A stretch of DNA of 64,000 bases from Firmicutes bacterium ASF500 (GTDB taxonomy: Bacteria > Bacillota > Clostridia > Oscillospirales > Oscillospiraceae), in assembly GCA_000492175.2 (NCBI GenBank), contig CP097573.1, positions 2,790,001-2,854,000 on the forward strand, read 5' to 3'. Numbering within the stretch: position 1 is the first letter of the stretch; each line of letters starts with the position of its first letter. A program made the position numbers and the translations under genes. Below the pieces are notes generated by a model that saw nothing but the letters and a program-made list of their open reading frames with translations, ran no database searches and had not been told where the DNA came from. Shown piece by piece: positions 1-64,000 of this stretch.

Positions 1-539
1 ACCTGACAGAGCGCACGGTAAGCAGTGAGACGATTTTCGAGGGCAAGATCATCAAGGTGACCCTGGACCAGGCCCGGCTGCCCAACGGCAGTCTGGCGGC
101 GCGGGAGGTGGTCTACCACCCCGGCGGGGTGGCGGTGCTGGCCCTGGACGAGGACAACACCGTATATCTGGTCAAGCAGTTCCGCTATCCGCTCCAGGAG
201 CTGCTTCTGGAGCTGCCCGCGGGCAAGCTGGACCACGGGTCGGAGGAGGACGCCCTGCTGGGGGCCCAGCGGGAGCTGAGCGAGGAGACCGGCCTGGAGG
301 CGGCGAAATGGACCTATCTGGGCTATACCCTGGCCTCCCCCGGCTTCTGCACGGAGGCCCTTCACATGTATCTGGCCCAGGACCTGACCCGGAAGGGACA
401 GCACCTGGACGAGGACGAATTTCTGGACGTGGTGACCATGCCCTTTGACCAGCTGGCCGGGCAGGTGATGGACGGGACCATCACCGACGGCAAAACGGTG
501 TCCACCACGCTGAAGGTAAAGGTCCTGCTGGGCCTGTAA
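1..539 (+). CDS. NUDIX hydrolase, ADP-ribose pyrophosphatase-like (5' partial)
   Basis: Probable ADP-ribose/nucleoside-diphosphate-sugar hydrolase acting in the cytoplasm. The open frame runs in from the left edge (first full codon at 3), and the residues before the internal GTG at 57 (LTERTVSSETIFEGKIIKV) match the usual N-terminal strand of the NudF family. The true start is therefore outside the window. The Nudix box is visible as GKLDHGSEEDALLGAQRELS followed by EETG, fitting GX5EX7REUXEEXGU. Upstream are the typical HPGGVAVL and VKQFRYP segments. It ends 22 bp before walR on the same strand, so co-transcription is likely. The Nudix assignment is firm; the substrate is inferred from family resemblance. 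Confidence 0.9.
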   Translation, partial: LTERTVSSETIFEGKIIKVTLDQARLPNGSLAAREVVYHPGGVAVLALDEDNTVYLVKQFRYPLQELLLELPAGKLDHGSEEDALLGAQRELSEETGLEAAKWTYLGYTLASPGFCTEALHMYLAQDLTRKGQHLDEDEFLDVVTMPFDQLAGQVMDGTITDGKTVSTTLKVKVLLGL

Positions 540-561
540 GACTGAAAAAGGAGATCGTGCA

Positions 562-1266
562 ATGGGAAAGACCGTCTTAATTGTAGAGGACGAGCAGAGC
601 ATTGTGGACATTCTGTCCTATATCCTGACCAAGGAGGGCTACGACACCCTGGAGGCCCTGGACGGCCCCACCGGCCTCCAGCTGGCCCTGGAGCAGAACC
701 CGGACCTGGTTCTGCTGGACCTGATGCTGCCCAAAATGGACGGCTTTGAGGTCTGCGAAAGAATCCGGGCGGCGGGGTCTATGGTGCCCATCGTCATGCT
801 CACCGCCCGGGAGGAGGAGGACGACAAGGTCCGGGGCCTGGAGCTGGGGGCGGACGACTATATCATCAAGCCCTTTAAAAACCGGGAGCTCCTGGCCCGG
901 GTGAAGGCCAACATCCGCCGGATGTCTATGACCACCCCCATCCCCCCGGCCCAGCCCGCCCCGGAGCTGACCCTGGGCGAGCGCCTGCGGGTGGACGAGG
1001 ACCGGGCCGCCGTGTTCAAGGACGGAGCGCCCCTGGACCTGACCCAGCGGGAGTACGACCTGATCCGCTTCCTGGCCGCCCGGCCGGGCAAGGTGTTCTC
1101 CCGGGAGGCCCTGATGGAGCACGTGTGGAATTACGAGGGCTATGTGGGCGACGTGCGGGCTGTGGACGTGGCCGTCCGCCGCCTGCGGGAGAAAATCGAG
1201 GACGACCCGGGGGCTCCCGTGTTCATCAAGACCAAGCGGGGGATGGGGTATTATTTCGGGGAGTGA
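562..1266 (+). CDS. walR: OmpR/PhoB-family response regulator, WalR-like
   Basis: DNA-binding response regulator of 234 residues. Residues 1-120 form the receiver with the acidic pair at E9/D10, phosphoacceptor D53 in LLDLMLP, T82 and K105. The C-terminal part (about 135-234) is a winged-helix Trans_reg_C domain ending KTKRGMGYYFGE. A GGAG-like site lies just upstream of the ATG. The sequence resembles Bacillus WalR (YycF), and the downstream kinase plus YycH- and YycI-like genes support this. In Firmicutes WalR controls peptidoglycan hydrolase genes. Here walR is separated from walK by about 860 bp of other features, which is unusual for a cognate pair. The walR name rests on gene neighbourhood and similarity judged by eye. 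Confidence 0.88.
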   Translation: MGKTVLIVEDEQSIVDILSYILTKEGYDTLEALDGPTGLQLALEQNPDLVLLDLMLPKMDGFEVCERIRAAGSMVPIVMLTAREEEDDKVRGLELGADDYIIKPFKNRELLARVKANIRRMSMTTPIPPAQPAPELTLGERLRVDEDRAAVFKDGAPLDLTQREYDLIRFLAARPGKVFSREALMEHVWNYEGYVGDVRAVDVAVRRLREKIEDDPGAPVFIKTKRGMGYYFGE

Positions 1267-1280
1267 CGGGAGACACCGTG

Positions 1281-1352
1281 TGTAGGGGCGGATATCATCC
1301 GCCCGCCTGCGGTGCGTCCGTTTACCGCGGGCGGATGATATCCGCCCCTACA
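1281..1352. repeat. Inverted-repeat element, family A, copy 1
   Basis: 72-bp element opening TGTAGGGGCGG and closing CCGCCCCTACA. The arms are near-perfect inverted complements. Each arm also folds on itself (GGCGGAT-ATC-ATCCGCC). It starts 14 bp after the walR stop. Its right end supplies the stop codon (TAG, complement of 1348-1350) of the minus-strand gene. Confidence 0.85.
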
Positions 1353-1611
1353 GACCAAGCGCCTGGACCATCTCCCCGCGCAGGCCGAGGCCCAGGGAGT
1401 AATAGGACTGGACCTCGTATTCGCTGTAGCGCATGAGCTGGGTGAAATATCGGTTGTACAGCTCGGGCCCGGCGGCGGCCCGGACCTGCTTCGCCAGGTC
1501 GCTGTATGCCTGTTCGGCCTCGGAAAATCCAGGCAGGGTCTTCCGCAGACGGTCCGCCGCCTCGTCTATCTCAACGTTTTTCCAAAGCAGTTCGGTAAGA
1601 AGCTCTTGCAT
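1348..1611 (-). CDS. Small hypothetical protein, DUF6809-like
   Basis: An 87-residue, mostly helical protein whose pattern (ELLWKNVEIDEAADRLRK then a YEVQSYYSLGLGLRGEMV tail) resembles small DUF6809-type proteins of gut Firmicutes. No catalytic motif is visible and the function is unknown. I chose ATG 1611 because an AGGAG sits 8 nt upstream (complement of 1620-1624); the earlier GTG at 1620 overlaps that site. The TAG stop lies inside the family A repeat, so the C-terminus may have been trimmed or fixed by the repeat's insertion. It is divergent from the XRE regulator, and both flank a long palindrome. The gene is antisense to the walRK direction. Confidence 0.6.
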   Translation of the reverse strand: MQELLTELLWKNVEIDEAADRLRKTLPGFSEAEQAYSDLAKQVRAAAGPELYNRYFTQLMRYSEYEVQSYYSLGLGLRGEMVQALGL

Positions 1612-1638
1612 TTTGGTCACTCCTAAGCTAAAATCATG

Positions 1639-1683
1639 TTCGCTTGTTGCGCATATTTAGATTATATATGCGCAACAAGCGAA
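1639..1683. promoter_or_regulatory. Long perfect palindrome, candidate operator for the XRE regulator
   Basis: Two perfect 18-bp arms, TTCGCTTGTTGCGCATAT at 1639-1656 and its complement at 1666-1683, separated by 9 bp. The palindrome occupies the gap between two divergent genes, 27 bp from the small minus-strand gene start and 24 bp from the XRE start. This is the usual place for an autoregulatory operator. A role as a cruciform or bidirectional terminator is less likely because no T-run follows either arm. Confidence 0.65.
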
Positions 1684-1707
1684 TGTCAAGAGGAATTACA
1701 GAAAATC

Positions 1708-1923
1708 ATGAAATTTAGTGAACGCATACGGATACTGCGGAAAGAGCGCGGTATCACACAAAAAGAAACCGCCGCCGGCCTTGGTATTGGATATCGGGCA
1801 TATCAGTGTTACGAACTGAATCAACGCTATCCGGATATTCACGGTCTGATAAACATCGCTAATTTCTTTGGTGTCAGTCTGGATTATCTGGTGGGTCTGT
1901 CCGACGTGAGAGAGCGCCAATAA
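1708..1923 (+). CDS. XRE-family helix-turn-helix regulator
   Basis: A 71-residue single-domain regulator. The HTH_3 fold covers nearly the whole protein: ERIRILRKERGITQKETA, then GIGYRAYQCYE as the recognition region and ISLDYL-like NFFGVSLDYLVGLSD at the C-terminus. ATG 1708 gives a standard XRE N-terminus (MKFSERIR). The in-frame ATG at 1636 would place the coding region inside the palindrome and adds residues unlike the family. Base composition is lower in GC than walR and walK, suggesting acquisition. The neighbouring palindrome is the likely operator. Whether it controls walK downstream is not known. Confidence 0.85.
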   Translation: MKFSERIRILRKERGITQKETAAGLGIGYRAYQCYELNQRYPDIHGLINIANFFGVSLDYLVGLSDVRERQ

Positions 1924-1946
1924 CCCCCGTCCCGCCCGCAGGCGGC

Positions 1947-2088
1947 AAGGCCCCCTTGCTAAAGGGGGCTGTCAGCGGCGTAAGCCGCTGACTGGGGGAT
2001 TCCGACATCCGGAAGGATCTCGGTAGACGGAATCCCCCCGCCACCGGGCTTTGCCCGGCGGCCCTCCCCCCTTTGGCAAGGGGGGCTT
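1947..2088. repeat. Inverted-repeat element, family B, copy 1
   Basis: About 142 bp. Outer ends are self-complementary hairpins (CCCCCTTGCTAAAGGGGG on the left, CCCCTTTGGCAAGGGG on the right). Inside these lie opposed GGGGGATTCCG and CGGAATCCCCC motifs. It fills most of the gap between the XRE gene and walK and ends about 37 bp before the walK start. A related copy is at 8159-8289. Confidence 0.75.
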
Positions 2089-2125
2089 TTGGTGCACGAA
2101 TGATAGCTGAGAGGAGGTTCCGCCA

Positions 2126-3901
2126 ATGCTGCGCAGTCTGCATATGAAGCTGGTGATGATCCTGGTACTGCTGATCCTGTCGCTGATGATGGTGGTGGGG
2201 GCGTTCCTCATTAACTCGGTGACGGCCTTCTACCAGGAGGATTTTTACGGCCAGATGGCCGATGTCTTTCAGGACCCGCTGCTCTACCACGACCTGACCA
2301 CCCCCTCGGAGGAGGAAGAGAACGGGGCGGAGCGGCTGTCTCTGGTGCTGGACGCCTACGCCGGAGAGCTGGGGGTGGACAACCGCAACCGGAAGCTGTA
2401 CATCCTGGACAGCGGCGGCGTGTGCCTCATCTCCCCCGACGGGGAGAGCGAGAAGCTGGAGTACACCGAAAACCTGGTCTTTGCCCTGAGCACCGGCCTG
2501 GAGACCAACGAGGCCGGGGACGAGAGCAATCTGGCCCTGGACTATATGGACGTGGCTATCCCCATCCACCGGGGGGGCGAGGGGTATGTGATCTATATCC
2601 TGGACAACAAGGCCACCGCCAACGACCTCACCGACCAGATGCTGGTGCTGATTATTGAGGCGCTGGTCTTCGGCCTGGTCATCTCCATTTTGCTGTCCTT
2701 CCTGCTGTCCAAAACCATGGTCACCCCCATCCAGAAGCTGACCGAAGGGGCCATGCGGGTGGCGGAGGGGGATTTTTCCCGAAAGATCGAGGTGCTGTCA
2801 CAGGACGAGATCGGCGTGCTCACCGACACCTTCAACGACATGGCCGGCCAGCTCCAGGACACCCTGCGTCAGGTGGAGAACGAGCGCAACAAGCTGGACA
2901 CCCTCTTCCTCCACATGACTGACGGGGTGGTGGCCTTCTCCCGGGAGGGGCGGGTGATTCATTCCAACCCCGCCGCCGCCCGGATGCTGCGTCAGGCCAT
3001 CGGGCCGGACAGCACCTATGAGTCCCTCTTTGCCGGGGGGGCCTCCCTGGCCCAGGTGCTGGACACCGAGGACCACCTGGAGGAGGAGCGGCAGGTCCGG
3101 GAACGGTACCTCCAGCTGCTGATGGCCCCCTTCGACCGGGGACGGGCGGGGGGCGGCGCCCTGGTGGTCCTCCACGACGTCACCGAGCAGCGGAAAAACG
3201 AGGAGATGCGCCGGGAGTTCGTAGCCAACGTCTCCCACGAGCTGCGCACCCCCCTGACCAATATCCGCTCCTACGCCGAGACCCTCACCGAGAACGCCGG
3301 GGAGATGCCCCCGGAGATGGAAAAGAAATTTTTGGGGGTCATTCTCAACGAGAGCGACCGGATGACCCATATCGTCCAGGACCTGCTCACCCTGTCCCGC
3401 TTCGACTCCGACCGGGACGCGCTGAAGCTGAGCCTGTTCCCCTTCGCCGGGGCGGTGAAGGACATCTACAACGCCGTCTATATGGACGCCCAGAAGCACG
3501 ACCACACCCTCACCCTGGACCTGGAGCCCGGCCTGCCCCAGGTGCTGGCCGACCGGGAGCGGGTCATTCAGGTGATGATGAACATCGTGTCCAACGCCAT
3601 CAAATACACCCCCGACGGGGGGAATATCGCCATCCGGGCCGGCCGGGAGCGGAATCGGGTCTGGATGGTGGTGGACGACGACGGCATCGGCATCCCCGAG
3701 GAGGACCGTCCCCGCATCTTTGAGCGGTTCTACCGGGTGGACAAGGCCCGGTCCCGCCAGTCGGGGGGGACCGGCCTGGGCCTGTCCATCGCCAAGGAGA
3801 TCGTAGACCGCCACCGGGGCCGCCTGGCTATCCTGGACAAGGACGGGCCGGGCCTGGCCGTCCGGCTGGATCTGTATATCGAGGGACCAGAGCATGGATA
3901 A
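2126..3901 (+). CDS. walK: Membrane sensor histidine kinase, WalK-like
   Basis: 591-residue sensor kinase and probable partner of the response regulator at 562. Order: transmembrane segment at about 8-30, extracytoplasmic sensor region to about 170, second transmembrane segment (LVLIIEALVFGLVISILLSF), HAMP domain, PAS domain around 255-350, HisKA with phosphoacceptor H371 in NVSHELRTPLTN, then HATPase_c with N box (NIVSNAIKYTP), G1 (VDDDGIGI) and G2 (GGTGLGLSI). This TM-loop-TM-HAMP-PAS layout is the WalK arrangement. GAGGAGG precedes the ATG. The end overlaps the YycH-like start by 8 nt, indicating translational coupling. The gap to walR holds a repeat, an antisense gene and a regulator, so walK may have its own promoter. 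Confidence 0.9.
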   Translation: MLRSLHMKLVMILVLLILSLMMVVGAFLINSVTAFYQEDFYGQMADVFQDPLLYHDLTTPSEEEENGAERLSLVLDAYAGELGVDNRNRKLYILDSGGVCLISPDGESEKLEYTENLVFALSTGLETNEAGDESNLALDYMDVAIPIHRGGEGYVIYILDNKATANDLTDQMLVLIIEALVFGLVISILLSFLLSKTMVTPIQKLTEGAMRVAEGDFSRKIEVLSQDEIGVLTDTFNDMAGQLQDTLRQVENERNKLDTLFLHMTDGVVAFSREGRVIHSNPAAARMLRQAIGPDSTYESLFAGGASLAQVLDTEDHLEEERQVRERYLQLLMAPFDRGRAGGGALVVLHDVTEQRKNEEMRREFVANVSHELRTPLTNIRSYAETLTENAGEMPPEMEKKFLGVILNESDRMTHIVQDLLTLSRFDSDRDALKLSLFPFAGAVKDIYNAVYMDAQKHDHTLTLDLEPGLPQVLADRERVIQVMMNIVSNAIKYTPDGGNIAIRAGRERNRVWMVVDDDGIGIPEEDRPRIFERFYRVDKARSRQSGGTGLGLSIAKEIVDRHRGRLAILDKDGPGLAVRLDLYIEGPEHG

Positions 3902-5234
3902 TTCAAAAATTCGCAGGATCGTCGAGGGGGTCAAGACCATACTCATCGTCCTGCTCAGCTGCTCCGCACTGTGGCTGGCGGCCCAGACCCCGCTGGCCGC
4001 CCCCATGTGGGGGCTTCTGCGGGAGGAGGGACCCCAGGTCCAGCCCGGCCAGAGCCAGGGGGAGGAGCACGGCCCCGGAGGGGTGCCTATGGCTATGGCG
4101 GTCAACCTGTTCGGCGCGCCGGACGGCCTCAGCCTGCCCGAGGGGACCGAGGGGGCCCGCCGGGGCATCCGCTATGACCAGGCGGCCTGTCAGGAGCTGT
4201 TTGAACAGGTGGCCGGCCCTCTGCTGGAGGCCCTGTCCAGCGCCGGGGAGCCGGAGGAGGTGAGCCGGTTGGAGTGGGAGCGGGCGCTCACCGAGCGCCT
4301 GGGGGTCTATTTGGACTTCCAGGGTCAGGTACCCCTGCCCGTCCTGGTGGGCTGGCTGTCCGGGGAGGAGACCGGGCTCACCGCCTCGGTCCGCCTGATG
4401 GCCCTGTCTGCCTGGGAGGACGGCCTGGACGTCTACTACCGGGACGAGGGGGACGGGCGGTTTTACCGCTGCCGCTCCCATGTGGCCGACCCCTATTCCC
4501 TCAGTCAGGCCCTGTCCGGCCTGACGGGAAACGGGGCCTTTTACGCCTTTGAGCGGGAGGACTACGCCGGTCTGGACCCGGACACCCTGCTGCTGCCCGA
4601 GGCCCCGTCCCCAGCGGTCTACACCGCCGCCAACCCCATGAGCGCCGGTCAGACCGCCCTGGAGTCCCTGGTCCGGGACCTGGGCTTCTCCCTCAACTCC
4701 ACCAGCTTCTACTTCACCGACGAGCAGGTGGCCCGCAGCGGAGACGACAGCGTCCGCCTGTCCGACAGGGGGACGGCCCAGTACCTCTATGAGGGGAAGG
4801 CCGGGGGAGGCCTGTTTCCCGTTCCCAGCCTGGGGAGGTCCGGGCCCCTCTTCGACAGCGTGGAGACCTGCCGCCGGATTGCCCTGTCCGCCATCAGCCC
4901 CCGGTGCGGGGAGACCCGGCTGTATCTCATGTCCGTCCAGGAGCGGCCCGAGGGGCTGGAAATCGACTTCGGCTACAGCCTCAACGGCGTGCCCGTCCTG
5001 CTGGACCGGGGGTGCGCCGCCCGGTTCCTGGTGAGCGGGGGCCAGGTGGTCCAGTTCTCCATCCATCTGCGGGGCTATACCGCCAACGGGTCCGCCTCCC
5101 TGACCCTGCCCCCCCGTCAGGCCGCCGCCGCCCTTCTGGCCCGGGGCCTGGAGGGGGAGGAGCTGCTGCTCACCTACGCCGACAGCGGCGGCGACACCCT
5201 GACCGCCGGCTGGTCGGCCAGAGAGGGGGACTGA
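3894..5234 (+). CDS. yycH: YycH-like regulatory protein of the WalRK system
   Basis: 446 residues with one N-terminal transmembrane segment (TILIVLLSCSALWLA, about 14-30) and a large extracytoplasmic remainder. That is the topology of YycH, which in Bacillus associates with WalK at the membrane and modulates its activity. Position (overlapping walK by 8 nt and followed 3 bp later by a YycI-like gene) is the main support; primary sequence is divergent. No enzymatic motif is seen. The C-terminal region from about 280 has repeated strand-rich segments compatible with the YycH/YycI two-lobe fold. The function is inferred from operon context. Confidence 0.72.
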   Translation: MDNSKIRRIVEGVKTILIVLLSCSALWLAAQTPLAAPMWGLLREEGPQVQPGQSQGEEHGPGGVPMAMAVNLFGAPDGLSLPEGTEGARRGIRYDQAACQELFEQVAGPLLEALSSAGEPEEVSRLEWERALTERLGVYLDFQGQVPLPVLVGWLSGEETGLTASVRLMALSAWEDGLDVYYRDEGDGRFYRCRSHVADPYSLSQALSGLTGNGAFYAFEREDYAGLDPDTLLLPEAPSPAVYTAANPMSAGQTALESLVRDLGFSLNSTSFYFTDEQVARSGDDSVRLSDRGTAQYLYEGKAGGGLFPVPSLGRSGPLFDSVETCRRIALSAISPRCGETRLYLMSVQERPEGLEIDFGYSLNGVPVLLDRGCAARFLVSGGQVVQFSIHLRGYTANGSASLTLPPRQAAAALLARGLEGEELLLTYADSGGDTLTAGWSAREGD

Positions 5235-5237
5235 GGG

Positions 5238-6053
5238 ATGCCCTGGACAAAGCTGAAAAATGTTATTCTGGTCATTCTGGCCGCGGCCAACCTCTTTCTG
5301 TTTATTCTGGTGGCGGGCCCCGCCATTCAGAGCCGCCGCATCGCCGGCGAGGCCCGGGCGGAGACCCTGCGCTTTCTCCAGAGCCGGGGGGTCCAGGTGG
5401 CGGAGGAAGCCGTCCCCCAGGCTATGGACCTGCCCCCCCAGCGGCTGGAGCGGGACCTGGAGGGGGAGCAGCGGGCCGCCGCCGCCCTTCTGGGCAGTCC
5501 GGTGACCGCTGAGGCCCGGGGCGGCGAGGTGTACCGCTATTACAATGAAAAGGGCTCCGTCCAGTTTCACAGCGACGGCGCCATCTCCGCCCAGCTGGAG
5601 CCCGCCGCCTTCCCCCTGGGGGAGGACCGGCGGGAGGGCTGTCTGGACCTGATGGCCCGGATGGGCCTGGAAGGAGATATTTTGGCGGAGAGCGGCCAGG
5701 AGCTGACCTTCCGTCAGACCCTGGCCGGCCGGCCCCTGTTTACCCAGCAGGTGACCCTGGTCTGTGAGGACGGCGGCCTGTCCGCCATCACCGCGGGCCG
5801 GCAGATGGTGGGCAAGCCCCAGGAGGACCCCGCCCGGACCACCATCACGGTGAGCACCGCCCTGATCAGTTTCCTCAACGGCGTCAGCGCCCTGGGGGAC
5901 GTGTGCAACCGCATCGACGCCATTGAGCCGGGCTATATTACCGCCGCATCCCTCTCCGGACCCACCGCCCTCACCCCGGTCTGGCGGGTGACCACCGACA
6001 CCGGGGCCTATCAGCTGGACACGGTCACCGGGGCGGTAACCCGGGTGTCCTAA
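5238..6053 (+). CDS. yycI: YycI-like regulatory protein of the WalRK system
   Basis: 271 residues starting MPWTKLKNVILVILAAAN. One N-terminal membrane anchor (about 8-30) is followed by an extracytoplasmic domain with YycI-type segments (ARMGLEGDILAESGQELTFRQ and a C-terminal PVWRVTTDTGAYQLDTVTG strand). Known YycI proteins pair with YycH through their transmembrane helices to tune WalK. The gene begins 3 bp after the YycH-like stop, completing a walR-walK-yycH-yycI order apart from the insertion after walR. The walJ metallo-hydrolase often found next in Bacilli is absent; murI follows instead. Confidence 0.75.
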   Translation: MPWTKLKNVILVILAAANLFLFILVAGPAIQSRRIAGEARAETLRFLQSRGVQVAEEAVPQAMDLPPQRLERDLEGEQRAAAALLGSPVTAEARGGEVYRYYNEKGSVQFHSDGAISAQLEPAAFPLGEDRREGCLDLMARMGLEGDILAESGQELTFRQTLAGRPLFTQQVTLVCEDGGLSAITAGRQMVGKPQEDPARTTITVSTALISFLNGVSALGDVCNRIDAIEPGYITAASLSGPTALTPVWRVTTDTGAYQLDTVTGAVTRVS

Positions 6054-6128
6054 GAGGGGGCCTGCGGGCATATGCTCGGTAGAGGCGGGGGATACCCGCC
6101 CCGACACTCCCATGCTTGGAGGCATTTC

Positions 6129-6947
6129 ATGTCAGATCAACACAGTCCCATCGGCATTCTGGATTCCGGTATCGGGGGGTTCAGCGTGGTGAGGCAGGTG
6201 CAGCGGCTGCTGCCCCGGGAGGAGCTGCTCTACTTCGGGGACGGGGCCCACATCCCCTACGGCAACCACACCCGTCAGGCCATTGTGGAGATGGCCCGGT
6301 ATATGTTCCGGTTTATGGAGGCCCGGGGGGTGAAGGCCCTCCTGGTGGCCTGCAACACCATCTCCTGCGTCCTGGACAGCTGCGGGGGCGAGGTCTCCTG
6401 CCCGGTGTTCAGCGCCGTCCAGGCGGGCGCGGAGGCGGCGGCCCGGCTGGAGGCGGACAAGGTGGGGGTGATCTCCACCGTCTTTACCCACAATTCCCGC
6501 GTCTACCCCCGGAGCATACAGGCCCTGAGCCCCCGGAAGCTGGTGGTGCTCAGCTGCGGCTGTCCCGACCTGGCGCGGCTGGTGGAACACAGCCTGGGGG
6601 ACCCGGCGGGCATGGCTCAGGTGGAGGAAAACCTCCGCCTGGAGCTGGACCACATGGTCCTGGAGGATCGGGTGGACTGCTGTGTTCTGGGCTGTACCCA
6701 CTATCCCCTGGTGTCCGACCGCATCCGGCGGCTGTACCCCGGCCTGCCCCTCATCGACCCGGCGGAGGAGATGGCCCGGTCCTTGCAGGCCTACTTAATC
6801 CGGGAGGGGCTGGGCAATCCCCAGAGCGCCCCCGGCACGCTGAGCGTCTACACCACCGGCGACGTGGAGGAGTATGCCCTCCGGGCCCGGCAGGTGGGAC
6901 TGGAGCGGGTCAGCAATGTGGAATACTACCCGCCGATGGAGCTGTAG
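6129..6947 (+). CDS. murI: Glutamate racemase
   Basis: 272-residue enzyme making D-glutamate for peptidoglycan. Both catalytic cysteines are visible: C75 in LLVACNT and C189 in VLGCTHYPL. The N-terminal GILDSGIGGFSV motif with D12/S13 and the FGDGAHIPYG segment are standard. I chose ATG 6129 (GGAGG 8 nt upstream, MSDQHSPIGILDSG); the longer open frame from 6072 adds residues unlike the family. The TAG stop (6945-6947) is formed by the TGTAGGGG end of a family A repeat. Placement after a WalRK-type operon is functionally coherent because both act on the cell wall. Confidence 0.95.
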   Translation: MSDQHSPIGILDSGIGGFSVVRQVQRLLPREELLYFGDGAHIPYGNHTRQAIVEMARYMFRFMEARGVKALLVACNTISCVLDSCGGEVSCPVFSAVQAGAEAAARLEADKVGVISTVFTHNSRVYPRSIQALSPRKLVVLSCGCPDLARLVEHSLGDPAGMAQVEENLRLELDHMVLEDRVDCCVLGCTHYPLVSDRIRRLYPGLPLIDPAEEMARSLQAYLIREGLGNPQSAPGTLSVYTTGDVEEYALRARQVGLERVSNVEYYPPMEL

Positions 6948-7013
6948 GGGCGGCCTGTGGCCGCCCGTCCGGAACCAAACCCTGACAGCGGGCGGCCACA
7001 GGCCGCCCCTACA
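6943..7013. repeat. Inverted-repeat element, family A, copy 2
   Basis: 71 bp, opening TGTAGGGGCGGCC and closing GGCCGCCCCTACA with near-perfect arms. The arm core here is GGCGGCCTGTGGCCGCC rather than GGCGGATATCATCCGCC. Pairing within each arm is still kept. The left end provides the murI stop codon, and the right end lies 23 bp before the next start. Confidence 0.85.
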
Positions 7014-7035
7014 AAAGAGAAACGAGGAATCCCCC

Positions 7036-8151
7036 ATGTCAGAATTACAATTTGCGGTCCCCACCCTCTTCGGGCTGGAGGGCATCTGCGCCGACGAAGT
7101 CCGGCGGCTGGGTCTGCCGGAGGTGAGGGCGGAGAACGGCCGGGTGCTGTGTACCGGGGCGGAGGCCGACCTGCCCCGGCTGAATCTGAACCTGCGTACC
7201 GGGGAGCGGGTGCTCCTCCTGCTGGGGACCTTCCCGGCCCGGGACTTTGACGCGCTGTTTGAAGGGACAAAGGCCCTGCCCTGGGAGCGGTTCATCCCTC
7301 GGGACGGCCAGTTCCCGGTGAAGGGACACAGCCTCAACTCCGCCCTGCGGTCGGTGCCCGCCTGCCAGTCCATTGTAAAAAAGGCCATCGCCGCCCGGCT
7401 GGGGGCCGAATACGGCCTGAACACCCTGCCCGAGACGGGGGCGCTGTATCAGGTGCAGTTCGCCATCATGGGGGACGAGGCGGCGCTGATGCTGGACACC
7501 TCCGGCCCCGGCCTCCACAAGCGGGGCTACCGGGCCCAGGGGGTGGCCGCCCCCCTGCGGGAGACCCTGGCGGCGGGGCTGGTCCTTCTGTCCCGGTATA
7601 AGGGCCGGGACCCCCTGTGCGACCCCTTCTGCGGCTCGGGCACCATCCCCATCGAGGCCGCCCTCATCGCCAAAAACCGGGCCCCCGGCCTGAGCCGGTC
7701 CTTCCCCGCTCAGCGGTGGGCCTGGCTGGAGAAAAAGTACTGGATGTCCGCCGCCGATGAGGCCATGGACAAGGAATTTGACGGCGATTACGAGATCTGG
7801 GGCGGGGACATCGACCCCGAGGCGATGGCCCTGGCGAGGCACAACGCCCAGCTGGCCGAGGTGGACGACGTGGTCCGCTTCGATGTGGACGACGCCACCC
7901 GCTTCCACTGGGGCGGGCTCTATGGCCGGGTGGTCACCAACCCGCCCTATGGCGAGCGGGTGATGGAGCGCAGGGAGGCCGAGGACCTGTACCGGGCCTT
8001 CGGAAAGGCCTGGGACAAGTTCCCCGAGGGCTGGAAGCTCTACCTGCTGTCCTCCCACACCGAGTTCGAGCGCACCTTTGGCAAACGGGCGGACAAGAAG
8101 CGCAAGCTGTACAACGGGATGCTGAAATGTGATTTGTTTATGTATTTGTAA
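7036..8151 (+). CDS. 23S rRNA (guanine-N2)-methyltransferase, RlmL/YpsC-type
   Basis: 371 residues. The N-terminal half is a THUMP-like RNA-binding region (PTLFGLEGICADEVRRLG onward). The C-terminal half is a class I SAM methyltransferase with DPFCGSGTIPIEAAL (starting at residue 196) and the base-flipping motif NPPYGERV (302-309). This combination defines the RlmL/RlmK-N family that makes m2G in 23S rRNA. ATG 7036 follows a GAGGAA site and gives the usual MSELQFAVPTLFGLE opening. Exact target base is not deducible from sequence. The gene is sandwiched between a family A repeat and a family B repeat. Confidence 0.9.
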   Translation: MSELQFAVPTLFGLEGICADEVRRLGLPEVRAENGRVLCTGAEADLPRLNLNLRTGERVLLLLGTFPARDFDALFEGTKALPWERFIPRDGQFPVKGHSLNSALRSVPACQSIVKKAIAARLGAEYGLNTLPETGALYQVQFAIMGDEAALMLDTSGPGLHKRGYRAQGVAAPLRETLAAGLVLLSRYKGRDPLCDPFCGSGTIPIEAALIAKNRAPGLSRSFPAQRWAWLEKKYWMSAADEAMDKEFDGDYEIWGGDIDPEAMALARHNAQLAEVDDVVRFDVDDATRFHWGGLYGRVVTNPPYGERVMERREAEDLYRAFGKAWDKFPEGWKLYLLSSHTEFERTFGKRADKKRKLYNGMLKCDLFMYL

Positions 8152-8158
8152 ACAGAAC

Positions 8159-8289
8159 AAAGCCCCCCTTGTGAAAGGGGGGAGGGACGCGAAGCGGCGG
8201 GGGATTCCGTGTGAACGGTGGCGCTCCGGTGGAAGAATCCCTCCACCCCCGCCTGTGGCGGCGGTCCCCCTCCCTTTGACAAGGGAGGC
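8159..8289. repeat. Inverted-repeat element, family B, copy 2
   Basis: About 131 bp, starting 8 bp after the methyltransferase stop. Left end AAAGCCCCCCTTGTGAAAGG, right end CCCTCCCTTTGACAAGGGAG, each a hairpin. Opposed GGGGGATTCC and GGAAGAATCCCTCC motifs lie inside. The architecture matches 1947-2088, but the central sequence differs. Confidence 0.75.
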
Positions 8290-8312
8290 ATATCAACGAA
8301 GGGGTACAGCTT

Positions 8313-9221
8313 ATGCGCCATTTATTCATCATCAACCCCGCCGCCGGGAAGCGGGGGACCACGGCCCAGCTGGAGCGGCTGTTGGACAAGCTGTCCTTTC
8401 CCCATGAGGTGGCCTACACCCGAGGGGAGGGGGACGCCCGGCGGCTCACCGAGGAGGCGGCCCGGACGGGGGAGCCCCTGCGGGTCTATGCCTGCGGCGG
8501 GGACGGCACCCTCAACGAGGTGGTCAACGGGGCGGCGGGCCTGGACCATGTGGCCATTACCAACGTCCCCAAGGGGACGGGGAACGACTTCCTCAAAATT
8601 TTCGGCCCGGACTACCGGACCCTCTTCTATGACCTGGAGGCCCTGGCCGTGGGGCCGGAGACCCAATTCGACCTGATGGACTGCAACGGCCACCTGGGCA
8701 TCGACGTGGTGTGCGCCGGGGTGGACGCCCGCATTGCCGCCGACGTTCACCGCTACAAGGACTGGTGGTTTGTCTCCGGCATCGGGGCCTACATTCTGTC
8801 CCTGATCGAAAATATATTTTTCAAGGGCATCGCCCGGCCTATCACGGTACATATGGGCGAGATCCGGTGGGAGGACAGCCCCGCCTCCCTGTTCTGCATC
8901 TGCAACGGGCGGCACTACGGCGGGGGCTTCATGCCCGTGGGGGAGGCCATGCCCGACGACGGGGTACTGGACATGCTCCTGGTGCGGAAAATCAGCCTGC
9001 TGACCTTCCTGCGCCTGGTGGGGAAATACGCCAAGGGGCTGTACAAGCAGTACCCGGAGCTGATTTTGGACTATCACGGGGATCGGGCGTCCTTCTCCGC
9101 CAGCCAGCCCATCACGGTGGTGGTGGACGGGGAGGTTCTGCGGGATACGGCGTTCACCGTCCGCCTGTCGGAGAAACGGGTGAATTTCTTCTACCCCGCT
9201 GGGGCGTCCTATCAGCCATAA
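8313..9221 (+). CDS. Diacylglycerol/lipid kinase family protein
   Basis: 302-residue member of the DAGK-cat family (DgkB/YegS/BmrU type). The nucleotide-binding signature CGGDGTLNEVVNG (GGDGT at 62-66) and the second motif NVPKGTGNDFLKIFG are present, as is the N-terminal INPAAGKRG. Family members phosphorylate diacylglycerol or related lipids, recycling diacylglycerol released during envelope synthesis. The C-terminal half shows the expected beta-sandwich pattern with ICNGRHYGGGF and VDGE. It follows a family B repeat and is a single gene with no strong operon partner. Lipid substrate cannot be read from the sequence. Confidence 0.88.
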   Translation: MRHLFIINPAAGKRGTTAQLERLLDKLSFPHEVAYTRGEGDARRLTEEAARTGEPLRVYACGGDGTLNEVVNGAAGLDHVAITNVPKGTGNDFLKIFGPDYRTLFYDLEALAVGPETQFDLMDCNGHLGIDVVCAGVDARIAADVHRYKDWWFVSGIGAYILSLIENIFFKGIARPITVHMGEIRWEDSPASLFCICNGRHYGGGFMPVGEAMPDDGVLDMLLVRKISLLTFLRLVGKYAKGLYKQYPELILDYHGDRASFSASQPITVVVDGEVLRDTAFTVRLSEKRVNFFYPAGASYQP

Positions 9222-9240
9222 GTATTCGTGCGTGCCTGGG

Positions 9241-9269
9241 TTGACAAGCTCTCTGGACTGTGCTAAGCT
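9241..9269 (+). promoter_or_regulatory. Sigma-A-type promoter for the WG-repeat protein
   Basis: TTGACA at 9241-9246, 17-bp spacer, TAAGCT at 9264-9269. An AGGAGG site at 9288-9293 and the ATG at 9302 follow. Confidence 0.7.
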
Positions 9270-9301
9270 TTCGTTACTGTTAAATTTAGGAGGCATACCC
9301 A

Positions 9302-10675
9302 ATGAAGCAAATGAAAAAACGCATCTCCCTGTTCCTGGCGGTGGTGATGACGCTGTCCCTGGTCCCCGCGTCGGTACTGACCGCCGCCGCCGCGGACGCC
9401 TATCAGGTCCTGTTCGAGCCCCAGATGAACGCCCCTGTGGGCATCTCCTTCGGCACAGATATGGCCGCTTATGGCGACACAGCTGCGGTCTACTCCGTAA
9501 CGGAGAAGGTTTATCAGTTCGTCCGCTTTAACGGAAACAACCTGGAGGGCATCCCCGGCAAATACCACGGGGAGGAGTACCCCCTGTATATCGGCAAGGA
9601 TTACATCTCGGTCCCCAACGCCAGCTGTATGTACGGCGTGATCGACAAGACGGGCCGGACTGTGGTAGACTTCAACTTCGACTGGATCTACCGTCCGGAT
9701 GACAGCGGAGTTGCCAAGGCGGGCCAGTGGAATCAAAATACCTATGGCTATTATCTGCTGAACCTCAATACAAAGGAGACCAGCCTGGTCACAGAGGACA
9801 CCTATGAGCGCTATGGCATGAATGGCTACTCCTTCAACTGGGCCAACGATGAGTGGCAGGTGGTTGACGCCAACGGGGCGGTGATTCTCTCCGGCGCGGG
9901 GAAGAATTACAAGATCAGCGGCAGCTACAAGGAGAGCATCGAGGACGGCCTGGTTGCCGTCTACGACCCCGGGACCTATAAAAACGGCTTTGTCAGCCTG
10001 AGCGGCGAGGTGGTTATCCCCACTCAGTATGATAGAGCCGGCGGCTTCCACAACGGCTATGTGCTGGTCTATGACGAGCAGAACAACGCCGCGCTTCTGG
10101 ATAAAAAAGGCAGCGTAGTGATTCCCTTCGGAGCCTATAAGGTCCTCTCCGACGTCTCCCCTGACGGCCTGGTCTGGGCCTCCAACGCCGACGGCACCAA
10201 GGTTTCCATTCTGAAGGTGGGCGGCGGCTCCGCCCCCGAGGTCCCCGTGACCCCCTCGACCGCTGAGGCCATGCCTACCAACGACACCCTCAAGGTGAAC
10301 GGGGAGCTCAAGGACGCCACCGTTTACAAGATCGACGGCAGCAACTACTTCAAGATCCGCGACCTGGCCGCCGTCCTCAACGGCACCAGCAAGCAGTTCG
10401 CCGTGGGCTATGACGCCGCCTCCAGCTCCGTGACCGCTACCACTGGACAGCCCTATGAGCTGGCCGGCGGCGAGCTGGCCGGTCCGGCCGCTGCAAACCA
10501 GACGGCCACCGTCAGCAACGATACCATCCTTGTCAACGGCGCCAAGGCGGAGAACGTCACCGTCTATAAGATCGACGGCAGCAACTACTTCAAGCTCCGG
10601 GACCTGGGCGCCGCCCTGGGCTTCGACGTGGGCTGGTCCCCCGAGGAGGGCGTGTTCATCAACACCGAGGGCTGA
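9302..10675 (+). CDS. Exported WG-repeat protein with C-terminal stalk-like domains
   Basis: 457 residues. Signal peptide at 1-31 (MKQMKKRISLFLAVVMTLS then cleavage near AAAADA). Residues about 60-290 hold WG-type beta repeats (YGVIDKTGRTVVDF, GFVSLSGEVVIPTQYDRA, AALLDKKGSVVIPF). The C-terminal third has two copies of a copper-amine-oxidase-N-like or stalk motif: VNGELKDATVYKIDGSNYFK followed by IRDLA, and VNGAKAENVTVYKIDGSNYF followed by KLRDLG. The protein is probably surface-exposed, but its role is unknown. It has its own promoter and is followed by a hairpin, so it looks monocistronic. Confidence 0.82.
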   Translation: MKQMKKRISLFLAVVMTLSLVPASVLTAAAADAYQVLFEPQMNAPVGISFGTDMAAYGDTAAVYSVTEKVYQFVRFNGNNLEGIPGKYHGEEYPLYIGKDYISVPNASCMYGVIDKTGRTVVDFNFDWIYRPDDSGVAKAGQWNQNTYGYYLLNLNTKETSLVTEDTYERYGMNGYSFNWANDEWQVVDANGAVILSGAGKNYKISGSYKESIEDGLVAVYDPGTYKNGFVSLSGEVVIPTQYDRAGGFHNGYVLVYDEQNNAALLDKKGSVVIPFGAYKVLSDVSPDGLVWASNADGTKVSILKVGGGSAPEVPVTPSTAEAMPTNDTLKVNGELKDATVYKIDGSNYFKIRDLAAVLNGTSKQFAVGYDAASSSVTATTGQPYELAGGELAGPAAANQTATVSNDTILVNGAKAENVTVYKIDGSNYFKLRDLGAALGFDVGWSPEEGVFINTEG

Positions 10676-10699
10676 GCCCTGAACTGAGTCAGACACAAG

Positions 10700-10729
10700 C
10701 CCGCCGCTCCCCTGACCGGGAGCGGCGGG
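10700..10729 (+). terminator. Hairpin after the WG-repeat gene
   Basis: 12-bp GC-rich stem (CCCGCCGCTCCC and its complement) with a 6-nt loop, 25 bp past the stop. There is no clear T-run, so termination strength is uncertain. Confidence 0.5.
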
Positions 10730-10761
10730 CAGAGTTCTATCTGTGAAAGGAGGCCTGCGAC

Positions 10762-12468
10762 ATGGTATACGGTCTGGCCGCGGCCATTTTGCTCCCCGTC
10801 CTGATTCAGGGCGGCTTTTACCCCACCGCCTTCCTCATCCCCGGGGCCGCGCTGGCGGGGGCGGGAGCCCTGAGAAGGGGGCGGGCGCTGGAGCGGGGGG
10901 AGCGGGCCCTGTGGGCCCTGGCTCTGCTGTATCTGCTGGCCTCCCTGGTCCGGGGGTACAGCGCCTCCTCCCTGGCTCAGGCCTGCCTTCCGGCCTGCTG
11001 CGGGGCCTTTCTGTACCTGTATCTCTCCCTGTCCCAGGGGGAGAAGGGCCGTCTGCTGGACTGGGTGGCGCTGGCCAGCGGGCTCTTCGCCGGGATAGCC
11101 ATTTTGGCCTTCTGCGGCGTGGTGCCGCTGACGGGGGCGGTGTCCGCCCGGCGGCTGCAATTCACCTTTCAATACGCCAACGCGGCGGGCAGCTGGTTCG
11201 CCGCCGCCGCCCTGCTGGCCCAGGACCGGGAAGAGGCCCGGGCCCGGCGAATGAGCCTGCCCTGCGTGACGGCCCTCCTCCTCACCCGGTCCATGGGGGC
11301 GCTGGCCCTCTACGGAATACTCCAGCTGGTCCGCCTCTGGCGGCGGCGGGGGCTGTGGGGGGAGCTTGTGCTGACCCATGCCTCCGCCGTCCTGCTGGCC
11401 GGGGTCTTCCTCCTGGGAGAGGGCTGGCTGTGTCTGCCGGGGCTGGCGCTGTTGTACGGACTGGGCTGGTATCAGGACAGGCTGATCCCCGCCGCCCTGG
11501 GGTGGAAGCTCCACTGGCTGGGCCTGATTGCCGGCGGAGCGGGGGCGGCGGTCATTTTAGCCAGCCGCTGGCGCGGCGCGCTGACCTTTGTGGAGCGGCT
11601 GGTCCAGATCATAGACGGCCTGGGGGCCGTCGCCCGCTACCCCCTTCTGGGGGTGGGGGCGGGGAACTGGTCCCGGTACAGTCCCCTGTTCCAGTCCGCG
11701 CAGTACTCCAGCACCCTGATCCACAGCAGCCCGGTGCAGATAGGGGTGGACGCGGGGGTGCTGGCCGTGGCGCTGGCGGCGGCGGTGCTGGTCCTGGGCT
11801 GGCGGCGGAGGGGACGCAGCCAGGCGGAGTCGCTGGCCTGCCTCCTGCTGGCGGGGCACAGCCTTCTGGACTTCACCCTGCAATTTCTCCCCATCGACCT
11901 GCTCCTGCTGGCCCTCCTCTTCGCGGGGGAGGGGCCAGAGCGGAGGGACCGGAGGTTGGCCCCCCAGGTTGCTCTGCTGGGGACGGCGGTGCTGTGCGCC
12001 GGGATGCTCTTTGGACAGATGCAGTATAAGAGCCTGGTCTATACCTGCCGGGCCGGGGACTGGGAAGCCGCCTCCGCCCGCTATGAGAGGGGCCCCTTCG
12101 GGGCCTCCGGGGAGGCCCGGGAGCTCTACCTCCAGGCCTGCTACGGCCTGGGCCGTCTGGAGCGGATTCTGGAGGAGACCGGCCCCCTGGACCCCCTGAG
12201 CACCCAGGAGCTGCTCTACCGGGCCCAGGCCCTGTGGAGGCTGGGCCGTGAGGACGAGGCCTGCCGTCTGCTTCTCTCCCAGCTGGAGGGACAGCTGTAC
12301 AACGTGGCCCTCTTTACGGAGACCAGGAACTTCTTCACCGACTGGGGCGTCGGGCCGGAATACCGGGCGGAATATAACCGCCTTGCCGCCCTGTCCAACG
12401 GGAGCTGGACGGCGCTGGGGACGCTGAAGGGCGACCAGATAGAGATCGAGCCCATGGGGGAGGGCTGA
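10762..12468 (+). CDS. O-antigen ligase/polymerase-like membrane protein with TPR-like tail
   Basis: 568 residues with about ten hydrophobic segments in the first 400. The Wzy_C/O-ligase signature is recognisable: RLQFTFQYANAAGSW early, then ARYPLLGVGAGNWSRYSPLF and LIHSSPVQIGVDAGVLAV. The last about 150 residues are soluble and helical (REARELYLQACYGLGRLERI) and resemble TPR units. Such proteins join or polymerise lipid-linked glycans at the outer face of the membrane. In a Gram-positive-type cell the product could be a capsule or secondary wall polymer, which fits the SLH proteins in this window. No other glycan genes lie nearby, so the substrate is unknown. AGGAGG precedes the ATG. Confidence 0.75.
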   Translation: MVYGLAAAILLPVLIQGGFYPTAFLIPGAALAGAGALRRGRALERGERALWALALLYLLASLVRGYSASSLAQACLPACCGAFLYLYLSLSQGEKGRLLDWVALASGLFAGIAILAFCGVVPLTGAVSARRLQFTFQYANAAGSWFAAAALLAQDREEARARRMSLPCVTALLLTRSMGALALYGILQLVRLWRRRGLWGELVLTHASAVLLAGVFLLGEGWLCLPGLALLYGLGWYQDRLIPAALGWKLHWLGLIAGGAGAAVILASRWRGALTFVERLVQIIDGLGAVARYPLLGVGAGNWSRYSPLFQSAQYSSTLIHSSPVQIGVDAGVLAVALAAAVLVLGWRRRGRSQAESLACLLLAGHSLLDFTLQFLPIDLLLLALLFAGEGPERRDRRLAPQVALLGTAVLCAGMLFGQMQYKSLVYTCRAGDWEAASARYERGPFGASGEARELYLQACYGLGRLERILEETGPLDPLSTQELLYRAQALWRLGREDEACRLLLSQLEGQLYNVALFTETRNFFTDWGVGPEYRAEYNRLAALSNGSWTALGTLKGDQIEIEPMGEG

Positions 12469-12485
12469 ACGCCCCCAAGCAAAAA

Positions 12486-12512
12486 CGCGGCGGACCATCT
12501 TGGTCCGCCGCG
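12486..12512 (+). terminator. Terminator-like hairpin after the O-ligase-like gene
   Basis: 12-bp perfect stem CGCGGCGGACCA with a TCT loop, 17 bp past the stop. A run of A precedes the stem. The T-run is lacking on the plus side, so it may serve the minus strand as well. Confidence 0.5.
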
Positions 12513-12513
12513 T

Positions 12514-13829
12514 CAGCTTGTCGAAAAAGTCTGCCAAATGGCAGACTTTTTCATGTAAAGCAGAGCCCAGACAGATATAGCATACCGGTGGTTTTTGCGA
12601 TACACGCTGAGTGAGGAGCTGCCCCATTTTTCCACGGTGAGCTACAACTTCCGGCATCGGTACACCCCGGAAACGATAGAGGCAGTGTTTCAGTGGATAT
12701 TGAAAGAGGCGGAAACAGCGGGAGCACTGACCCCAGCGGCGGTATTTATAGATGGGACACACATCAAAGCCAGCGCAAATCTGAAGAAGAAAATGAAGCA
12801 GGAAGTACCGGCAGCGGCAAAACGATACCAGGAAGAACTGCTGGCGGAAGTGAACGCGGACCGGGAGGCTCATGGAAAAAAGCCACTGGATGATGAAGAT
12901 GAACCACCCAAAGCCGGAGGGAAGAAACAGGACAACACCTCAAAAAAGAAGCAGGCCCGGAGGAAGAAAGCGGCGAAAAAGCAGAAAACAGTAACGGTAT
13001 CCACCACAGACCCGGAGAGTGGAATGTTCCAAAAAGGGGAGCACAAGCGGTGCTTCGCTTATGAGGCCCATACCGCCTGTGACAAGAGCGGTTACGTATT
13101 GGAAACAGTGGTCACCCCCGGAAATATCCATGACAGCGTGGCGTTTGACGATGTTTACGACAAATTGATTCAATCGTTTCCAGAGGTGGAAACAGTGGTG
13201 GCGGACGCTGCCTACAAGACCCCGCATATCTGCGAAAAGGTATTTCGAGATGGCCGGGTATTGTCTACAGCCTACAAGCGGCCCATGACGATGAAGGGCG
13301 GACATCCCTGGTGGTCTTACGTCTATGATGAATATTATGACTGCGTGATCTGCCCGGAATACCACATCCTGTCCTGCCGCACCACCAACCGGGATGGATA
13401 CCGTGAATACTGCAGCGATCCGAAAATTTGCGCCCAGTGCCCCACCCGGCATTTATGTACAAAATCCAAAAGCTTCGTAAAGACTGTCCTGCGGCACATC
13501 TGGAAGGGCTATGAGGAACTGGCCGATGATGCCAGATACACCCCAGAGTACAAGCAACTCTATGCAAGGCGCAAGGAGACCGTTGAGCGAGTTTTTGCCG
13601 ATGCAAAGGAAAAACACGCCATGCTCTATACCGTTTACCGTGGCCTGCCCAGGTTTCCAACTGGGTGAGGCTTAAATTTGCTGCCATGAACCTCAAAAAG
13701 TTGGCAAGATGGAAAGCCAGAAAGCGCTTTGCTCCGCCCTCCTCCACACCCTCCTCCTACATTTTATTCCTCATTAACGTTGTGGCCTGTCTGGCTTCAT
13801 TACCAGACAGGCCATTTTTCGACAGGCTG
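12514..13829 (+). mobile_element. IS1182-family element remnant
   Basis: Bounded by imperfect inverted ends: CAGCTTGTCGAAAAA at 12514-12528 and TTTTTCGACAGGCTG at 13815-13829 (one mismatch). Just inside each end is a strong hairpin. On the left this is 12524-12551 (AAAAAGTCTGCC stem). On the right it is 13784-13813 (GGCCTGTCTGG stem, 8-nt loop, then ATTTTT). The transposase inside lacks its N-terminal part and carries a C-terminal frameshift, so the element is dead. The exact target duplication was not identified. Confidence 0.8.
12559..13829 (+). pseudogene. IS1182-family transposase, 5'-truncated and frameshifted
   Basis: The readable frame begins after a TAA at 12556-12558 with SRAQTDIAYRWFLRYTLSEE, which is an internal motif of IS1182 transposases (usually AYRWFLGY). 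Roughly the first 80-90 residues are therefore missing. DDE catalytic residues are visible in VFIDGTHIKA, VVADAAYKT and VERVFADAKEKHAM. Near 13647 one G is lost: CGTGGCCTGCCCAG should be CGTGGCCTGGCCCAG. This converts GLAQVSNWVRLKFAAMNLKK into GLPRFPTG and a stop at 13668. The lost tail continues in the next frame from 13656. A lysine-rich insert (KKKQARRKKAAKKQK) is normal for this subgroup. Confidence 0.85.
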
Positions 13830-13952
13830 AACCACGGGCTAAGCCCGTGGTTCCAAAAAGGCTATGCCTATGAGTAGAAATGATAAACCTCCAACGATAC
13901 AATAGGAGATGGTTTGCCGACCACATCTGAAAGTATCGAAGGAGGAATATCA

Positions 13953-14438
13953 ATGTTTAAGAAAAAAGAAGAAACAGACAGCTTGGCGCATACACGGTGG
14001 AACTGTAAGTATCACATAGTATTTGCACCAAAATACCGTAGACAGATAATATATGGGCAGATAAAAGCGGATGTAGGAAGCATCCTAAGAAAATTGTGCG
14101 AGTATAAGGGAGTAGAAATAATAGAAGCAGAGGCGTGCCCAGACCACATCCACTTACTGGTAAGTATCCCACCGAAATATAGTGTATCACAGTTTAAGGG
14201 ATATCTCAAAGGAAAAAGTTCGCTGATGATATTTGATAGACATGCCAATTTGAAATATAAGTATGGAAATCGGCAGTTTTGGTGTAAAGGATACTATGTA
14301 GATACGGTAGGAAGGAACAAAAAAGCGATTGCAGAGTATATCAGAAATCAGCTGGCAGAGGATAAATTGGCAGACCAACTGACGATAAAGGAATACTATG
14401 ACCCGTTTACGGGTGAGCCAGCTAATAAGAGCAAATAA
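13953..14438 (+). CDS. tnpA: IS200-type Y1 transposase TnpA
   Basis: 161-residue single-strand HUH transposase. The metal-binding motif HIH appears in ACPDHIHLLVSIPP, and the nucleophilic tyrosine lies in the KKAIAEYIRNQLAED helix. Opening TRWNCKYHIVFAPKYRRQ is diagnostic for the family. AGGAGG lies 8 nt before ATG 13953. It appears intact, so the element may still be mobile. A short hairpin downstream at 14444-14460, read on the minus strand, is followed by T residues and could stop transcripts arriving from the pyk side. Confidence 0.95.
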   Translation: MFKKKEETDSLAHTRWNCKYHIVFAPKYRRQIIYGQIKADVGSILRKLCEYKGVEIIEAEACPDHIHLLVSIPPKYSVSQFKGYLKGKSSLMIFDRHANLKYKYGNRQFWCKGYYVDTVGRNKKAIAEYIRNQLAEDKLADQLTIKEYYDPFTGEPANKSK

Positions 14439-14443
14439 AAACA

Positions 14444-14460
14444 GCCCCACTTGGTGGGGC
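14444..14460 (-). terminator. Small hairpin at the end of the IS200 element
   Basis: Stem GCCCCAC with a TTG loop. On the minus strand it is followed by GTTTTT, so it would act against antisense transcription into tnpA. Confidence 0.45.
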
Positions 14461-14584
14461 CGCTTGTAAGAATATGCGGTCGGCAGACCGTTTCACCGCG
14501 CCTTGAGGCGCGGCCAATATCACGCCCTTATAGGGCGTGTGCAGACCACCCGTATAACGGGTGGTCCTGACTCGACAAGCTGAA

Positions 14585-14609
14585 ACCTCACCAGTGGTGA
14601 GGTTTTTTG
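14585..14609 (-). terminator. Terminator downstream of pyk
   Basis: Hairpin AACCTCACCAGTGGTGAGGTT with T-runs on both sides, about 10 bp past the pyk stop on the minus strand. It probably works in both directions. Confidence 0.75.
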
Positions 14610-14618
14610 ACAGCCTGA

Positions 14619-16049
14619 TCACATATCTTCTTCGTTAATAATCTGCGCCTTGATGAGGTTGGTGTAGCCGGTTTTACCCAGGGGGACGCCGGCGGTGATG
14701 ACCACCACGTCATTGTTCTGGACCAGGCGCTCCTTCACAGCCACCTCGCTGGCCAGGGAGAAAATACGGTCGGTGGAGGTGACCTCGCCGGTGAGGAAGG
14801 GGATGATGCCCCAGGAGATATTCAGCTGGCGGCGGACCTTCTCGTGCATGGTGAGGGCGGCGATGGGGCAGGCGGGCCGGAAGCGGCAGATCATCCGGGC
14901 GCTGCGGCCGGAGTTGGTGGCGGCCAGGATAGCCCTGGCGTTCAGGTCCTTGGCGGTGAGGCAGCAGGTGTGGGTGATGGCGTCGTTGATGTTGGAGGCA
15001 GGAAGGACCCGTTGCTTCTGGAACTGCTTCCAGTAGTCGATGGCGCTCTCCGTCTCGGTGACGATGCCCACCATGGCCTGAAGGGCCTCCACAGGGTACT
15101 TGCCCCCGGCGGTCTCGCCGGACAGCATGACGCAGCCGGTGCCGTCATAGACCGCGTTGGCTACGTCGGACACCTCCGCCCGGGTGGGCCGGGGGTTGCG
15201 CATCATGGAGTCCAGCATCTGGGTGGCGGTGATGACCGGCTTGCCCTGCTGGAGCCCCTTGCGGATCATCTGCTTTTGCAGGATAGGCACCCGGGCGGCG
15301 GGAATCTCCACGCCCAGGTCGCCCCGGGCCACCATGATGCCGTCGGCGGCGGTCAGGATCTCGTCCAGGTTGTCCACGCCCTCCTGGTTCTCGATCTTGG
15401 CGATGATCTTCACATCGTCCCCGCCGCACTCATGGAGGACAGCCCGGACAGCCTCTACGTCAGCCGCCCGGCGGACGAAGGAGGCGGCGATAAAGTCAAA
15501 GTCGTTCTCCACGCCGAAGCGGATATCGGCGATGTCCTTCTCGGTGAGGGCGGGCAGCTGGATGTGAACCCCGGGGATGTTGATGGACTTGTTGGCCGAC
15601 AGGGTGCCGCCGTTCTCCACGGTGCAGATGATTTTGGCGTCCTCGATCCGGTCCACCCGGATGGCAACCAGGCCGTCGTCAATCAGAATTTCCTGGCCGG
15701 GCTGGAGCTCCTCGTGGAGCCTGGGGTAGGTAACCGACACCCAGCCCTGGTTGCCCACCACGTCCTCGGTGGTCAGGGTGAAGGGGTCCCCCGCCTCCAG
15801 GGTGATGGTCTTGGTCTCAAAGCCCTTGATGCGAATTTCAGGGCCCTTGGTGTCCAGAATGGTGGCCACCGGCCGGCCCATGGCGTCCCGGACCGACTTG
15901 AGCCGGTTCAGCCGCTCCAGGTGCTCCGGGTGACTGCCGTGGGAAAAATTGAACCGGGCCGCGTCCATACCGGTGCGGATCAGGGTGCGGATCATTTCCA
16001 CATCGTCCACCGCGGGGCCCAGGGTACAGATAATTTTCGTTCTTCTCAT
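14619..16049 (-). CDS. pyk: Pyruvate kinase
   Basis: 476-residue glycolytic enzyme converting phosphoenolpyruvate and ADP to pyruvate and ATP. It starts MRRTKIICTLGPAVDD. Active-site landmarks are RFNFSHGSH, DTKGPEIR, KIENQEGVDNLDEI, MVARGDLGVEIP and TATQMLDSMMRNPRPTRAE. The last is the characteristic signature around the catalytic and K+-binding residues. The length matches the short form without the extra C-terminal PEP-utiliser domain found in Bacillus. GGAGG lies 6 nt upstream of the ATG. It is downstream of metG but a strong terminator (16164-16204) separates them, so it likely has its own promoter. Confidence 0.97.
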   Translation of the reverse strand: MRRTKIICTLGPAVDDVEMIRTLIRTGMDAARFNFSHGSHPEHLERLNRLKSVRDAMGRPVATILDTKGPEIRIKGFETKTITLEAGDPFTLTTEDVVGNQGWVSVTYPRLHEELQPGQEILIDDGLVAIRVDRIEDAKIICTVENGGTLSANKSINIPGVHIQLPALTEKDIADIRFGVENDFDFIAASFVRRAADVEAVRAVLHECGGDDVKIIAKIENQEGVDNLDEILTAADGIMVARGDLGVEIPAARVPILQKQMIRKGLQQGKPVITATQMLDSMMRNPRPTRAEVSDVANAVYDGTGCVMLSGETAGGKYPVEALQAMVGIVTETESAIDYWKQFQKQRVLPASNINDAITHTCCLTAKDLNARAILAATNSGRSARMICRFRPACPIAALTMHEKVRRQLNISWGIIPFLTGEVTSTDRIFSLASEVAVKERLVQNNDVVVITAGVPLGKTGYTNLIKAQIINEEDM

Positions 16050-16098
16050 AAGTTACCTCCTTCGGGTATCCTGTTTCTTTTCCTACGCTTACCCCTCT

Positions 16099-16127
16099 AT
16101 CATACAGGAAAATCTCAAGGTTGAAAA
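16099..16127 (-). promoter_or_regulatory. Candidate pyk promoter
   Basis: On the minus strand, TTTTCA (16127-16122), 17-bp spacer, TATGAT (16104-16099), about 50 bp before the pyk start. The -35 is weak. Confidence 0.45.
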
Positions 16128-16163
16128 GATAAAGATTTCATAAAATTCACGCTCCCCCCGACA

Positions 16164-16204
16164 AAAAGGTGTGCTGTCCCTCCAAGAGAGACAGCACACC
16201 TTTT
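16164..16204 (-). terminator. Terminator after metG
   Basis: 15-bp perfect stem (AAAAGGTGTGCTGTC and complement) around an 11-nt loop, 9 bp past the metG stop on the minus strand. It ends in a T-run and is symmetrical enough to act in both directions. Confidence 0.85.
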
Positions 16205-16212
16205 ACGCTTTT

Positions 16213-18183
16213 TTAACACATTTTGGCTCCGGCGGGAATTTTGTCGTCCAGCATGAGGAGGTTGAGCTGTTCCTCCCCCTTCTCGGTGTGGACGGCGGAG
16301 ATGAGCATCCCCTGGCTCTCCTGTCCCATCATCTTCCGGGGGGGCAGGTTGACGATTGCCATCAGGGTCTTACCCACCAGCTCCTCGGGCTTGTACCACT
16401 TGGCGATGCCGGACAGAATCTGCCGGTCGGTGCCGGTGCCGTCGTCCAGGGTGAATTTGAGAAGCTTGTCGCTCTTCTTCACCGGCTGGCAGTCCTTCAC
16501 CTTGACGGCCCGGAAATCGGATTTGCAGAAGGTGTCAAAATCCACCTTCTCCTCCAGCTGGGGCTCGATCTCCAGGTCGGGGAGGGCGGCCTTTTTGGCG
16601 GCCTCAGCGGCCTCCTCCAGGGCCTTGAGGGCCTTGTCGGCGTCGATGCGGGGGAAGAGGTTGTCCCCCCGGACCACGGCCACATTTTGAGGCAGGACGG
16701 CCCACTGTCCGGCGCTCTCCCAGGTGGAGCACTTCTCGCAGGCCCCGATCTGACGCAGGACCTCGGCGGAGGAGGAGGGCATAAAGGGGGTAAGCAGGAT
16801 GGCGGACACCCGCAGAACCTCCAGGAGGTTGTACATGACGCAGGCCAGCCGGGGGCCGTTGGCCTCCATGTCTTTGGCCAGCACCCAGGGGGCGTTCTCG
16901 TCGATATACTTGTTGGCCCGGTCAATCACCTTGAAAATCTCAGCCAGGGCGTTCTGGAAGGCGTACTTCTCCATCTGCCCCTCATAGCGGTCCCGCAGGC
17001 CCTTCGCCAGGGTGACCAGCTCGTCGTCCATCTCCCCGTGGAAGCGGTGGTTCTCGGGCAGCTGTCCGCCGAAGTATTTGCCCACCATGGACACGGTGCG
17101 GCTGAGCAGGTTGCCCAGGTCGTTGGCAAGGTCCACGTTGATGGTCTGGATCAGGGCCTCGTTGGAGAAGTTGCCGTCGGAGCCGAAGGGGAAGGTGCGC
17201 AGCAGGAAGAAGCGCAGGGCGTCCACCCCGAACATCTCCGCCAAAATATAGGGGTCCACCACGTTGCCCTTGGACTTGGACATCTTGCCGCCGTCCAGCA
17301 GCAGCCAGCCGTGGCCGAACACCTTCTTGGGCAGGGGCTCGCCCAAACTCATGAGCATGGCGGGCCAGATAATGGAGTGGAAACGGACAATCTCCTTGCC
17401 CACAAAGTGGACGTCTGCGGGCCAGAATTTGCCGTAATCATCATATTGGTCGTTGCCGTAGCCCAGTGCGGTGATGTAGTTGGACAGGGCGTCCACCCAT
17501 ACATAGACCACATGGCCCGGGTCAAAATCTACCGGGATGCCCCAGGTGAAAGAGGTGCGGGAGACACACAGGTCCTCCAGACCGGGCTTGATGAAGTTGT
17601 TCACCATCTCGTTGACCCGGGAGCGGGGCTCCAGGAAGTCGGTGTCCTCCAGCAGGTGCTGGACCCTGTCGGCGTATTTGGACAGCTTGAAGAAGTAGGC
17701 CTCCTCCTCCGCGTCCTGGACCTCCCGGCCGCAGTCGGGGCATTTGCCGTCCACCAGCTGGCTCTCCGTCCAGAAGGACTCGCAGGGCTTGCAGTACTTG
17801 CCCTTGTAGGTGCCCTTGTAGATGTCGCCGTTGTCGTGCATTTTTTTGAAAATCTTCTGGATGGCGGAGACATGGTAGCCGTCGGTGGTGCGGATAAAGC
17901 GGTCGTTGCTGATGTTCATCAGCTTCCACAGGTCCAGAATGCCCCGGTCCCCCTGAACGATGTTGTCCACAAACGCCTGGGGGGTGATCCCCGCCTCCCG
18001 GGCCTTGTCCTCAATCTTCTGGCCGTGCTCGTCGGTGCCGGTGAGGAACATCACCTCACAGCCGGTGAGCCGCTTATACCGGGCCATGGCGTCGGTGGCT
18101 ACGGTGCAGTAGGTGTGGCCGATGTGCAGCTTGTCGCTGGGGTAGTAGATGGGGGTGGTGATATAAAAACGTTTGTTTTCCAT
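16213..18183 (-). CDS. metG: Methionyl-tRNA synthetase
   Basis: 656 residues. Class I synthetase with the HIGH-type motif at KLHIGHTYC and the KMSKS loop at GKMSKSKGNVV. Zinc-knuckle cysteines are in YCKPCESF and KCPDCGREV. A C-terminal tRNA-binding (EMAP/OB) domain begins near KVDFDTFCKSDFRAVKVK and ends NLPPRKMMGQESQGML. I chose ATG 18183, which has GGGAG 6 nt upstream; the ATG at 18201 has no ribosome binding site. No T-box leader is visible upstream. It sits downstream of mnmA and two membrane-protein genes on the same strand, with a family C repeat between. Confidence 0.97.
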   Translation of the reverse strand: MENKRFYITTPIYYPSDKLHIGHTYCTVATDAMARYKRLTGCEVMFLTGTDEHGQKIEDKAREAGITPQAFVDNIVQGDRGILDLWKLMNISNDRFIRTTDGYHVSAIQKIFKKMHDNGDIYKGTYKGKYCKPCESFWTESQLVDGKCPDCGREVQDAEEEAYFFKLSKYADRVQHLLEDTDFLEPRSRVNEMVNNFIKPGLEDLCVSRTSFTWGIPVDFDPGHVVYVWVDALSNYITALGYGNDQYDDYGKFWPADVHFVGKEIVRFHSIIWPAMLMSLGEPLPKKVFGHGWLLLDGGKMSKSKGNVVDPYILAEMFGVDALRFFLLRTFPFGSDGNFSNEALIQTINVDLANDLGNLLSRTVSMVGKYFGGQLPENHRFHGEMDDELVTLAKGLRDRYEGQMEKYAFQNALAEIFKVIDRANKYIDENAPWVLAKDMEANGPRLACVMYNLLEVLRVSAILLTPFMPSSSAEVLRQIGACEKCSTWESAGQWAVLPQNVAVVRGDNLFPRIDADKALKALEEAAEAAKKAALPDLEIEPQLEEKVDFDTFCKSDFRAVKVKDCQPVKKSDKLLKFTLDDGTGTDRQILSGIAKWYKPEELVGKTLMAIVNLPPRKMMGQESQGMLISAVHTEKGEEQLNLLMLDDKIPAGAKMC

Positions 18184-18214
18184 GTTATTCTCCCTTTTCA
18201 TGTCGTTGTGAAAA

Positions 18215-18280
18215 CGGCGGGCCGAGGTCGTCCCGCCCTACGCGCACCCTGTAGGGCGCGACGACCCGGCGCGCCGCCGG
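18215..18280. repeat. Inverted-repeat element, family C, copy 1
   Basis: About 66 bp. The left arm is GGCGGGCCGAGGTCGTCCCG and the right arm carries TGTAGGGCGCGACGACCCGG. The arms are imperfect inverted complements and share the GTAGGG/CCCTAC edge with family A. It lies between metG and the minus-strand membrane-protein gene, 4 bp from the latter's stop. Confidence 0.65.
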
Positions 18281-18283
18281 GGA

Positions 18284-19141
18284 TCAGGTATTGTTCTCTT
18301 CCCCCTCCGCAGGCGTTTGCCCCTCCAGCCGTTCGGGCCAGGCGGGACCCCAGGTGTTCCGCAGCAGCGCCTGGCCGAAGGCCAGGGCGGACAGGGAGAA
18401 GGCCAGGGTGGCGGCGGTGTGGAACAGGTCGGCCCCGTCCGCCAGGGAGGTCAGCCCCAGGACGCCCCCCATCAGGGCCAGGAAGGCCGTCCGCCGGCGG
18501 CGGGGCCGGCCAAAGAGGAAGCCGGCGATATAGTAGTGGGCCAGGGCAAGGAACAGGGCGGCAGCCAGCCGGATGCCGTACTTCATCAAAACCGGCTCGG
18601 TGCCGTTTTTCAGGTGGGCGGAGAAGAGCCACACCAGCCCCGCCAGTGCGGGCAGGGAGGCCAGGCGGCAGGCCCAGTCGTTCAGCTCCCCCCGGTAGGC
18701 CATCCGGCCCATGAGCAGGATACCGCCCCCCGCTGGCAGGCACAGCAAAGCAGCCACCACCTGAGCGGCCAGGGTGGACATCTGATACTGGTCCGGATGC
18801 GTCCGCCACAGGGACAGGCTGTCCAGACCGCTCCACAGGCCCAGAGCCCCGGCGGCCATCATCAGCAGTCCCGCCGCAGTCAGGATGGTGATCTGCCCCG
18901 TCTCGGGGCTGTGGAAGGCGGGCAGAAAGTCCTCCGGCCCCTCCTTGATGGGCAGGACCATCAGCAGAATGACCGCAGCGGCCAGCCCCAGCAGTCCCAT
19001 CAGGACCAGGGTGGCGGGAGCACCGTGGGTAAACAGCCCGGTCTCCGGGACATAGGCGGAGGCCAGCTGCCACCGCCGGGCCAGAAATCCGCCCACACCA
19101 CCGGCCAGCGCCAGGGCGGGCAGAGCAACATGTTTTTTCAT
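18284..19141 (-). CDS. Polytopic membrane protein of unknown function
   Basis: 285 residues with seven to eight predicted membrane helices (for example ATLVLMGLLGLAAAVILLMVL, ILTAAGLLMMAAGALGLW, LAAALFLALAHYYIAGFLF). No recognised domain. ATG 19141 is chosen because GAGGA sits just upstream and MKKHVALPALALAGG makes a natural membrane start; the longer open frame upstream reads unlike protein. Acidic residues cluster at the C-terminus (PAEGEENNT). It lies in a minus-strand run after mnmA and a small membrane-protein gene. I do not recognise it. Confidence 0.65.
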   Translation of the reverse strand: MKKHVALPALALAGGVGGFLARRWQLASAYVPETGLFTHGAPATLVLMGLLGLAAAVILLMVLPIKEGPEDFLPAFHSPETGQITILTAAGLLMMAAGALGLWSGLDSLSLWRTHPDQYQMSTLAAQVVAALLCLPAGGGILLMGRMAYRGELNDWACRLASLPALAGLVWLFSAHLKNGTEPVLMKYGIRLAAALFLALAHYYIAGFLFGRPRRRRTAFLALMGGVLGLTSLADGADLFHTAATLAFSLSALAFGQALLRNTWGPAWPERLEGQTPAEGEENNT

Positions 19142-19212
19142 ACGCGCTAAATTCCTCTCGAAAAGATTCCTCGCTATCATATACCAAAGCGCCGGGAAAA
19201 TCAACCCGTTTC

Positions 19213-19512
19213 TTACAGCTTGGGTCCTCCGCTCCCCCTGCCCTTGGGGCCGAACTGGAGCCACAGGGCGATGAGCAGCATCGCCACGCCGATGAGGGTG
19301 CAGGTCCCGCTGATGACATCGGAGATCATCTCGTTGATATCCAGCAGAGAGACCACCGACAGAAACACCAGGTCGATGAGCAGCAGGGCCCGGGCGACGG
19401 GGTTCATCCGCTTTTTGGCCCGGTCCTTCTCCTCGGCCAGCTTCTCCTGCTCCATCTGCCGCTTCAGCTCCACCGTGCGGCTGCGCTGGCGTTTTTTGTT
19501 TTTCTTCGCCAT
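19213..19512 (-). CDS. Small two-helix membrane protein with basic N-terminus
   Basis: 99 residues. The first about 37 are strongly charged and likely coiled coil (KKNKKRQRSRTVELKRQMEQ). Two hydrophobic helices follow (ARALLLIDLVFLSVVSLL and CTLIGVAMLLIALWLQF), with a short GRGSGG tail. AAAGGAG precedes the ATG. It begins 13 bp after mnmA ends, so co-transcription with mnmA is likely. No family recognised. Confidence 0.65.
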   Translation of the reverse strand: MAKKNKKRQRSRTVELKRQMEQEKLAEEKDRAKKRMNPVARALLLIDLVFLSVVSLLDINEMISDVISGTCTLIGVAMLLIALWLQFGPKGRGSGGPKL

Positions 19513-19525
19513 TGTTTTTCTCCTT

Positions 19526-20575
19526 TCAATCCATGCTGGTTTCGATCACGGCCCCGCCCACCACCGTGTCCCCGTCGTAGAGGACCACAGTCTGGCCGGG
19601 GGTAATGGCCCGCTGGGGGCTGTCGAAGATGAGGCGGAGGGTGTCCGCCCCCGTCTGCCAGACGGTGCAGGGCTGCTCCGCCATGCGGTAGCGGACCCTG
19701 GCCCGCAGGCGGACGGGGCCGTCCAGCGCCGCGCAGGGGATGAGGTTCAGGCCGCCGGCGGTGAGGGTGCGGGCAAAGAGGCTGTCGTTTCCCGAAAGGA
19801 CCACCGTGTTATCCGCTGGGCGGACCTCCTTCACGTAGAGCCGCCCCCGGCTGGAGGACACCCCCAGCCCCCGGCGCTGGCCCACGGTGTAGTCGATGAT
19901 GCCGGTGTGACAGCCCAGCACCGCCCCTCTCTCGTCCATGTAGGGCCCCGGGGGGTAGTCCCGCCCGGTGTACCGCCGGAGAAAGGCCCCATAGTCCCCG
20001 TCGGGGATGAAGCAGATATCCTGGCTATCCTTTCTGTGGGCTGACTCCAGTCCGGCCTGGGCGGCGATGGCCCGGACCTCCTCCTTGGCCAGCCCCCCCA
20101 GAGGGAAGAGGGCCCGGGACAGCTGGTCCTGGGTGAGGGACGCCAGCACATAGCTCTGGTCCTTCTCCGGCCGGAGGGCCTTGCGCAGCAGCCAGCGGCC
20201 CGACCCGGCGTCGTACTCTGTCCGGGCGTAGTGGCCGGTGGCAAGCCGGGCACAGCCCAGCTCCCCCGCCCGGTCCAGCAGCGCGCCGAACTTCACCGCC
20301 CGGTTGCACCCCACGCAGGGGTTGGGGGTGCGCCCCCCCTCGTAGGCGGCGATAAAGGGCTCGATCACCCCGGCCCGGAACTCCTGGCGCACATCCAGGG
20401 TCCGGTGGGGGAAGCCCAGCCGGGCCGCCGCGGCGGCGGCATCTGTCCCGTCCTCCCCGCCGTCGAAGAGGCGCAGGGTGAGCCCCAGCAGGCTCCGCCC
20501 CTCCCGCAGGAGGAGCAGGGCGGCGGCGGAGCTGTCCACGCCGCCGCTCATGGCGACGGCAGTTAGATCGTTCAT
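19526..20575 (-). CDS. mnmA: tRNA 2-thiouridylase
   Basis: 349-residue enzyme that thiolates U34 of tRNAs for Lys, Glu and Gln. The PP-loop SGGVDSS (10-16) binds ATP. Catalytic cysteines are C87 (TPNPCVGCN) and C188 ([11 protein letters not shown]). Further markers are [18 protein letters not shown] and the C-terminal [15 protein letters not shown] strand. Slightly short compared with the usual 355-370 residues. It is the first gene of the minus-strand run that leads to the small membrane proteins and metG. Confidence 0.95.
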
Positions 20576-20692
20576 TCAAAACCTCCCATGGGCATTTTGC
20601 TGAAATTTCTCCCCGAGTATACCACATTTTCCCCCGCCTGGCAACCGAAACCCTTGAGGCGTGCGGAAAAGCGGAAGTCAAAGGCAAAAAAC

Positions 20693-20748
20693 ACATCTTG
20701 TATTATTTAGGATTATGATTCGCAAGACGGCACAAGATGTAGTAGACA
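20693..20748 (+). promoter_or_regulatory. Candidate NrdR-type sites overlapping the nrdD promoter
   Basis: Inverted copies of ACATCTTGT (20693-20701) and ACAAGATGT (20732-20740). The second lies in CAAGATGTAG, which fits the core CWANATNTWG that I recall for NrdR boxes, and it touches the -35-like TAGACA. The first copy matches less well. Centre spacing of about 39 bp is longer than usual for paired NrdR boxes, so this remains tentative. Confidence 0.45.
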
Positions 20749-20769
20749 AGGGGGCCGCGCTGTGCTATA
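20743..20769 (+). promoter_or_regulatory. Candidate nrdD promoter
   Basis: TATAAT at 20764-20769 with TAGACA at 20743-20748 (15-bp spacer, rather short). Transcription would begin near 20776, directly before the leader hairpin. Confidence 0.55.
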
Positions 20770-20776
20770 ATCCCAA

Positions 20777-20825
20777 ATGTGCTCCCGCCGGTCCGGGACC
20801 GCCTTTTGGGGGAGCGCGGTTTTTT
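20777..20825 (+). terminator. Intrinsic terminator inside the nrdD leader
   Basis: Stem GTGCTCCC/GGGAGCGC (20777-20784 with 20808-20815, one G-U pair), an inner GGTCCGGGACC fold, then eight T residues at 20818-20825. No plus-strand gene lies upstream to be terminated; mnmA runs the other way. It therefore stands between the promoter and the nrdD ribosome binding site as a possible attenuator. Confidence 0.7.
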
Positions 20826-20855
20826 AGCGTCTTTTACCAATGAGAGGAGTAAAAT

Positions 20856-22982
20856 ATGAAAGTCATCAAACGGGACGGCACCAGCGTGGACTACGACCGC
20901 AGCAAGATCGTGATTGCCATAGAGAAGGCCAACGCCGAGGTAGCGGAGGAGGACCGGATCAGCCGGGGGGAGATCGACGCCATCATCGACGGCATCGAGG
21001 CCCAAAAGCGGCAGCGCATCCTGGTGGAGGACATCCAGGACCTGGTGGAGCAGGGGCTGGTGGAGCGGAACATGTTCCACCTGGCCAAGACCTATATCAT
21101 CTACCGCTATAACCGGGCCCTGGTCCGGAAGGCCAATACCACCGACGAGTCCATTCTGGCCCTGCTCCGCAACGAGAACAAGGAGCTGGCCGAGGAGAAC
21201 TCCAACAAGAACACCATGATCGCCGCCACCCAGCGGGACTACATCGCCGGCGAGGTGAGCCGGGACCTGACCCGGCGCATCCTCCTGCCCGAGCACATCT
21301 CCAAGGCCCACGACGAGGGGACCATCCACTTCCACGACGCTGACTACTTCATTCAGCCCATCTTCAACTGCTGTCTCATCAACATCGGCGACATGCTGGA
21401 GAACGGGGCCGTGATGAACGGCAAGCTCATCGAGAGCCCCAAGAGCTTTCAGGTGGCCTGCACGGTGGTCACTCAGATCATCGCCTGCGTGGCCTCCAAC
21501 CAGTACGGCGGCCAGAGCGTGGACCTGCGCCACCTGGGCAGGTATCTGCGGAAAAGCCGGGAGAAATTCAAGGCCCATGTGGCCTATGAGTGCGCCGGCA
21601 AGGTGGACGAGGCCACCATGGACCGGCTGGTGGACGACCAGGTGCGCAGTGAGCTGAAAAATGGGGTCCAGACCCTCCAGTATCAGATCAACACCCTGAT
21701 GACCACCAACGGTCAGTCCCCCTTTGTGACCCTCTTCCTCAACCTCCAGGAGGGCGACCCCTACATTGAGGAGAACGCCATGATTATCGAGGAGGTCCTG
21801 CGCCAGCGGCTGGAGGGGATCAAGAATGAGAGCGGCGTGTTTATCACCCCCGCCTTCCCCAAGCTGGTGTACGTGCTGGACGAACACAACTGCCTCAAGG
21901 GAGGCAAGTACGACTACCTCACCGAGCTGGCTGTAAAGTGCTCCGCCAAGCGGATGTACCCCGACTACATCTCCGCCAAGAAGATGCGGGAGAACTACCA
22001 GGGCAACGTCTTCTCCCCCATGGGCTGCCGGTCCTTCCTGGCCCCCTGGAAGGACGAGGAGGGCAATTACAAGTTCGAGGGCCGGTTCAACCAGGGCGTG
22101 GTCTCCCTGAACCTGCCCCAGATCGGCATCCTGGCCGGCGGCGACGAGGACAAGTTCTGGTCCCTGCTGGAGGAGCGGCTGGACCTGTGCTTTGAGGCCA
22201 TCATGTGCCGCCACAACGCCCTGAAAAAGGTGCGGTCCGACTCCTCCCCCATCCACTGGCAGTACGGGGCCATCGCCCGCCTGCCCAAGGGTGCCTCCAT
22301 CGAGCCCCTGCTCTACGGCGGTTACTCCTCCATCTCCCTGGGCTACATCGGCCTGTATGAGCTCACCAAGCTGGTCAAGGGGGTCAGCCACACCCAGGAG
22401 GGCGGCACCGAGTTCGCGTTGAAGGTGATGAACCGCCTGCGCAAGGCCTGCGACGACTGGAAGGCCGAAACCAACATCGGCTTCGCCCTCTACGGCACCC
22501 CCGCCGAGAGCCTGTGCTACCGCTTCGCCCGCATCGACAAGGAGCGGTTCGGGACAATACCCGATGTAACCGATAAGGGTTATTATACTAACAGCTATCA
22601 CGTGGACGTGCGGGAGCACATCGACGCCTTTGATAAATTCACCTTCGAGAGCCAGTTCCAGCGCATCTCCACCGGCGGCTGTATCTCCTATGTGGAGATT
22701 CCCAACCTCCGCCACAACCTGGAGGCCCTCAAGGATGTGGTCCGCTTCATCTACGACAACATCCAGTATGCCGAGTTCAACACCAAGAGCGACTACTGTC
22801 AGTGCTGCGGCTTCGATGGGGAAATCGAGATTAACGAGGACTTCCATTGGGAGTGCCCCGCCTGCCACAACACCGACCAGTCCAAGATGAATGTCACGAG
22901 GCGCACCTGCGGCTATCTGGGAGAAAACTTCTGGAACGTGGGCAAGACCAAAGAGATTAAAGCGCGGGTACTGCATCTTTAA
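20856..22982 (+). CDS. nrdD: Anaerobic ribonucleoside-triphosphate reductase
   Basis: 708-residue class III reductase that makes deoxynucleotides without oxygen. The N-terminal ATP-cone (about 1-90, MKVIKRDGTSVDYDRSKI) is the allosteric site. The central ten-stranded barrel follows. The C-terminal zinc site is CQCCGF with ECPACH, and the glycyl-radical loop RRTCGYLG has its glycine at about 686. AGGAG precedes the ATG. It is followed by a small membrane protein and the activase nrdG. Regulation probably acts through the leader terminator and the inverted repeats near the promoter. Confidence 0.97.
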   Translation: MKVIKRDGTSVDYDRSKIVIAIEKANAEVAEEDRISRGEIDAIIDGIEAQKRQRILVEDIQDLVEQGLVERNMFHLAKTYIIYRYNRALVRKANTTDESILALLRNENKELAEENSNKNTMIAATQRDYIAGEVSRDLTRRILLPEHISKAHDEGTIHFHDADYFIQPIFNCCLINIGDMLENGAVMNGKLIESPKSFQVACTVVTQIIACVASNQYGGQSVDLRHLGRYLRKSREKFKAHVAYECAGKVDEATMDRLVDDQVRSELKNGVQTLQYQINTLMTTNGQSPFVTLFLNLQEGDPYIEENAMIIEEVLRQRLEGIKNESGVFITPAFPKLVYVLDEHNCLKGGKYDYLTELAVKCSAKRMYPDYISAKKMRENYQGNVFSPMGCRSFLAPWKDEEGNYKFEGRFNQGVVSLNLPQIGILAGGDEDKFWSLLEERLDLCFEAIMCRHNALKKVRSDSSPIHWQYGAIARLPKGASIEPLLYGGYSSISLGYIGLYELTKLVKGVSHTQEGGTEFALKVMNRLRKACDDWKAETNIGFALYGTPAESLCYRFARIDKERFGTIPDVTDKGYYTNSYHVDVREHIDAFDKFTFESQFQRISTGGCISYVEIPNLRHNLEALKDVVRFIYDNIQYAEFNTKSDYCQCCGFDGEIEINEDFHWECPACHNTDQSKMNVTRRTCGYLGENFWNVGKTKEIKARVLHL

Positions 22983-22997
22983 TCGGAGGTAACCTGT

Positions 22998-23228
22998 ATG
23001 AAACGACTGGTAGGCGGCGGCTTTGTTGCTACGATCGGCTCTGTTTGGACCGCCTTTGCCATCCTCTATACAGATGCCAGACTGGACGAGCTGACCGGCT
23101 GGGCCGAGCCGCCGGGAAAGTTCATCACGGGAGCCTTTGAATGCCTGGCAATCATTCCGCTGCTTATCGGTCTGGTCATGATGATCGTTGGCGGCTGTAT
23201 CATGTACCAGGAGCTCCGAAAGCCCTGA
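22998..23228 (+). CDS. Small two-helix membrane protein between nrdD and nrdG
   Basis: 76 residues with two hydrophobic helices (VGGGFVATIGSVWTAFAIL and CLAIIPLLIGLVMMIVGGC) and a short acidic loop between them. CGGAGG sits 10 nt before the ATG and the gene starts 15 bp after nrdD, so it is very likely translated and co-transcribed. No family recognised. A role with the reductase is possible only by position. A GC-rich hairpin follows it. Confidence 0.65.
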   Translation: MKRLVGGGFVATIGSVWTAFAILYTDARLDELTGWAEPPGKFITGAFECLAIIPLLIGLVMMIVGGCIMYQELRKP

Positions 23229-23241
23229 ATGATTTCATGTG

Positions 23242-23265
23242 GGGCCCGCTCGGTTGGGCGGGCCC
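23242..23265 (+). terminator. GC-rich hairpin between the small protein and nrdG
   Basis: 8-bp stem GGGCCCGC with an 8-nt loop, followed by TCTTA. It could lower nrdG expression relative to nrdD. The T-run is weak. Confidence 0.4.
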
Positions 23266-23348
23266 TCTTACATTGCTGTGTTTGGGAGATGACCTGATAC
23301 ACGACATGAAACAGCGCTGCCCCAAACTCAAAGTCAGGAGATAGACAA

Positions 23349-23870
23349 ATGAACTACGCTGATATTAAAAAGGTAGACGTAGCCAACGGCCCGGGGGTGC
23401 GGGTGTCGCTGTTTGTGTCGGGGTGTACCCACCGGTGCGAGGAGTGCTTCAACCCGGAGACCTGGGACTTTTCCTACGGCTCCCCCTTCGGGGAGGCGGA
23501 AATGGAAAAAATCCTCTCCTTCCTGGCCCCGGACCATATCCGGGGACTGTCCCTCCTGGGGGGCGAGCCCTTCGAGCCGGAAAATCAGGCCCCGGTGCTG
23601 GAGCTGGTCCGGCGGGTGCGGGAAAAGCTGCCCCAAAAGACCATCTGGTGCTACACCGGCTACCTCTTTGAGGCACTGGCCGCCGGGACGGTGGGCGACC
23701 ACAGCCGGGCCCTGCTGGAGGGGCTGGACGTGCTGGTGGACGGTCCCTTCGTGCTGGCGAAAAAGGACCTGGGACTGCGCTTCCGGGGCTCCTCCAACCA
23801 GCGGATCATTGACGTGCCCGCCTCCCTGGCGGCGGGAGAGGTCCAGCTGGCGGAGGAGTACATGAATTGA
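23349..23870 (+). CDS. nrdG: Anaerobic ribonucleotide reductase activating protein
   Basis: 173-residue radical-SAM activase that installs the glycyl radical on NrdD. The iron-sulfur motif is C26, C30 and C33 in SGCTHRCEECF (CX3CX2C, typical of activases). The SAM-binding GGEP appears in LLGGEPFEPE, followed by WCYTGY. The start (MNYADIKKVDVANGPGVRVS) and length match the family. It is the last gene before a strong bidirectional terminator. Confidence 0.96.
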   Translation: MNYADIKKVDVANGPGVRVSLFVSGCTHRCEECFNPETWDFSYGSPFGEAEMEKILSFLAPDHIRGLSLLGGEPFEPENQAPVLELVRRVREKLPQKTIWCYTGYLFEALAAGTVGDHSRALLEGLDVLVDGPFVLAKKDLGLRFRGSSNQRIIDVPASLAAGEVQLAEEYMN

Positions 23871-23883
23871 CCATTTCGAGATT

Positions 23884-23920
23884 AAAAAACCTCGCCTATA
23901 TGATATAGGCGAGGTTTTTT
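23884..23920 (+). terminator. Bidirectional terminator between nrdG and the SLH protein gene
   Basis: 17-bp perfect stem (AAAAAACCTCGCCTATA and complement) with a TGA loop. A/T-runs on both sides fit convergent use. Confidence 0.9.
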
Positions 23921-23935
23921 AACGCTATTTTACCC

Positions 23936-26900
23936 TTAATAGGTCAGCACCCGATGGAGGATATCGGCCATGTCGATACGGGTGAGGGGGTCTCCGGGCT
24001 TGAGGTAGTTCCCGGAGGTGGGCAGATAGCCCCGCTGGACGGCCAGGGCCATCGCGCCCTTGGCGTAGTCGGAGACGTAGCCCGCGTCGCTGTAGCTGGA
24101 CAGGGCGCTGTAGGCGCCGTCGGGGGCGCTCTGGCCCACCGCCCGCAGGGCCCGCTGAATCATGCAGATGGCGTCCTGACGGGAAACGTTGGCCGAGGGG
24201 GAGAAATCCCCGTTGCCTACACCGCTGACGACGCCCCTGGCGTACAGCGTGTTCACCGCCTGGGCGTAGTACTCGTTGGGGGGCACGTCGTTAAAGACCC
24301 AGGAGCCGCCGCTGGGGCTAAAGCCGAAGGCGATGTAGATCATCCGGGCGAAGTCTCCCCGGCGGATGGGCAGTTCGGGGCCGTACTCGGTGCTGCTCAT
24401 GCCTGCGGTAATGCCCCTGTCATAGATATAGGACACCGCCGCCCGCTGCTGGTCGCTGTAGCCGCCCAGATCGGTAAAGCTGTGGGCGATAACAGGGGAA
24501 ACGGTGATGATAACCTCACCAGAGAAGGTACTGCCGCTGGAGTTGGTCCCGGTGTAGGGCAGGACGACCGTCCCGGTGTAGCCCGCCCGTGGAACGAAGG
24601 TGAGGTCGGCAATCTTGTTGCTTCCGCTCACGTTGTAGGAGGTGCTGGTGGAGGCCAGGCGGGTGTACTGGCTGGGGCTGGTGTACTGATAGTACAGCTT
24701 GCCCTCGCTGGAGGTGGGCAGGGTGGTAAACTTCACCGAGCGCAGGGTATAGCCGCTGCGGCGGAAGTCTTCGGCGTCAAAGTCCACCGGGTCGGCCTTG
24801 GTGCCGTACCGCACGGTGACCGCCGCGCTGGGCCGCTCCACCTCGATCTCAATGGTGCCTTCGAAGGTGCCCCCGTCACTTTGGGCGGTGGCGGTGTATT
24901 CGATGTACACCGTGCCGGTGTAGGCGCTGGCGGGGATGAAAGCCACCCGGTCCAGGCTGGAGGCGGAGATGGAGGTGTTTTTGCTGGTGATCTTGCTGCC
25001 CTTGCTGCTGCTGGAGCGGTAATTCTGATACAGGTCGCCCCGGCTGGCGGTGGGGATGGAGAACTTGACTGATTTGACCTTCTCGCCGGTCTCGTTCAGG
25101 GATATCTCGTCAAAATCATCCCGGTCAAAGACGGCGGCGGAGTCATAGTCGGTGTAGTAGCTGATGGTGGTGTCCCCATAGCTGCCGCCGGTGGCCTCGA
25201 TGATGATGACGCCGTTGAAGGTGGTACTGGTGCTGCTGGTGCCGGTAGTGTAGCCCACGAAGGGAATCTCCACCGTACCGCTGAAGTCGCTGACTGCCCG
25301 GAAGGACAGATTGCTGATGCGGTAGGTGCCGGAGCCGTTGTTATACCGCGTGCCGGCGGAGGAGACCCGGGTGCTCTTGTGATAGATCGAGCCCTCTAAA
25401 CTCCGGTCGGGCAGATCCTGGAGGATAATATAGCTCAGGGTCTTGTCAGTCAGGTCGTCGCACAGCTCCCGGAAGTCCTTTTCCGCAAAATTCACCGTGC
25501 GGCCGGGGGCGCAGCTGTAGAGGATATCCCCATAACCGTCGCCGCCGCCCTTGACGTTGATCTCCAGCGTGCCGGGGAAGCGGTTGCCGTTCTGGTCCCA
25601 GCCGGTGAAGGGGATGTAGACGCTGCCGGTAAAGTCCTCGGCGGGGACGAAGGTAATCCGGTCCAGGCGGGGATTGCGGGTGCCGCTGTAGTAATTGGTA
25701 TCTGTTTTGACCGCAGTGCCCACATTGCTGGCGGAGCGGTAGCCGTGGTAGAGCACGCCCTCCCGGGAGGCGGGCAGGGAGTCGAAGCGGATGTAGCTCA
25801 GCACCTCATCTCCGTAAAAGTCGGTGAAGTCCGTGTCGTCCAGGGTCTTGGTGGCTCCCTTGGAGATGCTGTAGTAGACATCGGTGCCGTGCCCGGTGTT
25901 CTCCCGTGTGACGTTGATGTCCACCTGACCGGCATAGCTGGACACCGAGCCTCCCGCCATACTGCGGGCGGTGTAATAGACGGTGACCGTCTCGCTCTTT
26001 CCGTCCCGGGGGACGCCCTCGGCGGGGACAAAGACGATGCTGTCCAGCTGAGCCAGCCGGTACATGGCCCCGGCGGTGACCGTTCCGCCATAGTTATTGG
26101 CGTCCACATAGCCAAAATAGAGTGTGCCCTTGTTGGCCGGGGGGAGGGAGAAGATCACATAGTCCAGGGTGGAACCGGTCTTCTGCTGGCACTGGCGGTT
26201 GAACAGGTTGCCGCTGAAAAAGACCGGGGTGGAGTTGGAGGTGCCCAGGTTAATGACCGCCTTGCTGTCCTTCTCCAAATTGATAAGGATACGGCCGCTG
26301 GAGGTCTGGTTGGTGGTGGACACCACGGTATAGCTGATGACCGCCTGGGTGCCGCTGAACTGAGGGTTGGGAACGAAGGTGATATCCCCCAAAGCCTTCT
26401 GACCGGAGGAGGGGGCGTAGTAGTAGTTCTCCCGCTGGGCCACGCCGGCGTTGGGCTCGTCGGGGGAGGTGTATTTGTAATACAGCGTTCCCTGGCTGGG
26501 GGAGACGAACATACCGGTCACATGGGACAGCTTGCGCTCGCTGGCCTGGTCCCGGATCTCTTCCACGAGGCTGTCCCCAAAATTCAGCCGGTCGGAAACT
26601 TTCATGTCCAGAGGTCCGATGGTGGTCTCCTTGTCGGCGCTGACGGTGACGGTGACCGACACCTGATAGCTGCCGCTCACCGAGGCGGTGATGGTGGTGG
26701 TGCCGGGCCCCCGGCCCGCCACGCTGTTTCCGCTGATTTGGGCAACATTGGGGTCGGCGGACTGCCAGACCACCTTGCCGTTTTTGGCGGCTCCGTAGAC
26801 CGTCAGCTTGGGCAGACCGGCGGTCTCGTTCTCCTTCACCTCCAGCCGTCTCTCGTCCAGAACAAGCCCACTGACCTCAACCTGGATCGTCCTTGTTTTG

Positions 26901-27862
26901 AGATTGCCCGGGGAGCCGACCGAGACGGTCACCTCCGTTTTGCCGGGGGCCCTGGCATAGAGGATGCCCTCCCGGCCCTTGCTGTCGCTGCTGCTCGCCT
27001 CCACGACAGCTTCATCCTTGGACTCCCAGCTCACTACCGCGCTCTCAGGGTCGGCGGTGGCTTTGATATACTCATACTTCCCCACGTCCATGGTAAAGGG
27101 GCCGCTTTTGTCCAGTCTGAGGCCTTCGATCCTCTCCTCGACTTTGACATTACACTTGGCGGCCGCCGTTGTTCCGCCGCAGGACGCCGTCACCTCGATC
27201 TCTGTGCTGCCTGCGGAAACAGGCTTTACAGTAACTGTACCGCCAGTGCCGTCAACAGTGGCCACACTGGTGTTTTTGCTGGTCCAGGTGTAGGTTACAT
27301 CGCCAAGGTCATGCGTCCCGTTGTCGCTCCACGCCGGTTTTACTGTGGCGGTCAGTTTTTGAGATTCACCGGTAAACATGGACAGGGATGTTGGTTCAAG
27401 CGTAACGCTCAAGCCAGTCAGCGTAGGCGCGGCGCTGACCGTAACCGCACAGGCCGCAGAAACCGTTTTCTCCTCACCCGCCCGTGTGACGGAACTCGAA
27501 TCCCCGCTGCTGTCTCCGGAGTCCGGGGTCGTGTCGGGAACGGTATAGGTATAGGTCGCCGTGATATTGGCGGTGCCCGCCGCAACGGCGGTGACGGTCC
27601 CGTTGGCGACTGCGGCAATAGCTTCATTGTCGGATTTCCAGGTGACTGCCGGGTTCGGGACCGCCGTGCCGTTCTCCTTCACAGTCGCCGCTAAAGTTCC
27701 GGTCTCGCCCACTGTCAAGGCCAGCGTATCTGGGTCCAGCGTAATTTCTGGGACCTGCGCGCCCTCCGGCGGGTCCTCCGCCCAGACCGCCTGGCTCAGG
27801 CCCAGGCACAGCACGAGCGTGAGAAGCAGGGACAGCCACCGCCGCCCTAACGTCGTTTTCAT
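23936..27862 (-). CDS. Large secreted Ig-like/tandem-repeat protein with C-terminal SLH domains
   Basis: 1,308 residues. Signal peptide at 1-28 (ending QAVWAED). Four bacterial Ig-like (Big2) domains follow, to about residue 420, recognisable by TLDPDTLALTVGETGTL and VTWKSDNEAIAAVANGTVTA. Then come six tandem repeats of about 110-120 residues, each with a G-LYxxY segment, a LxxITFVPxxxFxG segment and a closing strand such as GTIEIEV. The C-terminus has three SLH domains (FTDLGGYSDQQRAAVSYIYD, WVFNDVPPNEYYAQAVNTLY, YSDAGYVSDYAKGAMALAVQ). SLH domains bind pyruvylated wall polymer, so this is likely an S-layer-associated surface protein. ATG 27862 is chosen (AAGGAG upstream) over GTG 27871. It lies downstream of another SLH giant on the same strand. 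Confidence 0.85.
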   Translation of the reverse strand: MKTTLGRRWLSLLLTLVLCLGLSQAVWAEDPPEGAQVPEITLDPDTLALTVGETGTLAATVKENGTAVPNPAVTWKSDNEAIAAVANGTVTAVAAGTANITATYTYTVPDTTPDSGDSSGDSSSVTRAGEEKTVSAACAVTVSAAPTLTGLSVTLEPTSLSMFTGESQKLTATVKPAWSDNGTHDLGDVTYTWTSKNTSVATVDGTGGTVTVKPVSAGSTEIEVTASCGGTTAAAKCNVKVEERIEGLRLDKSGPFTMDVGKYEYIKATADPESAVVSWESKDEAVVEASSSDSKGREGILYARAPGKTEVTVSVGSPGNLKTRTIQVEVSGLVLDERRLEVKENETAGLPKLTVYGAAKNGKVVWQSADPNVAQISGNSVAGRGPGTTTITASVSGSYQVSVTVTVSADKETTIGPLDMKVSDRLNFGDSLVEEIRDQASERKLSHVTGMFVSPSQGTLYYKYTSPDEPNAGVAQRENYYYAPSSGQKALGDITFVPNPQFSGTQAVISYTVVSTTNQTSSGRILINLEKDSKAVINLGTSNSTPVFFSGNLFNRQCQQKTGSTLDYVIFSLPPANKGTLYFGYVDANNYGGTVTAGAMYRLAQLDSIVFVPAEGVPRDGKSETVTVYYTARSMAGGSVSSYAGQVDINVTRENTGHGTDVYYSISKGATKTLDDTDFTDFYGDEVLSYIRFDSLPASREGVLYHGYRSASNVGTAVKTDTNYYSGTRNPRLDRITFVPAEDFTGSVYIPFTGWDQNGNRFPGTLEINVKGGGDGYGDILYSCAPGRTVNFAEKDFRELCDDLTDKTLSYIILQDLPDRSLEGSIYHKSTRVSSAGTRYNNGSGTYRISNLSFRAVSDFSGTVEIPFVGYTTGTSSTSTTFNGVIIIEATGGSYGDTTISYYTDYDSAAVFDRDDFDEISLNETGEKVKSVKFSIPTASRGDLYQNYRSSSSKGSKITSKNTSISASSLDRVAFIPASAYTGTVYIEYTATAQSDGGTFEGTIEIEVERPSAAVTVRYGTKADPVDFDAEDFRRSGYTLRSVKFTTLPTSSEGKLYYQYTSPSQYTRLASTSTSYNVSGSNKIADLTFVPRAGYTGTVVLPYTGTNSSGSTFSGEVIITVSPVIAHSFTDLGGYSDQQRAAVSYIYDRGITAGMSSTEYGPELPIRRGDFARMIYIAFGFSPSGGSWVFNDVPPNEYYAQAVNTLYARGVVSGVGNGDFSPSANVSRQDAICMIQRALRAVGQSAPDGAYSALSSYSDAGYVSDYAKGAMALAVQRGYLPTSGNYLKPGDPLTRIDMADILHRVLTY

Positions 27863-27901
27863 ACAAAACACTCCTTTTCAAAAAGGTTCCTAAAGGGCCC
27901 G

Positions 27902-27927
27902 GCGGGAGCGGAGAGGCCCGCTCCCGC
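27902..27927 (-). terminator. Hairpin between the two SLH protein genes
   Basis: 9-bp stem GCGGGAGCG with an 8-nt loop, just after the stop of the upstream SLH gene on the minus strand. There is no immediate T-run; it may only attenuate. Confidence 0.4.
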
Positions 27928-27934
27928 TGGTGGG

Positions 27935-30900
27935 TTAGGTAGTCTGCTGTTTTACGAATGGAGTTCCGTCGATCGTGACACTCTGATTTCCGAATGTGAC
28001 GGTCGCATAGGGGGTGTAGTTATCCTTAAACGCAGCATTTCCACTCGCGTCGCTTGGACGGTATCCAATGGTAACTTGAATTCTTCCCGCCGCCGGGATT
28101 GCGGATTCATTACAAATATCACCCTGATTCAGGAAGGTAATGGTATAGTTATTTTTGGGGAGAGAGGTAAAGCTGATTATAAACTCCCTTCCGCCGCCCG
28201 CAACTTTAAGTCCCCCTATGGCGCTAGGGAGAGGCTCATAAAGCATTCCAATCGTCCCATACCCGCCATCAGCCGGCGGGTCGTTTTTCTCCCCTCCACC
28301 TTCAACCTTATAGAGCTTCTCATCCTCCGGGTTTTCCCGCCAGAAAAGGTTTTTATCAAATTCCAGCCGAATAGTGCCGTTAATCCTTGTACCGTTATCA
28401 CTTGGAGTGATGATGGCTCCAACGCCTGTCACGTTGCCTTTGCTGTCCTCTTTCAGCTTCGGCGCTTCTCTGTCTGTTACCTTGATGTTGCTCAGGGCCC
28501 GGAAGCTGTCCACAGACGACCAGTCGTTGGACCCGGTGCTGCTGGCAGAGTTGTGGCCCACCACCAGGATAATAAATCGCGCCGCCGCTGCGGGGGGTTC
28601 CTTCATGTTTGCCTTTTGCAGCCACTCGGCGGTGCCCAGATAGGAAGACGCAGCCGTTGTAGTAGCATCTCCGTCACTGACCTTCGGCCGGCTTCCCGGG
28701 GTACGGACCAAGCGGTCCAGGGCGCTTCTCTGCGTGTCCGTGGCAAACAGATCGAACAGGCTGTAGCCGTTCTTGTCATTGCCAAATTTTGTGTCTTCGG
28801 GAATACCGGCTGTTCCGTAAGCCTTCTCCGCATCATACACGGTTGTCAGGGAGTCCAAAATAGATAGCGGCGAAGTGTAACCCTTTATATTTGTGTCGCT
28901 GATCCCAATCTTGCCGACATCTTCCTCTAACTCCTTCAGTTGGCTCTTTCCGTCGTCCTGTGAGAACACGATCCACTTCAAGTCGGAGGGCACGCTGTTT
29001 ACATTGGAGGTACCATAGCTGGTGTCAATATCCACTCTGCCGTTTCCATCCGACAATTTAATCCTGGGTTTGGAGCTCTCGTTGGTCGTAAACTGATAGG
29101 CCAGGACCTGGGACGGCTCATCAGACACGCCTTTCAGCACGAAATAGACGATGTACTTTGTCTTCGGCGTCAACTCGCGCAGGGGGATATCCAAAACCGC
29201 GCCGCCGCCGCCGTAGGATTTAATGCCGTGATTCCAAGAGGCGTAGGCGGTCTGATCCATAAGCTGCTGGGCGTTGGGGCTGGATATTTTAATATCCTTC
29301 CGATCTCCGGGAGCTGACTCATAGTAGTAGAGCTCCTCCACCGCGCCATCCTTTATCACATTCTGGCCCACAGCCGGGAGGTGGCCCCAGAGCGTTTCGC
29401 CGGTCTCTTCCGCATCTCCCACTCTGGCCCGGGTGGTAATCGCGCCCAGAGGGGCGGCCACATAGTAGACGGTACCCGCCCGGTCCAAGGTAACTTCGAT
29501 ATCGGCAAAGCTGTCACCGGCTGTAACCTTGGGAAATCCCTGGTCAAACTTGGGCACCCGGGTATCAATAAAGGTCTTCTCCAGGGTCAGGAATTTGTCT
29601 CCGCTGGTGGTCTGGCCGATGGAGACCAGTCCGCCGCCAGTCAGAGGAAGAGCCGTCAGTTCATCCCGCCGTTTTCCATAGGCATCGCTTGCAAGATTGT
29701 TCAGGATGTTAGGCGCACCGGCAAGGACATGGACCTGGAAGTCCACATCTCCGGTCCAGACGCCCCGTTCCTTCACACCGCCCTGCTCCGTCACCGTGAC
29801 CACAAAGTCGTAGGCATACTCCTGTTTCAGCTTATTCACAGCCGGGAAGTTGGGCAAGCTAGCCATGGTGTCCTTTCCGTTCACGGACACGCCCCGCAGT
29901 CCGGGATTATCCACCCCTTGTTTTTGAGCGATAGCCCCGGAGTTCCCCAGATAGAACCAGCCGTTGATATCCGCATTTGCGCTGGTTTCGCCGCCATCGA
30001 GTGCGGTAATACCGGCATTCGCCGCGTCCGCTGGGCTCTTGAGGTAGTCGGTCGTAGCACCGCCGTCGGCGCCCTTCTTGGCGATGCGGCAGTACAGGTC
30101 AAAGGCTACATTCGAACCGGTGTACAACTGCAAGTCATAGGAGTTGGCGGCATCCACGGTCGATGTGGAATCGGGGATCATTCGGAAAGTGTAGTCGATA
30201 ACGGCGTTCCCCTTGCTGGTATCGCTCTTGCCCACGCCGTTGGTATCGGGGCTGTCTTTTCTAATCACGGGTGTATTTGCAGCCAAAAGGGGAATGGAGA
30301 GATGTACCTGGGCGAACACGGTGGTAAATGTGGGGATGTTGTGATCTGTCCCCATGGTCTCATAGTCCACCGGATTCGGTACAATCGCGTTCTGCGCGTC
30401 GGAGTTATCTGTAATATTTGCGATCCTGAAGAAGTAGGTGGACCCGCTGCCCAGGCTGTGGGCGGACTTTGCCGCATCATCCCCATCGTAGGGGAGGGTG
30501 AGGAGCACCTTGCCGTTCTTCGAGGAAACAACAGCGTTTTTGAAGTTGATCCATGTGGCGCCAGGGGGGTCGCCAGTCCCAGACCAGTCCGCGATCTTGA
30601 TAGGCGTCGTGCTGGTGCTGGTCTGGTACAGGGTAATGCTCTTCTTTAAAAGGTCGGTAAGCTGCTCTCGGGCCTCCTGGCTCGTGGCCGGGTCCGTCGA
30701 GCCAACACCCGCATAGAGGTCAAGCAGGCTCTTTCCTCCGCCCGCGCCGGTGCTGGAGCGGATATCCTCGCTGAACTCCAGAATAATGTCGGTGGTCGCC
30801 AAGGGGTCGCGGGTGTTGTCCTTGCCGGCGTAGCGGCTGAAATACTGCCTGACTGTGGGCGGGGTGTTGTCCAGGGTGTTGATGGGGATCGTCTTCACCT

Positions 30901-33289
30901 CCGCGGTGAAATTGCCCGCGGCGTCCTGACCCACATAGTACAGGTCATAGGCGGTCTCCTTTGCCAGGCCGGTAATGTTCATCGGCACCTCGGTGCTGGC
31001 GTTGGCAATCCGCACCGAGCCCTTCTTGACAGCAAAACGGCCGCTTTTCACCTGACCCTTTGCGTAATCCTTCGTCAGGTCGGCGCGCAGAGTGCCGTCA
31101 GGACCCGTTATATTGTCGTCCTCCCGGCCCGTAGCCATGTTCGGCTTGGGATACGCCTCGCCTCTGGGCACGACGGCCCAGTAGACCGTCCCTGGCTCAT
31201 TCAGGCCGACGGTGAGGTTGACGTTGGTCTGTCCCACATCGGCCACGCTGGCCTCCGGGTCAAACTTAGGCGGGGTGGAGTCCACGGTCTTGAATCTCAG
31301 GGACTGGACGTTGGAGCTGTTGGCGCCGTCGGCGTCGCAGAGCCAGAGGTAGAGGACGTATTCCTTCAGCTCCTCCAGCTGGCGGCTGGCAATGAAGGTG
31401 AGCTCGGTGTTCTTGACCACGTCCAGCACGCCGTAGCCCAGGTTTCCGGTGACAGAGGCGGAGCGCAGCTCGTTGGTGGTGGGCGCGGGCGCTCCCTGGG
31501 GCAGGACGGCGTAGTAGAGCTTACAGCTCTTGGTGGGCATGACCACGGCCTGAGCCAGGGTGTCGGTGACCAGGGTCATCTTGGGGTAGCCCTGAGCGAA
31601 AGCGGGCTTGGTGTTGTCCGGCGTGGTAAAGGAGATTACCTTTACAGGGCTGCGCACCCCCCGGCGGTCGGCCATCACGGCGGACAGGTAGTAGGAACCC
31701 GACACAGTCAGCCCGGTAATCTGGGCGCTGGCCAGCGTCTCGGCGGTAGGCACGTCGATGGAGCCGTTCTTCACGGCGGAGGAGCCGTAGCTGGGCGGCT
31801 TAATCAGGTCGTCGGCGGAGACGGAGCCGTCGGTGATGTTGCTGACGGCCCAGTAGACGGTGCCCTTCTTATTGGTGGCGAAATCGGCCCGCAGGGAGGT
31901 GGGGGCGATGTCGCTGGCGATGGGGTAGCCCGAGAGAATCTTGGGGTCCCGGGAGTACTCCTCCGCGCCGGCGGAGTCCAGGTCCTCCCCGCCCACGTTG
32001 CCGGTGATGCCGGGACGGATGTACAGCTTCTCCGGCAGGACGGTGGAGGTGACGCCGGGGGCGTTGATGTTCATCTGCTTCACGTCGCCGTCGCCGGTGA
32101 CGCTGGAGGCCACGTCCAGGTTCAGCTCCTTGACCTCGGTGTTCCGGTTGATCTGAACGGTGGAGTTGGTGGCGGTCTCGTCCACGGTCAGCCGCTGGAC
32201 GGTGCCCTTAGCCACCTGAACGGTGGTCATGGGGGCCTGAGCGACGACCTCCTTCACCCGCCCGGCCAGGTCCAGACGGCAGCCGGAGCCGTCCACAGTA
32301 ATCAGGCGTAGGCCGTTCTCGGCGGGGGCGTTGTCCTCCAAATAGGCGTTGGTACGCACGGAGGTGCGGGCAATCTCGGTCAGGCCCTCCGCCCGGACGG
32401 TGACCGTCTTGTTCCGCATATTGTCCACCAGCATCTCCTGCGCGGTGACGTTGCGCAGGAGCACGCTGGCGTCGCCCTTCTCACTTTCACCGGTGCCGCT
32501 GACGATGATCCGGCCCAGCACGGTGACATTCTCCAGCTTTACGTCCCCCAGGCCCACACCGCCGGAGACGTAAAGGTCGCCGCTGATGGTAGTGTCCCGC
32601 AGGGTGACGTTGGAGCTGGTGATGGTGACGTTGTCAAACACATCCCCCAGGGCATACTCCCCCGGCTCGTTGATGGGGGTGCCCACGCACCGGGTCACCA
32701 GCACGGCCATCTCGCCCATGGAGACAAAGCTCTGGGGGCGGAAGCTGTTGTCGGGATAGCCGGAGAGAACATAGTTGTCCACTGCGGTCTTTACCAGGCC
32801 CCGGGCCCAGCTGCTGACCATCCAGCTGTCGGTGAAGGCCAGGCTCTCAGCGGGGCTGTCCTTCATCATCATGTTCCGGCCCAGGATGCAGGTAGCCATC
32901 TCCCGGGTCAGGTAGCCGTACGGGTCGGCGGTGGAGCTGGAGGTGCCCGCCATATAGCCTGCGGTGTAGGCGATGGAAATATCGTCATAGAACCACTCAG
33001 TCTGGGGCACATCGGTAAAGGGAATGGGGCCCAGCTCGCTATAGCCGTAGGCCCGGTTGATGATGGCCACAAACTGGGCCCGGTTGATGGGCTCGTCCGG
33101 GTTGCCGATCTGGTCGGCGCGCATAAAGCCCCAGTCCACCAGCTGGTTCAGGTACTCGTCGGCCCAGTGGGCGGCGGAGGCGGGCAGGACGGAGGCCGGG
33201 ACGATCCCGACGAGCAGGACCAGGGCCAAGAAGGCGGACAGCGCCCGCCTTGCCCAGCCGCGGCTCCGGTTTTCGGTACTGTGAGGCAT
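27935..33289 (-). CDS. Giant surface protein with N-terminal SLH domains
   Basis: 1,784 residues. Signal peptide to about 40 (ALSAFLALVLLVGIVPASVL then PASAAHWADE). Three SLH domains fill about 40-205 (second: FTDVPQTEWFYDDISIAY; third: FTDSWMVSSWARGLVKTAVD). Residues about 215-430 are a run of short V/T-rich strands (VTITSSNVTLRDTTISGDLY) like a right-handed beta-helix. The rest consists of Ig- or fibronectin-like modules marked by GTVYWAV and by DxTPPKFDP-type joints. The extreme C-terminus resembles a Big_5-like domain (INGTIRLEFDKNLFW). AAGGAG lies 7 nt before the ATG. Base composition of the C-terminal half (about 27935-30900) is visibly lower in GC. Likely S-layer or adhesin; exact role unknown. 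It follows the PilZ gene by 63 bp on the same strand. Confidence 0.85.
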   Translation of the reverse strand: MPHSTENRSRGWARRALSAFLALVLLVGIVPASVLPASAAHWADEYLNQLVDWGFMRADQIGNPDEPINRAQFVAIINRAYGYSELGPIPFTDVPQTEWFYDDISIAYTAGYMAGTSSSTADPYGYLTREMATCILGRNMMMKDSPAESLAFTDSWMVSSWARGLVKTAVDNYVLSGYPDNSFRPQSFVSMGEMAVLVTRCVGTPINEPGEYALGDVFDNVTITSSNVTLRDTTISGDLYVSGGVGLGDVKLENVTVLGRIIVSGTGESEKGDASVLLRNVTAQEMLVDNMRNKTVTVRAEGLTEIARTSVRTNAYLEDNAPAENGLRLITVDGSGCRLDLAGRVKEVVAQAPMTTVQVAKGTVQRLTVDETATNSTVQINRNTEVKELNLDVASSVTGDGDVKQMNINAPGVTSTVLPEKLYIRPGITGNVGGEDLDSAGAEEYSRDPKILSGYPIASDIAPTSLRADFATNKKGTVYWAVSNITDGSVSADDLIKPPSYGSSAVKNGSIDVPTAETLASAQITGLTVSGSYYLSAVMADRRGVRSPVKVISFTTPDNTKPAFAQGYPKMTLVTDTLAQAVVMPTKSCKLYYAVLPQGAPAPTTNELRSASVTGNLGYGVLDVVKNTELTFIASRQLEELKEYVLYLWLCDADGANSSNVQSLRFKTVDSTPPKFDPEASVADVGQTNVNLTVGLNEPGTVYWAVVPRGEAYPKPNMATGREDDNITGPDGTLRADLTKDYAKGQVKSGRFAVKKGSVRIANASTEVPMNITGLAKETAYDLYYVGQDAAGNFTAEVKTIPINTLDNTPPTVRQYFSRYAGKDNTRDPLATTDIILEFSEDIRSSTGAGGGKSLLDLYAGVGSTDPATSQEAREQLTDLLKKSITLYQTSTSTTPIKIADWSGTGDPPGATWINFKNAVVSSKNGKVLLTLPYDGDDAAKSAHSLGSGSTYFFRIANITDNSDAQNAIVPNPVDYETMGTDHNIPTFTTVFAQVHLSIPLLAANTPVIRKDSPDTNGVGKSDTSKGNAVIDYTFRMIPDSTSTVDAANSYDLQLYTGSNVAFDLYCRIAKKGADGGATTDYLKSPADAANAGITALDGGETSANADINGWFYLGNSGAIAQKQGVDNPGLRGVSVNGKDTMASLPNFPAVNKLKQEYAYDFVVTVTEQGGVKERGVWTGDVDFQVHVLAGAPNILNNLASDAYGKRRDELTALPLTGGGLVSIGQTTSGDKFLTLEKTFIDTRVPKFDQGFPKVTAGDSFADIEVTLDRAGTVYYVAAPLGAITTRARVGDAEETGETLWGHLPAVGQNVIKDGAVEELYYYESAPGDRKDIKISSPNAQQLMDQTAYASWNHGIKSYGGGGAVLDIPLRELTPKTKYIVYFVLKGVSDEPSQVLAYQFTTNESSKPRIKLSDGNGRVDIDTSYGTSNVNSVPSDLKWIVFSQDDGKSQLKELEEDVGKIGISDTNIKGYTSPLSILDSLTTVYDAEKAYGTAGIPEDTKFGNDKNGYSLFDLFATDTQRSALDRLVRTPGSRPKVSDGDATTTAASSYLGTAEWLQKANMKEPPAAAARFIILVVGHNSASSTGSNDWSSVDSFRALSNIKVTDREAPKLKEDSKGNVTGVGAIITPSDNGTRINGTIRLEFDKNLFWRENPEDEKLYKVEGGGEKNDPPADGGYGTIGMLYEPLPSAIGGLKVAGGGREFIISFTSLPKNNYTITFLNQGDICNESAIPAAGRIQVTIGYRPSDASGNAAFKDNYTPYATVTFGNQSVTIDGTPFVKQQTT

Positions 33290-33352
33290 ATGAGGTTCTC
33301 CTTTCTTTGCTTAAAGAGCGGCGCGGAGGAGCGCCCTCCGCGGGTCTTGCCG

Positions 33353-33937
33353 TCAGCCGGCGGTATTGATCTGGATGCTGAACACCGCTTTACGGATCAG
33401 GGCCTCCTCGTCGTGGATCAGGTCCACAAATTTAGAGGCATACAGGGGCAGCTTTGCCCCGTCGTTGGGCAGGGAGCGGAGGACCTGGGTCCGCACCACC
33501 AGGGGGGAGTCGGTGACGGGGAGGACCATCTCCACAATCTCCCGGTCCTCCAGCGGCACCTCGGAGTAGAAGGCGATGCCGCCGCAGCTCAGGTCCTTGG
33601 CCTTGATCCTCCGCTGGCCCCTCCAGCGGCCTGAGATCGGGTAGGCCACGCTGTTAAAGTCGGTGGGGATGCGCAGGTTTTCCCGAGCGGCGGGGCCCAG
33701 GGCGATGGTGGGCTGGACCACGATCTTGTCCTCCCGCTGGCGGACGATCACGCCCACCCGGTCAGGAGAGCCGTCGTCCACGCCGATCAGCTGGACCTCC
33801 CGGTGGGCCATGACCTGCTCCACCTTGCCGCCCAGCACCTGGAGCTGAAGGACCTCGGAGCTGGGCGGTGACTCCAGCACCGCGTTGGCCAGGGGCGTTC
33901 CCTTGCTGTCTAGGATCAAATAGAGCCGTTCTTCCAT
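33353..33937 (-). CDS. PilZ-domain protein with YcgR-like layout
   Basis: 194 residues. The C-terminal half is a PilZ domain with both cyclic-di-GMP-binding motifs: RENLR (RxxxR) and DLSCGG (DxSxxG). The N-terminal half (about 1-95) is a beta-rich segment like the YcgR-N/PilZN domain, with QVMAHREVQLIGVDD and the conserved arginine-bearing RVGVIVRQREDKIVVQP. YcgR-type proteins link cyclic-di-GMP to flagellar or surface functions. The gene follows the FlhB-like gene by 3 bp (AAAGGAG ahead of the ATG) and precedes the giant SLH gene. It may therefore couple second-messenger level to this cluster. The HD-GYP gene at 46226 is a potential partner. Confidence 0.85.
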   Translation of the reverse strand: MEERLYLILDSKGTPLANAVLESPPSSEVLQLQVLGGKVEQVMAHREVQLIGVDDGSPDRVGVIVRQREDKIVVQPTIALGPAARENLRIPTDFNSVAYPISGRWRGQRRIKAKDLSCGGIAFYSEVPLEDREIVEMVLPVTDSPLVVRTQVLRSLPNDGAKLPLYASKFVDLIHDEEALIRKAVFSIQINTAG

Positions 33938-33940
33938 ATA

Positions 33941-34303
33941 TTAGGACTCTCCTTTCTCTTCCTGGGGCTCGGGCTGCTGGGCGGCCTTCTCCGCCTGGGC
34001 GGCAAGGGCGGCCCGCTCCCGCCTGGCCTTGTCCGGGTCCTCCGGGTCAAAGTTCAGGAAGTATACATATATTTCCACAATGGCCTGATACAGCGCGTCG
34101 GGGATCTCCTGGCCCAGCGCCAGCTGGGACAGCATGGTGGCCAAGGAATTGTCCTCATAGATGGGCACGCCGCTCTCGGCGGCCACCTCCACCATGCGCT
34201 CAGCCAGGAAGCCCATTCCGGAGGCCACCACCACCGGCGCCCCCTCGCCCTCATATTTCAGGGCCACGGCCCGGTTGGTGGCTCGGTTATCATATTTTGA
34301 CAT
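33941..34303 (-). CDS. Stand-alone FlhB/EscU C-terminal-domain-like protein (FlhX type)
   Basis: 120 residues. The conserved FlhB cytoplasmic core is visible: NRAVALKYEGEGAPVVVASG, GVPIYEDNSLATML and IPDALYQAIVEIYVYF. The transmembrane part of FlhB is absent. The autocleavage motif NPTH, which normally stands just before AVALKY, is replaced by RATNR, so self-cleavage is not expected. ATG 34303 overlaps the end of the FliK-like gene by 14 nt and gives MSKYDNRATN. The longer open frame to 34324 has no better ribosome site. Free FlhB-C homologues (FlhX, YlqH) occur in flagellated bacteria and interact with export substrate switching. Linkage to a FliK-like gene fits that. The tail after about 95 is charged linker. 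Confidence 0.85.
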   Translation of the reverse strand: MSKYDNRATNRAVALKYEGEGAPVVVASGMGFLAERMVEVAAESGVPIYEDNSLATMLSQLALGQEIPDALYQAIVEIYVYFLNFDPEDPDKARRERAALAAQAEKAAQQPEPQEEKGES

Positions 34304-35729
34304 TGATGCTGTTCTCCCCCTCAAAGATCCGGGGAAATACCCCGGAGATGGTCAGCGGCCGGTCCATCTGCTGGACCTGGACCGCTCCGGCGGACAGGCC
34401 GTTGTCGGTCAGGATGCGGGTCAGCTCCCCCTGGACGGTCTGGGTGAAGGGAGCCACCTTTTCCGGACAGAAGACCTGGATGTCCACCTGCTCCCCCTGG
34501 CAGGTGAGCACCATGTCGAAAAAGCCCAGATTCTGAATGTCGATCTTGAACAAGAAGCGCAGGGTGTTGGGCCGGTCCTTCCGGCCCCGCTTCAAATTCT
34601 CCTCGGTGTCCGGGTCCACCCACATCTCGGAGAACACCATCTTTCCGTCCCACTCCAGGGGGAGGAGGATGTGGTTCAGCGGCATGTGGACGCTCTCGTT
34701 CACCAGGAAGGCGGCGACAATGTTGCGGAAGGCCTCCTGGACCTCGCTCCCCGCCCCCCCCTGGAGGGCCTTGTGGGCCGCCTGGGTCAGCTGGGCGGCA
34801 AACTGGTCCCCCTCGGCGGCCTTGGAGAAGCTGGTGCTGTCCAGCAGCCGGAGCAGGGCCTCGTCGCTCAGCCCGCCCAGCTTCTCCCGCAGGCCGGGGC
34901 TGCTGTTGAGCTGGTGGAAGGCCTGGAGCAGGCTCTCCTCCCCCCCGTTCTCATACCGGGAGATATCCAGCGCCAGCATGGAGATCAGCGTCCGGGACAG
35001 GCCCATGTCGTTGGTCTTACTGGTATAAGACGACAAAAAGGGCAGAATGGTTCCCTGGAGCAGCTTCAGCGCCCCCGCCCGGTCTCCGGCGGTCAGCTTC
35101 CCCTCCAGCTGGGACACCATGGGAAGCAGCTGACTGCCATAGCTGGCGGGGATAGCCCGGGTCAGCTTGGTCAGCGTCCGCAGCAGGTTGGTCTGGAGGT
35201 GGGGGGTGGAGGAATAGTCCCCGTATTTCTTCAAAAACTGGAGGATATTATTCCGCACCGCCTCGGAGTTGCTGGAGCTGTACGCCTCCCGGAGGAGGTT
35301 GAACAGCGCCCCGCCGAAGCGGGTGCCGTTGGCCAGCTGAGACAGGAGGAACTTGCCCAGCTGGCTCTCGTCCATCTTCAGCATATTGAGCAGGGCGCCC
35401 ATCTCGGCGGCCAGGCCCTCCTCAATACCGGAGGAGACCACCTTGCCCTCGATCAGGGCGAAGAGGGTGGCCAGGCTGTTCCCCATCTCCGGGGTGTTCA
35501 TCAGCCGCTGGAGGAAGGCTCCGAAGTTGGAGTCATAGCGCAGCGCCTGACTGCCCGTGGAGGCGTCGCCGGTATCCTGGCGCTCCGACCGGTTGTCCGG
35601 CCGGCTCACCCGGCTGGGGTCGGGAGCGTTCTGAATCCGGGGATCGTTGGGAGAAACCGGCATATTCCGGTTTACATTGTTGCTGTCATGACCCGGTACG
35701 GGGTTGGTCACACCAAGCAGGTCTGGCAT
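34290..35729 (-). CDS. FliK-like hook-length-control-domain protein
   Basis: 479 residues. The first about 65 are polar and low-complexity; about 70-330 is a helical region without a recognised domain (AEMGALLNMLKMDESQLGKF, SLLQAFHQLNSSPGLREKLG). Residues about 370-479 resemble the FliK C-terminal domain (Flg_hook): LRFLFKIDIQNLGFFDMVLT, VDIQVFCPEK, LTRILTDNGLSAGAVQVQQ. ATG 35729 is chosen since GGAG stands 8 nt upstream; a GTG at 35738 overlaps that site. FliK C-terminal domains signal to FlhB to change export specificity, so coupling to the FlhB-like gene is meaningful. Whether it serves a flagellum or another export function is not known. Confidence 0.72.
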   Translation of the reverse strand: MPDLLGVTNPVPGHDSNNVNRNMPVSPNDPRIQNAPDPSRVSRPDNRSERQDTGDASTGSQALRYDSNFGAFLQRLMNTPEMGNSLATLFALIEGKVVSSGIEEGLAAEMGALLNMLKMDESQLGKFLLSQLANGTRFGGALFNLLREAYSSSNSEAVRNNILQFLKKYGDYSSTPHLQTNLLRTLTKLTRAIPASYGSQLLPMVSQLEGKLTAGDRAGALKLLQGTILPFLSSYTSKTNDMGLSRTLISMLALDISRYENGGEESLLQAFHQLNSSPGLREKLGGLSDEALLRLLDSTSFSKAAEGDQFAAQLTQAAHKALQGGAGSEVQEAFRNIVAAFLVNESVHMPLNHILLPLEWDGKMVFSEMWVDPDTEENLKRGRKDRPNTLRFLFKIDIQNLGFFDMVLTCQGEQVDIQVFCPEKVAPFTQTVQGELTRILTDNGLSAGAVQVQQMDRPLTISGVFPRIFEGENSINVKI

Positions 35730-35787
35730 TGGCGACACTCCATTTCAGTAAAACTTCTTTTTTTTTCTGGAAATCTTAATTTTCTAA

Positions 35788-35793
35788 TTGACA
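35788..35793 (+). promoter_or_regulatory. Candidate -35 of the cheA operon
   Basis: Consensus TTGACA. A clear -10 at 17-bp spacing is missing; the best is GATTAT at 35813-35818 (19-bp spacing) in an AT-rich stretch. Start near 35825 would give a leader of about 65 nt. Confidence 0.4.
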
Positions 35794-35855
35794 CAGCCGA
35801 TATAACGAGTATGATTATAAACAGGCGGTGTACTATGCCCTCCCGAGGGCAGGAA

Positions 35856-35883
35856 CCACCTCCAACCAAATGAGAAAAGGTGG
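35856..35883 (+). promoter_or_regulatory. Possible hairpin covering the cheA ribosome binding site
   Basis: CCACCT (35856-35861) can pair with AGGTGG (35878-35883), the only Shine-Dalgarno-like sequence before the cheA ATG. The same CACC could alternatively pair with GGTG at 35827-35830, around a stable GCCCTC-CC-GAGGGC hairpin (35837-35850). The two folds exclude each other. Confidence 0.35.
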
Positions 35884-35890
35884 CGTTTTT

Positions 35891-37993
35891 ATGGGCGACA
35901 GCATCCTGGATATGTACCTGTATGAGACCAATACCCTGTTGGAGCAGCTGGATGGCATTCTTCTGGCGGCAGAACAAGCGGATACGTTTTCTGAGGACAG
36001 CGTCAATGAGATATTCCGGATCATGCATACCATCAAGGGTTCCTCCGCTATGATGGAGTTCAGTTCCCTGATGACAGTGGCGCACCGGATTGAGGATTTG
36101 TTCTTCCTGATCCGCGAGAAGAGTATGGACGTGGTGCCGGAGCAAAACCGGCCCGAGCTGTTCGATATGCTGTTCCAGGCCGTGGACTTTTTCCGCGGTG
36201 AAATTGAAAAGGTTGAAAATGAACAACCTCTCTCTCAGTCTATCGACCACATCGTAAATAAAATTAATAGCCTGATCGATAAAATTCAGGGCAATCCCGG
36301 CGCTCCCAGCGAGGACGACGCCCCCGCCTCCGGCGGCGCGGCCGCCCCGGAGGAGGCCCCCTCCGCCCCGGCCGTGAACGTGCTCAGCGAGGAGTATCTC
36401 TTCGGCGTCCACGTCTACTTTGACGAGGGCAGCGGAATGGAAAATCTGCGGGCCTTTATGCTCATCAACGGCGTGAAGGACTACTGCGGCGACTTCCTCT
36501 ACTACCCCGATAACGTGGAGACCGACCCGGCTACCTCCGACATCATCGCCGACCAGGGCTTCCTGGTCTGGTTCCGCACCGCCGAGGACCGGGACGCGGC
36601 CATCCCCGCGGTGAAGAATGCCGGCTCCGTCCGGGAGTATCAGCCGGTGGACGCCTCCAAGCCCGCCGCCCCCGCTCCCAAGGAGGACGGCGCCCAGGAG
36701 GAGAAGCCCTCCCAGGCCTCCGCTCCCGCCGCCCCCGCCCCCAAGGCGGAGGCCCCCGCGGCCAAGCCCTCCGCCGCCCCCGCCCCCGGCGGCGGGCAGC
36801 AGCACGCCAAGGAGAGCCTGATCAGCGTCAACCTGTCCAAGTTGGACCAGCTGATGGCTGTGGTCAGCGAGATCGTCATCACCGAGTCCATGGTCACCTC
36901 CTCCCCCGACCTGAAGGGGCTGCGGCTGGATAACTTTACCAAGTCCGCCCGCGACCTGCGCAAGCTCACCGACGACCTTCAGGACGTGTCCATGTCTCTG
37001 CGCATGGTCCCTGTGTCCGGCACCTTCCAGAAGATGAACCGCATCGTCCGGGACATGAGCAAGAAGCTGGGCAAGCGGGCCAAGCTCACCCTCATCGGCG
37101 AGGACACCGAGGTGGATAAGACAATCGTGGACTCCATCGGCGACCCCATCATGCACATTGTCCGCAACTCCATGGACCACGGCCTGGAGGAGCACGAGGC
37201 CGACCGTGTCGCCGCCGGCAAGGACCCGGTGGGCGAGGTGACCCTCTCCGCCCGGCACACCGGCAGCGAGGTCATCATTGAGATCAAGGACGACGGCCAG
37301 GGCGTGGACACCCAGGCCGTGCTGAACAAGGCCATCCGCCAGGGCCTGGCCGACCCCGGCCACGACTACAGTCAGAAGGAAATTCTCAACTTCCTGATGA
37401 TGCCCGGCTTCTCCACCAACACCGAGGTCACCGAATACTCCGGCAGAGGGGTTGGCATGGACGTGGTGAAGAAGAACGTGGCCGATGTGGGCGGCACCGT
37501 GTCCATCTCCAGCGAGTGGGGCCAGGGCATGACCACCACCCTGAAAATCCCCCTGACCATGGCCATCATGGACGGCATGGAGGTCAGCGTGGGCGAGTCC
37601 ATGTTCACCATCCCCATCAACAGCATCTGCTCCTCCATGAAGGTCACTGAGAAGGAGGTCATCCACGACCCCGCTCAGGGCGAGATGGTCAAGATCCGGG
37701 ACAACTTCTATCCCATCATCCGGGCCAAGGAGCTGTTCTGCATGGAGCAGGGCCACGACAACATTGAGGACGGCATCCTCATGTGGGTGGAGTCGGGCGA
37801 GCACTCCTACTGCCTGTTCGTGGATGAGCTCATCGGCGAGCACCAGATCGTGGTGAAGCCCCTGCCCAACTATGTCAACAGCTTCGGCGTAAAGAACTAT
37901 GGCATCACCGGGTGCAGCATTCTGGGCGACGGAAGCATCAGCATCATTCTGGACGTGCTCAACGTCTACACCGCCACCCACAGCACCTTTTGA
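35891..37993 (+). CDS. cheA: Chemotaxis histidine kinase CheA
   Basis: 700 residues. HPt domain at the N-terminus with H46 in IMHTIKGSSAMM. An Ala/Pro linker, a P2-like domain (YLFGVHVYFDEGSGMENLRA) and a second long Ala/Pro linker follow. Next come the dimerisation helices (ISVNLSKLDQLMAVVSEIVI), HATPase with HIVRNSMDHGLE, DDGQGVD and GRGVGMDVV, and a C-terminal CheW-like domain. ATG 35891 starts MGDSILDMYLYETNTLLEQL; upstream in-frame codons lack support. It heads a cheA-cheW-cheR-cheB-channel run. No receptor, CheY or CheC/D gene is present within the window. The operon diverges from the FliK-like gene. Confidence 0.97.
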   Translation: MGDSILDMYLYETNTLLEQLDGILLAAEQADTFSEDSVNEIFRIMHTIKGSSAMMEFSSLMTVAHRIEDLFFLIREKSMDVVPEQNRPELFDMLFQAVDFFRGEIEKVENEQPLSQSIDHIVNKINSLIDKIQGNPGAPSEDDAPASGGAAAPEEAPSAPAVNVLSEEYLFGVHVYFDEGSGMENLRAFMLINGVKDYCGDFLYYPDNVETDPATSDIIADQGFLVWFRTAEDRDAAIPAVKNAGSVREYQPVDASKPAAPAPKEDGAQEEKPSQASAPAAPAPKAEAPAAKPSAAPAPGGGQQHAKESLISVNLSKLDQLMAVVSEIVITESMVTSSPDLKGLRLDNFTKSARDLRKLTDDLQDVSMSLRMVPVSGTFQKMNRIVRDMSKKLGKRAKLTLIGEDTEVDKTIVDSIGDPIMHIVRNSMDHGLEEHEADRVAAGKDPVGEVTLSARHTGSEVIIEIKDDGQGVDTQAVLNKAIRQGLADPGHDYSQKEILNFLMMPGFSTNTEVTEYSGRGVGMDVVKKNVADVGGTVSISSEWGQGMTTTLKIPLTMAIMDGMEVSVGESMFTIPINSICSSMKVTEKEVIHDPAQGEMVKIRDNFYPIIRAKELFCMEQGHDNIEDGILMWVESGEHSYCLFVDELIGEHQIVVKPLPNYVNSFGVKNYGITGCSILGDGSISIILDVLNVYTATHSTF

Positions 37994-38028
37994 CCGGGAG
38001 CGGGACTTTAAAGAAGGGAGAACTTACT

Positions 38029-38508
38029 ATGCAGCAAACTGACGAAGGCTTGTTCGCCACCGAAGACCAGATGGACGACTACACCGAGCAGGTCCCTGAA
38101 ATACAGACGGAAAAATACCTGATTTTCTCCTCCGACGGCCTGATGTACGGCATCAAGGCCGAGCAGGTCAAGGATATCATCACCGATTACGCCATCACCT
38201 ATGTCCCCCATGTGCCCAACTATGTCAAGGGCGTGATCAACCTCCGGGGGCAGATCATCCCCATGGTGGATATCCGCCTGCGCCTGGGCAAGCTGCCCAA
38301 GGACAACTTCTGCGGCATCGTGGTGGACGTGGACGGCAACATGGTGGGCATTCTGGTGGACATGGTGGAGCAGATGGTGGACGTGCCCCTGGACGCCATC
38401 CTGCCCGTCCCCACCAGCAAGGGTCAGGCCATGGTCTCCGGCATGTGGACCCTGCCCGACGGCAACACCATGCTGGAGCTGGACTCCGAGCTGCTGCTCC
38501 ATGAATAA
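38029..38508 (+). CDS. cheW: Chemotaxis coupling protein CheW
   Basis: 159 residues. The CheW beta-barrel is evident from KYLIFSSDGLMYGIKAEQVK, NYVKGVINLRGQIIPMVDIR and the IVVDVDGNMVGILVD strand pair. It couples CheA to membrane receptors. ATG 38029 has GGGAG 8 nt upstream. It follows cheA by 35 bp and precedes cheR by 29 bp. The first about 25 residues are an acidic extension without a role I can name. Confidence 0.95.
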   Translation: MQQTDEGLFATEDQMDDYTEQVPEIQTEKYLIFSSDGLMYGIKAEQVKDIITDYAITYVPHVPNYVKGVINLRGQIIPMVDIRLRLGKLPKDNFCGIVVDVDGNMVGILVDMVEQMVDVPLDAILPVPTSKGQAMVSGMWTLPDGNTMLELDSELLLHE

Positions 38509-38537
38509 GAAATTACCCCGCAAGGAGGTAGACCTGG

Positions 38538-39341
38538 ATGATACAATCCATCTCTGATAAGGATTTTCAGCGGCTGGTACAGTTTATCAAGAGCAAATAC
38601 GGCATCACCCTATCTGAAAAGCGGCAGTTGGTTACCAGCCGCCTGTCCTCTCTGCTCTCCGAGGAGGGTTACACCAACTTTTCCGATTTTGTCACCAATC
38701 TTCTGGAGGAGCAGAACCCCCAGAAGATCGAAAAGGTGCTCAACCGCCTGACCACCAACTACACCTTCTTCATGCGGGAGACCGAGCACTTCGACTTCTT
38801 TACCCGGGTCATCCTCCCCGACCTGGTGCGCAAGCACCAGAGCCGGAAAACCATGGCTATCTGGAGCGCCGGCTGCTCCAGCGGCGAGGAGCCCTACAAC
38901 CTGTCCATGTACATCAAGGACTATCTGGGGTCTCAGGCCCGGTTCTGGGACACCCGTATCCTGGCTACCGATATCTCCCAGAAGGCGCTGGCCAACGCGA
39001 AAAAGGGGATCTATGAGCTCCCCGACACCCTGCCCCCCGCCTGGCGGAAGAAGTACTTCACCCGCGTGGAGGGCACCCGCTACGCCGTCAGCAAGGAAAT
39101 CCGGGACAACGTGATTTTCCAGACCTTCAACCTTATGGACCCCATCAAATTCCGTGTGAAGTTCGACGTGATTTTCTGCCGGAATGTCATGATCTATTTC
39201 GATCAGCCCACCAAGGACGCCCTGGTCCGCCGGTTTTACGATGCCACTGTCCCCGGAGGGTATCTGATGATCAGCCACTCGGAAAACCTGAGCAAGGACG
39301 CCCCTTACCGGACGGTGGCCCCTTCCACGTTCCAAAAGTAA
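38538..39341 (+). CDS. cheR: Chemotaxis protein methyltransferase CheR
   Basis: 267 residues. An N-terminal helical CheR_N region is followed by the SAM-binding fold with WSAGCSSGEEPYNLSMYI, ILATDISQKALANAKKGIY and FDVIFCRNVMIYFDQPTK, all family signatures. It methylates glutamates on chemoreceptors using SAM. AGGAGG lies upstream. The substrate receptors are not encoded in this window. Confidence 0.96.
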   Translation: MIQSISDKDFQRLVQFIKSKYGITLSEKRQLVTSRLSSLLSEEGYTNFSDFVTNLLEEQNPQKIEKVLNRLTTNYTFFMRETEHFDFFTRVILPDLVRKHQSRKTMAIWSAGCSSGEEPYNLSMYIKDYLGSQARFWDTRILATDISQKALANAKKGIYELPDTLPPAWRKKYFTRVEGTRYAVSKEIRDNVIFQTFNLMDPIKFRVKFDVIFCRNVMIYFDQPTKDALVRRFYDATVPGGYLMISHSENLSKDAPYRTVAPSTFQK

Positions 39342-39408
39342 CCCTCTGTCCCGGCCCGGTCCGCGGGTCGGGACAGAGCATAACTGCTAGGCAAAGGAGA
39401 GATGGCTT

Positions 39409-40527
39409 ATGCCTATGTTTCCATCTACTCAGAAAATACGCGTGCTGGTGGTGGACGACTCCGTCCTCGCCCGCACCATGATCACCCAGGGCCTGTCCAA
39501 AAACAGCCGGATCGACGTGGTCGGGACCGCCTTCAACGCCCAGGACGCCCGGACCAAGATTGACCGGCTCAAGCCGGACGTAATGACGTTGGACGTGGAG
39601 ATGCCCGGCATGAACGGCATCGACTTTTTAAAGCAGCTCCTGCCTGTCGTGCCCCTGCCGGTGATCCTGGTCTCCTCCCTGAATCTGCGGGTGTTTGACG
39701 CCCTGTCCGCCGGCGCGGTGGACTTTGTCCGCAAGCCGGAGCCCGGCCAGAACGACGCCTTCATTCAGAACCTGACCCAGAAGGTGCTCACCACCGCCGG
39801 GGCCAAGGTCCGCACCCGGCCGGGCGGCCCGCTTCTGTCCACGCCCCCCCTGGCCGCCGCCCCCACGATTCCAAAGCCCGGCGCGCCCCGGCCCATCATT
39901 GGGAGCGGCCCCTCCTCCCCTCCCCCCCCGCTTCTGGGCAATCACCCCTCCATGGATAATGTAATTATCGGACTGGGGGCCTCCACCGGAGGGACGGAGG
40001 CCACCCTGGAGGTCATGCGCCGCCTGCCCGCCGACATTCCGGGTATGCTCATCGTACAGCACATGCCCGTCGGCTTCACCCAGATGTACGCCGACCGCCT
40101 CAACCGCCTGTGCCACATGGAGGTGCGGGAGGCCAAGAACGGCGACGAGATCCACCGCGGCTTGGCCCTTCTGGCCCCCGCCGACTTCCAGATGCGGGTG
40201 GTCCGCTCCGGTACCCGGTATACCGTCACCTGTCAGCCCGGGGAGAAGGTCAGCGGCCACCGCCCCTCCGTGGACGCCCTGTTCTTCTCCATGGCGGAGC
40301 AGGTCAAGTGCAAGATGGCCGGCATCATCATGACCGGCATGGGCCGGGACGGAGCCGATGGCCTGTTGAAGATGCGCCAGGGCGGAGCCTACACCATCGG
40401 CCAGGACAAGGAGTCCTCGGTGGTCTACGGCATGCCCATGGTGGCCTATAACATCGGCGCCGTCCAGACCCAGGGCTCCTGCGAGGACATCGCCGGCATC
40501 CTCCTGCGCCAGCTTCAGAAGTGGTGA
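39409..40527 (+). CDS. cheB: Chemotaxis methylesterase/deamidase CheB
   Basis: 372 residues. The receiver domain (1-130) has D16/D17 and phosphoacceptor D62 in MTLDVEMPGMNG. A Pro-rich linker (SGPSSPPPPLLGN) leads to the methylesterase domain. The catalytic triad residues lie in GASTGGTEA (Ser), VQHMPVGFT (His) and GMGRDGADG (Asp). It removes receptor methyl groups and opposes CheR. Only 1 bp separates its stop from the next gene's ATG. Confidence 0.97.
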   Translation: MPMFPSTQKIRVLVVDDSVLARTMITQGLSKNSRIDVVGTAFNAQDARTKIDRLKPDVMTLDVEMPGMNGIDFLKQLLPVVPLPVILVSSLNLRVFDALSAGAVDFVRKPEPGQNDAFIQNLTQKVLTTAGAKVRTRPGGPLLSTPPLAAAPTIPKPGAPRPIIGSGPSSPPPPLLGNHPSMDNVIIGLGASTGGTEATLEVMRRLPADIPGMLIVQHMPVGFTQMYADRLNRLCHMEVREAKNGDEIHRGLALLAPADFQMRVVRSGTRYTVTCQPGEKVSGHRPSVDALFFSMAEQVKCKMAGIIMTGMGRDGADGLLKMRQGGAYTIGQDKESSVVYGMPMVAYNIGAVQTQGSCEDIAGILLRQLQKW

Positions 40528-40528
40528 G

Positions 40529-41734
40529 ATGAACAGCACCTGGTACCGCCGGAAAAAGCGGCTGTCTGAGATCATTGAGGTGGGCTACATCGACGACCCC
40601 ATCAGCCGTCTGTATGACATCATCAACGCGCTGGCTATTGTGGTCAACCTGACTGCCAGTATCCTATACACCTTCGCGGAGGTCCGCGCCCCGTGCGGCC
40701 CTCCGCTTCTGACGGTGGAGGCTGTCACGGTGGCCTTTTTTGCCGTGGACTACTGTCTGCGGCTCTGGACCGCTCCCGTGCTGGCCCCCAAGCTGTCCGG
40801 GAGCAGGGCAGTGTGGAAATACGCCGCCTCTTTCAGCGGGCTGGTGGACCTGCTGTCCTTCCTGCCCTACTATCTGCCCGTCTTTCTGCCCGCTGGGGCG
40901 GTGGCTTTCCGGATGTTCCGGGTGGTGCGCATCTTCCGGCTCTTCCGGATCAACGCCTACTACGACTCCCTCAACGTCATCACCCAGGTCATCGCCAGCA
41001 AGCGGCAGCAGCTGCTCTCCTCGGTGTTTATCCTCCTGGTGCTGATGCTGGCCTCCAGCCTGTGCATGTACAGCCTGGAGCACGAGGCCCAGCCGGAGGT
41101 GTTTACCAACGCCTTCTCCGGCATCTGGTGGTCGGTGTCCACCTTGCTCACCGTGGGCTATGGGGACATCTACCCCATCACCAACTTGGGCAAGCTGTTT
41201 GGCATTGTCATCTCCTTCCTCGGGGTGGGCATGGTGGCCATCCCCACCGGTATCATCTCCGCCGGCTTCGTGGACCAGTACTCCCGGATCAAGCGCATCA
41301 GCGAGTACGGCCATGAGGCGGATGTCCACTTCATCAAGGTCCTCCTGTCCCAAAACGACCGGTGGTCGGGCAAAACCATCCAGTCTCTGGGCCTGCCCTC
41401 GGGCATCATCGTGGCAGCTATTCAACGGAAGAGCCGCATCGTGGTCCCCCGGGGCAATGTGGAGCTGCTCCCTGGAGACACCCTGGTTCTGGGCGCGGAG
41501 TCGGTGGGGGACGACAGGCACATCGACCTGAAAGAGGTGGTCCTGCGCCGCCAGAACCCCTGGAACGGCCAGGCCGTCCGGGACTTGGACATCTCCCGCC
41601 AGACCTTCATCGTCATGGTCCGGCGCAAGGGCAAGATTCTCATCCCCAACGGCGATCTGGTCCTGCTGGAGGGGGACAGCGTGATTCTCTACACCCAGTC
41701 CCACATTCGGGAGGCCAACAGCATTGAGATATAA
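40529..41734 (+). CDS. Voltage-gated K+-channel-like protein with TrkA-C domains
   Basis: 401 residues. A six-helix Ion_trans domain contains an S4-like arginine ladder (FRMFRVVRIFRLFRI) and a pore helix with the selectivity filter TVGYGD, which is diagnostic for potassium selectivity. After S6 there are two RCK_C/TrkA-C-type domains (QSLGLPSGIIVAAIQRKSRI and VRDLDISRQTFIVMVRRKGK). These domains often bind ligands such as cyclic dinucleotides or nucleotides. The gene starts 1 bp after cheB, so it is coupled to the chemotaxis operon. That linkage is unusual and suggests membrane potential or K+ flux in the same behaviour. Confidence 0.9.
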   Translation: MNSTWYRRKKRLSEIIEVGYIDDPISRLYDIINALAIVVNLTASILYTFAEVRAPCGPPLLTVEAVTVAFFAVDYCLRLWTAPVLAPKLSGSRAVWKYAASFSGLVDLLSFLPYYLPVFLPAGAVAFRMFRVVRIFRLFRINAYYDSLNVITQVIASKRQQLLSSVFILLVLMLASSLCMYSLEHEAQPEVFTNAFSGIWWSVSTLLTVGYGDIYPITNLGKLFGIVISFLGVGMVAIPTGIISAGFVDQYSRIKRISEYGHEADVHFIKVLLSQNDRWSGKTIQSLGLPSGIIVAAIQRKSRIVVPRGNVELLPGDTLVLGAESVGDDRHIDLKEVVLRRQNPWNGQAVRDLDISRQTFIVMVRRKGKILIPNGDLVLLEGDSVILYTQSHIREANSIEI

Positions 41735-41770
41735 AAAACCACTGACTTCCCGAAGAAAGTCAGTGGTTTT
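41735..41770 (+). terminator. Bidirectional terminator after the channel gene
   Basis: 14-bp stem (AAAACCACTGACTT and complement), 8-nt loop, with A-runs on the left and TTTT on the right. It separates the convergent channel gene and the Cdd1-like gene. Confidence 0.85.
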
Positions 41771-41771
41771 C

Positions 41772-42020
41772 TCAGTCCTTCCAGTCCCACCAGTTTTGAC
41801 GGTCCGGCGGGCACTGTCCATGCTGGGCGTAGTGGACGGCCAGGCGGTAGACATACAGCACGCACCGGTCCACCGGTCCGCCCTGGGTCAGGCAGTCCCG
41901 GCGGTACAGCTCCTCCGGGTCCTGGCCCCGCAGGGACTCCAGGGTGGGACAGCCGATCCGCTCCAGCCGCCGGGCCATACTGGGCCCCACGCCGGGGATT
42001 TTCCGCAGCTCGGACTCCAT
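41772..42020 (-). CDS. Small helix-hairpin-helix protein, Cdd1/pathogenicity-locus family
   Basis: 82 residues. A helix-hairpin-helix (LRKIPGVGPSMARRLERIG) is followed by the family signature LRGQDPEELYRRDCLTQGG, then DRCVLYVYRLAVHYAQ and a WWDWKD end. The family is common as a small accessory protein in Clostridia, and its function is unknown. The ATG overlaps the asnS stop in TAATG, so it is translationally coupled to asnS. A short HhH protein of this kind could bind DNA or RNA, which is inference only. Confidence 0.8.
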   Translation of the reverse strand: MESELRKIPGVGPSMARRLERIGCPTLESLRGQDPEELYRRDCLTQGGPVDRCVLYVYRLAVHYAQHGQCPPDRQNWWDWKD

Positions 42021-43414
42021 TAAAATTCCGCGTTGCCCACGGTGCGGGGGTGGGGCAGGGTATCCCGGATGTTGTTGATTCCGGTGAGGTACATCACCAT
42101 CCGCTCGAAGCCCATGCCAAAACCGGCGTGACGGCAGGAGCCGTACCGCCGCAGGTCGCAGTACCACCAATAATCCTTGGGGTCCATGCCCAGCTCCCGA
42201 ATGCGGCCCTCCAGCAGGTCCAGCCGCTCCTCGCGCTGGGACCCGCCGATGATCTCCCCGATGGCGGGCACCAGGCAGTCGGCGGCGGCCACCGTCTTGC
42301 CGTCCTCGTTGAGGCGCATATAGAAGGCCTTGATCTCTTTGGGGTAGTCGGTGACAAAGACGGGGCGCTGGAATACCTGCTCGGTGAGGTAGCGCTCGTG
42401 CTCGGTCTGGAGGTCGCAGCCCCACTCCACCTTGAAGTCAAATTTGTCGTTGTTCTTCTTGAGAATCTCCACCGCCTCGGTGTAGCTCACCCGGCCGAAG
42501 TCGGAGGAGGCCACGTGCTCCAGCCGCTCCTTGAGGCCCTTGTCCACAAAGGAGTTGAAGAAGGCGATCTCGTCGGGGCACTTCTCCAGAACGGTTTTGA
42601 TGATATATTTAATCATGGCCTCGGCGGTATCCATATAGTCGGTGAGGTCGGCGAAGGCCATCTCGGGCTCGATCATCCAGAACTCGGCGGCGTGGCGCTG
42701 GGTGTTGGAGTTCTCCGCCCGGAAGGTGGGGCCGAAGGTGTACACATCGCCGAAGGCCATAGCGAAGTTCTCGGCGTTGAGCTGGCCGGAGACGGTGAGG
42801 CTGGTCTGCTTGCCGAAGAAATCCTTGGAGTAGTCGATTTTCCCATCCTCCGTCCGGGGCGGGTTGTTCAGGTCGATGGTGGTCACCTGGAACATTTCGC
42901 CGGCCCCCTCGCAGTCGGAGCCGGTGATGAGGGGGGTGTGGACATAGACAAAGCCCCGGTCCTGGAAGAAGCAGTGGACGGCGTGGGCAGCCACGCTCCG
43001 CACCCGGAAGGCGGCGGAGAACAGGTTCGTCCGGGGCCGCAGGTGCTGAATGGTGCGCAGGAACTCCACGCTGTGGCGCTTCTTCTGCAGGGGGTAGTCG
43101 GGGGCGGAGGCACCCTCCACGGCGACGGACGCGGCCTTGAGCTCCAGGGGCTGCTTGGCTTCGGGGGTGAGCACCACCTCGCCGGTCACGATCAGGGCGG
43201 CCCCCACGTTCTGGCCGGCAATCTCCTTGTAGTTGTTCAGGACGCTGGCGTCCATGACTACCTGGAGATTCTTGAAGCAGGAGCCGTCGTTGAGCTCAAT
43301 AAATCCAAAGGTTTTCATGTCCCGGATGGTCCGGGCCCAGCCCATCACGGTGACAGCCTGTCCGCCCAGACGCTCCTGATCGGCAAAGATGGCGGCGATG
43401 GTTGTGCGTTTCAT
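42020..43414 (-). CDS. asnS: Asparaginyl-tRNA synthetase
   Basis: 464 residues. An N-terminal OB-fold anticodon-binding domain ([20 protein letters not shown]) precedes the class II catalytic core. Motif 2 is visible in [20 protein letters not shown] and motif 3 in [23 protein letters not shown] 43414 follows GAGAGG by 6 nt; earlier in-frame ATGs overlap or precede that site. No T-box leader was found in the short upstream region. It is followed by an overlapping Cdd1-like gene. Confidence 0.96.
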
Positions 43415-43474
43415 ATTGATCCTCTCCATATTTCGCGTATTTTTCACATCTTCCGGTTGTGAATTCAGTTTCCT

Positions 43475-43503
43475 ATTATAATGTCTTTCCCGCAGCTTGG
43501 CAA
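43475..43503 (-). promoter_or_regulatory. asnS promoter
   Basis: On the minus strand, TTGCCA (43503-43498), 17-bp spacer, TATAAT (43480-43475), about 60 bp before the asnS ATG. Confidence 0.7.
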
Positions 43504-43546
43504 GCCCTCTTCACAGGAATTTGACAAAAGAAAGCGAGGGTTTCCC

Positions 43547-43575
43547 TTTACAGCCGGAATCCGGTATGTTATAAT
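43547..43575 (+). promoter_or_regulatory. Promoter of the hybrid kinase operon
   Basis: TTTACA (43547-43552), 17-bp spacer, TATAAT (43570-43575). The leader is about 95 nt long. I saw no clear riboswitch structure in it. Confidence 0.7.
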
Positions 43576-43676
43576 GTACGCTGGTATAAGTATTGACAGT
43601 TATTCTTCAGAGCCGTTCCGTTGAACGGTCTGGCCCGGCAAGCGGACCGGGTCGGGATACAGAGGTGAATATATCT

Positions 43677-46220
43677 ATGCGCCACATCAAAAACAGCGCC
43701 CGCGGCAGCTGGCAGATTCTCTGGCTGCTCCTGCTGCTGGTTGGGCTGGCCAGCTTTGGTCTTGTGAACAGCCGGAACCTGCTTCTGAACAACGCCCGTA
43801 CGCTGGGCTCCAACCTGGTCTCCAGCTATTCCAACGACGAGGACAGCCAGCTCCACGAATACGACCGCATTCTCACCATGGCGATGTACTACCTTGAGGA
43901 CATGGGCAGCGAGGGTGTGGACAACACGCGGCTCCGGGAGTGGCTGACGGACTATTTCAGCAAGAGCGCCTCCCTGCTCCAGGCCGACAGTCTGGATATC
44001 TACGCCGTGCTGGACGGACAGGTCGTCTCCGCCGGCGGGCTCCGGGACGCGGACTATGACTACGAGAGCCAGTCCTGGTATCAGCTGGCCATGGATGCCC
44101 AGGGAAAGGTGATTTTTACCGACGCCTATACCAGCGACCTTTACGGCGGACAGCCGGTGGTTACGGTGGCGGTCTCCGCCGCCGGAAGCCCCAATGCCGT
44201 CGCCTTTGACGTGCCGGTAAGCAGCTTCCGGGCGGGCCACACCGTCCAGGACCTGCCCGAGGGGGGCGCCTATTACGTTCTGGACACCCAGGGCTTCCTG
44301 CTCTACTATAACATCCCCTTCACCGCCACCGAGGAGGAGCTTCAGGTCTATACCGAGGACCTGTTCGAACGGATCAACCGGGGCGAGCTGGACGGCGAGG
44401 ACAACGAGATTGTCGGAATGCAGAAGCTCAAGCGGGGACTGTATTATCAGCACGCCGCCAACGGCTGGCTGTGTATCCTCACCGTCCCCTATCAGACCCT
44501 TTTACAGGGCGTACAGGACATTTTGATCTGGTACGTCCTGGGTCTGGGCCTGTTTCTGGCCGTGGCCTTCGGTATGTGGCTGCGGGACCGCAGGCTCAGC
44601 CACAAGGCTCAGCGGGCCGCCGAGACGGTCCAGGTGCTGGGCAATATGTACTATGCCCTGTACCGGATCAATGTGGTGAACGGAACCTATGAGCTAGCCA
44701 CAGGCTCCGACCTGGTCCAACAGGAGCTGGCCAGCCCGACGGGAGACTACAGCGACCTGATGCGGGCCATTATCTCCAGCCTGGACGAGTGGACCGGCGC
44801 CGACTTCTCCGAAAGCTTCTCCCTGGAGCGCGTCCGTCAGCTGGTGGAACAGCAGGTGGGCGACTACGGCGGCGAGTTTCTCCGTAAAATCAACGGCGAG
44901 CAGCGCTGGATCAGCGTCCGCCTGCTCACCGACGCCCAGGAGATCCCCAACGAGGCCGTCCTCTGCTTCCGCGACGTGGAGAAGGAGAAGGAGGAACAGC
45001 AGCAGCAGGTCCGCCTGCTCAAGGGGGCTCTGTCCGCCGCCGAGCAGAGCGAACGGTCTCAGAAGCAGTTCTTCTCCGTCATGAGCCACGACATGCGCAC
45101 CCCCCTGAACATCATCATCGGTATGACCAATCTGGCCCTCCAGCCCGACTGCGAAATCAATAAAATTCGGGACTATCTCAACAAAATCGGCGGGGCAAGC
45201 CAGCAGCTGCTCGCCCTGATTAACGACCTTCTGGAAATTTCCCGTCTGGAGCAGGGAAACGTCTCCATGGAGATCAAGTCCTTCGACCTCCAGGATTCCA
45301 TGGAGACCTGGGCCTCCCCGTTCCTGGCCCAGGCCTCGGCCGACGGGAAGGCCTTTTCCCTGTCCATCGACATCAAGGACCGGAATATCAAGGGCGACCC
45401 CGCCCGGCTGGGCCAGATCATCAACAACCTGGTATCCAACGCCATGAAGTTTACCCGGAGCGGGGACAGCATCACCGTCACCCTGCGCCAGATGGACGAG
45501 GGCCGGCGGAACAACTATCTCTTCACTGTGGCGGACACCGGCGCCGGCATGTCCGAGGACTTCCTGCCCAAGCTTTTCGAGCCCTATGAGCGGGAGGTTC
45601 GGTTCGGTGCGAAGACCGTTATGGGGACGGGGCTGGGTATGCCCATTGTGAAAAACCTGGTCAGCCGCATGGGCGGACAGATCACGGTAAACAGCGCCCT
45701 GGGCAAGGGCACCACCTTCTCCGTCACCCTGCCCTTCGACGTGGGGGAGGCCCCCCAGCCCGCTGCGGAAACCCTGCCCACCGCTCAGGTTCAGCTGGCA
45801 AACCGGCAGATTCTTCTGGCCGAGGACAATTTCCTCAACATGGAGATCGCCACCGAGCTGCTCCAGATACGGGGGGCCAAGGTGACTCCGGCGGAAAATG
45901 GCCGGGAGGCCCTGGAGGCCTTCCAGAACGCCCCCCACTACTTCTTTGACGCTATTTTGATGGATATGCAGATGCCCGAGATGGACGGCTGCCAGGCTGC
46001 GGAGGCCATTCGAGCCCTGGACCGCCCCGACGCCGGAAGCACCCCTATCATCGCGCTGACCGCCAACGCCTTCGCGGAGGACATCAGCCGCACCGCCCAG
46101 GCGGGCATGAACGCCCACTTGGCAAAGCCCATTCATATTGAACAGCTCTGCGCGGTATTGACCAAGCTGATGTCTGAGCAGGACGAGGCCCGCGGAAAGA
46201 AACCAATGGAAGGGAAGTAA
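43677..46220 (+). CDS. Hybrid sensor histidine kinase with receiver domain
   Basis: 847 residues. First membrane helix near 13-33 (WQILWLLLLLVGLASFGLVN), an extracytoplasmic dCache-like sensor (about 35-285, with VDNTRLREWLTDYF and AYYVLDTQGFLLYY-type segments), second helix (ILIWYVLGLGLFLAVAFGMW), then a PAS-like stretch. HisKA has H471 in FFSVMSHDMRTPLNIIIG. HATPase_c shows NNLVSNAMKFT and DTGAGMSEDF. The C-terminal receiver has E/D at LLAEDNFLN and phosphoacceptor D763 in AILMDMQMPEMDG. ATG 43677 (AGAGGTG upstream) is preferred over the longer frame. It starts a three-gene phosphorelay with a receiver-HD-GYP protein and an HPt protein. The signal is unknown. Confidence 0.92.
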   Translation: MRHIKNSARGSWQILWLLLLLVGLASFGLVNSRNLLLNNARTLGSNLVSSYSNDEDSQLHEYDRILTMAMYYLEDMGSEGVDNTRLREWLTDYFSKSASLLQADSLDIYAVLDGQVVSAGGLRDADYDYESQSWYQLAMDAQGKVIFTDAYTSDLYGGQPVVTVAVSAAGSPNAVAFDVPVSSFRAGHTVQDLPEGGAYYVLDTQGFLLYYNIPFTATEEELQVYTEDLFERINRGELDGEDNEIVGMQKLKRGLYYQHAANGWLCILTVPYQTLLQGVQDILIWYVLGLGLFLAVAFGMWLRDRRLSHKAQRAAETVQVLGNMYYALYRINVVNGTYELATGSDLVQQELASPTGDYSDLMRAIISSLDEWTGADFSESFSLERVRQLVEQQVGDYGGEFLRKINGEQRWISVRLLTDAQEIPNEAVLCFRDVEKEKEEQQQQVRLLKGALSAAEQSERSQKQFFSVMSHDMRTPLNIIIGMTNLALQPDCEINKIRDYLNKIGGASQQLLALINDLLEISRLEQGNVSMEIKSFDLQDSMETWASPFLAQASADGKAFSLSIDIKDRNIKGDPARLGQIINNLVSNAMKFTRSGDSITVTLRQMDEGRRNNYLFTVADTGAGMSEDFLPKLFEPYEREVRFGAKTVMGTGLGMPIVKNLVSRMGGQITVNSALGKGTTFSVTLPFDVGEAPQPAAETLPTAQVQLANRQILLAEDNFLNMEIATELLQIRGAKVTPAENGREALEAFQNAPHYFFDAILMDMQMPEMDGCQAAEAIRALDRPDAGSTPIIALTANAFAEDISRTAQAGMNAHLAKPIHIEQLCAVLTKLMSEQDEARGKKPMEGK

Positions 46221-46225
46221 CGATC

Positions 46226-47755
46226 TTGGTTCCAAGTGATAAACAGCGATACACCATTCTGGTCGCCGACGACTCAGAAATGAACCGTTCCATCCTCCGC
46301 TCCATGCTGGAGGAGTCCTACGACATCATCGAGGCGGAGGATGGACTTCAGGCGGTGGCCCTGCTCCAGCAGATGGAGCAGGAAATCTCCCTGGTCCTTC
46401 TGGACATTGTGATGCCCAACATGGACGGCTTCGACGTGCTGTCCGCCATGAACAAGTACGAATGGATCACCAGCGTGCCCGTCATCATGATCTCGGCGGA
46501 AAATACCCGGGAGTTCATCGAGCGGGCCTATGACATGGGGGTTACCGACTACATCAGCCGCCCCTTTGACATGATGGTGGTCCGCCGCCGTGTCATCAAT
46601 ACCCTGATGCTCTACGCCAAGCAGCGCCGCCTGGCCAATATGGTCAATGAGCAGATCTATCAGAAGGAGAAGGTCAACAATCTGATGATCTCCATCCTCA
46701 GCCACATTGTGGAATTCCGCAATGAGGAGAGCGGCCTGCACGTCCTGCACATCCAGACCATGACCGAGCTGCTTTTGAAGAGCCTGATGCGCAAGACCGA
46801 CAAATACAAGCTGGACCGGGAGACCATCAACCTGATCAGCAACGCCTCCACCCTCCACGACGTGGGCAAGATCGGCATTCCCGTCGAGATCCTGAACAAA
46901 CCGGGCAAGTTTACCCCCGAGGAATTTGCCATTATGAAGGGCCACTCCCAGATGGGAGCGGAGATGATGAAGGGGGTCCCCTTCCAGGATGAGCCCCTGG
47001 TCCGGTACGCCTATGAGATCTGCCGCTGGCACCACGAGCGGTACGACGGCCGGGGCTATCCCGACGGCCTGGTGGGGGAGGATATCCCCATCTCCGCCCA
47101 GGTGGTCGCCTTGGCCGACGTGTACGACGCCCTGACCAGCGAGCGGGTCTATAAGCCCGCCCACTCCCACGAAAAGGCCCTGTCCATGATCCTCAACGGC
47201 GAGTGCGGCACCTTCCAGCCCCTGCTGCTGGAGTGCCTGGTGGAGAGCAGCGACATCATCCAGCGGGAGATGGCGGTGGACACCGTGGCCCGGGGCGACC
47301 AGCGGATCATCGAAAACACCGCCACCGAGCTGGCCCAGTATGAGGAGCTGTCCAGCGCCGACCGCACCCTCCACATCCTGGAGTACGAGCGGTGTAAATA
47401 CCGCTTCTTCATGGATATGTCCAAGGACATTCTATTTGAGTATACCTGCGATCCTCCCATGCTGGCCCTCTCCCCTTGGGGCGCGCGGCGGCTGGGACTG
47501 GAGGAGAGCATTGTAGATCCCCATATCGGCGACCGGCTCCAGGATCAGATCGGCCCCCAGGAGCTGAGAGACCTTCTGCGGCACACTACCCCGGAGGAGC
47601 CCATAGTGGAGTACCGCTGTCAGGCCCGTCTGGATGGTCAAAACCGGCCCGTCCGCATTACCAGCCGGGCTATGTGGTCCTCGGACGAGCCGCCCCAGTA
47701 TACCGGCGCCATTGGAAAGGTCGCCGAGTGTGAAGAGGAGGAGGGTGCGTCATGA
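46226..47755 (+). CDS. Response regulator with HD-GYP domain
   Basis: 509 residues. Receiver at about 8-130 with D15/D16 and phosphoacceptor D60 (LVLLDIVMPNMDG). HD-GYP domain at about 150-340 has the metal-binding HD in STLHDVGKIGIP and HHERYDGRGYPDG, which fits the HHExxDGxGYP signature. Such proteins hydrolyse cyclic-di-GMP; the key residues look intact. The last about 130 residues form a PAS-like domain (YRFFMDMSKDILFEYTCDPP). The start is TTG 46226, with AAGGGAAG upstream and only 5 bp after the hybrid kinase. It overlaps the HPt gene by 4 nt. Likely output of this phosphorelay and possible regulator of the PilZ protein at 33353. Confidence 0.92.
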   Translation: MVPSDKQRYTILVADDSEMNRSILRSMLEESYDIIEAEDGLQAVALLQQMEQEISLVLLDIVMPNMDGFDVLSAMNKYEWITSVPVIMISAENTREFIERAYDMGVTDYISRPFDMMVVRRRVINTLMLYAKQRRLANMVNEQIYQKEKVNNLMISILSHIVEFRNEESGLHVLHIQTMTELLLKSLMRKTDKYKLDRETINLISNASTLHDVGKIGIPVEILNKPGKFTPEEFAIMKGHSQMGAEMMKGVPFQDEPLVRYAYEICRWHHERYDGRGYPDGLVGEDIPISAQVVALADVYDALTSERVYKPAHSHEKALSMILNGECGTFQPLLLECLVESSDIIQREMAVDTVARGDQRIIENTATELAQYEELSSADRTLHILEYERCKYRFFMDMSKDILFEYTCDPPMLALSPWGARRLGLEESIVDPHIGDRLQDQIGPQELRDLLRHTTPEEPIVEYRCQARLDGQNRPVRITSRAMWSSDEPPQYTGAIGKVAECEEEEGAS

Positions 47756-48105
47756 CGCTGAAAGACTGTTATTTCGCCCTGGAGGGCGACTATGAGGAGG
47801 TCGTGGGTCGGCTGTACAGCGAGGCCCTGGTCCAGAAGTTCGCGGTCAAGTTCCTGGCCGACAAGTCCTTCCAGCTCCTGGACGAGTCCTTGCAGGCGGG
47901 CAGCTATGAGGAGGCCTTCCGGGCCGCCCACACCCTGAAGGGCGTGTCTCAGAACCTGAGCTTCACCAAGCTGTACCGCTCCAGCCACGAGATCACCGAG
48001 GCCCTGCGGGACAAAAGCTATGACAAGGCCGCCCAGCTGTTTGCCAAGGTAGAGGCGGACTATCTCCAAACCGTGGCCGCCATTCAGGCGTTCCAGGGAA
48101 CATAA
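47752..48105 (+). CDS. HPt phosphotransfer protein
   Basis: 117 residues, single domain. A four-helix HPt bundle has the phospho-accepting histidine H60 in FRAAHTLKGVSQNL. The ATG overlaps the HD-GYP stop (ATGA), so the two are coupled. It would carry phosphate from the hybrid kinase's receiver to another receiver, most simply that of the HD-GYP protein. A good terminator follows. Confidence 0.9.
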   Translation: MTLKDCYFALEGDYEEVVGRLYSEALVQKFAVKFLADKSFQLLDESLQAGSYEEAFRAAHTLKGVSQNLSFTKLYRSSHEITEALRDKSYDKAAQLFAKVEADYLQTVAAIQAFQGT

Positions 48106-48114
48106 AAATTTTTC

Positions 48115-48140
48115 AGCCCGTTTCCAGTTGGAAACGGGCT
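48115..48140 (+). terminator. Terminator of the phosphorelay operon
   Basis: 12-bp stem AGCCCGTTTCCA with a GT loop, followed by TTCTTTTGTT, 10 bp past the HPt stop. Confidence 0.85.
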
Positions 48141-48148
48141 TTCTTTTG

Positions 48149-48177
48149 TTGAAAGAATTTCCCGCCTGTGCTAAAAT
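48149..48177 (+). promoter_or_regulatory. Promoter of the fumarase operon
   Basis: TTGAAA (48149-48154), 17-bp spacer, TAAAAT (48172-48177); ATG at 48208. A GGAGAGG site lies in between. Confidence 0.75.
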
Positions 48178-48207
48178 AGGGAAAAACAGAGGAGAGGAAG
48201 TCGAGCC

Positions 48208-49047
48208 ATGCGAACCATTTCCGCCGCCCGAATCACCGAGACGGCCGCCCGGCTGTGCGTCCAGGCCAACACCCGCCTGCCCGGCGACGTGTCCGCCGCC
48301 CTGGAAGCCTGCCGCCGGTCCGAGCCCTGGCCCCTGGCCCAGGAGACCCTGGGCCTTCTGGAGGATAACCTGTCCCTGGCCCGGGAGCGGGACCTGCCCA
48401 TCTGTCAGGACACGGGGATGGCCTGCGTCTTTGTGGAGCTGGGTCAGGAGGTCCACATCGACGGAAATTTCGAGGAGGCCATTCATCAGGGGGTCCGCCA
48501 GGGCTACGGCGAGGGCTTTTTGCGAAAATCCATCGTGGCCGACCCCCTGCGGAGGATCAACACAGAGGATAACACCCCGGCCTCTATTACTGTCCGTATC
48601 GTCCCTGGGGACCGCTGCGCCCTCACCGTGGCCCCCAAGGGCTTTGGCTCGGAGAATATGAGCCGGCTGGCTATGCTCAAGCCCGCCGACGGGGTGGAGG
48701 GCGTCAAACGGTTTGTGGTGGACACCGTCCGGCTGGCCGGACCCAACCCCTGCCCCCCCACCGTGCTGGGCATCGGCATCGGCGGCTCCTTCGACAAGGT
48801 GGCCGCTTTGGCTAAGCACGCCCTGCTCCGGCCACTGGACCAGCCCCACCCCGACCCCTTCTACGCCGCTCTGGAGGCGGAGCTGCTGGAGGAGATCAAC
48901 GCCTTGGGCATCGGCCCCCAGGGCTTCGGCGGAAGGACCACCTGTCTGGGCCTGGCTATTGAGACCGCTCCCAGCCATGTGGCCGGCCTGCCTGTGGCGG
49001 TGAACGTGAGCTGTCACGTCACCAGAAGAGCGACGGAGGTGCTGTGA
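48208..49047 (+). CDS. Fe-S fumarate hydratase alpha subunit
   Basis: 279 residues. Class I (oxygen-sensitive) fumarase or tartrate-dehydratase alpha chain. Ligand cysteines for the 4Fe-4S cluster appear in LPICQDTGM, GPNPCPPTVLGIGIGG and GGRTTCLGL. Other family marks are RKSIVADPLRRINTEDNTPA and PKGFGSENMSRLAML. It catalyses fumarate-malate interconversion together with the beta subunit at 49778. The two-gene form is typical of anaerobes. L-tartrate dehydratase (TtdA) is the main alternative. The beta gene is displaced by an unknown gene. Confidence 0.92.
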   Translation: MRTISAARITETAARLCVQANTRLPGDVSAALEACRRSEPWPLAQETLGLLEDNLSLARERDLPICQDTGMACVFVELGQEVHIDGNFEEAIHQGVRQGYGEGFLRKSIVADPLRRINTEDNTPASITVRIVPGDRCALTVAPKGFGSENMSRLAMLKPADGVEGVKRFVVDTVRLAGPNPCPPTVLGIGIGGSFDKVAALAKHALLRPLDQPHPDPFYAALEAELLEEINALGIGPQGFGGRTTCLGLAIETAPSHVAGLPVAVNVSCHVTRRATEVL

Positions 49048-49048
49048 G

Positions 49049-49687
49049 ATGGCCGGATACATGGTCTGCTGGCCCCAGGACCGGTGGAAGGAAATAAAAA
49101 AGGCGGGGGACGCCGGCCCCATCAAGGTGGTCTATGGGAGCATCCACGCCCGGATGCCCACCATTGCCTCTATTAAAGTGGGGGATGTGGTCTTCCCCGT
49201 CACTTATATGCAGAAGCACCTGTATGTTATGGCCCGCCTGCCCGTGACCCACCGGGAGCGCGCCTTCGACTACTGTATGCGGGAGCTGGGGACGAATCAC
49301 AGCGCTCTGATCCCAGAGGGCATCGCCCTGGAGCATCAGGCGGACTTTATCTGGACCTGGGATTGCAGGAAGTTCAACTGCCGGGAAGCCGTGCCAGAGG
49401 GGATTAAAGTAATTCCCAAGTCCCAGCTGGTGGAAAAGCCCCATCTGGAGCACCAGAACCCCTTCAACTGCTGCTCCCAGTGGGCGGTGTGGGGGGAGGA
49501 GGGCTCCTCCATCGAGCCCCGCCAGCTCCCCGACGAGGTGCTGCCCGAGCTGTGCTTCGGCTACCCCAAGAGCAAGGAGAAGCCCCTGAAATTCACCCCC
49601 AACGGCAGCGTGCTGTCCAGCAGCCTCACCGCCACCCGGCGGATGAGTGAGGAGACCTTCAAAGTGTTTGAGGGGCTGTTTATGTAG
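49049..49687 (+). CDS. Unknown protein between fumarase subunits
   Basis: 212 residues, cytoplasmic, no signal or membrane segment. The N-terminal part (KVVYGSIHARMPTIASIKVG then DVVFPVTYMQKHLYVMARLP) has a strand pattern reminiscent of PUA/ASCH-like folds. The middle part contains cysteines in TWDCRKFNCRE and PFNCCSQWAVWG. I do not recognise the family. It starts 1 bp after the alpha-subunit stop, so it is translationally coupled, and its TAG stop is inside a family A repeat. Its position suggests a tie to fumarase expression or assembly, but that is only contextual. Confidence 0.7.
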   Translation: MAGYMVCWPQDRWKEIKKAGDAGPIKVVYGSIHARMPTIASIKVGDVVFPVTYMQKHLYVMARLPVTHRERAFDYCMRELGTNHSALIPEGIALEHQADFIWTWDCRKFNCREAVPEGIKVIPKSQLVEKPHLEHQNPFNCCSQWAVWGEEGSSIEPRQLPDEVLPELCFGYPKSKEKPLKFTPNGSVLSSSLTATRRMSEETFKVFEGLFM

Positions 49688-49756
49688 GGGCGGATATCAT
49701 CCGCCCGCAAGAAGTCAAAATGCACAACCGGCGGGCGCATAATATGCGCCCCTACA
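49683..49756. repeat. Inverted-repeat element, family A, copy 3
   Basis: 74 bp, TGTAGGGGCGG to CGCCCCTACA. The left arm folds as GGCGGAT-ATC-ATCCGCC. The right arm reads GGGCGCATAATATGCGCCC. Both arms keep their own stem although the bases differ. It supplies the stop of the unknown gene and separates it from the fumarase beta gene. Confidence 0.85.
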
Positions 49757-49777
49757 CCCAATAACGGAGGAATTGCC

Positions 49778-50338
49778 ATGCAACATAAATTGACCACTCC
49801 CGTCACCCGGGAGGATTTGGCCCCCTTGAAGGCGGGGGACACGGTGCTGCTGTCCGGGGTGGTGTACACCGCCCGGGACGCCGCCCACAAGCGGATGATG
49901 GAGCTGCTGGACCAGGGGAAGCCCCTGCCCTTCCCGGTGGAGGGCTCGGCGCTGTACTATGTGGGCCCCACCCCGGAGCGTCCGGGGGAGGTGATCGGCT
50001 CCGCCGGGCCCACCACCAGCGGGCGGATGGACGCCTACTCCCCCCGGCTGCTGGACCTGGGCCAGGCCATTATGATCGGCAAGGGAGCCCGAAACGGAGC
50101 CGTCAAGGAGGCCATTGTGAGAAACGGCGGGGTCTATCTGGCGGCGTTAGGGGGCGCGGGGGCTTTGATGTCGGCCAGCGTCAAGGCGCTGGAGGTCATC
50201 TGCTGGGAGGACCTGGGCTGTGAGGCGGTGCGCCGCCTGGAGGTGGCGGACATGCCCCTCACCGTCATCCTGGACGCCCACGGCGGCGACCTCTACGAGA
50301 GCGGCCCGGCGGCATACCTGAGCGGCCAAGAAAGCTAG
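49778..50338 (+). CDS. Fe-S fumarate hydratase beta subunit
   Basis: 186 residues. Beta-chain signatures are LSGVVYTARDAAHKRMMELL, YYVGPTPERPGEVIGSAGPT, TTSGRMDAYSPRLLDLG and GKGARNGAVKEAI. The KxxxN-type and GxTTSxRM residues shape the active site shared with the alpha subunit. AGGAGG-like CGGAGG precedes the ATG. The alpha-beta separation by one gene and a repeat is atypical. A TtdB assignment is the alternative. Confidence 0.92.
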   Translation: MQHKLTTPVTREDLAPLKAGDTVLLSGVVYTARDAAHKRMMELLDQGKPLPFPVEGSALYYVGPTPERPGEVIGSAGPTTSGRMDAYSPRLLDLGQAIMIGKGARNGAVKEAIVRNGGVYLAALGGAGALMSASVKALEVICWEDLGCEAVRRLEVADMPLTVILDAHGGDLYESGPAAYLSGQES

Positions 50339-50380
50339 CCAAACAGGCTCCCTCCCCGGGGAGCTTTAGGAGGAACGTGT

Positions 50381-51649
50381 ATGAGCATCGGGTTGACCTT
50401 TACCGGGCGGATCGAGGGCCCGGCCGCCCTGGCGGCGGCGGCGAAAATTCTCGCGGAGCAGCGGGGCTGTTCCCTCAGCGTCAACCGGACCGGCCTGCGG
50501 CTGGAGCTGTGCCCCCTGGGCGGACAGCTGAACGTGCTCTGGAGGCCGGGAGAGGCCCCGGAGGACCCCTGGCTGGTCCGGGGGGAGTGCGTCTCCACCC
50601 CCGCCGGGGCGGGGCTCCACCGGGCGGCGGTGGAGCTGCTGGACGGCCTGCCCATCCGGCGGCTGGCGGTGGAGGACGAGACCGGCTTCTTCCGCCACCG
50701 GGATTTTCAGCGGATGAAGGCGGAGCACTTCTACCCCTGGCTCAGGACCCTGGTGGAGGTGTGCGCCCGGGAGAGCGGCAAGGGGGTGTCCGGGATGCAG
50801 CTGTGCTGGGACCTGGAGCAGTACGCCCCGGAGGACATCCCGGACACGGTGGTTACCCCCATGGGCCGCTTCCGGCTCAGCGAGCTGGCGAACATGGTGG
50901 AGCGGGACGGTATCGAGGCCCTGGCCGGGCGGTTCTTCCTGTGGAACGGCCGGACCCAGGACGCCCGGTTCTACCGCAACCGGGCCATCAACGCCCTGTG
51001 GGAGCACTGCTGCTTCGCCCCCTCCTCCCGGAGCCAGGAGGACGAGGCGGTCAACACCACCATTCTGGACGACCTGGAGCGGGCGGCCAAGCTGGACCCC
51101 TCCCTGCCCCTGCCCCGGGCCTCCTACGAGGAGGTGTGCGCCCTGGCCGGACGGGAGCCTGTCCTGGCCGATGGCCCGGCGCTGGAGGAGGAATTTTCCC
51201 CCGGTTACCGCAAGGACTTTGTGACCCACGCCTTGGGGGCGCTGCGCCTCACCCTCCCCGGCGGCTATCTCTACCGCTGGGAGCAGTGGGACAGCGGCGG
51301 CGCCCACCTGTGGACCGACGGCGGCAGCGACAGCCCCATCTGGCGGGTGAACGCCTACCACGCCCGGGAGGGCGAGGCGCAGTTCACCGACAGCCTCGAC
51401 GCCCTCCACGGCGTGGAGGACCAGATGCTGAGGGGCGGCGCCCTGCGCTGGGGCTGGAGGGAAATCCAGGAGGACGAGGAACCCCTCTATCAGGCGGTGT
51501 GCGAGGTCATCGCCGGCCCCGCCCTGTATCTGCTCACCGCCACCTGCACCGGCCCCGAGGGCCTGGGGCAGATCGCCCAGACCATCGGAGGCATTTCCGT
51601 GGTGACCAACACCGCCCGCAGGGAGACAGTACAAACACAGAAGGAGTGA
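50381..51649 (+). CDS. Hypothetical protein, first gene of an accessory cluster
   Basis: 422 residues, soluble, acidic, no signal peptide. No family recognised. It shows WDLEQYAPEDIPDTVVTPMG and RFFLWNGRTQDARFYRNRAI in the middle and GGYLYRWEQWDSGGAHLWTD nearer the end. The start ATG 50381 has AGGAG 8 nt upstream. It ends 5 bp before the DUF4261 gene. The following genes are of immunity- or accessory-protein type, so a similar role is possible but not shown. Confidence 0.7.
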   Translation: MSIGLTFTGRIEGPAALAAAAKILAEQRGCSLSVNRTGLRLELCPLGGQLNVLWRPGEAPEDPWLVRGECVSTPAGAGLHRAAVELLDGLPIRRLAVEDETGFFRHRDFQRMKAEHFYPWLRTLVEVCARESGKGVSGMQLCWDLEQYAPEDIPDTVVTPMGRFRLSELANMVERDGIEALAGRFFLWNGRTQDARFYRNRAINALWEHCCFAPSSRSQEDEAVNTTILDDLERAAKLDPSLPLPRASYEEVCALAGREPVLADGPALEEEFSPGYRKDFVTHALGALRLTLPGGYLYRWEQWDSGGAHLWTDGGSDSPIWRVNAYHAREGEAQFTDSLDALHGVEDQMLRGGALRWGWREIQEDEEPLYQAVCEVIAGPALYLLTATCTGPEGLGQIAQTIGGISVVTNTARRETVQTQKE

Positions 51650-51654
51650 TTGTC

Positions 51655-52749
51655 ATGACCAATCAGAGGCAGGCGGCGGTGTCCGCCATGACAGAGTGGC
51701 TCGCCCACCCCCAGGAGCTGGGCAAGGCCCCGGCCAAGATCGAGGTCGCGGGGGAATTTGACCTCCACGACTGCCACTACTACATCCTGAAATACAAGAA
51801 ATCCCTGCTGGGCAAGTGGCTGGTGGGGGTATGCGGCTTTGAGGACGGGGAGACCCTGGAGCCCTGCGGCCACACCTTCAGCCAGATGGAGCCCTACGAC
51901 CCCGCCAATGCCCAGGAGAAGTGCGAGACCATGGTGGAGATGATCCGTCAGTATTGGATGGACCGGGCCAAGGAGGAGGCGGAACGGCAGAGCTCCGCCG
52001 GGCCCTTCGCCGGCTTTGTGCTGTTGTCCACCCCGGAGTGGGACCTGGAGGCCTTCAAGGCCCAGCTGAAAGCCGATTGGGATATCGACTACCCGCCCGA
52101 CGACGGGAAACAGGCCGCCTCCAACGACGGGAAGACTGTGGCGGTCTTCGATGTGGACGGCATGACGGCGGCCGCCTCCCTGATGGAGGCCCCCGTCCCC
52201 GACGGCGAGGCAGAGTACTGGGCCAACAGCAATTTTATGGATAAGGAAAACGCCCTCGCCGCTGCCCAGAGCCACACGGCCCATGTGATGATCGCCGTGG
52301 TGGATAAGGAGCATCCGCCCAGAGCCCGGGGAGAGCTGTATGTGAAGCTGGTGTCCACCCTGCTCAAGGCCCCCAACGCCCTGGGGGTGTATACCAACGG
52401 CACCGTCTGGCTGCCCGACTACTTCATCCAGGTGTCCGAGGACCTAAAGGAGGGCAATCTGCCCCTGCTGGACCTGGTGTTTGTGGGGCTGGTCCGATAT
52501 GAAAAGGGGGTCTGCGGCTGGACCAACGGCCTGCGGGCCTTCGGCAAGGACGAGCTGGAGATTCGAGACAGCCAACAGTCCCCCCAGGATGTCCACGAGC
52601 TGCTTCTGAACGTCTCCGGCTATCTGATTGAGGGGGATGTCACGCTCCAGGATGGGGAGACCCTGGGCTACACCGCCGAGCAGAAGCTCCATATCACCCG
52701 TTCCGAGGGGATCAACGTGGATGGGATGTCCCTGAAAATCGGGTTCTGA
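51655..52749 (+). CDS. DUF4261-containing protein
   Basis: 364 residues. The N-terminal about 110 are a separate small domain (FDLHDCHYYILKYKKSLLGK then WLVGVCGFEDG). From about 120 the pattern matches DUF4261: GFVLLSTPEWDLEAFKAQLK, VDGMTAAASLMEAPVPDGEA and the HTAHVMIAVVD strand, then LYVKLVSTLLKAPNALGVYT and LDLVFVGLVRYE. ATG 51655 has AAGGAG just upstream. DUF4261 proteins are commonly found among polymorphic-toxin immunity candidates, though a toxin is not visible here. The function is unknown. Confidence 0.78.
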   Translation: MTNQRQAAVSAMTEWLAHPQELGKAPAKIEVAGEFDLHDCHYYILKYKKSLLGKWLVGVCGFEDGETLEPCGHTFSQMEPYDPANAQEKCETMVEMIRQYWMDRAKEEAERQSSAGPFAGFVLLSTPEWDLEAFKAQLKADWDIDYPPDDGKQAASNDGKTVAVFDVDGMTAAASLMEAPVPDGEAEYWANSNFMDKENALAAAQSHTAHVMIAVVDKEHPPRARGELYVKLVSTLLKAPNALGVYTNGTVWLPDYFIQVSEDLKEGNLPLLDLVFVGLVRYEKGVCGWTNGLRAFGKDELEIRDSQQSPQDVHELLLNVSGYLIEGDVTLQDGETLGYTAEQKLHITRSEGINVDGMSLKIGF

Positions 52750-52765
52750 TAGAATAGGGTCTGTG

Positions 52766-52878
52766 TGTAGGGCGTGACCACTGGGCACGCCGCTTCAAGA
52801 TACATCCCGGCGCGCCGAGGTCGTGGCCCAGGCCAGTATCTCTTGGCCTTCGGCCAATTCACCTTCTCGCGCCCTACA
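52766..52878. repeat. Inverted-repeat element, family C, copy 2
   Basis: 113 bp, TGTAGGGCGTG to CGCGCCCTACA. Between the outer arms are further small hairpins (CCCGGCGCGCCGAGG; CTTGGCCTTCGGCCAA). It fills the gap between the DUF4261 and TPR genes. Confidence 0.65.
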
Positions 52879-52901
52879 TCAGCAAAGAAAGGATCTGCAA
52901 C

Positions 52902-54416
52902 ATGAACGATTTATTGCCCCGCCTGGAGCGGTGGAACGAGGAGGACAAGTACCAGGAGATCATCGACGCCATTGAGGCCCTGCCGGAGGGGGAGCTGAAT
53001 TTCACCCTCATCAGCGCCCTGGCCCGGGCCTACAACAACCTGGCCATCGACGTGATGCCGCCGGAGGACCGACCTCTGTATCAGCGGGCTCTGGACCTGC
53101 TCCTCCCCCTGGAGGACCAGCTGGAGGCGGCGGTGAAGGAGGACCCGGACGCGGCCCACACCTGGAATTTCCGGGTGGCCTACGCCTACTACTACCTGAA
53201 CCAGGAGAGCCTGGCCCTGCCTTACTTCGAAAAAGCCCTGAAGGGCCGTCCCGGCGACGAGGACACCCTGGAGTTCATCGACCGCTGCCAGCAGGGCCTG
53301 ACCCTGCCCCTGAATGTGAGGCCCTTCCGGGCACGGACCCAGGAGGCTTGGACCGCCTTCCTGGCGGGGGAGGGAGAGCTGCGGGCTCTGATGGACCAGG
53401 AGGACCGGGAGGCAGTTGGCCGGGAGCTGGTGGACCTGTGCAGTGAACTGCTGGCCCCCGCCTTCTCAAACCCCGCCTTCGAGCTGGGCCACAACGGGGA
53501 GAAGTACGAGCTGATCCTGGTCCCCGAGGGGGACCGGACCCGGCTGTTTCAGCTGGCCTACTTCCAAAAGCACGCCCCCAGGGAGCTGCTGGACAGGTGG
53601 AATATCCTGGTGGGCCGCACCCGGGCCCGGGGCTTCGGCCTGCGGATGAACGGACAGGACATCACCGAGGCGGATGTTCAGGTCTGGGCGGAAAAAACTC
53701 CCGACAGCGGCGTGGGCTTGCGGATGTACTGCGAAAAGCTGGCCCCTCTGTGGCGGGAGGACCAGAACCAGGTATACAACATCATCTACATTCTCCTGGA
53801 CCAGTCCCTGGGGGAGCTGGCTGCCATGCGGTATGTGGACTATCTGGACATTTTGAAGGCCCCGGCGGACGGCCCGTCCATGACCCTGGACAAGCTGGCC
53901 GATTATGTAGCCGCGGAGGTGGACCCGGAGGGCTGGCCCCAGGCCAATGACCCGGAGCTGGCCGGCCAGCGGTACACCGCCTATGAGGGCAAGCCCTCCG
54001 AGCAGGAGGACTGGCCCCTGCGGGCGGACGTGTATGTGGGGGTCACCTGCTGCGTCCCCCTCCTCAACGGCTATTTCCAGCAGGACGACCGCTGCATGGA
54101 CCGCCTCCATCGGGACGGGGTGGTCCCCGGCTTCTTCTACTACCCCCTGGACGGGGTAGAGCGGAAGGAAATCCTTGACCTGCGGGACCAGCTGGAGCAG
54201 GCCATCACCGCCCGGTGCGGCGAGGGGATTGTCACCTTCACTGGCGGAGCCACCGGCACCAGTCTCGGCTATCTGGACTTTATCGCCTGGGATCTGAGAA
54301 CCCTCTTGGACGCCGCCGTGGAGGTATTCGCCGGAGCCCCCGTGGCCTGGGCCGCGTTCCACTCCTTCCGGTTCAACGTGACCGGCATCAGTCTCAAACA
54401 GGAAGAGGAGGAATGA
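52902..54416 (+). CDS. TPR-containing protein of unknown function
   Basis: 504 residues. Residues about 1-135 are TPR-like helices (KYQEIIDAIEALPEGELNFT, AYNNLAIDVM, YAYYYLNQESLALPYFEKAL). From about 160 onward a mixed alpha-beta domain follows (FSNPAFELGHNGEKYELILV then PEGDRTRLFQ), with a C-terminal segment YLDFIAWDLRTLLDAAVEVF. TPR-plus-this-domain proteins occur next to SUFU and DUF4261 genes in gut Firmicutes, as I recall, but the domain has no name I can give. It ends 3 bp before the SUFU gene. Confidence 0.75.
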   Translation: MNDLLPRLERWNEEDKYQEIIDAIEALPEGELNFTLISALARAYNNLAIDVMPPEDRPLYQRALDLLLPLEDQLEAAVKEDPDAAHTWNFRVAYAYYYLNQESLALPYFEKALKGRPGDEDTLEFIDRCQQGLTLPLNVRPFRARTQEAWTAFLAGEGELRALMDQEDREAVGRELVDLCSELLAPAFSNPAFELGHNGEKYELILVPEGDRTRLFQLAYFQKHAPRELLDRWNILVGRTRARGFGLRMNGQDITEADVQVWAEKTPDSGVGLRMYCEKLAPLWREDQNQVYNIIYILLDQSLGELAAMRYVDYLDILKAPADGPSMTLDKLADYVAAEVDPEGWPQANDPELAGQRYTAYEGKPSEQEDWPLRADVYVGVTCCVPLLNGYFQQDDRCMDRLHRDGVVPGFFYYPLDGVERKEILDLRDQLEQAITARCGEGIVTFTGGATGTSLGYLDFIAWDLRTLLDAAVEVFAGAPVAWAAFHSFRFNVTGISLKQEEEE

Positions 54417-54419
54417 TCC

Positions 54420-55469
54420 ATGGACGACACACGCTCCCTCGCCAACGAGGGGAATCAGAAGAGCGAAGCCCAGCAGTACCCCGACCCGGAGATGTATGAG
54501 CAGGAAGACTGGGAGGCGGTGGAGGCCCACCTGGAACAATACTTCGGCCCCTGTGACAACGTATTTCACGAGATCATGTCCCCCGATATCCATGTGGATA
54601 TCTACATCATGAAGCCCACCCCGGAGCGAAACTACTACGTCCTGTCCACCTTCGGCATGGGGGCCCACCGGATGAACGTCCCCGCCGAGCTGGCGGAGCA
54701 CAAGCTGGAGCGGGCGGAGATCATCGTCACTCTGCCCCCGGACTGGCAGCTGGGCCAGGAGGGGGAGGAGTGGTACTGGCCCATCCGCTGGCTGAAGATT
54801 CTGGCCCGCCTGCCCATCAACGAGGACGGCTGGCTGGGCTGGGGCCACACCGTCGCCAACCCGGACGACGCCCCCTTCGCGGAGAATACCCGTCTGTGCG
54901 GCCTGATGCTCACCGAGCCCCAGGGCTTTGACGAGGAGGCGGTGTGCTGTGAGCTCCCCGGCGGGGACGAGGTGAATTTTTACCAGATGATCCCCCTCAC
55001 CTTCGAGGAGATGCAGTTCAAGCTGGCCCACGATGCCCAGACCCTGCTGGAGCGCTTCACCCCGGAGCAGCTGGCGGTGGTGGACATCCACCGGGAGAGC
55101 GTCTGCGGCGACCTGCCCCAAAAGCAGTTCGCCATCCCCCAGACCGAGCTGAAAGAGGTCTATCAGGGCGACGGTCCCCAGGGCTGTATCGCCACCGACC
55201 GCATCCTGGTGGACGGCTCCCCTGTGGGCTACTGCTACCGGGAGGAGCCCGACCCTGGCGACGAGGCCTGGGACAGCGGCTGGCGCTTCACCGCCGGAGA
55301 CGAGAGCGACGATTACCTGGACGACCCGGACCACTCCGGCGTCTACGCCCTGAATACCATCTGCAACTACGACCCCGACGTGATCCCCCTGCTGGACTCC
55401 GACCCCGGCACCGCCTGGAGCCGGGACGAGGACGGGGTGTTCCGGCCGGAGCTGTATGAGGAGGACTGA
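54420..55469 (+). CDS. SUFU-domain protein fused to DUF2185
   Basis: 349 residues. Residues about 30-215 form a suppressor-of-fused-like domain: YFGPCDNVFHEIMSPDIHVD, NYYVLSTFGMGAHRMNVP, ERAEIIVTLPPDW and WPIRWLKILARLP. Residues about 255-349 are DUF2185: QGCIATDRILVDGSPVGYCY, DSGWRFTAGDESDDYLDDPD and DVIPLLDSDPGTAW. Both domains are established as immunity-protein superfamilies of bacterial polymorphic toxin systems. No toxin gene is seen beside it. It is the last gene of a cluster begun at 50381. Confidence 0.85.
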   Translation: MDDTRSLANEGNQKSEAQQYPDPEMYEQEDWEAVEAHLEQYFGPCDNVFHEIMSPDIHVDIYIMKPTPERNYYVLSTFGMGAHRMNVPAELAEHKLERAEIIVTLPPDWQLGQEGEEWYWPIRWLKILARLPINEDGWLGWGHTVANPDDAPFAENTRLCGLMLTEPQGFDEEAVCCELPGGDEVNFYQMIPLTFEEMQFKLAHDAQTLLERFTPEQLAVVDIHRESVCGDLPQKQFAIPQTELKEVYQGDGPQGCIATDRILVDGSPVGYCYREEPDPGDEAWDSGWRFTAGDESDDYLDDPDHSGVYALNTICNYDPDVIPLLDSDPGTAWSRDEDGVFRPELYEED

Positions 55470-55473
55470 CTCT

Positions 55474-55543
55474 GTAGGGGCGGCCTTTGGCCGCCCGTCG
55501 ATCACCGGCACATACCCTGCGGGCGGCCAAAGGCCGCCCCTAC
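55474..55543. repeat. Inverted-repeat element, family A, copy 4
   Basis: 70 bp, TGTAGGGGCGGCC to GGCCGCCCCTAC. The self-folding arm core is GGCGGCCTTTGGCCGCC. It lies 4 bp past the SUFU-gene stop. Confidence 0.85.
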
Positions 55544-55548
55544 GCGCG

Positions 55549-55593
55549 AAAAAGTCAACCCCGGCGATATTCGGTCGCCGGGGTTGACTTTTT
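55549..55593 (+). terminator. Strong terminator after the SUFU gene
   Basis: 19-bp perfect stem (AAAAAGTCAACCCCGGCGA and complement) with a 7-nt loop. Its 3' arm also contains the -35 of the next promoter. Confidence 0.85.
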
Positions 55594-55612
55594 CCCCTCC
55601 ATCCAGTATAAT
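55584..55612 (+). promoter_or_regulatory. Promoter of the Crp/Fnr-like gene
   Basis: TTGACT (55584-55589), 17-bp spacer, TATAAT (55607-55612). The -35 lies within the terminator's descending arm. Confidence 0.75.
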
Positions 55613-55614
55613 CA

Positions 55615-55638
55615 AAACTGTCTCAAATAAGACAGTTT
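55615..55638 (+). promoter_or_regulatory. Crp/Fnr-like auto-operator
   Basis: Perfect palindrome AAACTGTCT-N6-AGACAGTTT, directly after the -10 and across the likely start of transcription, 14 bp before the ATG. Position implies repression of its own gene. Confidence 0.75.
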
Positions 55639-55651
55639 GGAGGCGGTGTCC

Positions 55652-56296
55652 ATGCCCCTCACCGTGGAGGAGCTTCATCTGCTGGCCGCCTGCCCCCTGT
55701 TTCTGGGGGTGGAGGAGGCCCTTCTGTGCCAACTGGCCCGTGAGGCCGGACGGGCGGAATTTTCCCCCGGTCAGGTGGTCTACGACCCGGGCCACTTCCG
55801 CCGCTGTCTGGGCGTGGTGTTCTCCGGCCGGCTCCAGGTGACCAAGGGGAGCCTGGCTGTCAGCCTGCTGGAGCCGGGGGACCTGTTCGGAGCCGCCGCG
55901 CTGTACAGCGGCGAGGCAGAGTTTGCCTCCACCATCACCGCCCAGCGCCCCAGCGCCTGCCTCATGCTGGAGCAGACCCTGGTGGACCGCCTGCTGGCTG
56001 AACAGGGGCAGATCCGGGAAAACTACCTGCGCTACCTCACCGGCCGCATCCGGTTTCTCTCCGGACGGCTCCAGGCTCTTGCCCAGCCGGGGGCGGAGGG
56101 AAAGCTGGCCCGCTACCTCCTGTCCGGCGGCGGGGGCGAGCTCACCTGTTCCGCTACCCAGCTGTCCCAGCGCCTGGGCCTGAGCCGGGCCTCCCTCTAC
56201 CGGGCCTTCGCCGCCCTGGAGGAAAACGGCCTCATCACCCGGCGGGGCAAAACCATCACCGTCGCCGACCCGGCGGGGCTGGAGGCGGTGATGTGA
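55652..56296 (+). CDS. Crp/Fnr-family transcriptional regulator
   Basis: 214 residues. The N-terminal cyclic-nucleotide-binding-type beta roll (about 15-115) shows VVFSGRLQVTKGSLAVSLLE and GDLFGAAALYSGE. The C-terminal winged helix has LSQRLGLSRASLYRAFAALE as recognition region. No cysteine cluster for an Fe-S centre is evident. ATG 55652 follows GGAGG by 8 nt; TTG 55637 overlaps the operator. It is followed, after a family C repeat, by an ABC importer that it may control. The perfect palindrome at its promoter suggests autoregulation. The ligand is unknown. Confidence 0.88.
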   Translation: MPLTVEELHLLAACPLFLGVEEALLCQLAREAGRAEFSPGQVVYDPGHFRRCLGVVFSGRLQVTKGSLAVSLLEPGDLFGAAALYSGEAEFASTITAQRPSACLMLEQTLVDRLLAEQGQIRENYLRYLTGRIRFLSGRLQALAQPGAEGKLARYLLSGGGGELTCSATQLSQRLGLSRASLYRAFAALEENGLITRRGKTITVADPAGLEAVM

Positions 56297-56311
56297 CCGG
56301 ACCGCCGCCTC

Positions 56312-56396
56312 TGTAGGGCGCGACGATTCCGGCGCGCCGTATCCAACCACCGTACAAACCGCCAAAAAACGGGCTGCCGAGTCGTCGGCCCCTACA
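56312..56396. repeat. Inverted-repeat element, family C, copy 3
   Basis: 85 bp, TGTAGGGCGCGACGA to TCGTCGGCCCCTACA. It lies between the Crp/Fnr-like gene and the ABC importer genes; arms are imperfect. Confidence 0.65.
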
Positions 56397-56425
56397 AAAA
56401 ACCTCAACCAAAAGGAAGATCGACC

Positions 56426-57505
56426 ATGAAACGAACCCTCTCTCTTCTCCTCACCGCCGCCCTTTCTCTTACCCTGCTAGCTGGCTGCGGGCCCAAGCCC
56501 GCCGCCAGCGGCTCCGCCTCCTCCGCGCCCGGCGCCAGCTCCAGCCAGCCGGATTCCTCCGGGGCCTCCAGCTCCGGCCAGCCGGCGGGCTCCACCTCTG
56601 AGCCCGGTGATTCCAACGCCGCCAGCGGACCCAGGCTGATGGTCCTGTCCGGCCCCACCGGGGTGGGCGCGGCCAAGATGATGGCCGATAAGGACGGGAT
56701 ATCCTCTGTTGAGGTGGTCACCGACAACGCCGAGGTCCAGGCGGCCCTGAACAACAAGAGCGTGGACATCGCCGCCATCGCCACCAACGCCGCCGCCGTT
56801 CTGTCCGCCAAGAACGAGGGGAGCATTCAGGTGCTGGCCATCAACACCCTGGGGGTGCTCTATATCCTGGAGAAGGGGGACACCGTCCACAGCATAGCCG
56901 ACCTGGCGGGCAAGACCCTCTACGCCCCCTCCAACACCAAGGGGGCCAACCCGGAGCACATTTTGAACCACCTGCTGGACGGGAACGGCGTGGACCCCTC
57001 TGAGGTCAGCATCGAGTGGCTCACCCCCCAGGAGATCACCGCCAAGATGACTTCCTCCGACGCGGGTATCTGTATGCTCCCCGTCCCCGCCGCCACCGCC
57101 CTAATGGTCCAGGACAGCGCCGTCCGGGAGGCGGTCTCCCTGTCCGACGCCTGGATGGACCTGGAGGGCAGTGAGCTGCCCATGGGCTGTATCGTGGCCC
57201 GCACCCAGTTTATTGAGGAGCATCCCCAGGAGGTGGAGGCTTTCCTGACCGCCTATGAGCGGTCCATTGAGTATATGTCCGACCCCGCCAATGCCGCCGG
57301 CGCCGCCGCCCTGGTGGCCGAATACGGCATCGCCCCCAACCCCAAGGTGGCCGAGAAGGCCATCCCCCAGTGCTCCCTGACCTATATTGCCGGTCCTGAG
57401 ATGCGGAATATTTTGGAGAACTATTACAGCATCCTCTTCCAGGTGGAGCCCAAGTCCATCGGCGGCGGACTGCCCTACGACAGCTTCTACTATGGCCTGT
57501 CCTAA
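56426..57505 (+). CDS. NitT/TauT-type ABC importer substrate-binding lipoprotein
   Basis: 359 residues. Lipoprotein signal with lipobox LLAGC (Cys about 21), then a Ser/Pro/Gly linker to about 68. The mature domain resembles the NMT1/SsuA family (LSGPTGVGAAKMMADKDGIS, NTKGANPEHILNHLL, GCIVARTQFIEEHPQEVEAF). These proteins bind small organic ions such as thiamine precursors, sulfonates or nitrate. The ligand is not deducible. The gene overlaps the permease start by 14 nt. A GGAAG site precedes the ATG. Confidence 0.9.
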   Translation: MKRTLSLLLTAALSLTLLAGCGPKPAASGSASSAPGASSSQPDSSGASSSGQPAGSTSEPGDSNAASGPRLMVLSGPTGVGAAKMMADKDGISSVEVVTDNAEVQAALNNKSVDIAAIATNAAAVLSAKNEGSIQVLAINTLGVLYILEKGDTVHSIADLAGKTLYAPSNTKGANPEHILNHLLDGNGVDPSEVSIEWLTPQEITAKMTSSDAGICMLPVPAATALMVQDSAVREAVSLSDAWMDLEGSELPMGCIVARTQFIEEHPQEVEAFLTAYERSIEYMSDPANAAGAAALVAEYGIAPNPKVAEKAIPQCSLTYIAGPEMRNILENYYSILFQVEPKSIGGGLPYDSFYYGLS

Positions 57506-58274
57506 GCCCCTGAAAAACCTGCTCTATGTCCTGCTGCCCCCGGCCTTCTGGCTGGGGGTCTGGCAGGTCTGCGCCTTTTTGGTGGACCGCCGCCTGAAGG
57601 GCCGGGGCAACGAGCTTCAGCTGCCCTACCCCGCCTCGGTGTGGAGCGTCTTTACCGCTATGGCTGGGACGGGGGAGTTCTGGGCGACGGTGCTCGCCTC
57701 TCTGGGCCGGATTGCCCTGGGACTGGTCTGGGGCGTTGCCCTGGGGGCGCTCCTGGCCGTTCTCACCTGCGCCTCCCCCTGGGCCGACCGGCTCCTCTCC
57801 CCCGCCGTCCGGGTGGTGCGGGCGGCCCCGGTGGCCTCCTTTATCCTGTTGGTGGTGCTGTGGACGGGGCGGGACAACGTCCCGGCGGTGATCGCCGCCA
57901 TGATGGTGGTCCCCGTGGTGTGGGACAGCCTGTCCCGGGGCATCCAGGCGGTGGACAAAAAGCTGCTGGAGCTGGCCCAATGCTATCGCTTTTCCCGGTG
58001 GAAAACTTTGACTCTGATCTATCTGCCCTCCCTGCGGCCCCACATTCTGTCCGCCCTCACCACCGCCGGGGGGCTGGCCTGGAAGTCGGGGGTGGCGGCG
58101 GAGGTCCTCTGCCTGCCCGAGCCCTCCCTGGGCCAGCGCATCTACTACACCAAGTACTATCTGGACATACCGGAGCTCTTCGCCTGGACGGCGGTGACGG
58201 TTGCCCTCAGCCTGCTCCTGGAGCGCCTCCTCCGGGCCGTTCTGGCCCGCTGGGGAAGGGGGTGGGGGACATGA
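57492..58274 (+). CDS. ABC importer permease
   Basis: 260 residues with six hydrophobic helices. The BPD_transp_1 coupling motif is present as [20 protein letters not shown], near the expected EAA loop region. ATG 57492 lies inside the binding-protein gene's end (14-nt overlap), giving [19 protein letters not shown]. The 4-nt overlap with the ATPase gene shows tight coupling. It is the membrane part of the NitT/TauT-type importer. Confidence 0.92.
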
Positions 58275-58855
58275 TCCGCTGTCATGAGCTGACCGTCGCC
58301 TTCGGGAGCAAGGCGGTGTTGGACCGCTTCTCCCTCGACATCCCGGAGCGGGGCGTCACCGCCCTCTCCGGGCCCTCTGGCTGCGGCAAGACCACCCTTC
58401 TGCGGGTACTGGCGGGTCTGGAGCGTCCCCAGGGGGGCACGGTCTCCGGGGCGGCCCCCGATCAGACCGCCATTCTCTTTCAGGAGGACCGCCTCCTCCC
58501 CTGGCGGACGGTGGAACAGCACCTCACCGATGTCCTCCCCGGGGAGCGCTGGGGAGAGGTCCCCGCCCTTCTGTCCCTGGCCGAGCTGGAGGGGGAGGAA
58601 AAGAGCTTTCCCTCCGCCCTGTCCGGCGGGATGGGCCGTCGGCTGGCCCTGGCCCGGTGTTTGGCCCTGGACGCCCGGCTCTACCTCCTGGATGAGCCCT
58701 TTGCCGGTGTGGACCTCCCCCGGGCTTTGCGGATTTTGGAGCGCCTGAACGCCCTCCCCGCCCCTGTCCTCCTGGTCAGCCACGAGCCCGCCATCCTCGC
58801 CCGCGCCAGCGCCACCCTCACCCTGGACGGTCCGCCGTTGAGGCTGTCTTCCTAA
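58271..58855 (+). CDS. ABC importer ATPase (short form)
   Basis: 194 residues. Walker [11 protein letters not shown]-loop [12 protein letters not shown], signature [13 protein letters not shown] and Walker [11 protein letters not shown] are intact, with the switch histidine in LLVSHEPA. It is shorter than usual (about 240-260). The helical region and the C-terminal part are trimmed. ATG 58271 overlaps the permease stop. It powers import with the proteins at 56426 and 57492. Confidence 0.92.
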
Positions 58856-58860
58856 CAGCC

Positions 58861-58939
58861 TGTAGGGGCGGGTATTACCCGCCCGCCGCTATCGCGGGAC
58901 TGGTTTGTGTCCTGCGGGCGGATAATATCCGCCCCTACA
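58861..58939. repeat. Inverted-repeat element, family A, copy 5
   Basis: 79 bp, TGTAGGGGCGGGT to ATCCGCCCCTACA. The left arm folds as GCGGGTATTACCCGC; the right as GGCGGATAATATCCGCC. It lies 5 bp past the ATPase stop. Confidence 0.85.
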
Positions 58940-58946
58940 AGATTTC

Positions 58947-58973
58947 AAAAACCTCGCCAATGGCGAGGTTTTT
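58947..58973 (+). terminator. Terminator of the ABC importer operon
   Basis: 13-bp stem AAAAACCTCGCCA and complement with a one-base loop, followed by further T. Confidence 0.85.
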
Positions 58974-58983
58974 TGCAATCAGA

Positions 58984-59015
58984 AAGAGCGCCTGTCCAAC
59001 TGGACAGGCGCTCTT
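58984..59015 (-). terminator. Terminator of the bcd-etfBA operon
   Basis: 15-bp stem (AAGAGCGCCTGTCCA and complement), 21 bp past the etfA stop on the minus strand, followed by a short T-containing stretch (TTTCT). Confidence 0.75.
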
Positions 59016-59035
59016 GAGCTGTAGGGGGAAGTCCC

Positions 59036-60175
59036 TTACTTCGCGGCCTTGGCGGCCTTGATGGCCTCGATCAGCAGCGGGGTGACCTTGAACAGGTCGC
59101 CGCAGATGCCATAGTCGGCAATCTCGAAGATGGGGGCGGTGTCGTTCTTGTTGACGGCGATGATGCACTCGGAGTCCTGCATACCAGCCTTGTGCTGGAT
59201 GGCGCCGGAGATGCCCAGAGCGACATAGATCTTGGGATGGACGGTCTTACCGGTCTGACCAACCTGATGGTCGGCGGACAGCCAGCCGGAGTCGATGGTG
59301 GCACGGGAGCCACCCACGACGCCGCCCAGGACCTCAGCCAGCTCCTCAGCCAGCTTGATGCCGCCCTCAACGTCTTTGGAGATGCCGCGGCCCACGGAGA
59401 CGACCACGTCAGCACCGATCAGGTCCACCAGCTTCTTGGCGGCCTTGACAACCTCCACGACCTCAGTCTGCATATCGTCAGCAGTGAGGGTGAAGCTGGG
59501 CTTGATGATCTCGCAGGCGTCGGCCTTGGCCTGATCGAAGGCGGCCTTCTTCATGACACCGGGACGGACGGTAGCCATAGCGGGACGGAACCGGGGGCAG
59601 ATGATGGAGGCCATCAGGTGGCCGCCGAAGGCGGGACGGGTCATCTTCAGGTCCCGGGACACGTCATGCTTCGCGCCCAGCACCACGGCGTGGCTGGTGG
59701 CGTCGATGCGCTCGGGGGCCAGGGTGGAGTTCTCCTTCAGGAAGTCCTTGTAGATGCCCATGTCCACGTCCAGGTGGGTGCAGTCGGCGCACAGGCCGGT
59801 GTGCAGGCGGGCGGCGCACCGGGGGCCCAGGTCGCGGCCGATGTTGGTCGCGCCGATGAGCATGATCTCGGGCTTGTACTCCTCGATCACGTCGCAGATG
59901 ACCTTGGTGTAGCCGTCGGTGGTGTAGTCCTTCAGCAGGGGATGGTCGCAGACATAGACGCCGTCAGCGCCGTAGCCGCCCAGCTCCTTGGCGATGCCCT
60001 CGATGCCGTCGCCCAGCAGGATGCCGTACAGCTTGGTGTCCAGCTCGTCGGCCAGCTTGCGGCCCTCGGAGATCAGCTCGTAGGAGGTGGGCATCATGCT
60101 GCCCTGGCGCTGCTCACAGAATACCCAGACTCCGCCCTTGAAGGCGGCGACGTCGGAACTATTAAAAGTAGACAT
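59036..60175 (-). CDS. etfA: Electron transfer flavoprotein alpha subunit
   Basis: 379 residues. The C-terminal FAD-binding domain has VSVGRGISKDVEGG, GGVVGGSRATIDSGWL and VGQTGKTVHPKIYVALGISG followed by AIQHKAGM, all diagnostic. The N-terminal domain is like other ETFs. With EtfB and butyryl-CoA dehydrogenase it forms the Clostridia complex that can bifurcate electrons from NADH to crotonyl-CoA and ferredoxin. An MSTFNSSDVAAF extension precedes the usual start. Last gene of the operon; 18 bp after etfB. Confidence 0.95.
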   Translation of the reverse strand: MSTFNSSDVAAFKGGVWVFCEQRQGSMMPTSYELISEGRKLADELDTKLYGILLGDGIEGIAKELGGYGADGVYVCDHPLLKDYTTDGYTKVICDVIEEYKPEIMLIGATNIGRDLGPRCAARLHTGLCADCTHLDVDMGIYKDFLKENSTLAPERIDATSHAVVLGAKHDVSRDLKMTRPAFGGHLMASIICPRFRPAMATVRPGVMKKAAFDQAKADACEIIKPSFTLTADDMQTEVVEVVKAAKKLVDLIGADVVVSVGRGISKDVEGGIKLAEELAEVLGGVVGGSRATIDSGWLSADHQVGQTGKTVHPKIYVALGISGAIQHKAGMQDSECIIAVNKNDTAPIFEIADYGICGDLFKVTPLLIEAIKAAKAAK

Positions 60176-60193
60176 ATTCTTCTATCTCCCTTC

Positions 60194-60994
60194 TTAGATC
60201 ATGTGCTTCTTGGCCAGAATACCGGCCAGCTGCTCACAGGTAGCCTTGTCAGCGCCCTCCAGCATCATGCCGGCGCCCTTCTGGGGAGGCGTAAAGGAGG
60301 TCAGGATGTTGGTGGGGGAGCCGCTCAGGCCGATGGTGTCCTTGTCGATGAAGGGATGATCTTTCAGGGTGTTGTAGTCAAAGATCTCATAGGGCTTGGA
60401 GTAGCACTCATAGATGCCGCCCACGCTCATGTAGCGGGGGGTGTTCAGCTCCTTGATGCAGGTGATGAGGCAGGGAGTCTTGACCTTGATGGTCATGTAG
60501 CCGTCCTCCAGCATCCGCTTGACGGTGATGGTGTCGCCCTCCTTGGTAATCTCGGCGGCGTAGGACACCTGGGGCAGGCCCAGCTTCTCAGCGATCTGGG
60601 GGCCGACCTGGGCGGTGTCGCCGTCGATGGCCTGACGGCCGCACATCACGATGTCGTCCTTGTCCACGCCGATCTTGTCGATGGCGGCGGCCAGGATCTG
60701 GGAGGTGGCGTAAGTATCGGAGCCGCCGAACTCACGGGCGGACACCAGCACGGCGCGGTCCACGCCCCGGGCCATGACCTCGCGGAGCATACCCTCGGCG
60801 GGCGGGGGGCCCATGGAGACGACGATCAGCTCAGCGCCGGTCTGCTCCTTCAGGACCAGAGCGGCCTCGACGGCGTTCAGGTCGTCGGGGTTGGTAATGG
60901 CGGCCATGGAGGCGCGGTTCAGGGTGCCGTCGGGGTTGACAGCCACCTTACCGGAGGTATCGGGGACCTGCTTGACACAAACAATAATTTTCAT
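60194..60994 (-). CDS. etfB: Electron transfer flavoprotein beta subunit
   Basis: 266 residues. It starts MKIIVCVKQVPDTSGKVAVN and carries NPDDLNAVEAALVLKE, VSMGPPPAEGMLREVMARG and CGRQAIDGDTAQVGP, standard for EtfB. The length and AVEAAL pattern fit the bifurcating clostridial type. The C-terminal arm (THPFID-type KDHPFIDKDTIGLSGSPTNI) is retained. GGAGG precedes the ATG. Operon order is bcd-etfB-etfA. Confidence 0.95.
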   Translation of the reverse strand: MKIIVCVKQVPDTSGKVAVNPDGTLNRASMAAITNPDDLNAVEAALVLKEQTGAELIVVSMGPPPAEGMLREVMARGVDRAVLVSAREFGGSDTYATSQILAAAIDKIGVDKDDIVMCGRQAIDGDTAQVGPQIAEKLGLPQVSYAAEITKEGDTITVKRMLEDGYMTIKVKTPCLITCIKELNTPRYMSVGGIYECYSKPYEIFDYNTLKDHPFIDKDTIGLSGSPTNILTSFTPPQKGAGMMLEGADKATCEQLAGILAKKHMI

Positions 60995-61012
60995 TTCAAT
61001 CTGCCTCCTATC

Positions 61013-62155
61013 TTATTTCACGCCCAGGTGGCTGGAAATGACCATCCGCTGGACCTCGGAAGTGCCCTCATAGATCTCGGTGATCTTGGCGTCGCGCATC
61101 ATGCGCTCCACGGGGTACTCGCGGGTGTAGCCGTAGCCGCCGAACAGCTGGACGGCGCGGCGGGTCACGTCGGAGGCGGACTCGGCGGCGAAGAGCTTGG
61201 CCATAGCGGCGTCCATGGAGTAGTTCTCGTGGTTCTGCTTCTTGCAGGCGGCGGCGTACACCAGATACTGGGCGGCCTGCATCCGGGTGTGCATATCGGC
61301 CAGCTGGAACTGGGTGTTCTGGAACTGGCTCAGGCGGCGCTTGAACTGCACGCGCTCCTGGGTGTACTTGACGGCCTCGTTGATGGCGCCCTCGCCCAGG
61401 CCCAGGGCCTGCGCGGCGATGCCGATGCGGCCGCCGTCCAGGGTCATCATGGCGATCTTAAAGCCCTGGCCCTCTTTGCCCAGCAGGTTCTCCTTGGGAA
61501 CGATGCAGTCCTCAAAGATCAGGTCGCAGGTGGAGGAGCCGCGGATGCCCATCTTCTTCTCGTGCTTGCCCACGGAGAAGCCGGGGAAGCTCTTCTCCAC
61601 GATGAAGGCGGAGATGCCGTGGTTGCCTAGCTTCTTGTCGGTCATCGCGAAGACCACGAAGGTCTCGGCCACGGTGCCGTTGGTGATGAAGCACTTGGAG
61701 CCGTTGAGGACATAGTGGTCGCCCTCCAGAACGGCGGTGGTCTGCTGGCCGGAGGCGTCGGTGCCGGCGTTGGGCTCGGTCAGGCCGAACGCGCCGATCT
61801 TCTTGCCGCTCAGCAGGTCGGGCAGATACTTCTTCTTCTGCTCCTCGGTGCCGTGCTCAAAGATGGGGGCGCAGCACAGGGAGGTGTGGGCGGATACGAT
61901 AACGGCGGTGGTGCCGCACACCTTGGCCAGCTCCTCCACGCACATGGCGTAGGACAGCACGTCGCCGCCCGCGCCGCCGTACTCCTTGGGGAAGTAGATG
62001 CCCATCATGCCCAGCTTGGCCATCTTCTCCACGGTCTCCATGGGGAAGCGCTCCTCCTCGTCGATCTCCTCGGCCAAAGGCTTGACCTCGGTCTCGGCGA
62101 ACTCGCGGTACATCTTGCGGACCATCTCTTGCTCTTTAGACAGGTGAAAATCCAT
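61013..62155 (-). CDS. bcd: Butyryl-CoA dehydrogenase-type acyl-CoA dehydrogenase
   Basis: 380 residues. MDFHLSKEQEMVRKMYREFA opens it; FAD and substrate contacts are in FGLTEPNAGTDASG and ITNGTVAETFVVFAMT. The catalytic glutamate lies in the QLFGGYGYTREYPVERMMRD region near the C-terminus, followed by IYEGTSEVQRMVIS. It reduces crotonyl-CoA to butyryl-CoA in butyrate formation. Crotonase, thiolase and HBD genes are not in this window. GGAGG lies upstream. A Rex-type box stands about 50 bp ahead, so expression should follow NADH/NAD+. Confidence 0.93.
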   Translation of the reverse strand: MDFHLSKEQEMVRKMYREFAETEVKPLAEEIDEEERFPMETVEKMAKLGMMGIYFPKEYGGAGGDVLSYAMCVEELAKVCGTTAVIVSAHTSLCCAPIFEHGTEEQKKKYLPDLLSGKKIGAFGLTEPNAGTDASGQQTTAVLEGDHYVLNGSKCFITNGTVAETFVVFAMTDKKLGNHGISAFIVEKSFPGFSVGKHEKKMGIRGSSTCDLIFEDCIVPKENLLGKEGQGFKIAMMTLDGGRIGIAAQALGLGEGAINEAVKYTQERVQFKRRLSQFQNTQFQLADMHTRMQAAQYLVYAAACKKQNHENYSMDAAMAKLFAAESASDVTRRAVQLFGGYGYTREYPVERMMRDAKITEIYEGTSEVQRMVISSHLGVK

Positions 62156-62205
62156 TTTGCAGTCCTCCTACTTTGTAATTCCCGGTCCTGACCGGTTTTG
62201 ATTGT

Positions 62206-62223
62206 TTGTTAGAAATTTAACAA
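62206..62223 (-). promoter_or_regulatory. Rex-type operator upstream of bcd
   Basis: TTGTTAGAAATTTAACAA is a perfect TTGTTA-N6-TAACAA palindrome, the Rex consensus. It lies 51 bp before the bcd ATG, inside a longer imperfect inverted repeat (62193-62206 with 62219-62233). Rex control of bcd-etf genes is established in Clostridia. Confidence 0.85.
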
Positions 62224-62239
62224 TCCAAAACCGAAAAAA

Positions 62240-62341
62240 GAGCAACACGGGGATCTCCCCCGCCGTTGCGGCACTTATCAGGGCCAGCATATGGGATGCC
62301 TTAACCATAGAAATTATATCGGTTTTTCCCCCCAGGCGCAA
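62240..62341 (-). promoter_or_regulatory. Candidate promoters of the bcd operon
   Basis: Minus strand: TTGCGC (62341-62336), 17-bp spacer, TATAAT (62318-62313) is the best match, but lies about 90 bp upstream of the Rex box. TTGCTC (62245-62240) could pair with TTAAAT inside the Rex box at 19-bp spacing. I cannot choose between them. Confidence 0.45.
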
Positions 62342-62436
62342 GAGGGACATCCCTGGCAAAATAGACATTTTTTATCTTTTAATTTTGTACAAAAAAACGA
62401 AAAGGAAAAAGCAGACTCTTTTTTTCATCAGAAGGG

Positions 62437-62467
62437 TTGACTGTAAAGCCCCTTGATAGTGTAAATT
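62437..62467 (+). promoter_or_regulatory. MerR-type promoter with dyad in a 19-bp spacer
   Basis: TTGACT (62437-62442) and TAAATT (62462-62467) are 19 bp apart. A dyad centred on 62450 (ACTGTAAAG / CTTGATAGT, 7 of 9 pairs) lies between them. This is the layout of promoters that MerR proteins activate by untwisting. It precedes the MerR-RDD gene, suggesting autoregulation. Confidence 0.6.
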
Positions 62468-62509
62468 AGTGGCAGGAACACACAAAAAGAGGAGAGGAGG
62501 CGCGTCTGT

Positions 62510-64000
62510 ATGACCATAAAGGAGGCGGAAATCCGCACAGGACTGGCCCGGGCCAACATCCGTTACTACGAGGCGCAGGGCTTTTTCACTCCGGCGCGGG
62601 GGGAGAACGGTTATCGGGACTACAGCGAGGAGAACATCGAAACCCTGTTAAAGGTGAAGCTTCTGCGTCAGCTGGGCTTCTCCCTGGAGGAGATCAGCGC
62701 CATTCAGCGGGGGGAGCGGCCCCTGGAGCCCGCCCTGGCGGAGCGGGAGGCCGGCCTGGAGCAGGAGCGCCGGGAGCTGGACCAGGCCATCACGCTGTGC
62801 CGGGACATGCGGGCCGACGGTGTGGACTTCTACACCCTGGACGCCCGGCGGTACCTGGACCGGCTGGCCCGGGAGGAGGCGGTGCTGGAGCGGGACCGGG
62901 ACCCGGTACGCGTCTTCCCCTGGCGGCGGTTCTTTGCCCGGGACCTGGACCTGACCATTTACACCACTCTGGTGACTGTGATCCTCCAGCTCACCGCCCG
63001 CATGAATTTTGCCCGCACCGGCACCCTGCTGCCCTCGCTGCTGGGACTGTTCCTGATGACGGGCGGAGAAATTCTCATGCTCCACTTCTGGGGGACCACC
63101 CCAGGCAAGGCCCTGCTGGGCTTAAAAATCCTCCGGGAGGACGGCACTCCCCTCAGCCTGGGGGAAGCCGCCCAGCGCACCCTGCTGGTGATGGCGTTCT
63201 TCGGCGGCAGCCTGCTCCTGGCCCACGTCCCCGTCCCACTGTGCGCCTTTATCAGCCTGGGCATGAATTTCTGGGCCTGCCGGCAGGCATACCACGAAAA
63301 GCCTCTGTTCTGGGAGGGGAGCGACCAGATCTATCTGGATGGAAGCACCCGGGAGACCGCCTTCTGGGACAGGAGAAACGGCTGGCTCCGGATTGCGGGC
63401 TATCTGGCCTCGTGGGCCGTCTGCATTGGCCTGATCGTGGGAGGCCACTGGCTGGCCTCCATGCCGCCCCACCGGGGCCCGGTGCTGACGGCGGGGGAGT
63501 TTGTGGAGAACTACAACCGGTATATGGAATTTTCCCATGGCAGAGAAAACCTGACCTACCGGCTGACAGACAACGGGACCTTTGAGGAAATTCCCCAGGA
63601 CAGCAACGCCTATGTGGTCCATATCTTTGGCGAGTCCCCGGTACCCCAGACCTCTTTCCAGTTTACAGAGGAGGGTGGCATCCTCACTGAGGTTACGCTG
63701 GTCCGCTCCTACGACAGCGGCGGGCCCATCACCAAGGGACAGACCTATGGTGTGGGCATCCCCTATGAGGAGATAGCCGTGGCCGCCCGGTGCTTTCTCT
63801 GGAAGCCCCTGGGCAATGACGGGGCGGCGGAGCTGTATCAGGAGCTGTTGGAGCGGGGCGGAACCCTCTGCTGGGACCGGGACGGCTTCATCATCGACAG
63901 TCAGGCCAGGTTCTCCGGCTACTCCTTCTTTGGCAGCGACGCCCTCTTCGCCGAGGAGGGACAGAAGCAGTCCTATTTTGTGGAATGCACCATGAAGCGG
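62510..64000 (+). CDS. MerR-type regulator fused to RDD membrane domain (3' partial)
   Basis: 497 codons without a stop, running off the right edge. Residues about 1-100 are a MerR DNA-binding domain and dimerisation helix (MTIKEAEIRTGLARANIRYY then EAQGFF and FSLEEISAIQRGE). Around 145 the sequence becomes an RDD membrane domain: RRFFARDLDLTIYTTLV, then TTPGKALLGLKI and hydrophobic helices to about 240. Another membrane helix at about 305-325 leads to an extracytoplasmic segment. AGGAGG lies 10-15 nt ahead of the ATG. This would be a membrane-tethered one-component regulator. The signal and targets are unknown; bcd-etfBA is divergent and adjacent. Confidence 0.85.
   Translation, partial: MTIKEAEIRTGLARANIRYYEAQGFFTPARGENGYRDYSEENIETLLKVKLLRQLGFSLEEISAIQRGERPLEPALAEREAGLEQERRELDQAITLCRDMRADGVDFYTLDARRYLDRLAREEAVLERDRDPVRVFPWRRFFARDLDLTIYTTLVTVILQLTARMNFARTGTLLPSLLGLFLMTGGEILMLHFWGTTPGKALLGLKILREDGTPLSLGEAAQRTLLVMAFFGGSLLLAHVPVPLCAFISLGMNFWACRQAYHEKPLFWEGSDQIYLDGSTRETAFWDRRNGWLRIAGYLASWAVCIGLIVGGHWLASMPPHRGPVLTAGEFVENYNRYMEFSHGRENLTYRLTDNGTFEEIPQDSNAYVVHIFGESPVPQTSFQFTEEGGILTEVTLVRSYDSGGPITKGQTYGVGIPYEEIAVAARCFLWKPLGNDGAAELYQELLERGGTLCWDRDGFIIDSQARFSGYSFFGSDALFAEEGQKQSYFVECTMKR

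Follow-up and report, generated by a model that had tools for sequence, protein, structure and literature searches.

The usual view of a flagellar operon is that of a self-contained machine. The described systems closest to the locus considered here touch such operons from two sides. FlhX, a short FlhB-like protein of the TIGR00789 (HP1575) type, is encoded in an flhX-fliK locus in Nitratiruptor (PMC9321776). CmoA is a large extracellular protein with vWFA and IPT/TIG domains that is encoded with flagellar genes (PMC5072692). We analysed a window of 64,000 nucleotides from Firmicutes bacterium ASF500, in which genes recalling both systems lie side by side with chemotaxis genes. The region amounts to one half of a flagellar and chemotaxis gene set of the ordinary gut-bacterial kind, moved to another place in the genome, without a separate export machine. 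We consider it likely that it belongs to a single flagellar/chemotaxis regulon from which it was displaced, in a bacterium that the names of its relatives place near Lawsonibacter and Flintibacter; it would comprise the sole che core, an accessory pair formed by a FliK-like protein (FliKl) and an FlhX-like protein, a PilZ protein and flagellum-linked SLH surface rods.

Gene content and genomic setting

The features of the locus are as follows (positions are those of the window).

23882..23922, no strand assigned: 19-pair terminator-like hairpin behind SLHb, at the end of the proposed minus-strand unit
23936..27871, minus strand: SLHb, 1311 aa, with Big_2 domains, tandem repeats (by eye) and a C-terminal SLH part
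27935..33289, minus strand: SLHa, 1784 aa, with an N-terminal SLH part, a ChiW-matching module, a fibronectin-like stretch and a hypervariable C-terminal part
33353..33937, minus strand: PilZ-domain protein with RxxxR and DxSxxG motifs (PilZ 28.8 bits, cut-off 22.5)
33941..34303, minus strand: FlhX-like short FlhB, 120 aa, a homologue of the FlhB C-terminal part with no NPTH and no membrane part
34290..35729, minus strand: FliKl, 479 aa when counted from the conserved Met, with a helical middle and a C-terminal alpha/beta switch-like domain
35776..35815, plus strand: SigD-like promoter TTAA-N16-GCCGATA upstream of cheA, overlapping a sigma-A-like TTGACA-N16-TATGAT (11/12)
35891..37993, plus strand: CheA, with Hpt, P2, dimer, HATPase and CheW domains; start at about 35891 by eye
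38029..38508, plus strand: CheW, start taken from a 159-aa orthologue
38538..39341, plus strand: CheR, by Pfam domains
39409..40527, plus strand: CheB, by Pfam domains
40529..41734, plus strand: ion channel with Ion_trans and two TrkA_C stretches

All genes named for the window were intact ORFs with the expected Pfam domains. This agrees with an earlier sequence-only reading, which had listed FliK-like, FlhB-C-like (without NPTH), PilZ and two SLH genes on the minus strand, the FliK-like assignment being weak by sequence, and CheA, CheW, CheR, CheB and a channel on the plus strand. The second SLH gene falls outside the interval 27935..41734. The longest ORFs probably overstate the genes, with true starts likely to lie later for FliKl (probably about 35729, a Met conserved among homologues), the short FlhB (34303, from 120-aa homologues), cheW and cheA.

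The 3.67-Mb genome is one contig, and the full flagellar operon that the sequence-only reading had proposed to look for was found about 110 kb from the window, with its own FlhB and FliK. It lacks cheA, cheW, cheR and cheB and encodes CheY, CheC, CheD and CheV (genes named by eye). The CheA of the window is the sole H-kinase_dim (CheA-type) match in the genome and has the P1, P2, P3, P4 and P5 domains, accompanied by CheW, CheR and CheB as in a flagellar chemotaxis core. No receptor had been seen in the window, and indeed none of the 12 MCPsignal matches of the genome falls within C1:2790001-2854000. Judging by this gene complement, about 12 chemoreceptors would signal through cheAWRB as their only chemotaxis core, together with CheY, CheC, CheD and CheV from the flagellar operon.

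The minus-strand genes are proposed to form a five-gene unit from FliKl to SLHb, in which gene gaps are short. The search for a promoter of this unit found none, and both 63-bp gaps contain inverted repeats (by eye), so that co-transcription of the SLH genes with FliKl is putative. Terminator-like sites such as the one after SLHb were not enriched as a class (14 found against 13.6 expected from shuffles). On the cheA side, 75 homologous intergenic regions were compared; 55 had GCCGATA on the cheA strand and 0 had it on the other strand, while the SigD-like pattern as such matched once in 64 kb against 0.5 expected and had no match in the 60-kb flagellar stretch; the case for this putative promoter rests on conservation. 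The channel gene lies next to cheB in ASF500, as it does in the closest relative (L103), and is not a conserved member of the block.

A misassembly as the origin of the local order was considered and rejected, since the nearest listed relative (G445, treated as identical to L103) shows the same order between flanks of its own, which include nrdD/nrdG and asnS. Among 80 homologous loci, counted where there was enough flank, FliKl was accompanied by the FlhX-like gene in 78/78, PilZ in 78/78, SLHa in 73/75 and SLHb in 69/72, with CheA nearby in 57/59 and FlgM/N/K in 28/52. The association of the SLH giants with the FliK-like, FlhB-like, PilZ and che genes, as first proposed, is therefore real and conserved. 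Of 13 mapped relatives, nine have the block next to flagellar genes (G078, G068, G030, G053, G005, G080, G056, G034 and G089), as does G400; the stretches covered for the other four (G071, G029, G086 and G106) and for G403, G426, G432 and G445 showed no flagellar gene beside it. The FliK- and FlhB-like genes had been thought to stand apart from other flagellar genes, and the arrangement in relatives is the very one that the sequence-only reading had named as its refutation. That reading saw an independent export or surface system whose FliK/FlhB-like parts serve the SLH proteins. Gene adjacency in the window is in its favour; however, full-length FlhB is present as a single copy (C1:2965839) beside the one short copy in the window, a full flagellar operon lies elsewhere, the only CheA is in the window, and the SLH proteins read by eye as Sec substrates. 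Together with the adjoining flagellar genes in relatives, this makes a system of its own extremely unlikely.

The FliKl, FlhX-like and PilZ proteins

The short FlhB matched PF01312 with 67.4 bits (cut-off 24.4) over model positions 259-334 only, which is the C-terminal part, and matched PDB FlhB-C sequences down to 2.7e-10. Its best-scoring model was TIGR00789 (flhB_rel), with 78.7 bits against a curated cut-off of 117.35, and since this cut-off was not reached we use the name FlhX-like. NPTH was missing in 24/24 short FlhB rows of the alignment, and NPTH or NPDH was present in 26/26 full-length rows shown (duplicates L062 and L063 were excluded, the short copy of G050 was outside the set, and the full-length L049 gave no row). 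On these sequence features, the short FlhB is FlhX-like and as such a known flagellar part.

The switch-like domain of FliKl spans about residues 355-457 of the 482-aa ORF. Against Pfam Flg_hook the protein scored 13.6 bits, below the threshold of 29.8, and Flg_hook was matched at E<=1 in 4 of 15 FliKl members (best E 0.013), while hhalign gave FliKl against FliK a probability of 0.5-0.7% (E 0.08-0.12) with the alignment in register. Matches of FliKl profiles to PDB sequences were judged to be chance only. The predicted fold of the C-terminal domain had PscP (5cuk) and FliK (2rrl) as the top two Foldseek matches, below strong significance; VIA-align with the full FliKl model listed helical-bundle matches, and FliK was not among them. 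Going by the fold matches of this domain to PscP and FliK, we take FliKl as a probable divergent FliK.

Together with the FlhX-like protein, FliKl may form an accessory pair that serves the one flagellar export gate. The short FlhB looks like an FlhB C-terminal domain that has already been cleaved and has no NPTH site; with FliKl as its probable FliK-type partner, it would fine-tune the substrate switch or act as a backup for it. Alternatively, this pair, rather than the FliK and FlhB of the main operon, could set a second export specificity for an alternative hook, a filament or another type III substrate. The constant place of the short FlhB beside FliKl, its presence in 23 of 28 FlhA genomes of a 120-genome sample, and the PscP and FliK switch domains as best folds would fit such a role. 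On the other hand, genome G000 contains a single FlhA and a single full-length FlhB, and a 'spare part' role has reportedly been assigned to an FlhB fragment of this type (Wand 2006, by its title), so we hold a second specificity to be rather unlikely and keep to the accessory pair. Functional studies of a pair of this type were absent from the open-access literature matches listed; the ylqG-ylqH pair of B. subtilis is a putative counterpart. The two genes offer a clear genetic target for asking why many bacteria retain a short second FlhB.

RxxxR and [D/N]xSxxG are the c-di-GMP-binding motifs of PilZ domains. Both were present in 78 of 79 PilZ orthologues, and by these motifs the PilZ protein should bind c-di-GMP. 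At E<=1, PilZ was the only Pfam match; the first 84 residues were without a match, including one to a YcgR-type N-terminal domain. The protein would probably brake or redirect motility.

The SLH giants and their distribution

The SLH domains scored 84.4 bits in SLHb and 56.9 bits in SLHa (cut-off 20.8). Since both N-termini, read by eye, resemble Sec signal peptides, the two proteins would need no export control by FliK/FlhB. The Pfam lists of both (E<=1) held no enzyme domains, vWFA or IPT/TIG. In each protein a constant part lies near the anchor and a variable part distal to it, the outer ends being the most variable in the close relatives compared. For SLHa, anchor and stalk were constant and the last segment fell to 26-44% identity in six of seven close pairs; for SLHb, two of the nine pairs tried were valid (five were without an SLHb ORF, and L169/L175 and L143/L152 were dropped because SLHa had been picked). 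SLHa and SLHb would be Sec-exported, wall-anchored surface rods of flagellated cells, most likely under diversifying pressure from phage, host or neighbours.

Of 400 family genomes, 49 had the non-SLH part of SLHa, and FlhA was present in 45 of these. The remaining four, out of 314 genomes without FlhA, are all 78-84% complete; among these, G056 has flgB-fliM beside SLHa and G371 carries cheA, FliKl and the short FlhB. In the genus (64 genomes) there were 34 genomes with SLHa, 34 with FlhA and 33 with both, and among 31 near-complete genomes SLHa and FlhA occurred in an identical set of 17, a co-occurrence inflated by physical linkage and shared ancestry. Conversely, SLHa was absent from 41 of 86 FlhA genomes, and two loci (L134 and L138) lack both SLHa and SLHb, their PilZ-flgB stretch holding fliD, a fliS-like gene etc., or flagellin on the other strand (by eye); SLHa and SLHb are therefore dispensable for the flagellum. 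A distant SLHa in G132 lies away from flagellar genes. SLHb was rejected as a marker of flagella because SLHb-type repeats, present in 27 of 120 genomes, also occur in FlhA-negative ones (10 of the 27, including G056 with its other flagellar genes).

These exceptions bear on another explanation, that the giants are general surface or S-layer proteins merely residing in a flagellar neighbourhood, their linkage and common loss being historical and without shared function. It would account for the SLHb-type repeats in genomes without an FlhA match, for L134 and L138, and for the commonness of SLH proteins in these genomes, where weak SLHa matches occur elsewhere; where the genes are adjacent, one deletion could take them all. 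It would also fit G343, which keeps SLHb-SLHa-PilZ without FlhA, with about 11 kb past PilZ free of matches to the FlhX, FliKl, che and flagellar queries. However, the few FlhA-less genomes with the non-SLH part of SLHa are all incomplete, two of them carry flagellar or che genes, and G000 has retained SLHa about 149 kb from flhA, for which reasons we regard a purely historical linkage as somewhat unlikely. A further proposal makes SLHa and/or SLHb an accessory part of the passage of the flagellum through the envelope, such as a wall-anchored bushing, a collar or a stator anchor outside the peptidoglycan. The wall anchor, the repeated domains, the site beside the flagellar operon and the flagella-linked distribution of SLHa are compatible with this, but the hypervariable anchor-distal part is unlike a machine part and flagellated relatives without the SLH pair exist, making such a role quite improbable.

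We therefore return to flagellum-linked, Sec-exported surface proteins with variable tips, which by analogy most likely work like CmoA of Paenibacillus, with a role in the cell-surface or cell-cell contacts that motile cells make. That a surface structure is linked to motility and c-di-GMP, as the sequence-only reading had already suggested, appears reasonable since the SLH association is conserved and tracks flagella; that link and the gene association are what stood of that reading, and the separateness from flagellar genes and the export system of its own are what fell. Many gut Oscillospiraceae, which are abundant and have been little studied, would have their motility connected with a variable cell surface through a conserved pair of giant wall-anchored proteins, hypervariable on the outside, in the flagellar/chemotaxis block. 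One may speculate further, at rather low probability, that SLHa (with SLHb) represents a new class of flagellum-dedicated wall-anchored giants of Oscillospiraceae, with constant anchor and stalk and with tip alleles swapped by recombination, forming a variable coat or phage/host-contact layer deployed by motile cells under chemotaxis and c-di-GMP control. No report of SLH or S-layer proteins linked with flagella in Oscillospiraceae was among the open-access literature matches listed; PMC10284905 concerns another phylum.

Comparison with known systems

The chemotaxis genes resemble the usual flagellar set (cheA, cheW, cheR and cheB with cheC, cheD, cheV and cheY) in their full domain set, the single CheA and the SigD-like promoter before cheA, and differ in that the ASF500 genome divides the set between two loci separated by about 110 kb. 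As in FlhX, the short FlhB consists of the FlhB cytoplasmic C-terminal domain alone, with a full-length FlhB elsewhere and a fliK-type partner gene; unlike FlhX, it is tied to PilZ, cheAWRB and the SLH giants, and its score stays under the curated value for TIGR00789. FliKl is likened to FliK and PscP by the top two Foldseek matches of its predicted C-terminal domain, but it is without sequence-level membership, a long helical part precedes the domain, and a separate FliK is already encoded in the same genome.

With SLH-anchored surface proteins such as Sap and the chitinase ChiW (5gzt), SLHa and SLHb have the SLH anchor in common, and the next module of SLHa matches ChiW; they differ in having no enzyme domain in the Pfam lists and in their flagellar gene context. 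A further likeness is to CmoA of Paenibacillus sp. NAIST15-1, which is likewise large, signal-peptide-bearing and extracellular, has repeated Ig-like domains and is encoded with flagellar genes. No homology is claimed. CmoA has vWFA and IPT/TIG domains; in SLHa and SLHb these are replaced by SLH anchors and Big_2 or Fn3-like domains, and the distal part is variable.

Gene layout and the cheA promoter region

The sequence-only reading placed FliK-like, FlhB-like, PilZ and giant SLH genes divergent from cheAWRB, and this gene observation was confirmed:

~35729 to 23936, minus strand: FliK-like protein, short FlhB (FlhX-like, the FlhB C-terminal domain alone; 120 aa), PilZ protein, SLHa (giant SLH-domain protein; 1784 aa), SLHb (second giant; 1311 aa)
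from ~35891, plus strand: CheA, CheW, CheR, CheB, ion channel

On the minus strand, the FliK-like and short FlhB genes overlap, the following gaps are 3, 63 and 63 bp, and a terminator-like hairpin of 19 pairs lies 3' of SLHb, making a single five-gene unit plausible. A promoter scan found no sigma-70-like promoter for this unit, and GC-rich inverted repeats are readable by eye in both 63-bp gaps.

A SigD-like pattern, built on the SigD consensus, matched once in the window, upstream of cheA (0.5 expected from mononucleotide shuffles), and nowhere across the 60-kb flagellar stretch. This site is supported by its conservation in homologous intergenic regions, GCCGATA occurring in the cheA direction in 55 of 75 regions and in the opposite direction in none (80 loci, five without usable cheA excluded). 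At 35776-35815, the SigD-like promoter overlaps a near-consensus sigma-A-like one (TTGACA-N16-TATGAT). The promoter motifs suggest that cheA may be under dual control.

Just past asnS, 43593-48105 encodes a hybrid sensor kinase (weak dCache match), an Hpt protein and a response regulator whose HD domain shows HD-GYP-like motifs by eye. Together they may form a phosphorelay that leads to breakdown of c-di-GMP, not far from the PilZ gene. The closest relative shares the kinase and the regulator, which lie outside the conserved block. Elsewhere in the window are a WG-repeat protein with a signal-peptide-like start (9302-10675), an adjoining 568-aa ORF without Pfam match (10762-12468), and adjoining DDE and IS200-type transposase genes in a lower-GC stretch (12595-14438).

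Relation of the block to flagellar genes

The genome, a single contig of 3.67 Mb on which the window spans C1:2790001-2854000, has 12 MCPsignal matches and one CheA-type kinase, the window's own. A flagellar operon at ~2.94-2.97 Mb, with gene names assigned by eye from translations, comprises flgM/N/K/L, fliW, flgB/C, fliE-fliK, flgD/E, motAB, fliM/Y, cheY, fliOPQR, flhB, flhA, sigD, flgF/G, cheC, cheD and cheV, and by the same naming no cheA, cheW, cheR or cheB was seen in it. The two loci are complementary. A second PilZ-like protein (by eye) adjoins flgM there (L011:592-1203 = C1:2940591-2941202).

The proposal that the block is an independent export or surface system was not borne out, since the genome holds a single full-length FlhB besides the short copy, and flagellar genes adjoin the block on one or both sides in 9 of 13 relatives carrying it (G078, G068, G030, G053, G005, G080, G056, G034 and G089) and on both sides in G400. 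Within the stretches fetched, no adjoining flagellar gene was found in the remaining four (G071, G029, G086 and G106) or in G403, G426, G432 and G445. The commonest linked order is flgB operon, SLHb, SLHa, PilZ, short FlhB, FliK-like, divergent cheAWRB, flgMNKL-fliW; G068 and G030 carry a further PilZ-like ORF between SLHb and flgB.

Among the best 80 of 149 homologous loci, counting those with enough flank, short FlhB and PilZ were each present in 78/78, SLHa in 73/75, SLHb in 69/72, CheA in 57/59, CheB in 55/57 and FlgM/N/K in 28/52, the last indicating that separation of block and flgM is not peculiar to this genome. The genome (G) and locus (L) sets are not independent, some records apparently being in both (e.g., G445/L103). 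Two of these 80 loci lack the SLH pair; by eye, L138 (Pygmaiobacter massiliensis) has a flagellin gene on the opposite strand between PilZ and flgB, and L134 has fliD, a fliS-like gene and others there.

Distribution and variation of the SLH giants

The non-SLH part of SLHa (720 residues, E<=1e-20) matched 49 of 400 family genomes and FlhA was above cut-off in 86, two extra sub-threshold matches being uncounted. Both occurred in 45 genomes (Fisher p ~1e-30, kinship of genomes ignored), SLHa without FlhA in four (78-84% complete) and FlhA without SLHa in 41, these last 41 counting against an SLHa-flagellum link. Of the four, G056 has flgB-fliM adjoining SLHa, G371 has cheA, FliK-like and short FlhB genes, and G311 has PilZ-SLHa-SLHb at a contig end; G343 has PilZ-SLHa-SLHb with ~11 kb past PilZ without further match, and counts against the link, as does a G132 SLHa copy (36% identical) with no flagellar operon gene in the 35 kb fetched. 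Within the genus (64 genomes), SLHa and FlhA each occurred in 34 and together in 33, the exceptions being G415 (79% complete) and G413 (72%), and in the 31 near-complete genomes both occurred in the identical 17. SLHb-type repeats are not so restricted (27 of 120 genomes, 10 of them without FlhA match).

SLHa combines N-terminal SLH domains with a module that matches ChiW (5gzt) and with a stretch resembling fibronectin; SLHb begins with Big_2 and ends with SLH. In the comparison with G445, the closest relative, identity is 95-100% for the genes nearby, 90% for SLHb and 76.5% for SLHa. Along SLHa, identity falls from 98% (residues 1-700; dS ~0.12-0.15) to 60% (1001-1400; dS 1.2) and 43.5% (1401-1784; dS not computable). 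This rise in dS suggests that alleles have been replaced and that point mutation is not the sole cause, although alignments are unsure at such divergence. Six more pairs were the top equal-length ones by FliK-like identity (90-99.7%) among 72 loci, three sharing members. In five, the last segment was 26-36% identical, with residues 211-700 at 91-99%; in the sixth, L159/L174, it was 72%, yet L159/L165 and L165/L174 were at 32-33%. SLHb varies at its N-terminus (77% and 55% versus 97% at the anchor, two valid pairs), and thus, like SLHa, at the end far from the SLH anchor.

Proposed working and known systems

Gene content and order, the sole CheA, the linkage, the motifs and the constant versus variable regions are observed. 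Beyond these observations, we propose that cheAWRB would serve the flagellum, that the FlhX-like and FliK-like proteins would adjust the export switch or act as a reserve for it, and that the PilZ protein would connect c-di-GMP to motility, while SLHa and SLHb would be Sec-exported surface rods of motile cells. Among the components, FlhX-like, Che and PilZ belong to known kinds; what merits attention is the pair of flagellum-linked SLH proteins, whose outer ends vary. The nearest functional precedent for this pair is CmoA, to which no homology is claimed. PMC5072692 describes CmoA as a large extracellular protein with Ig-like domains, encoded with fliD-fliS and required for movement on hard agar.
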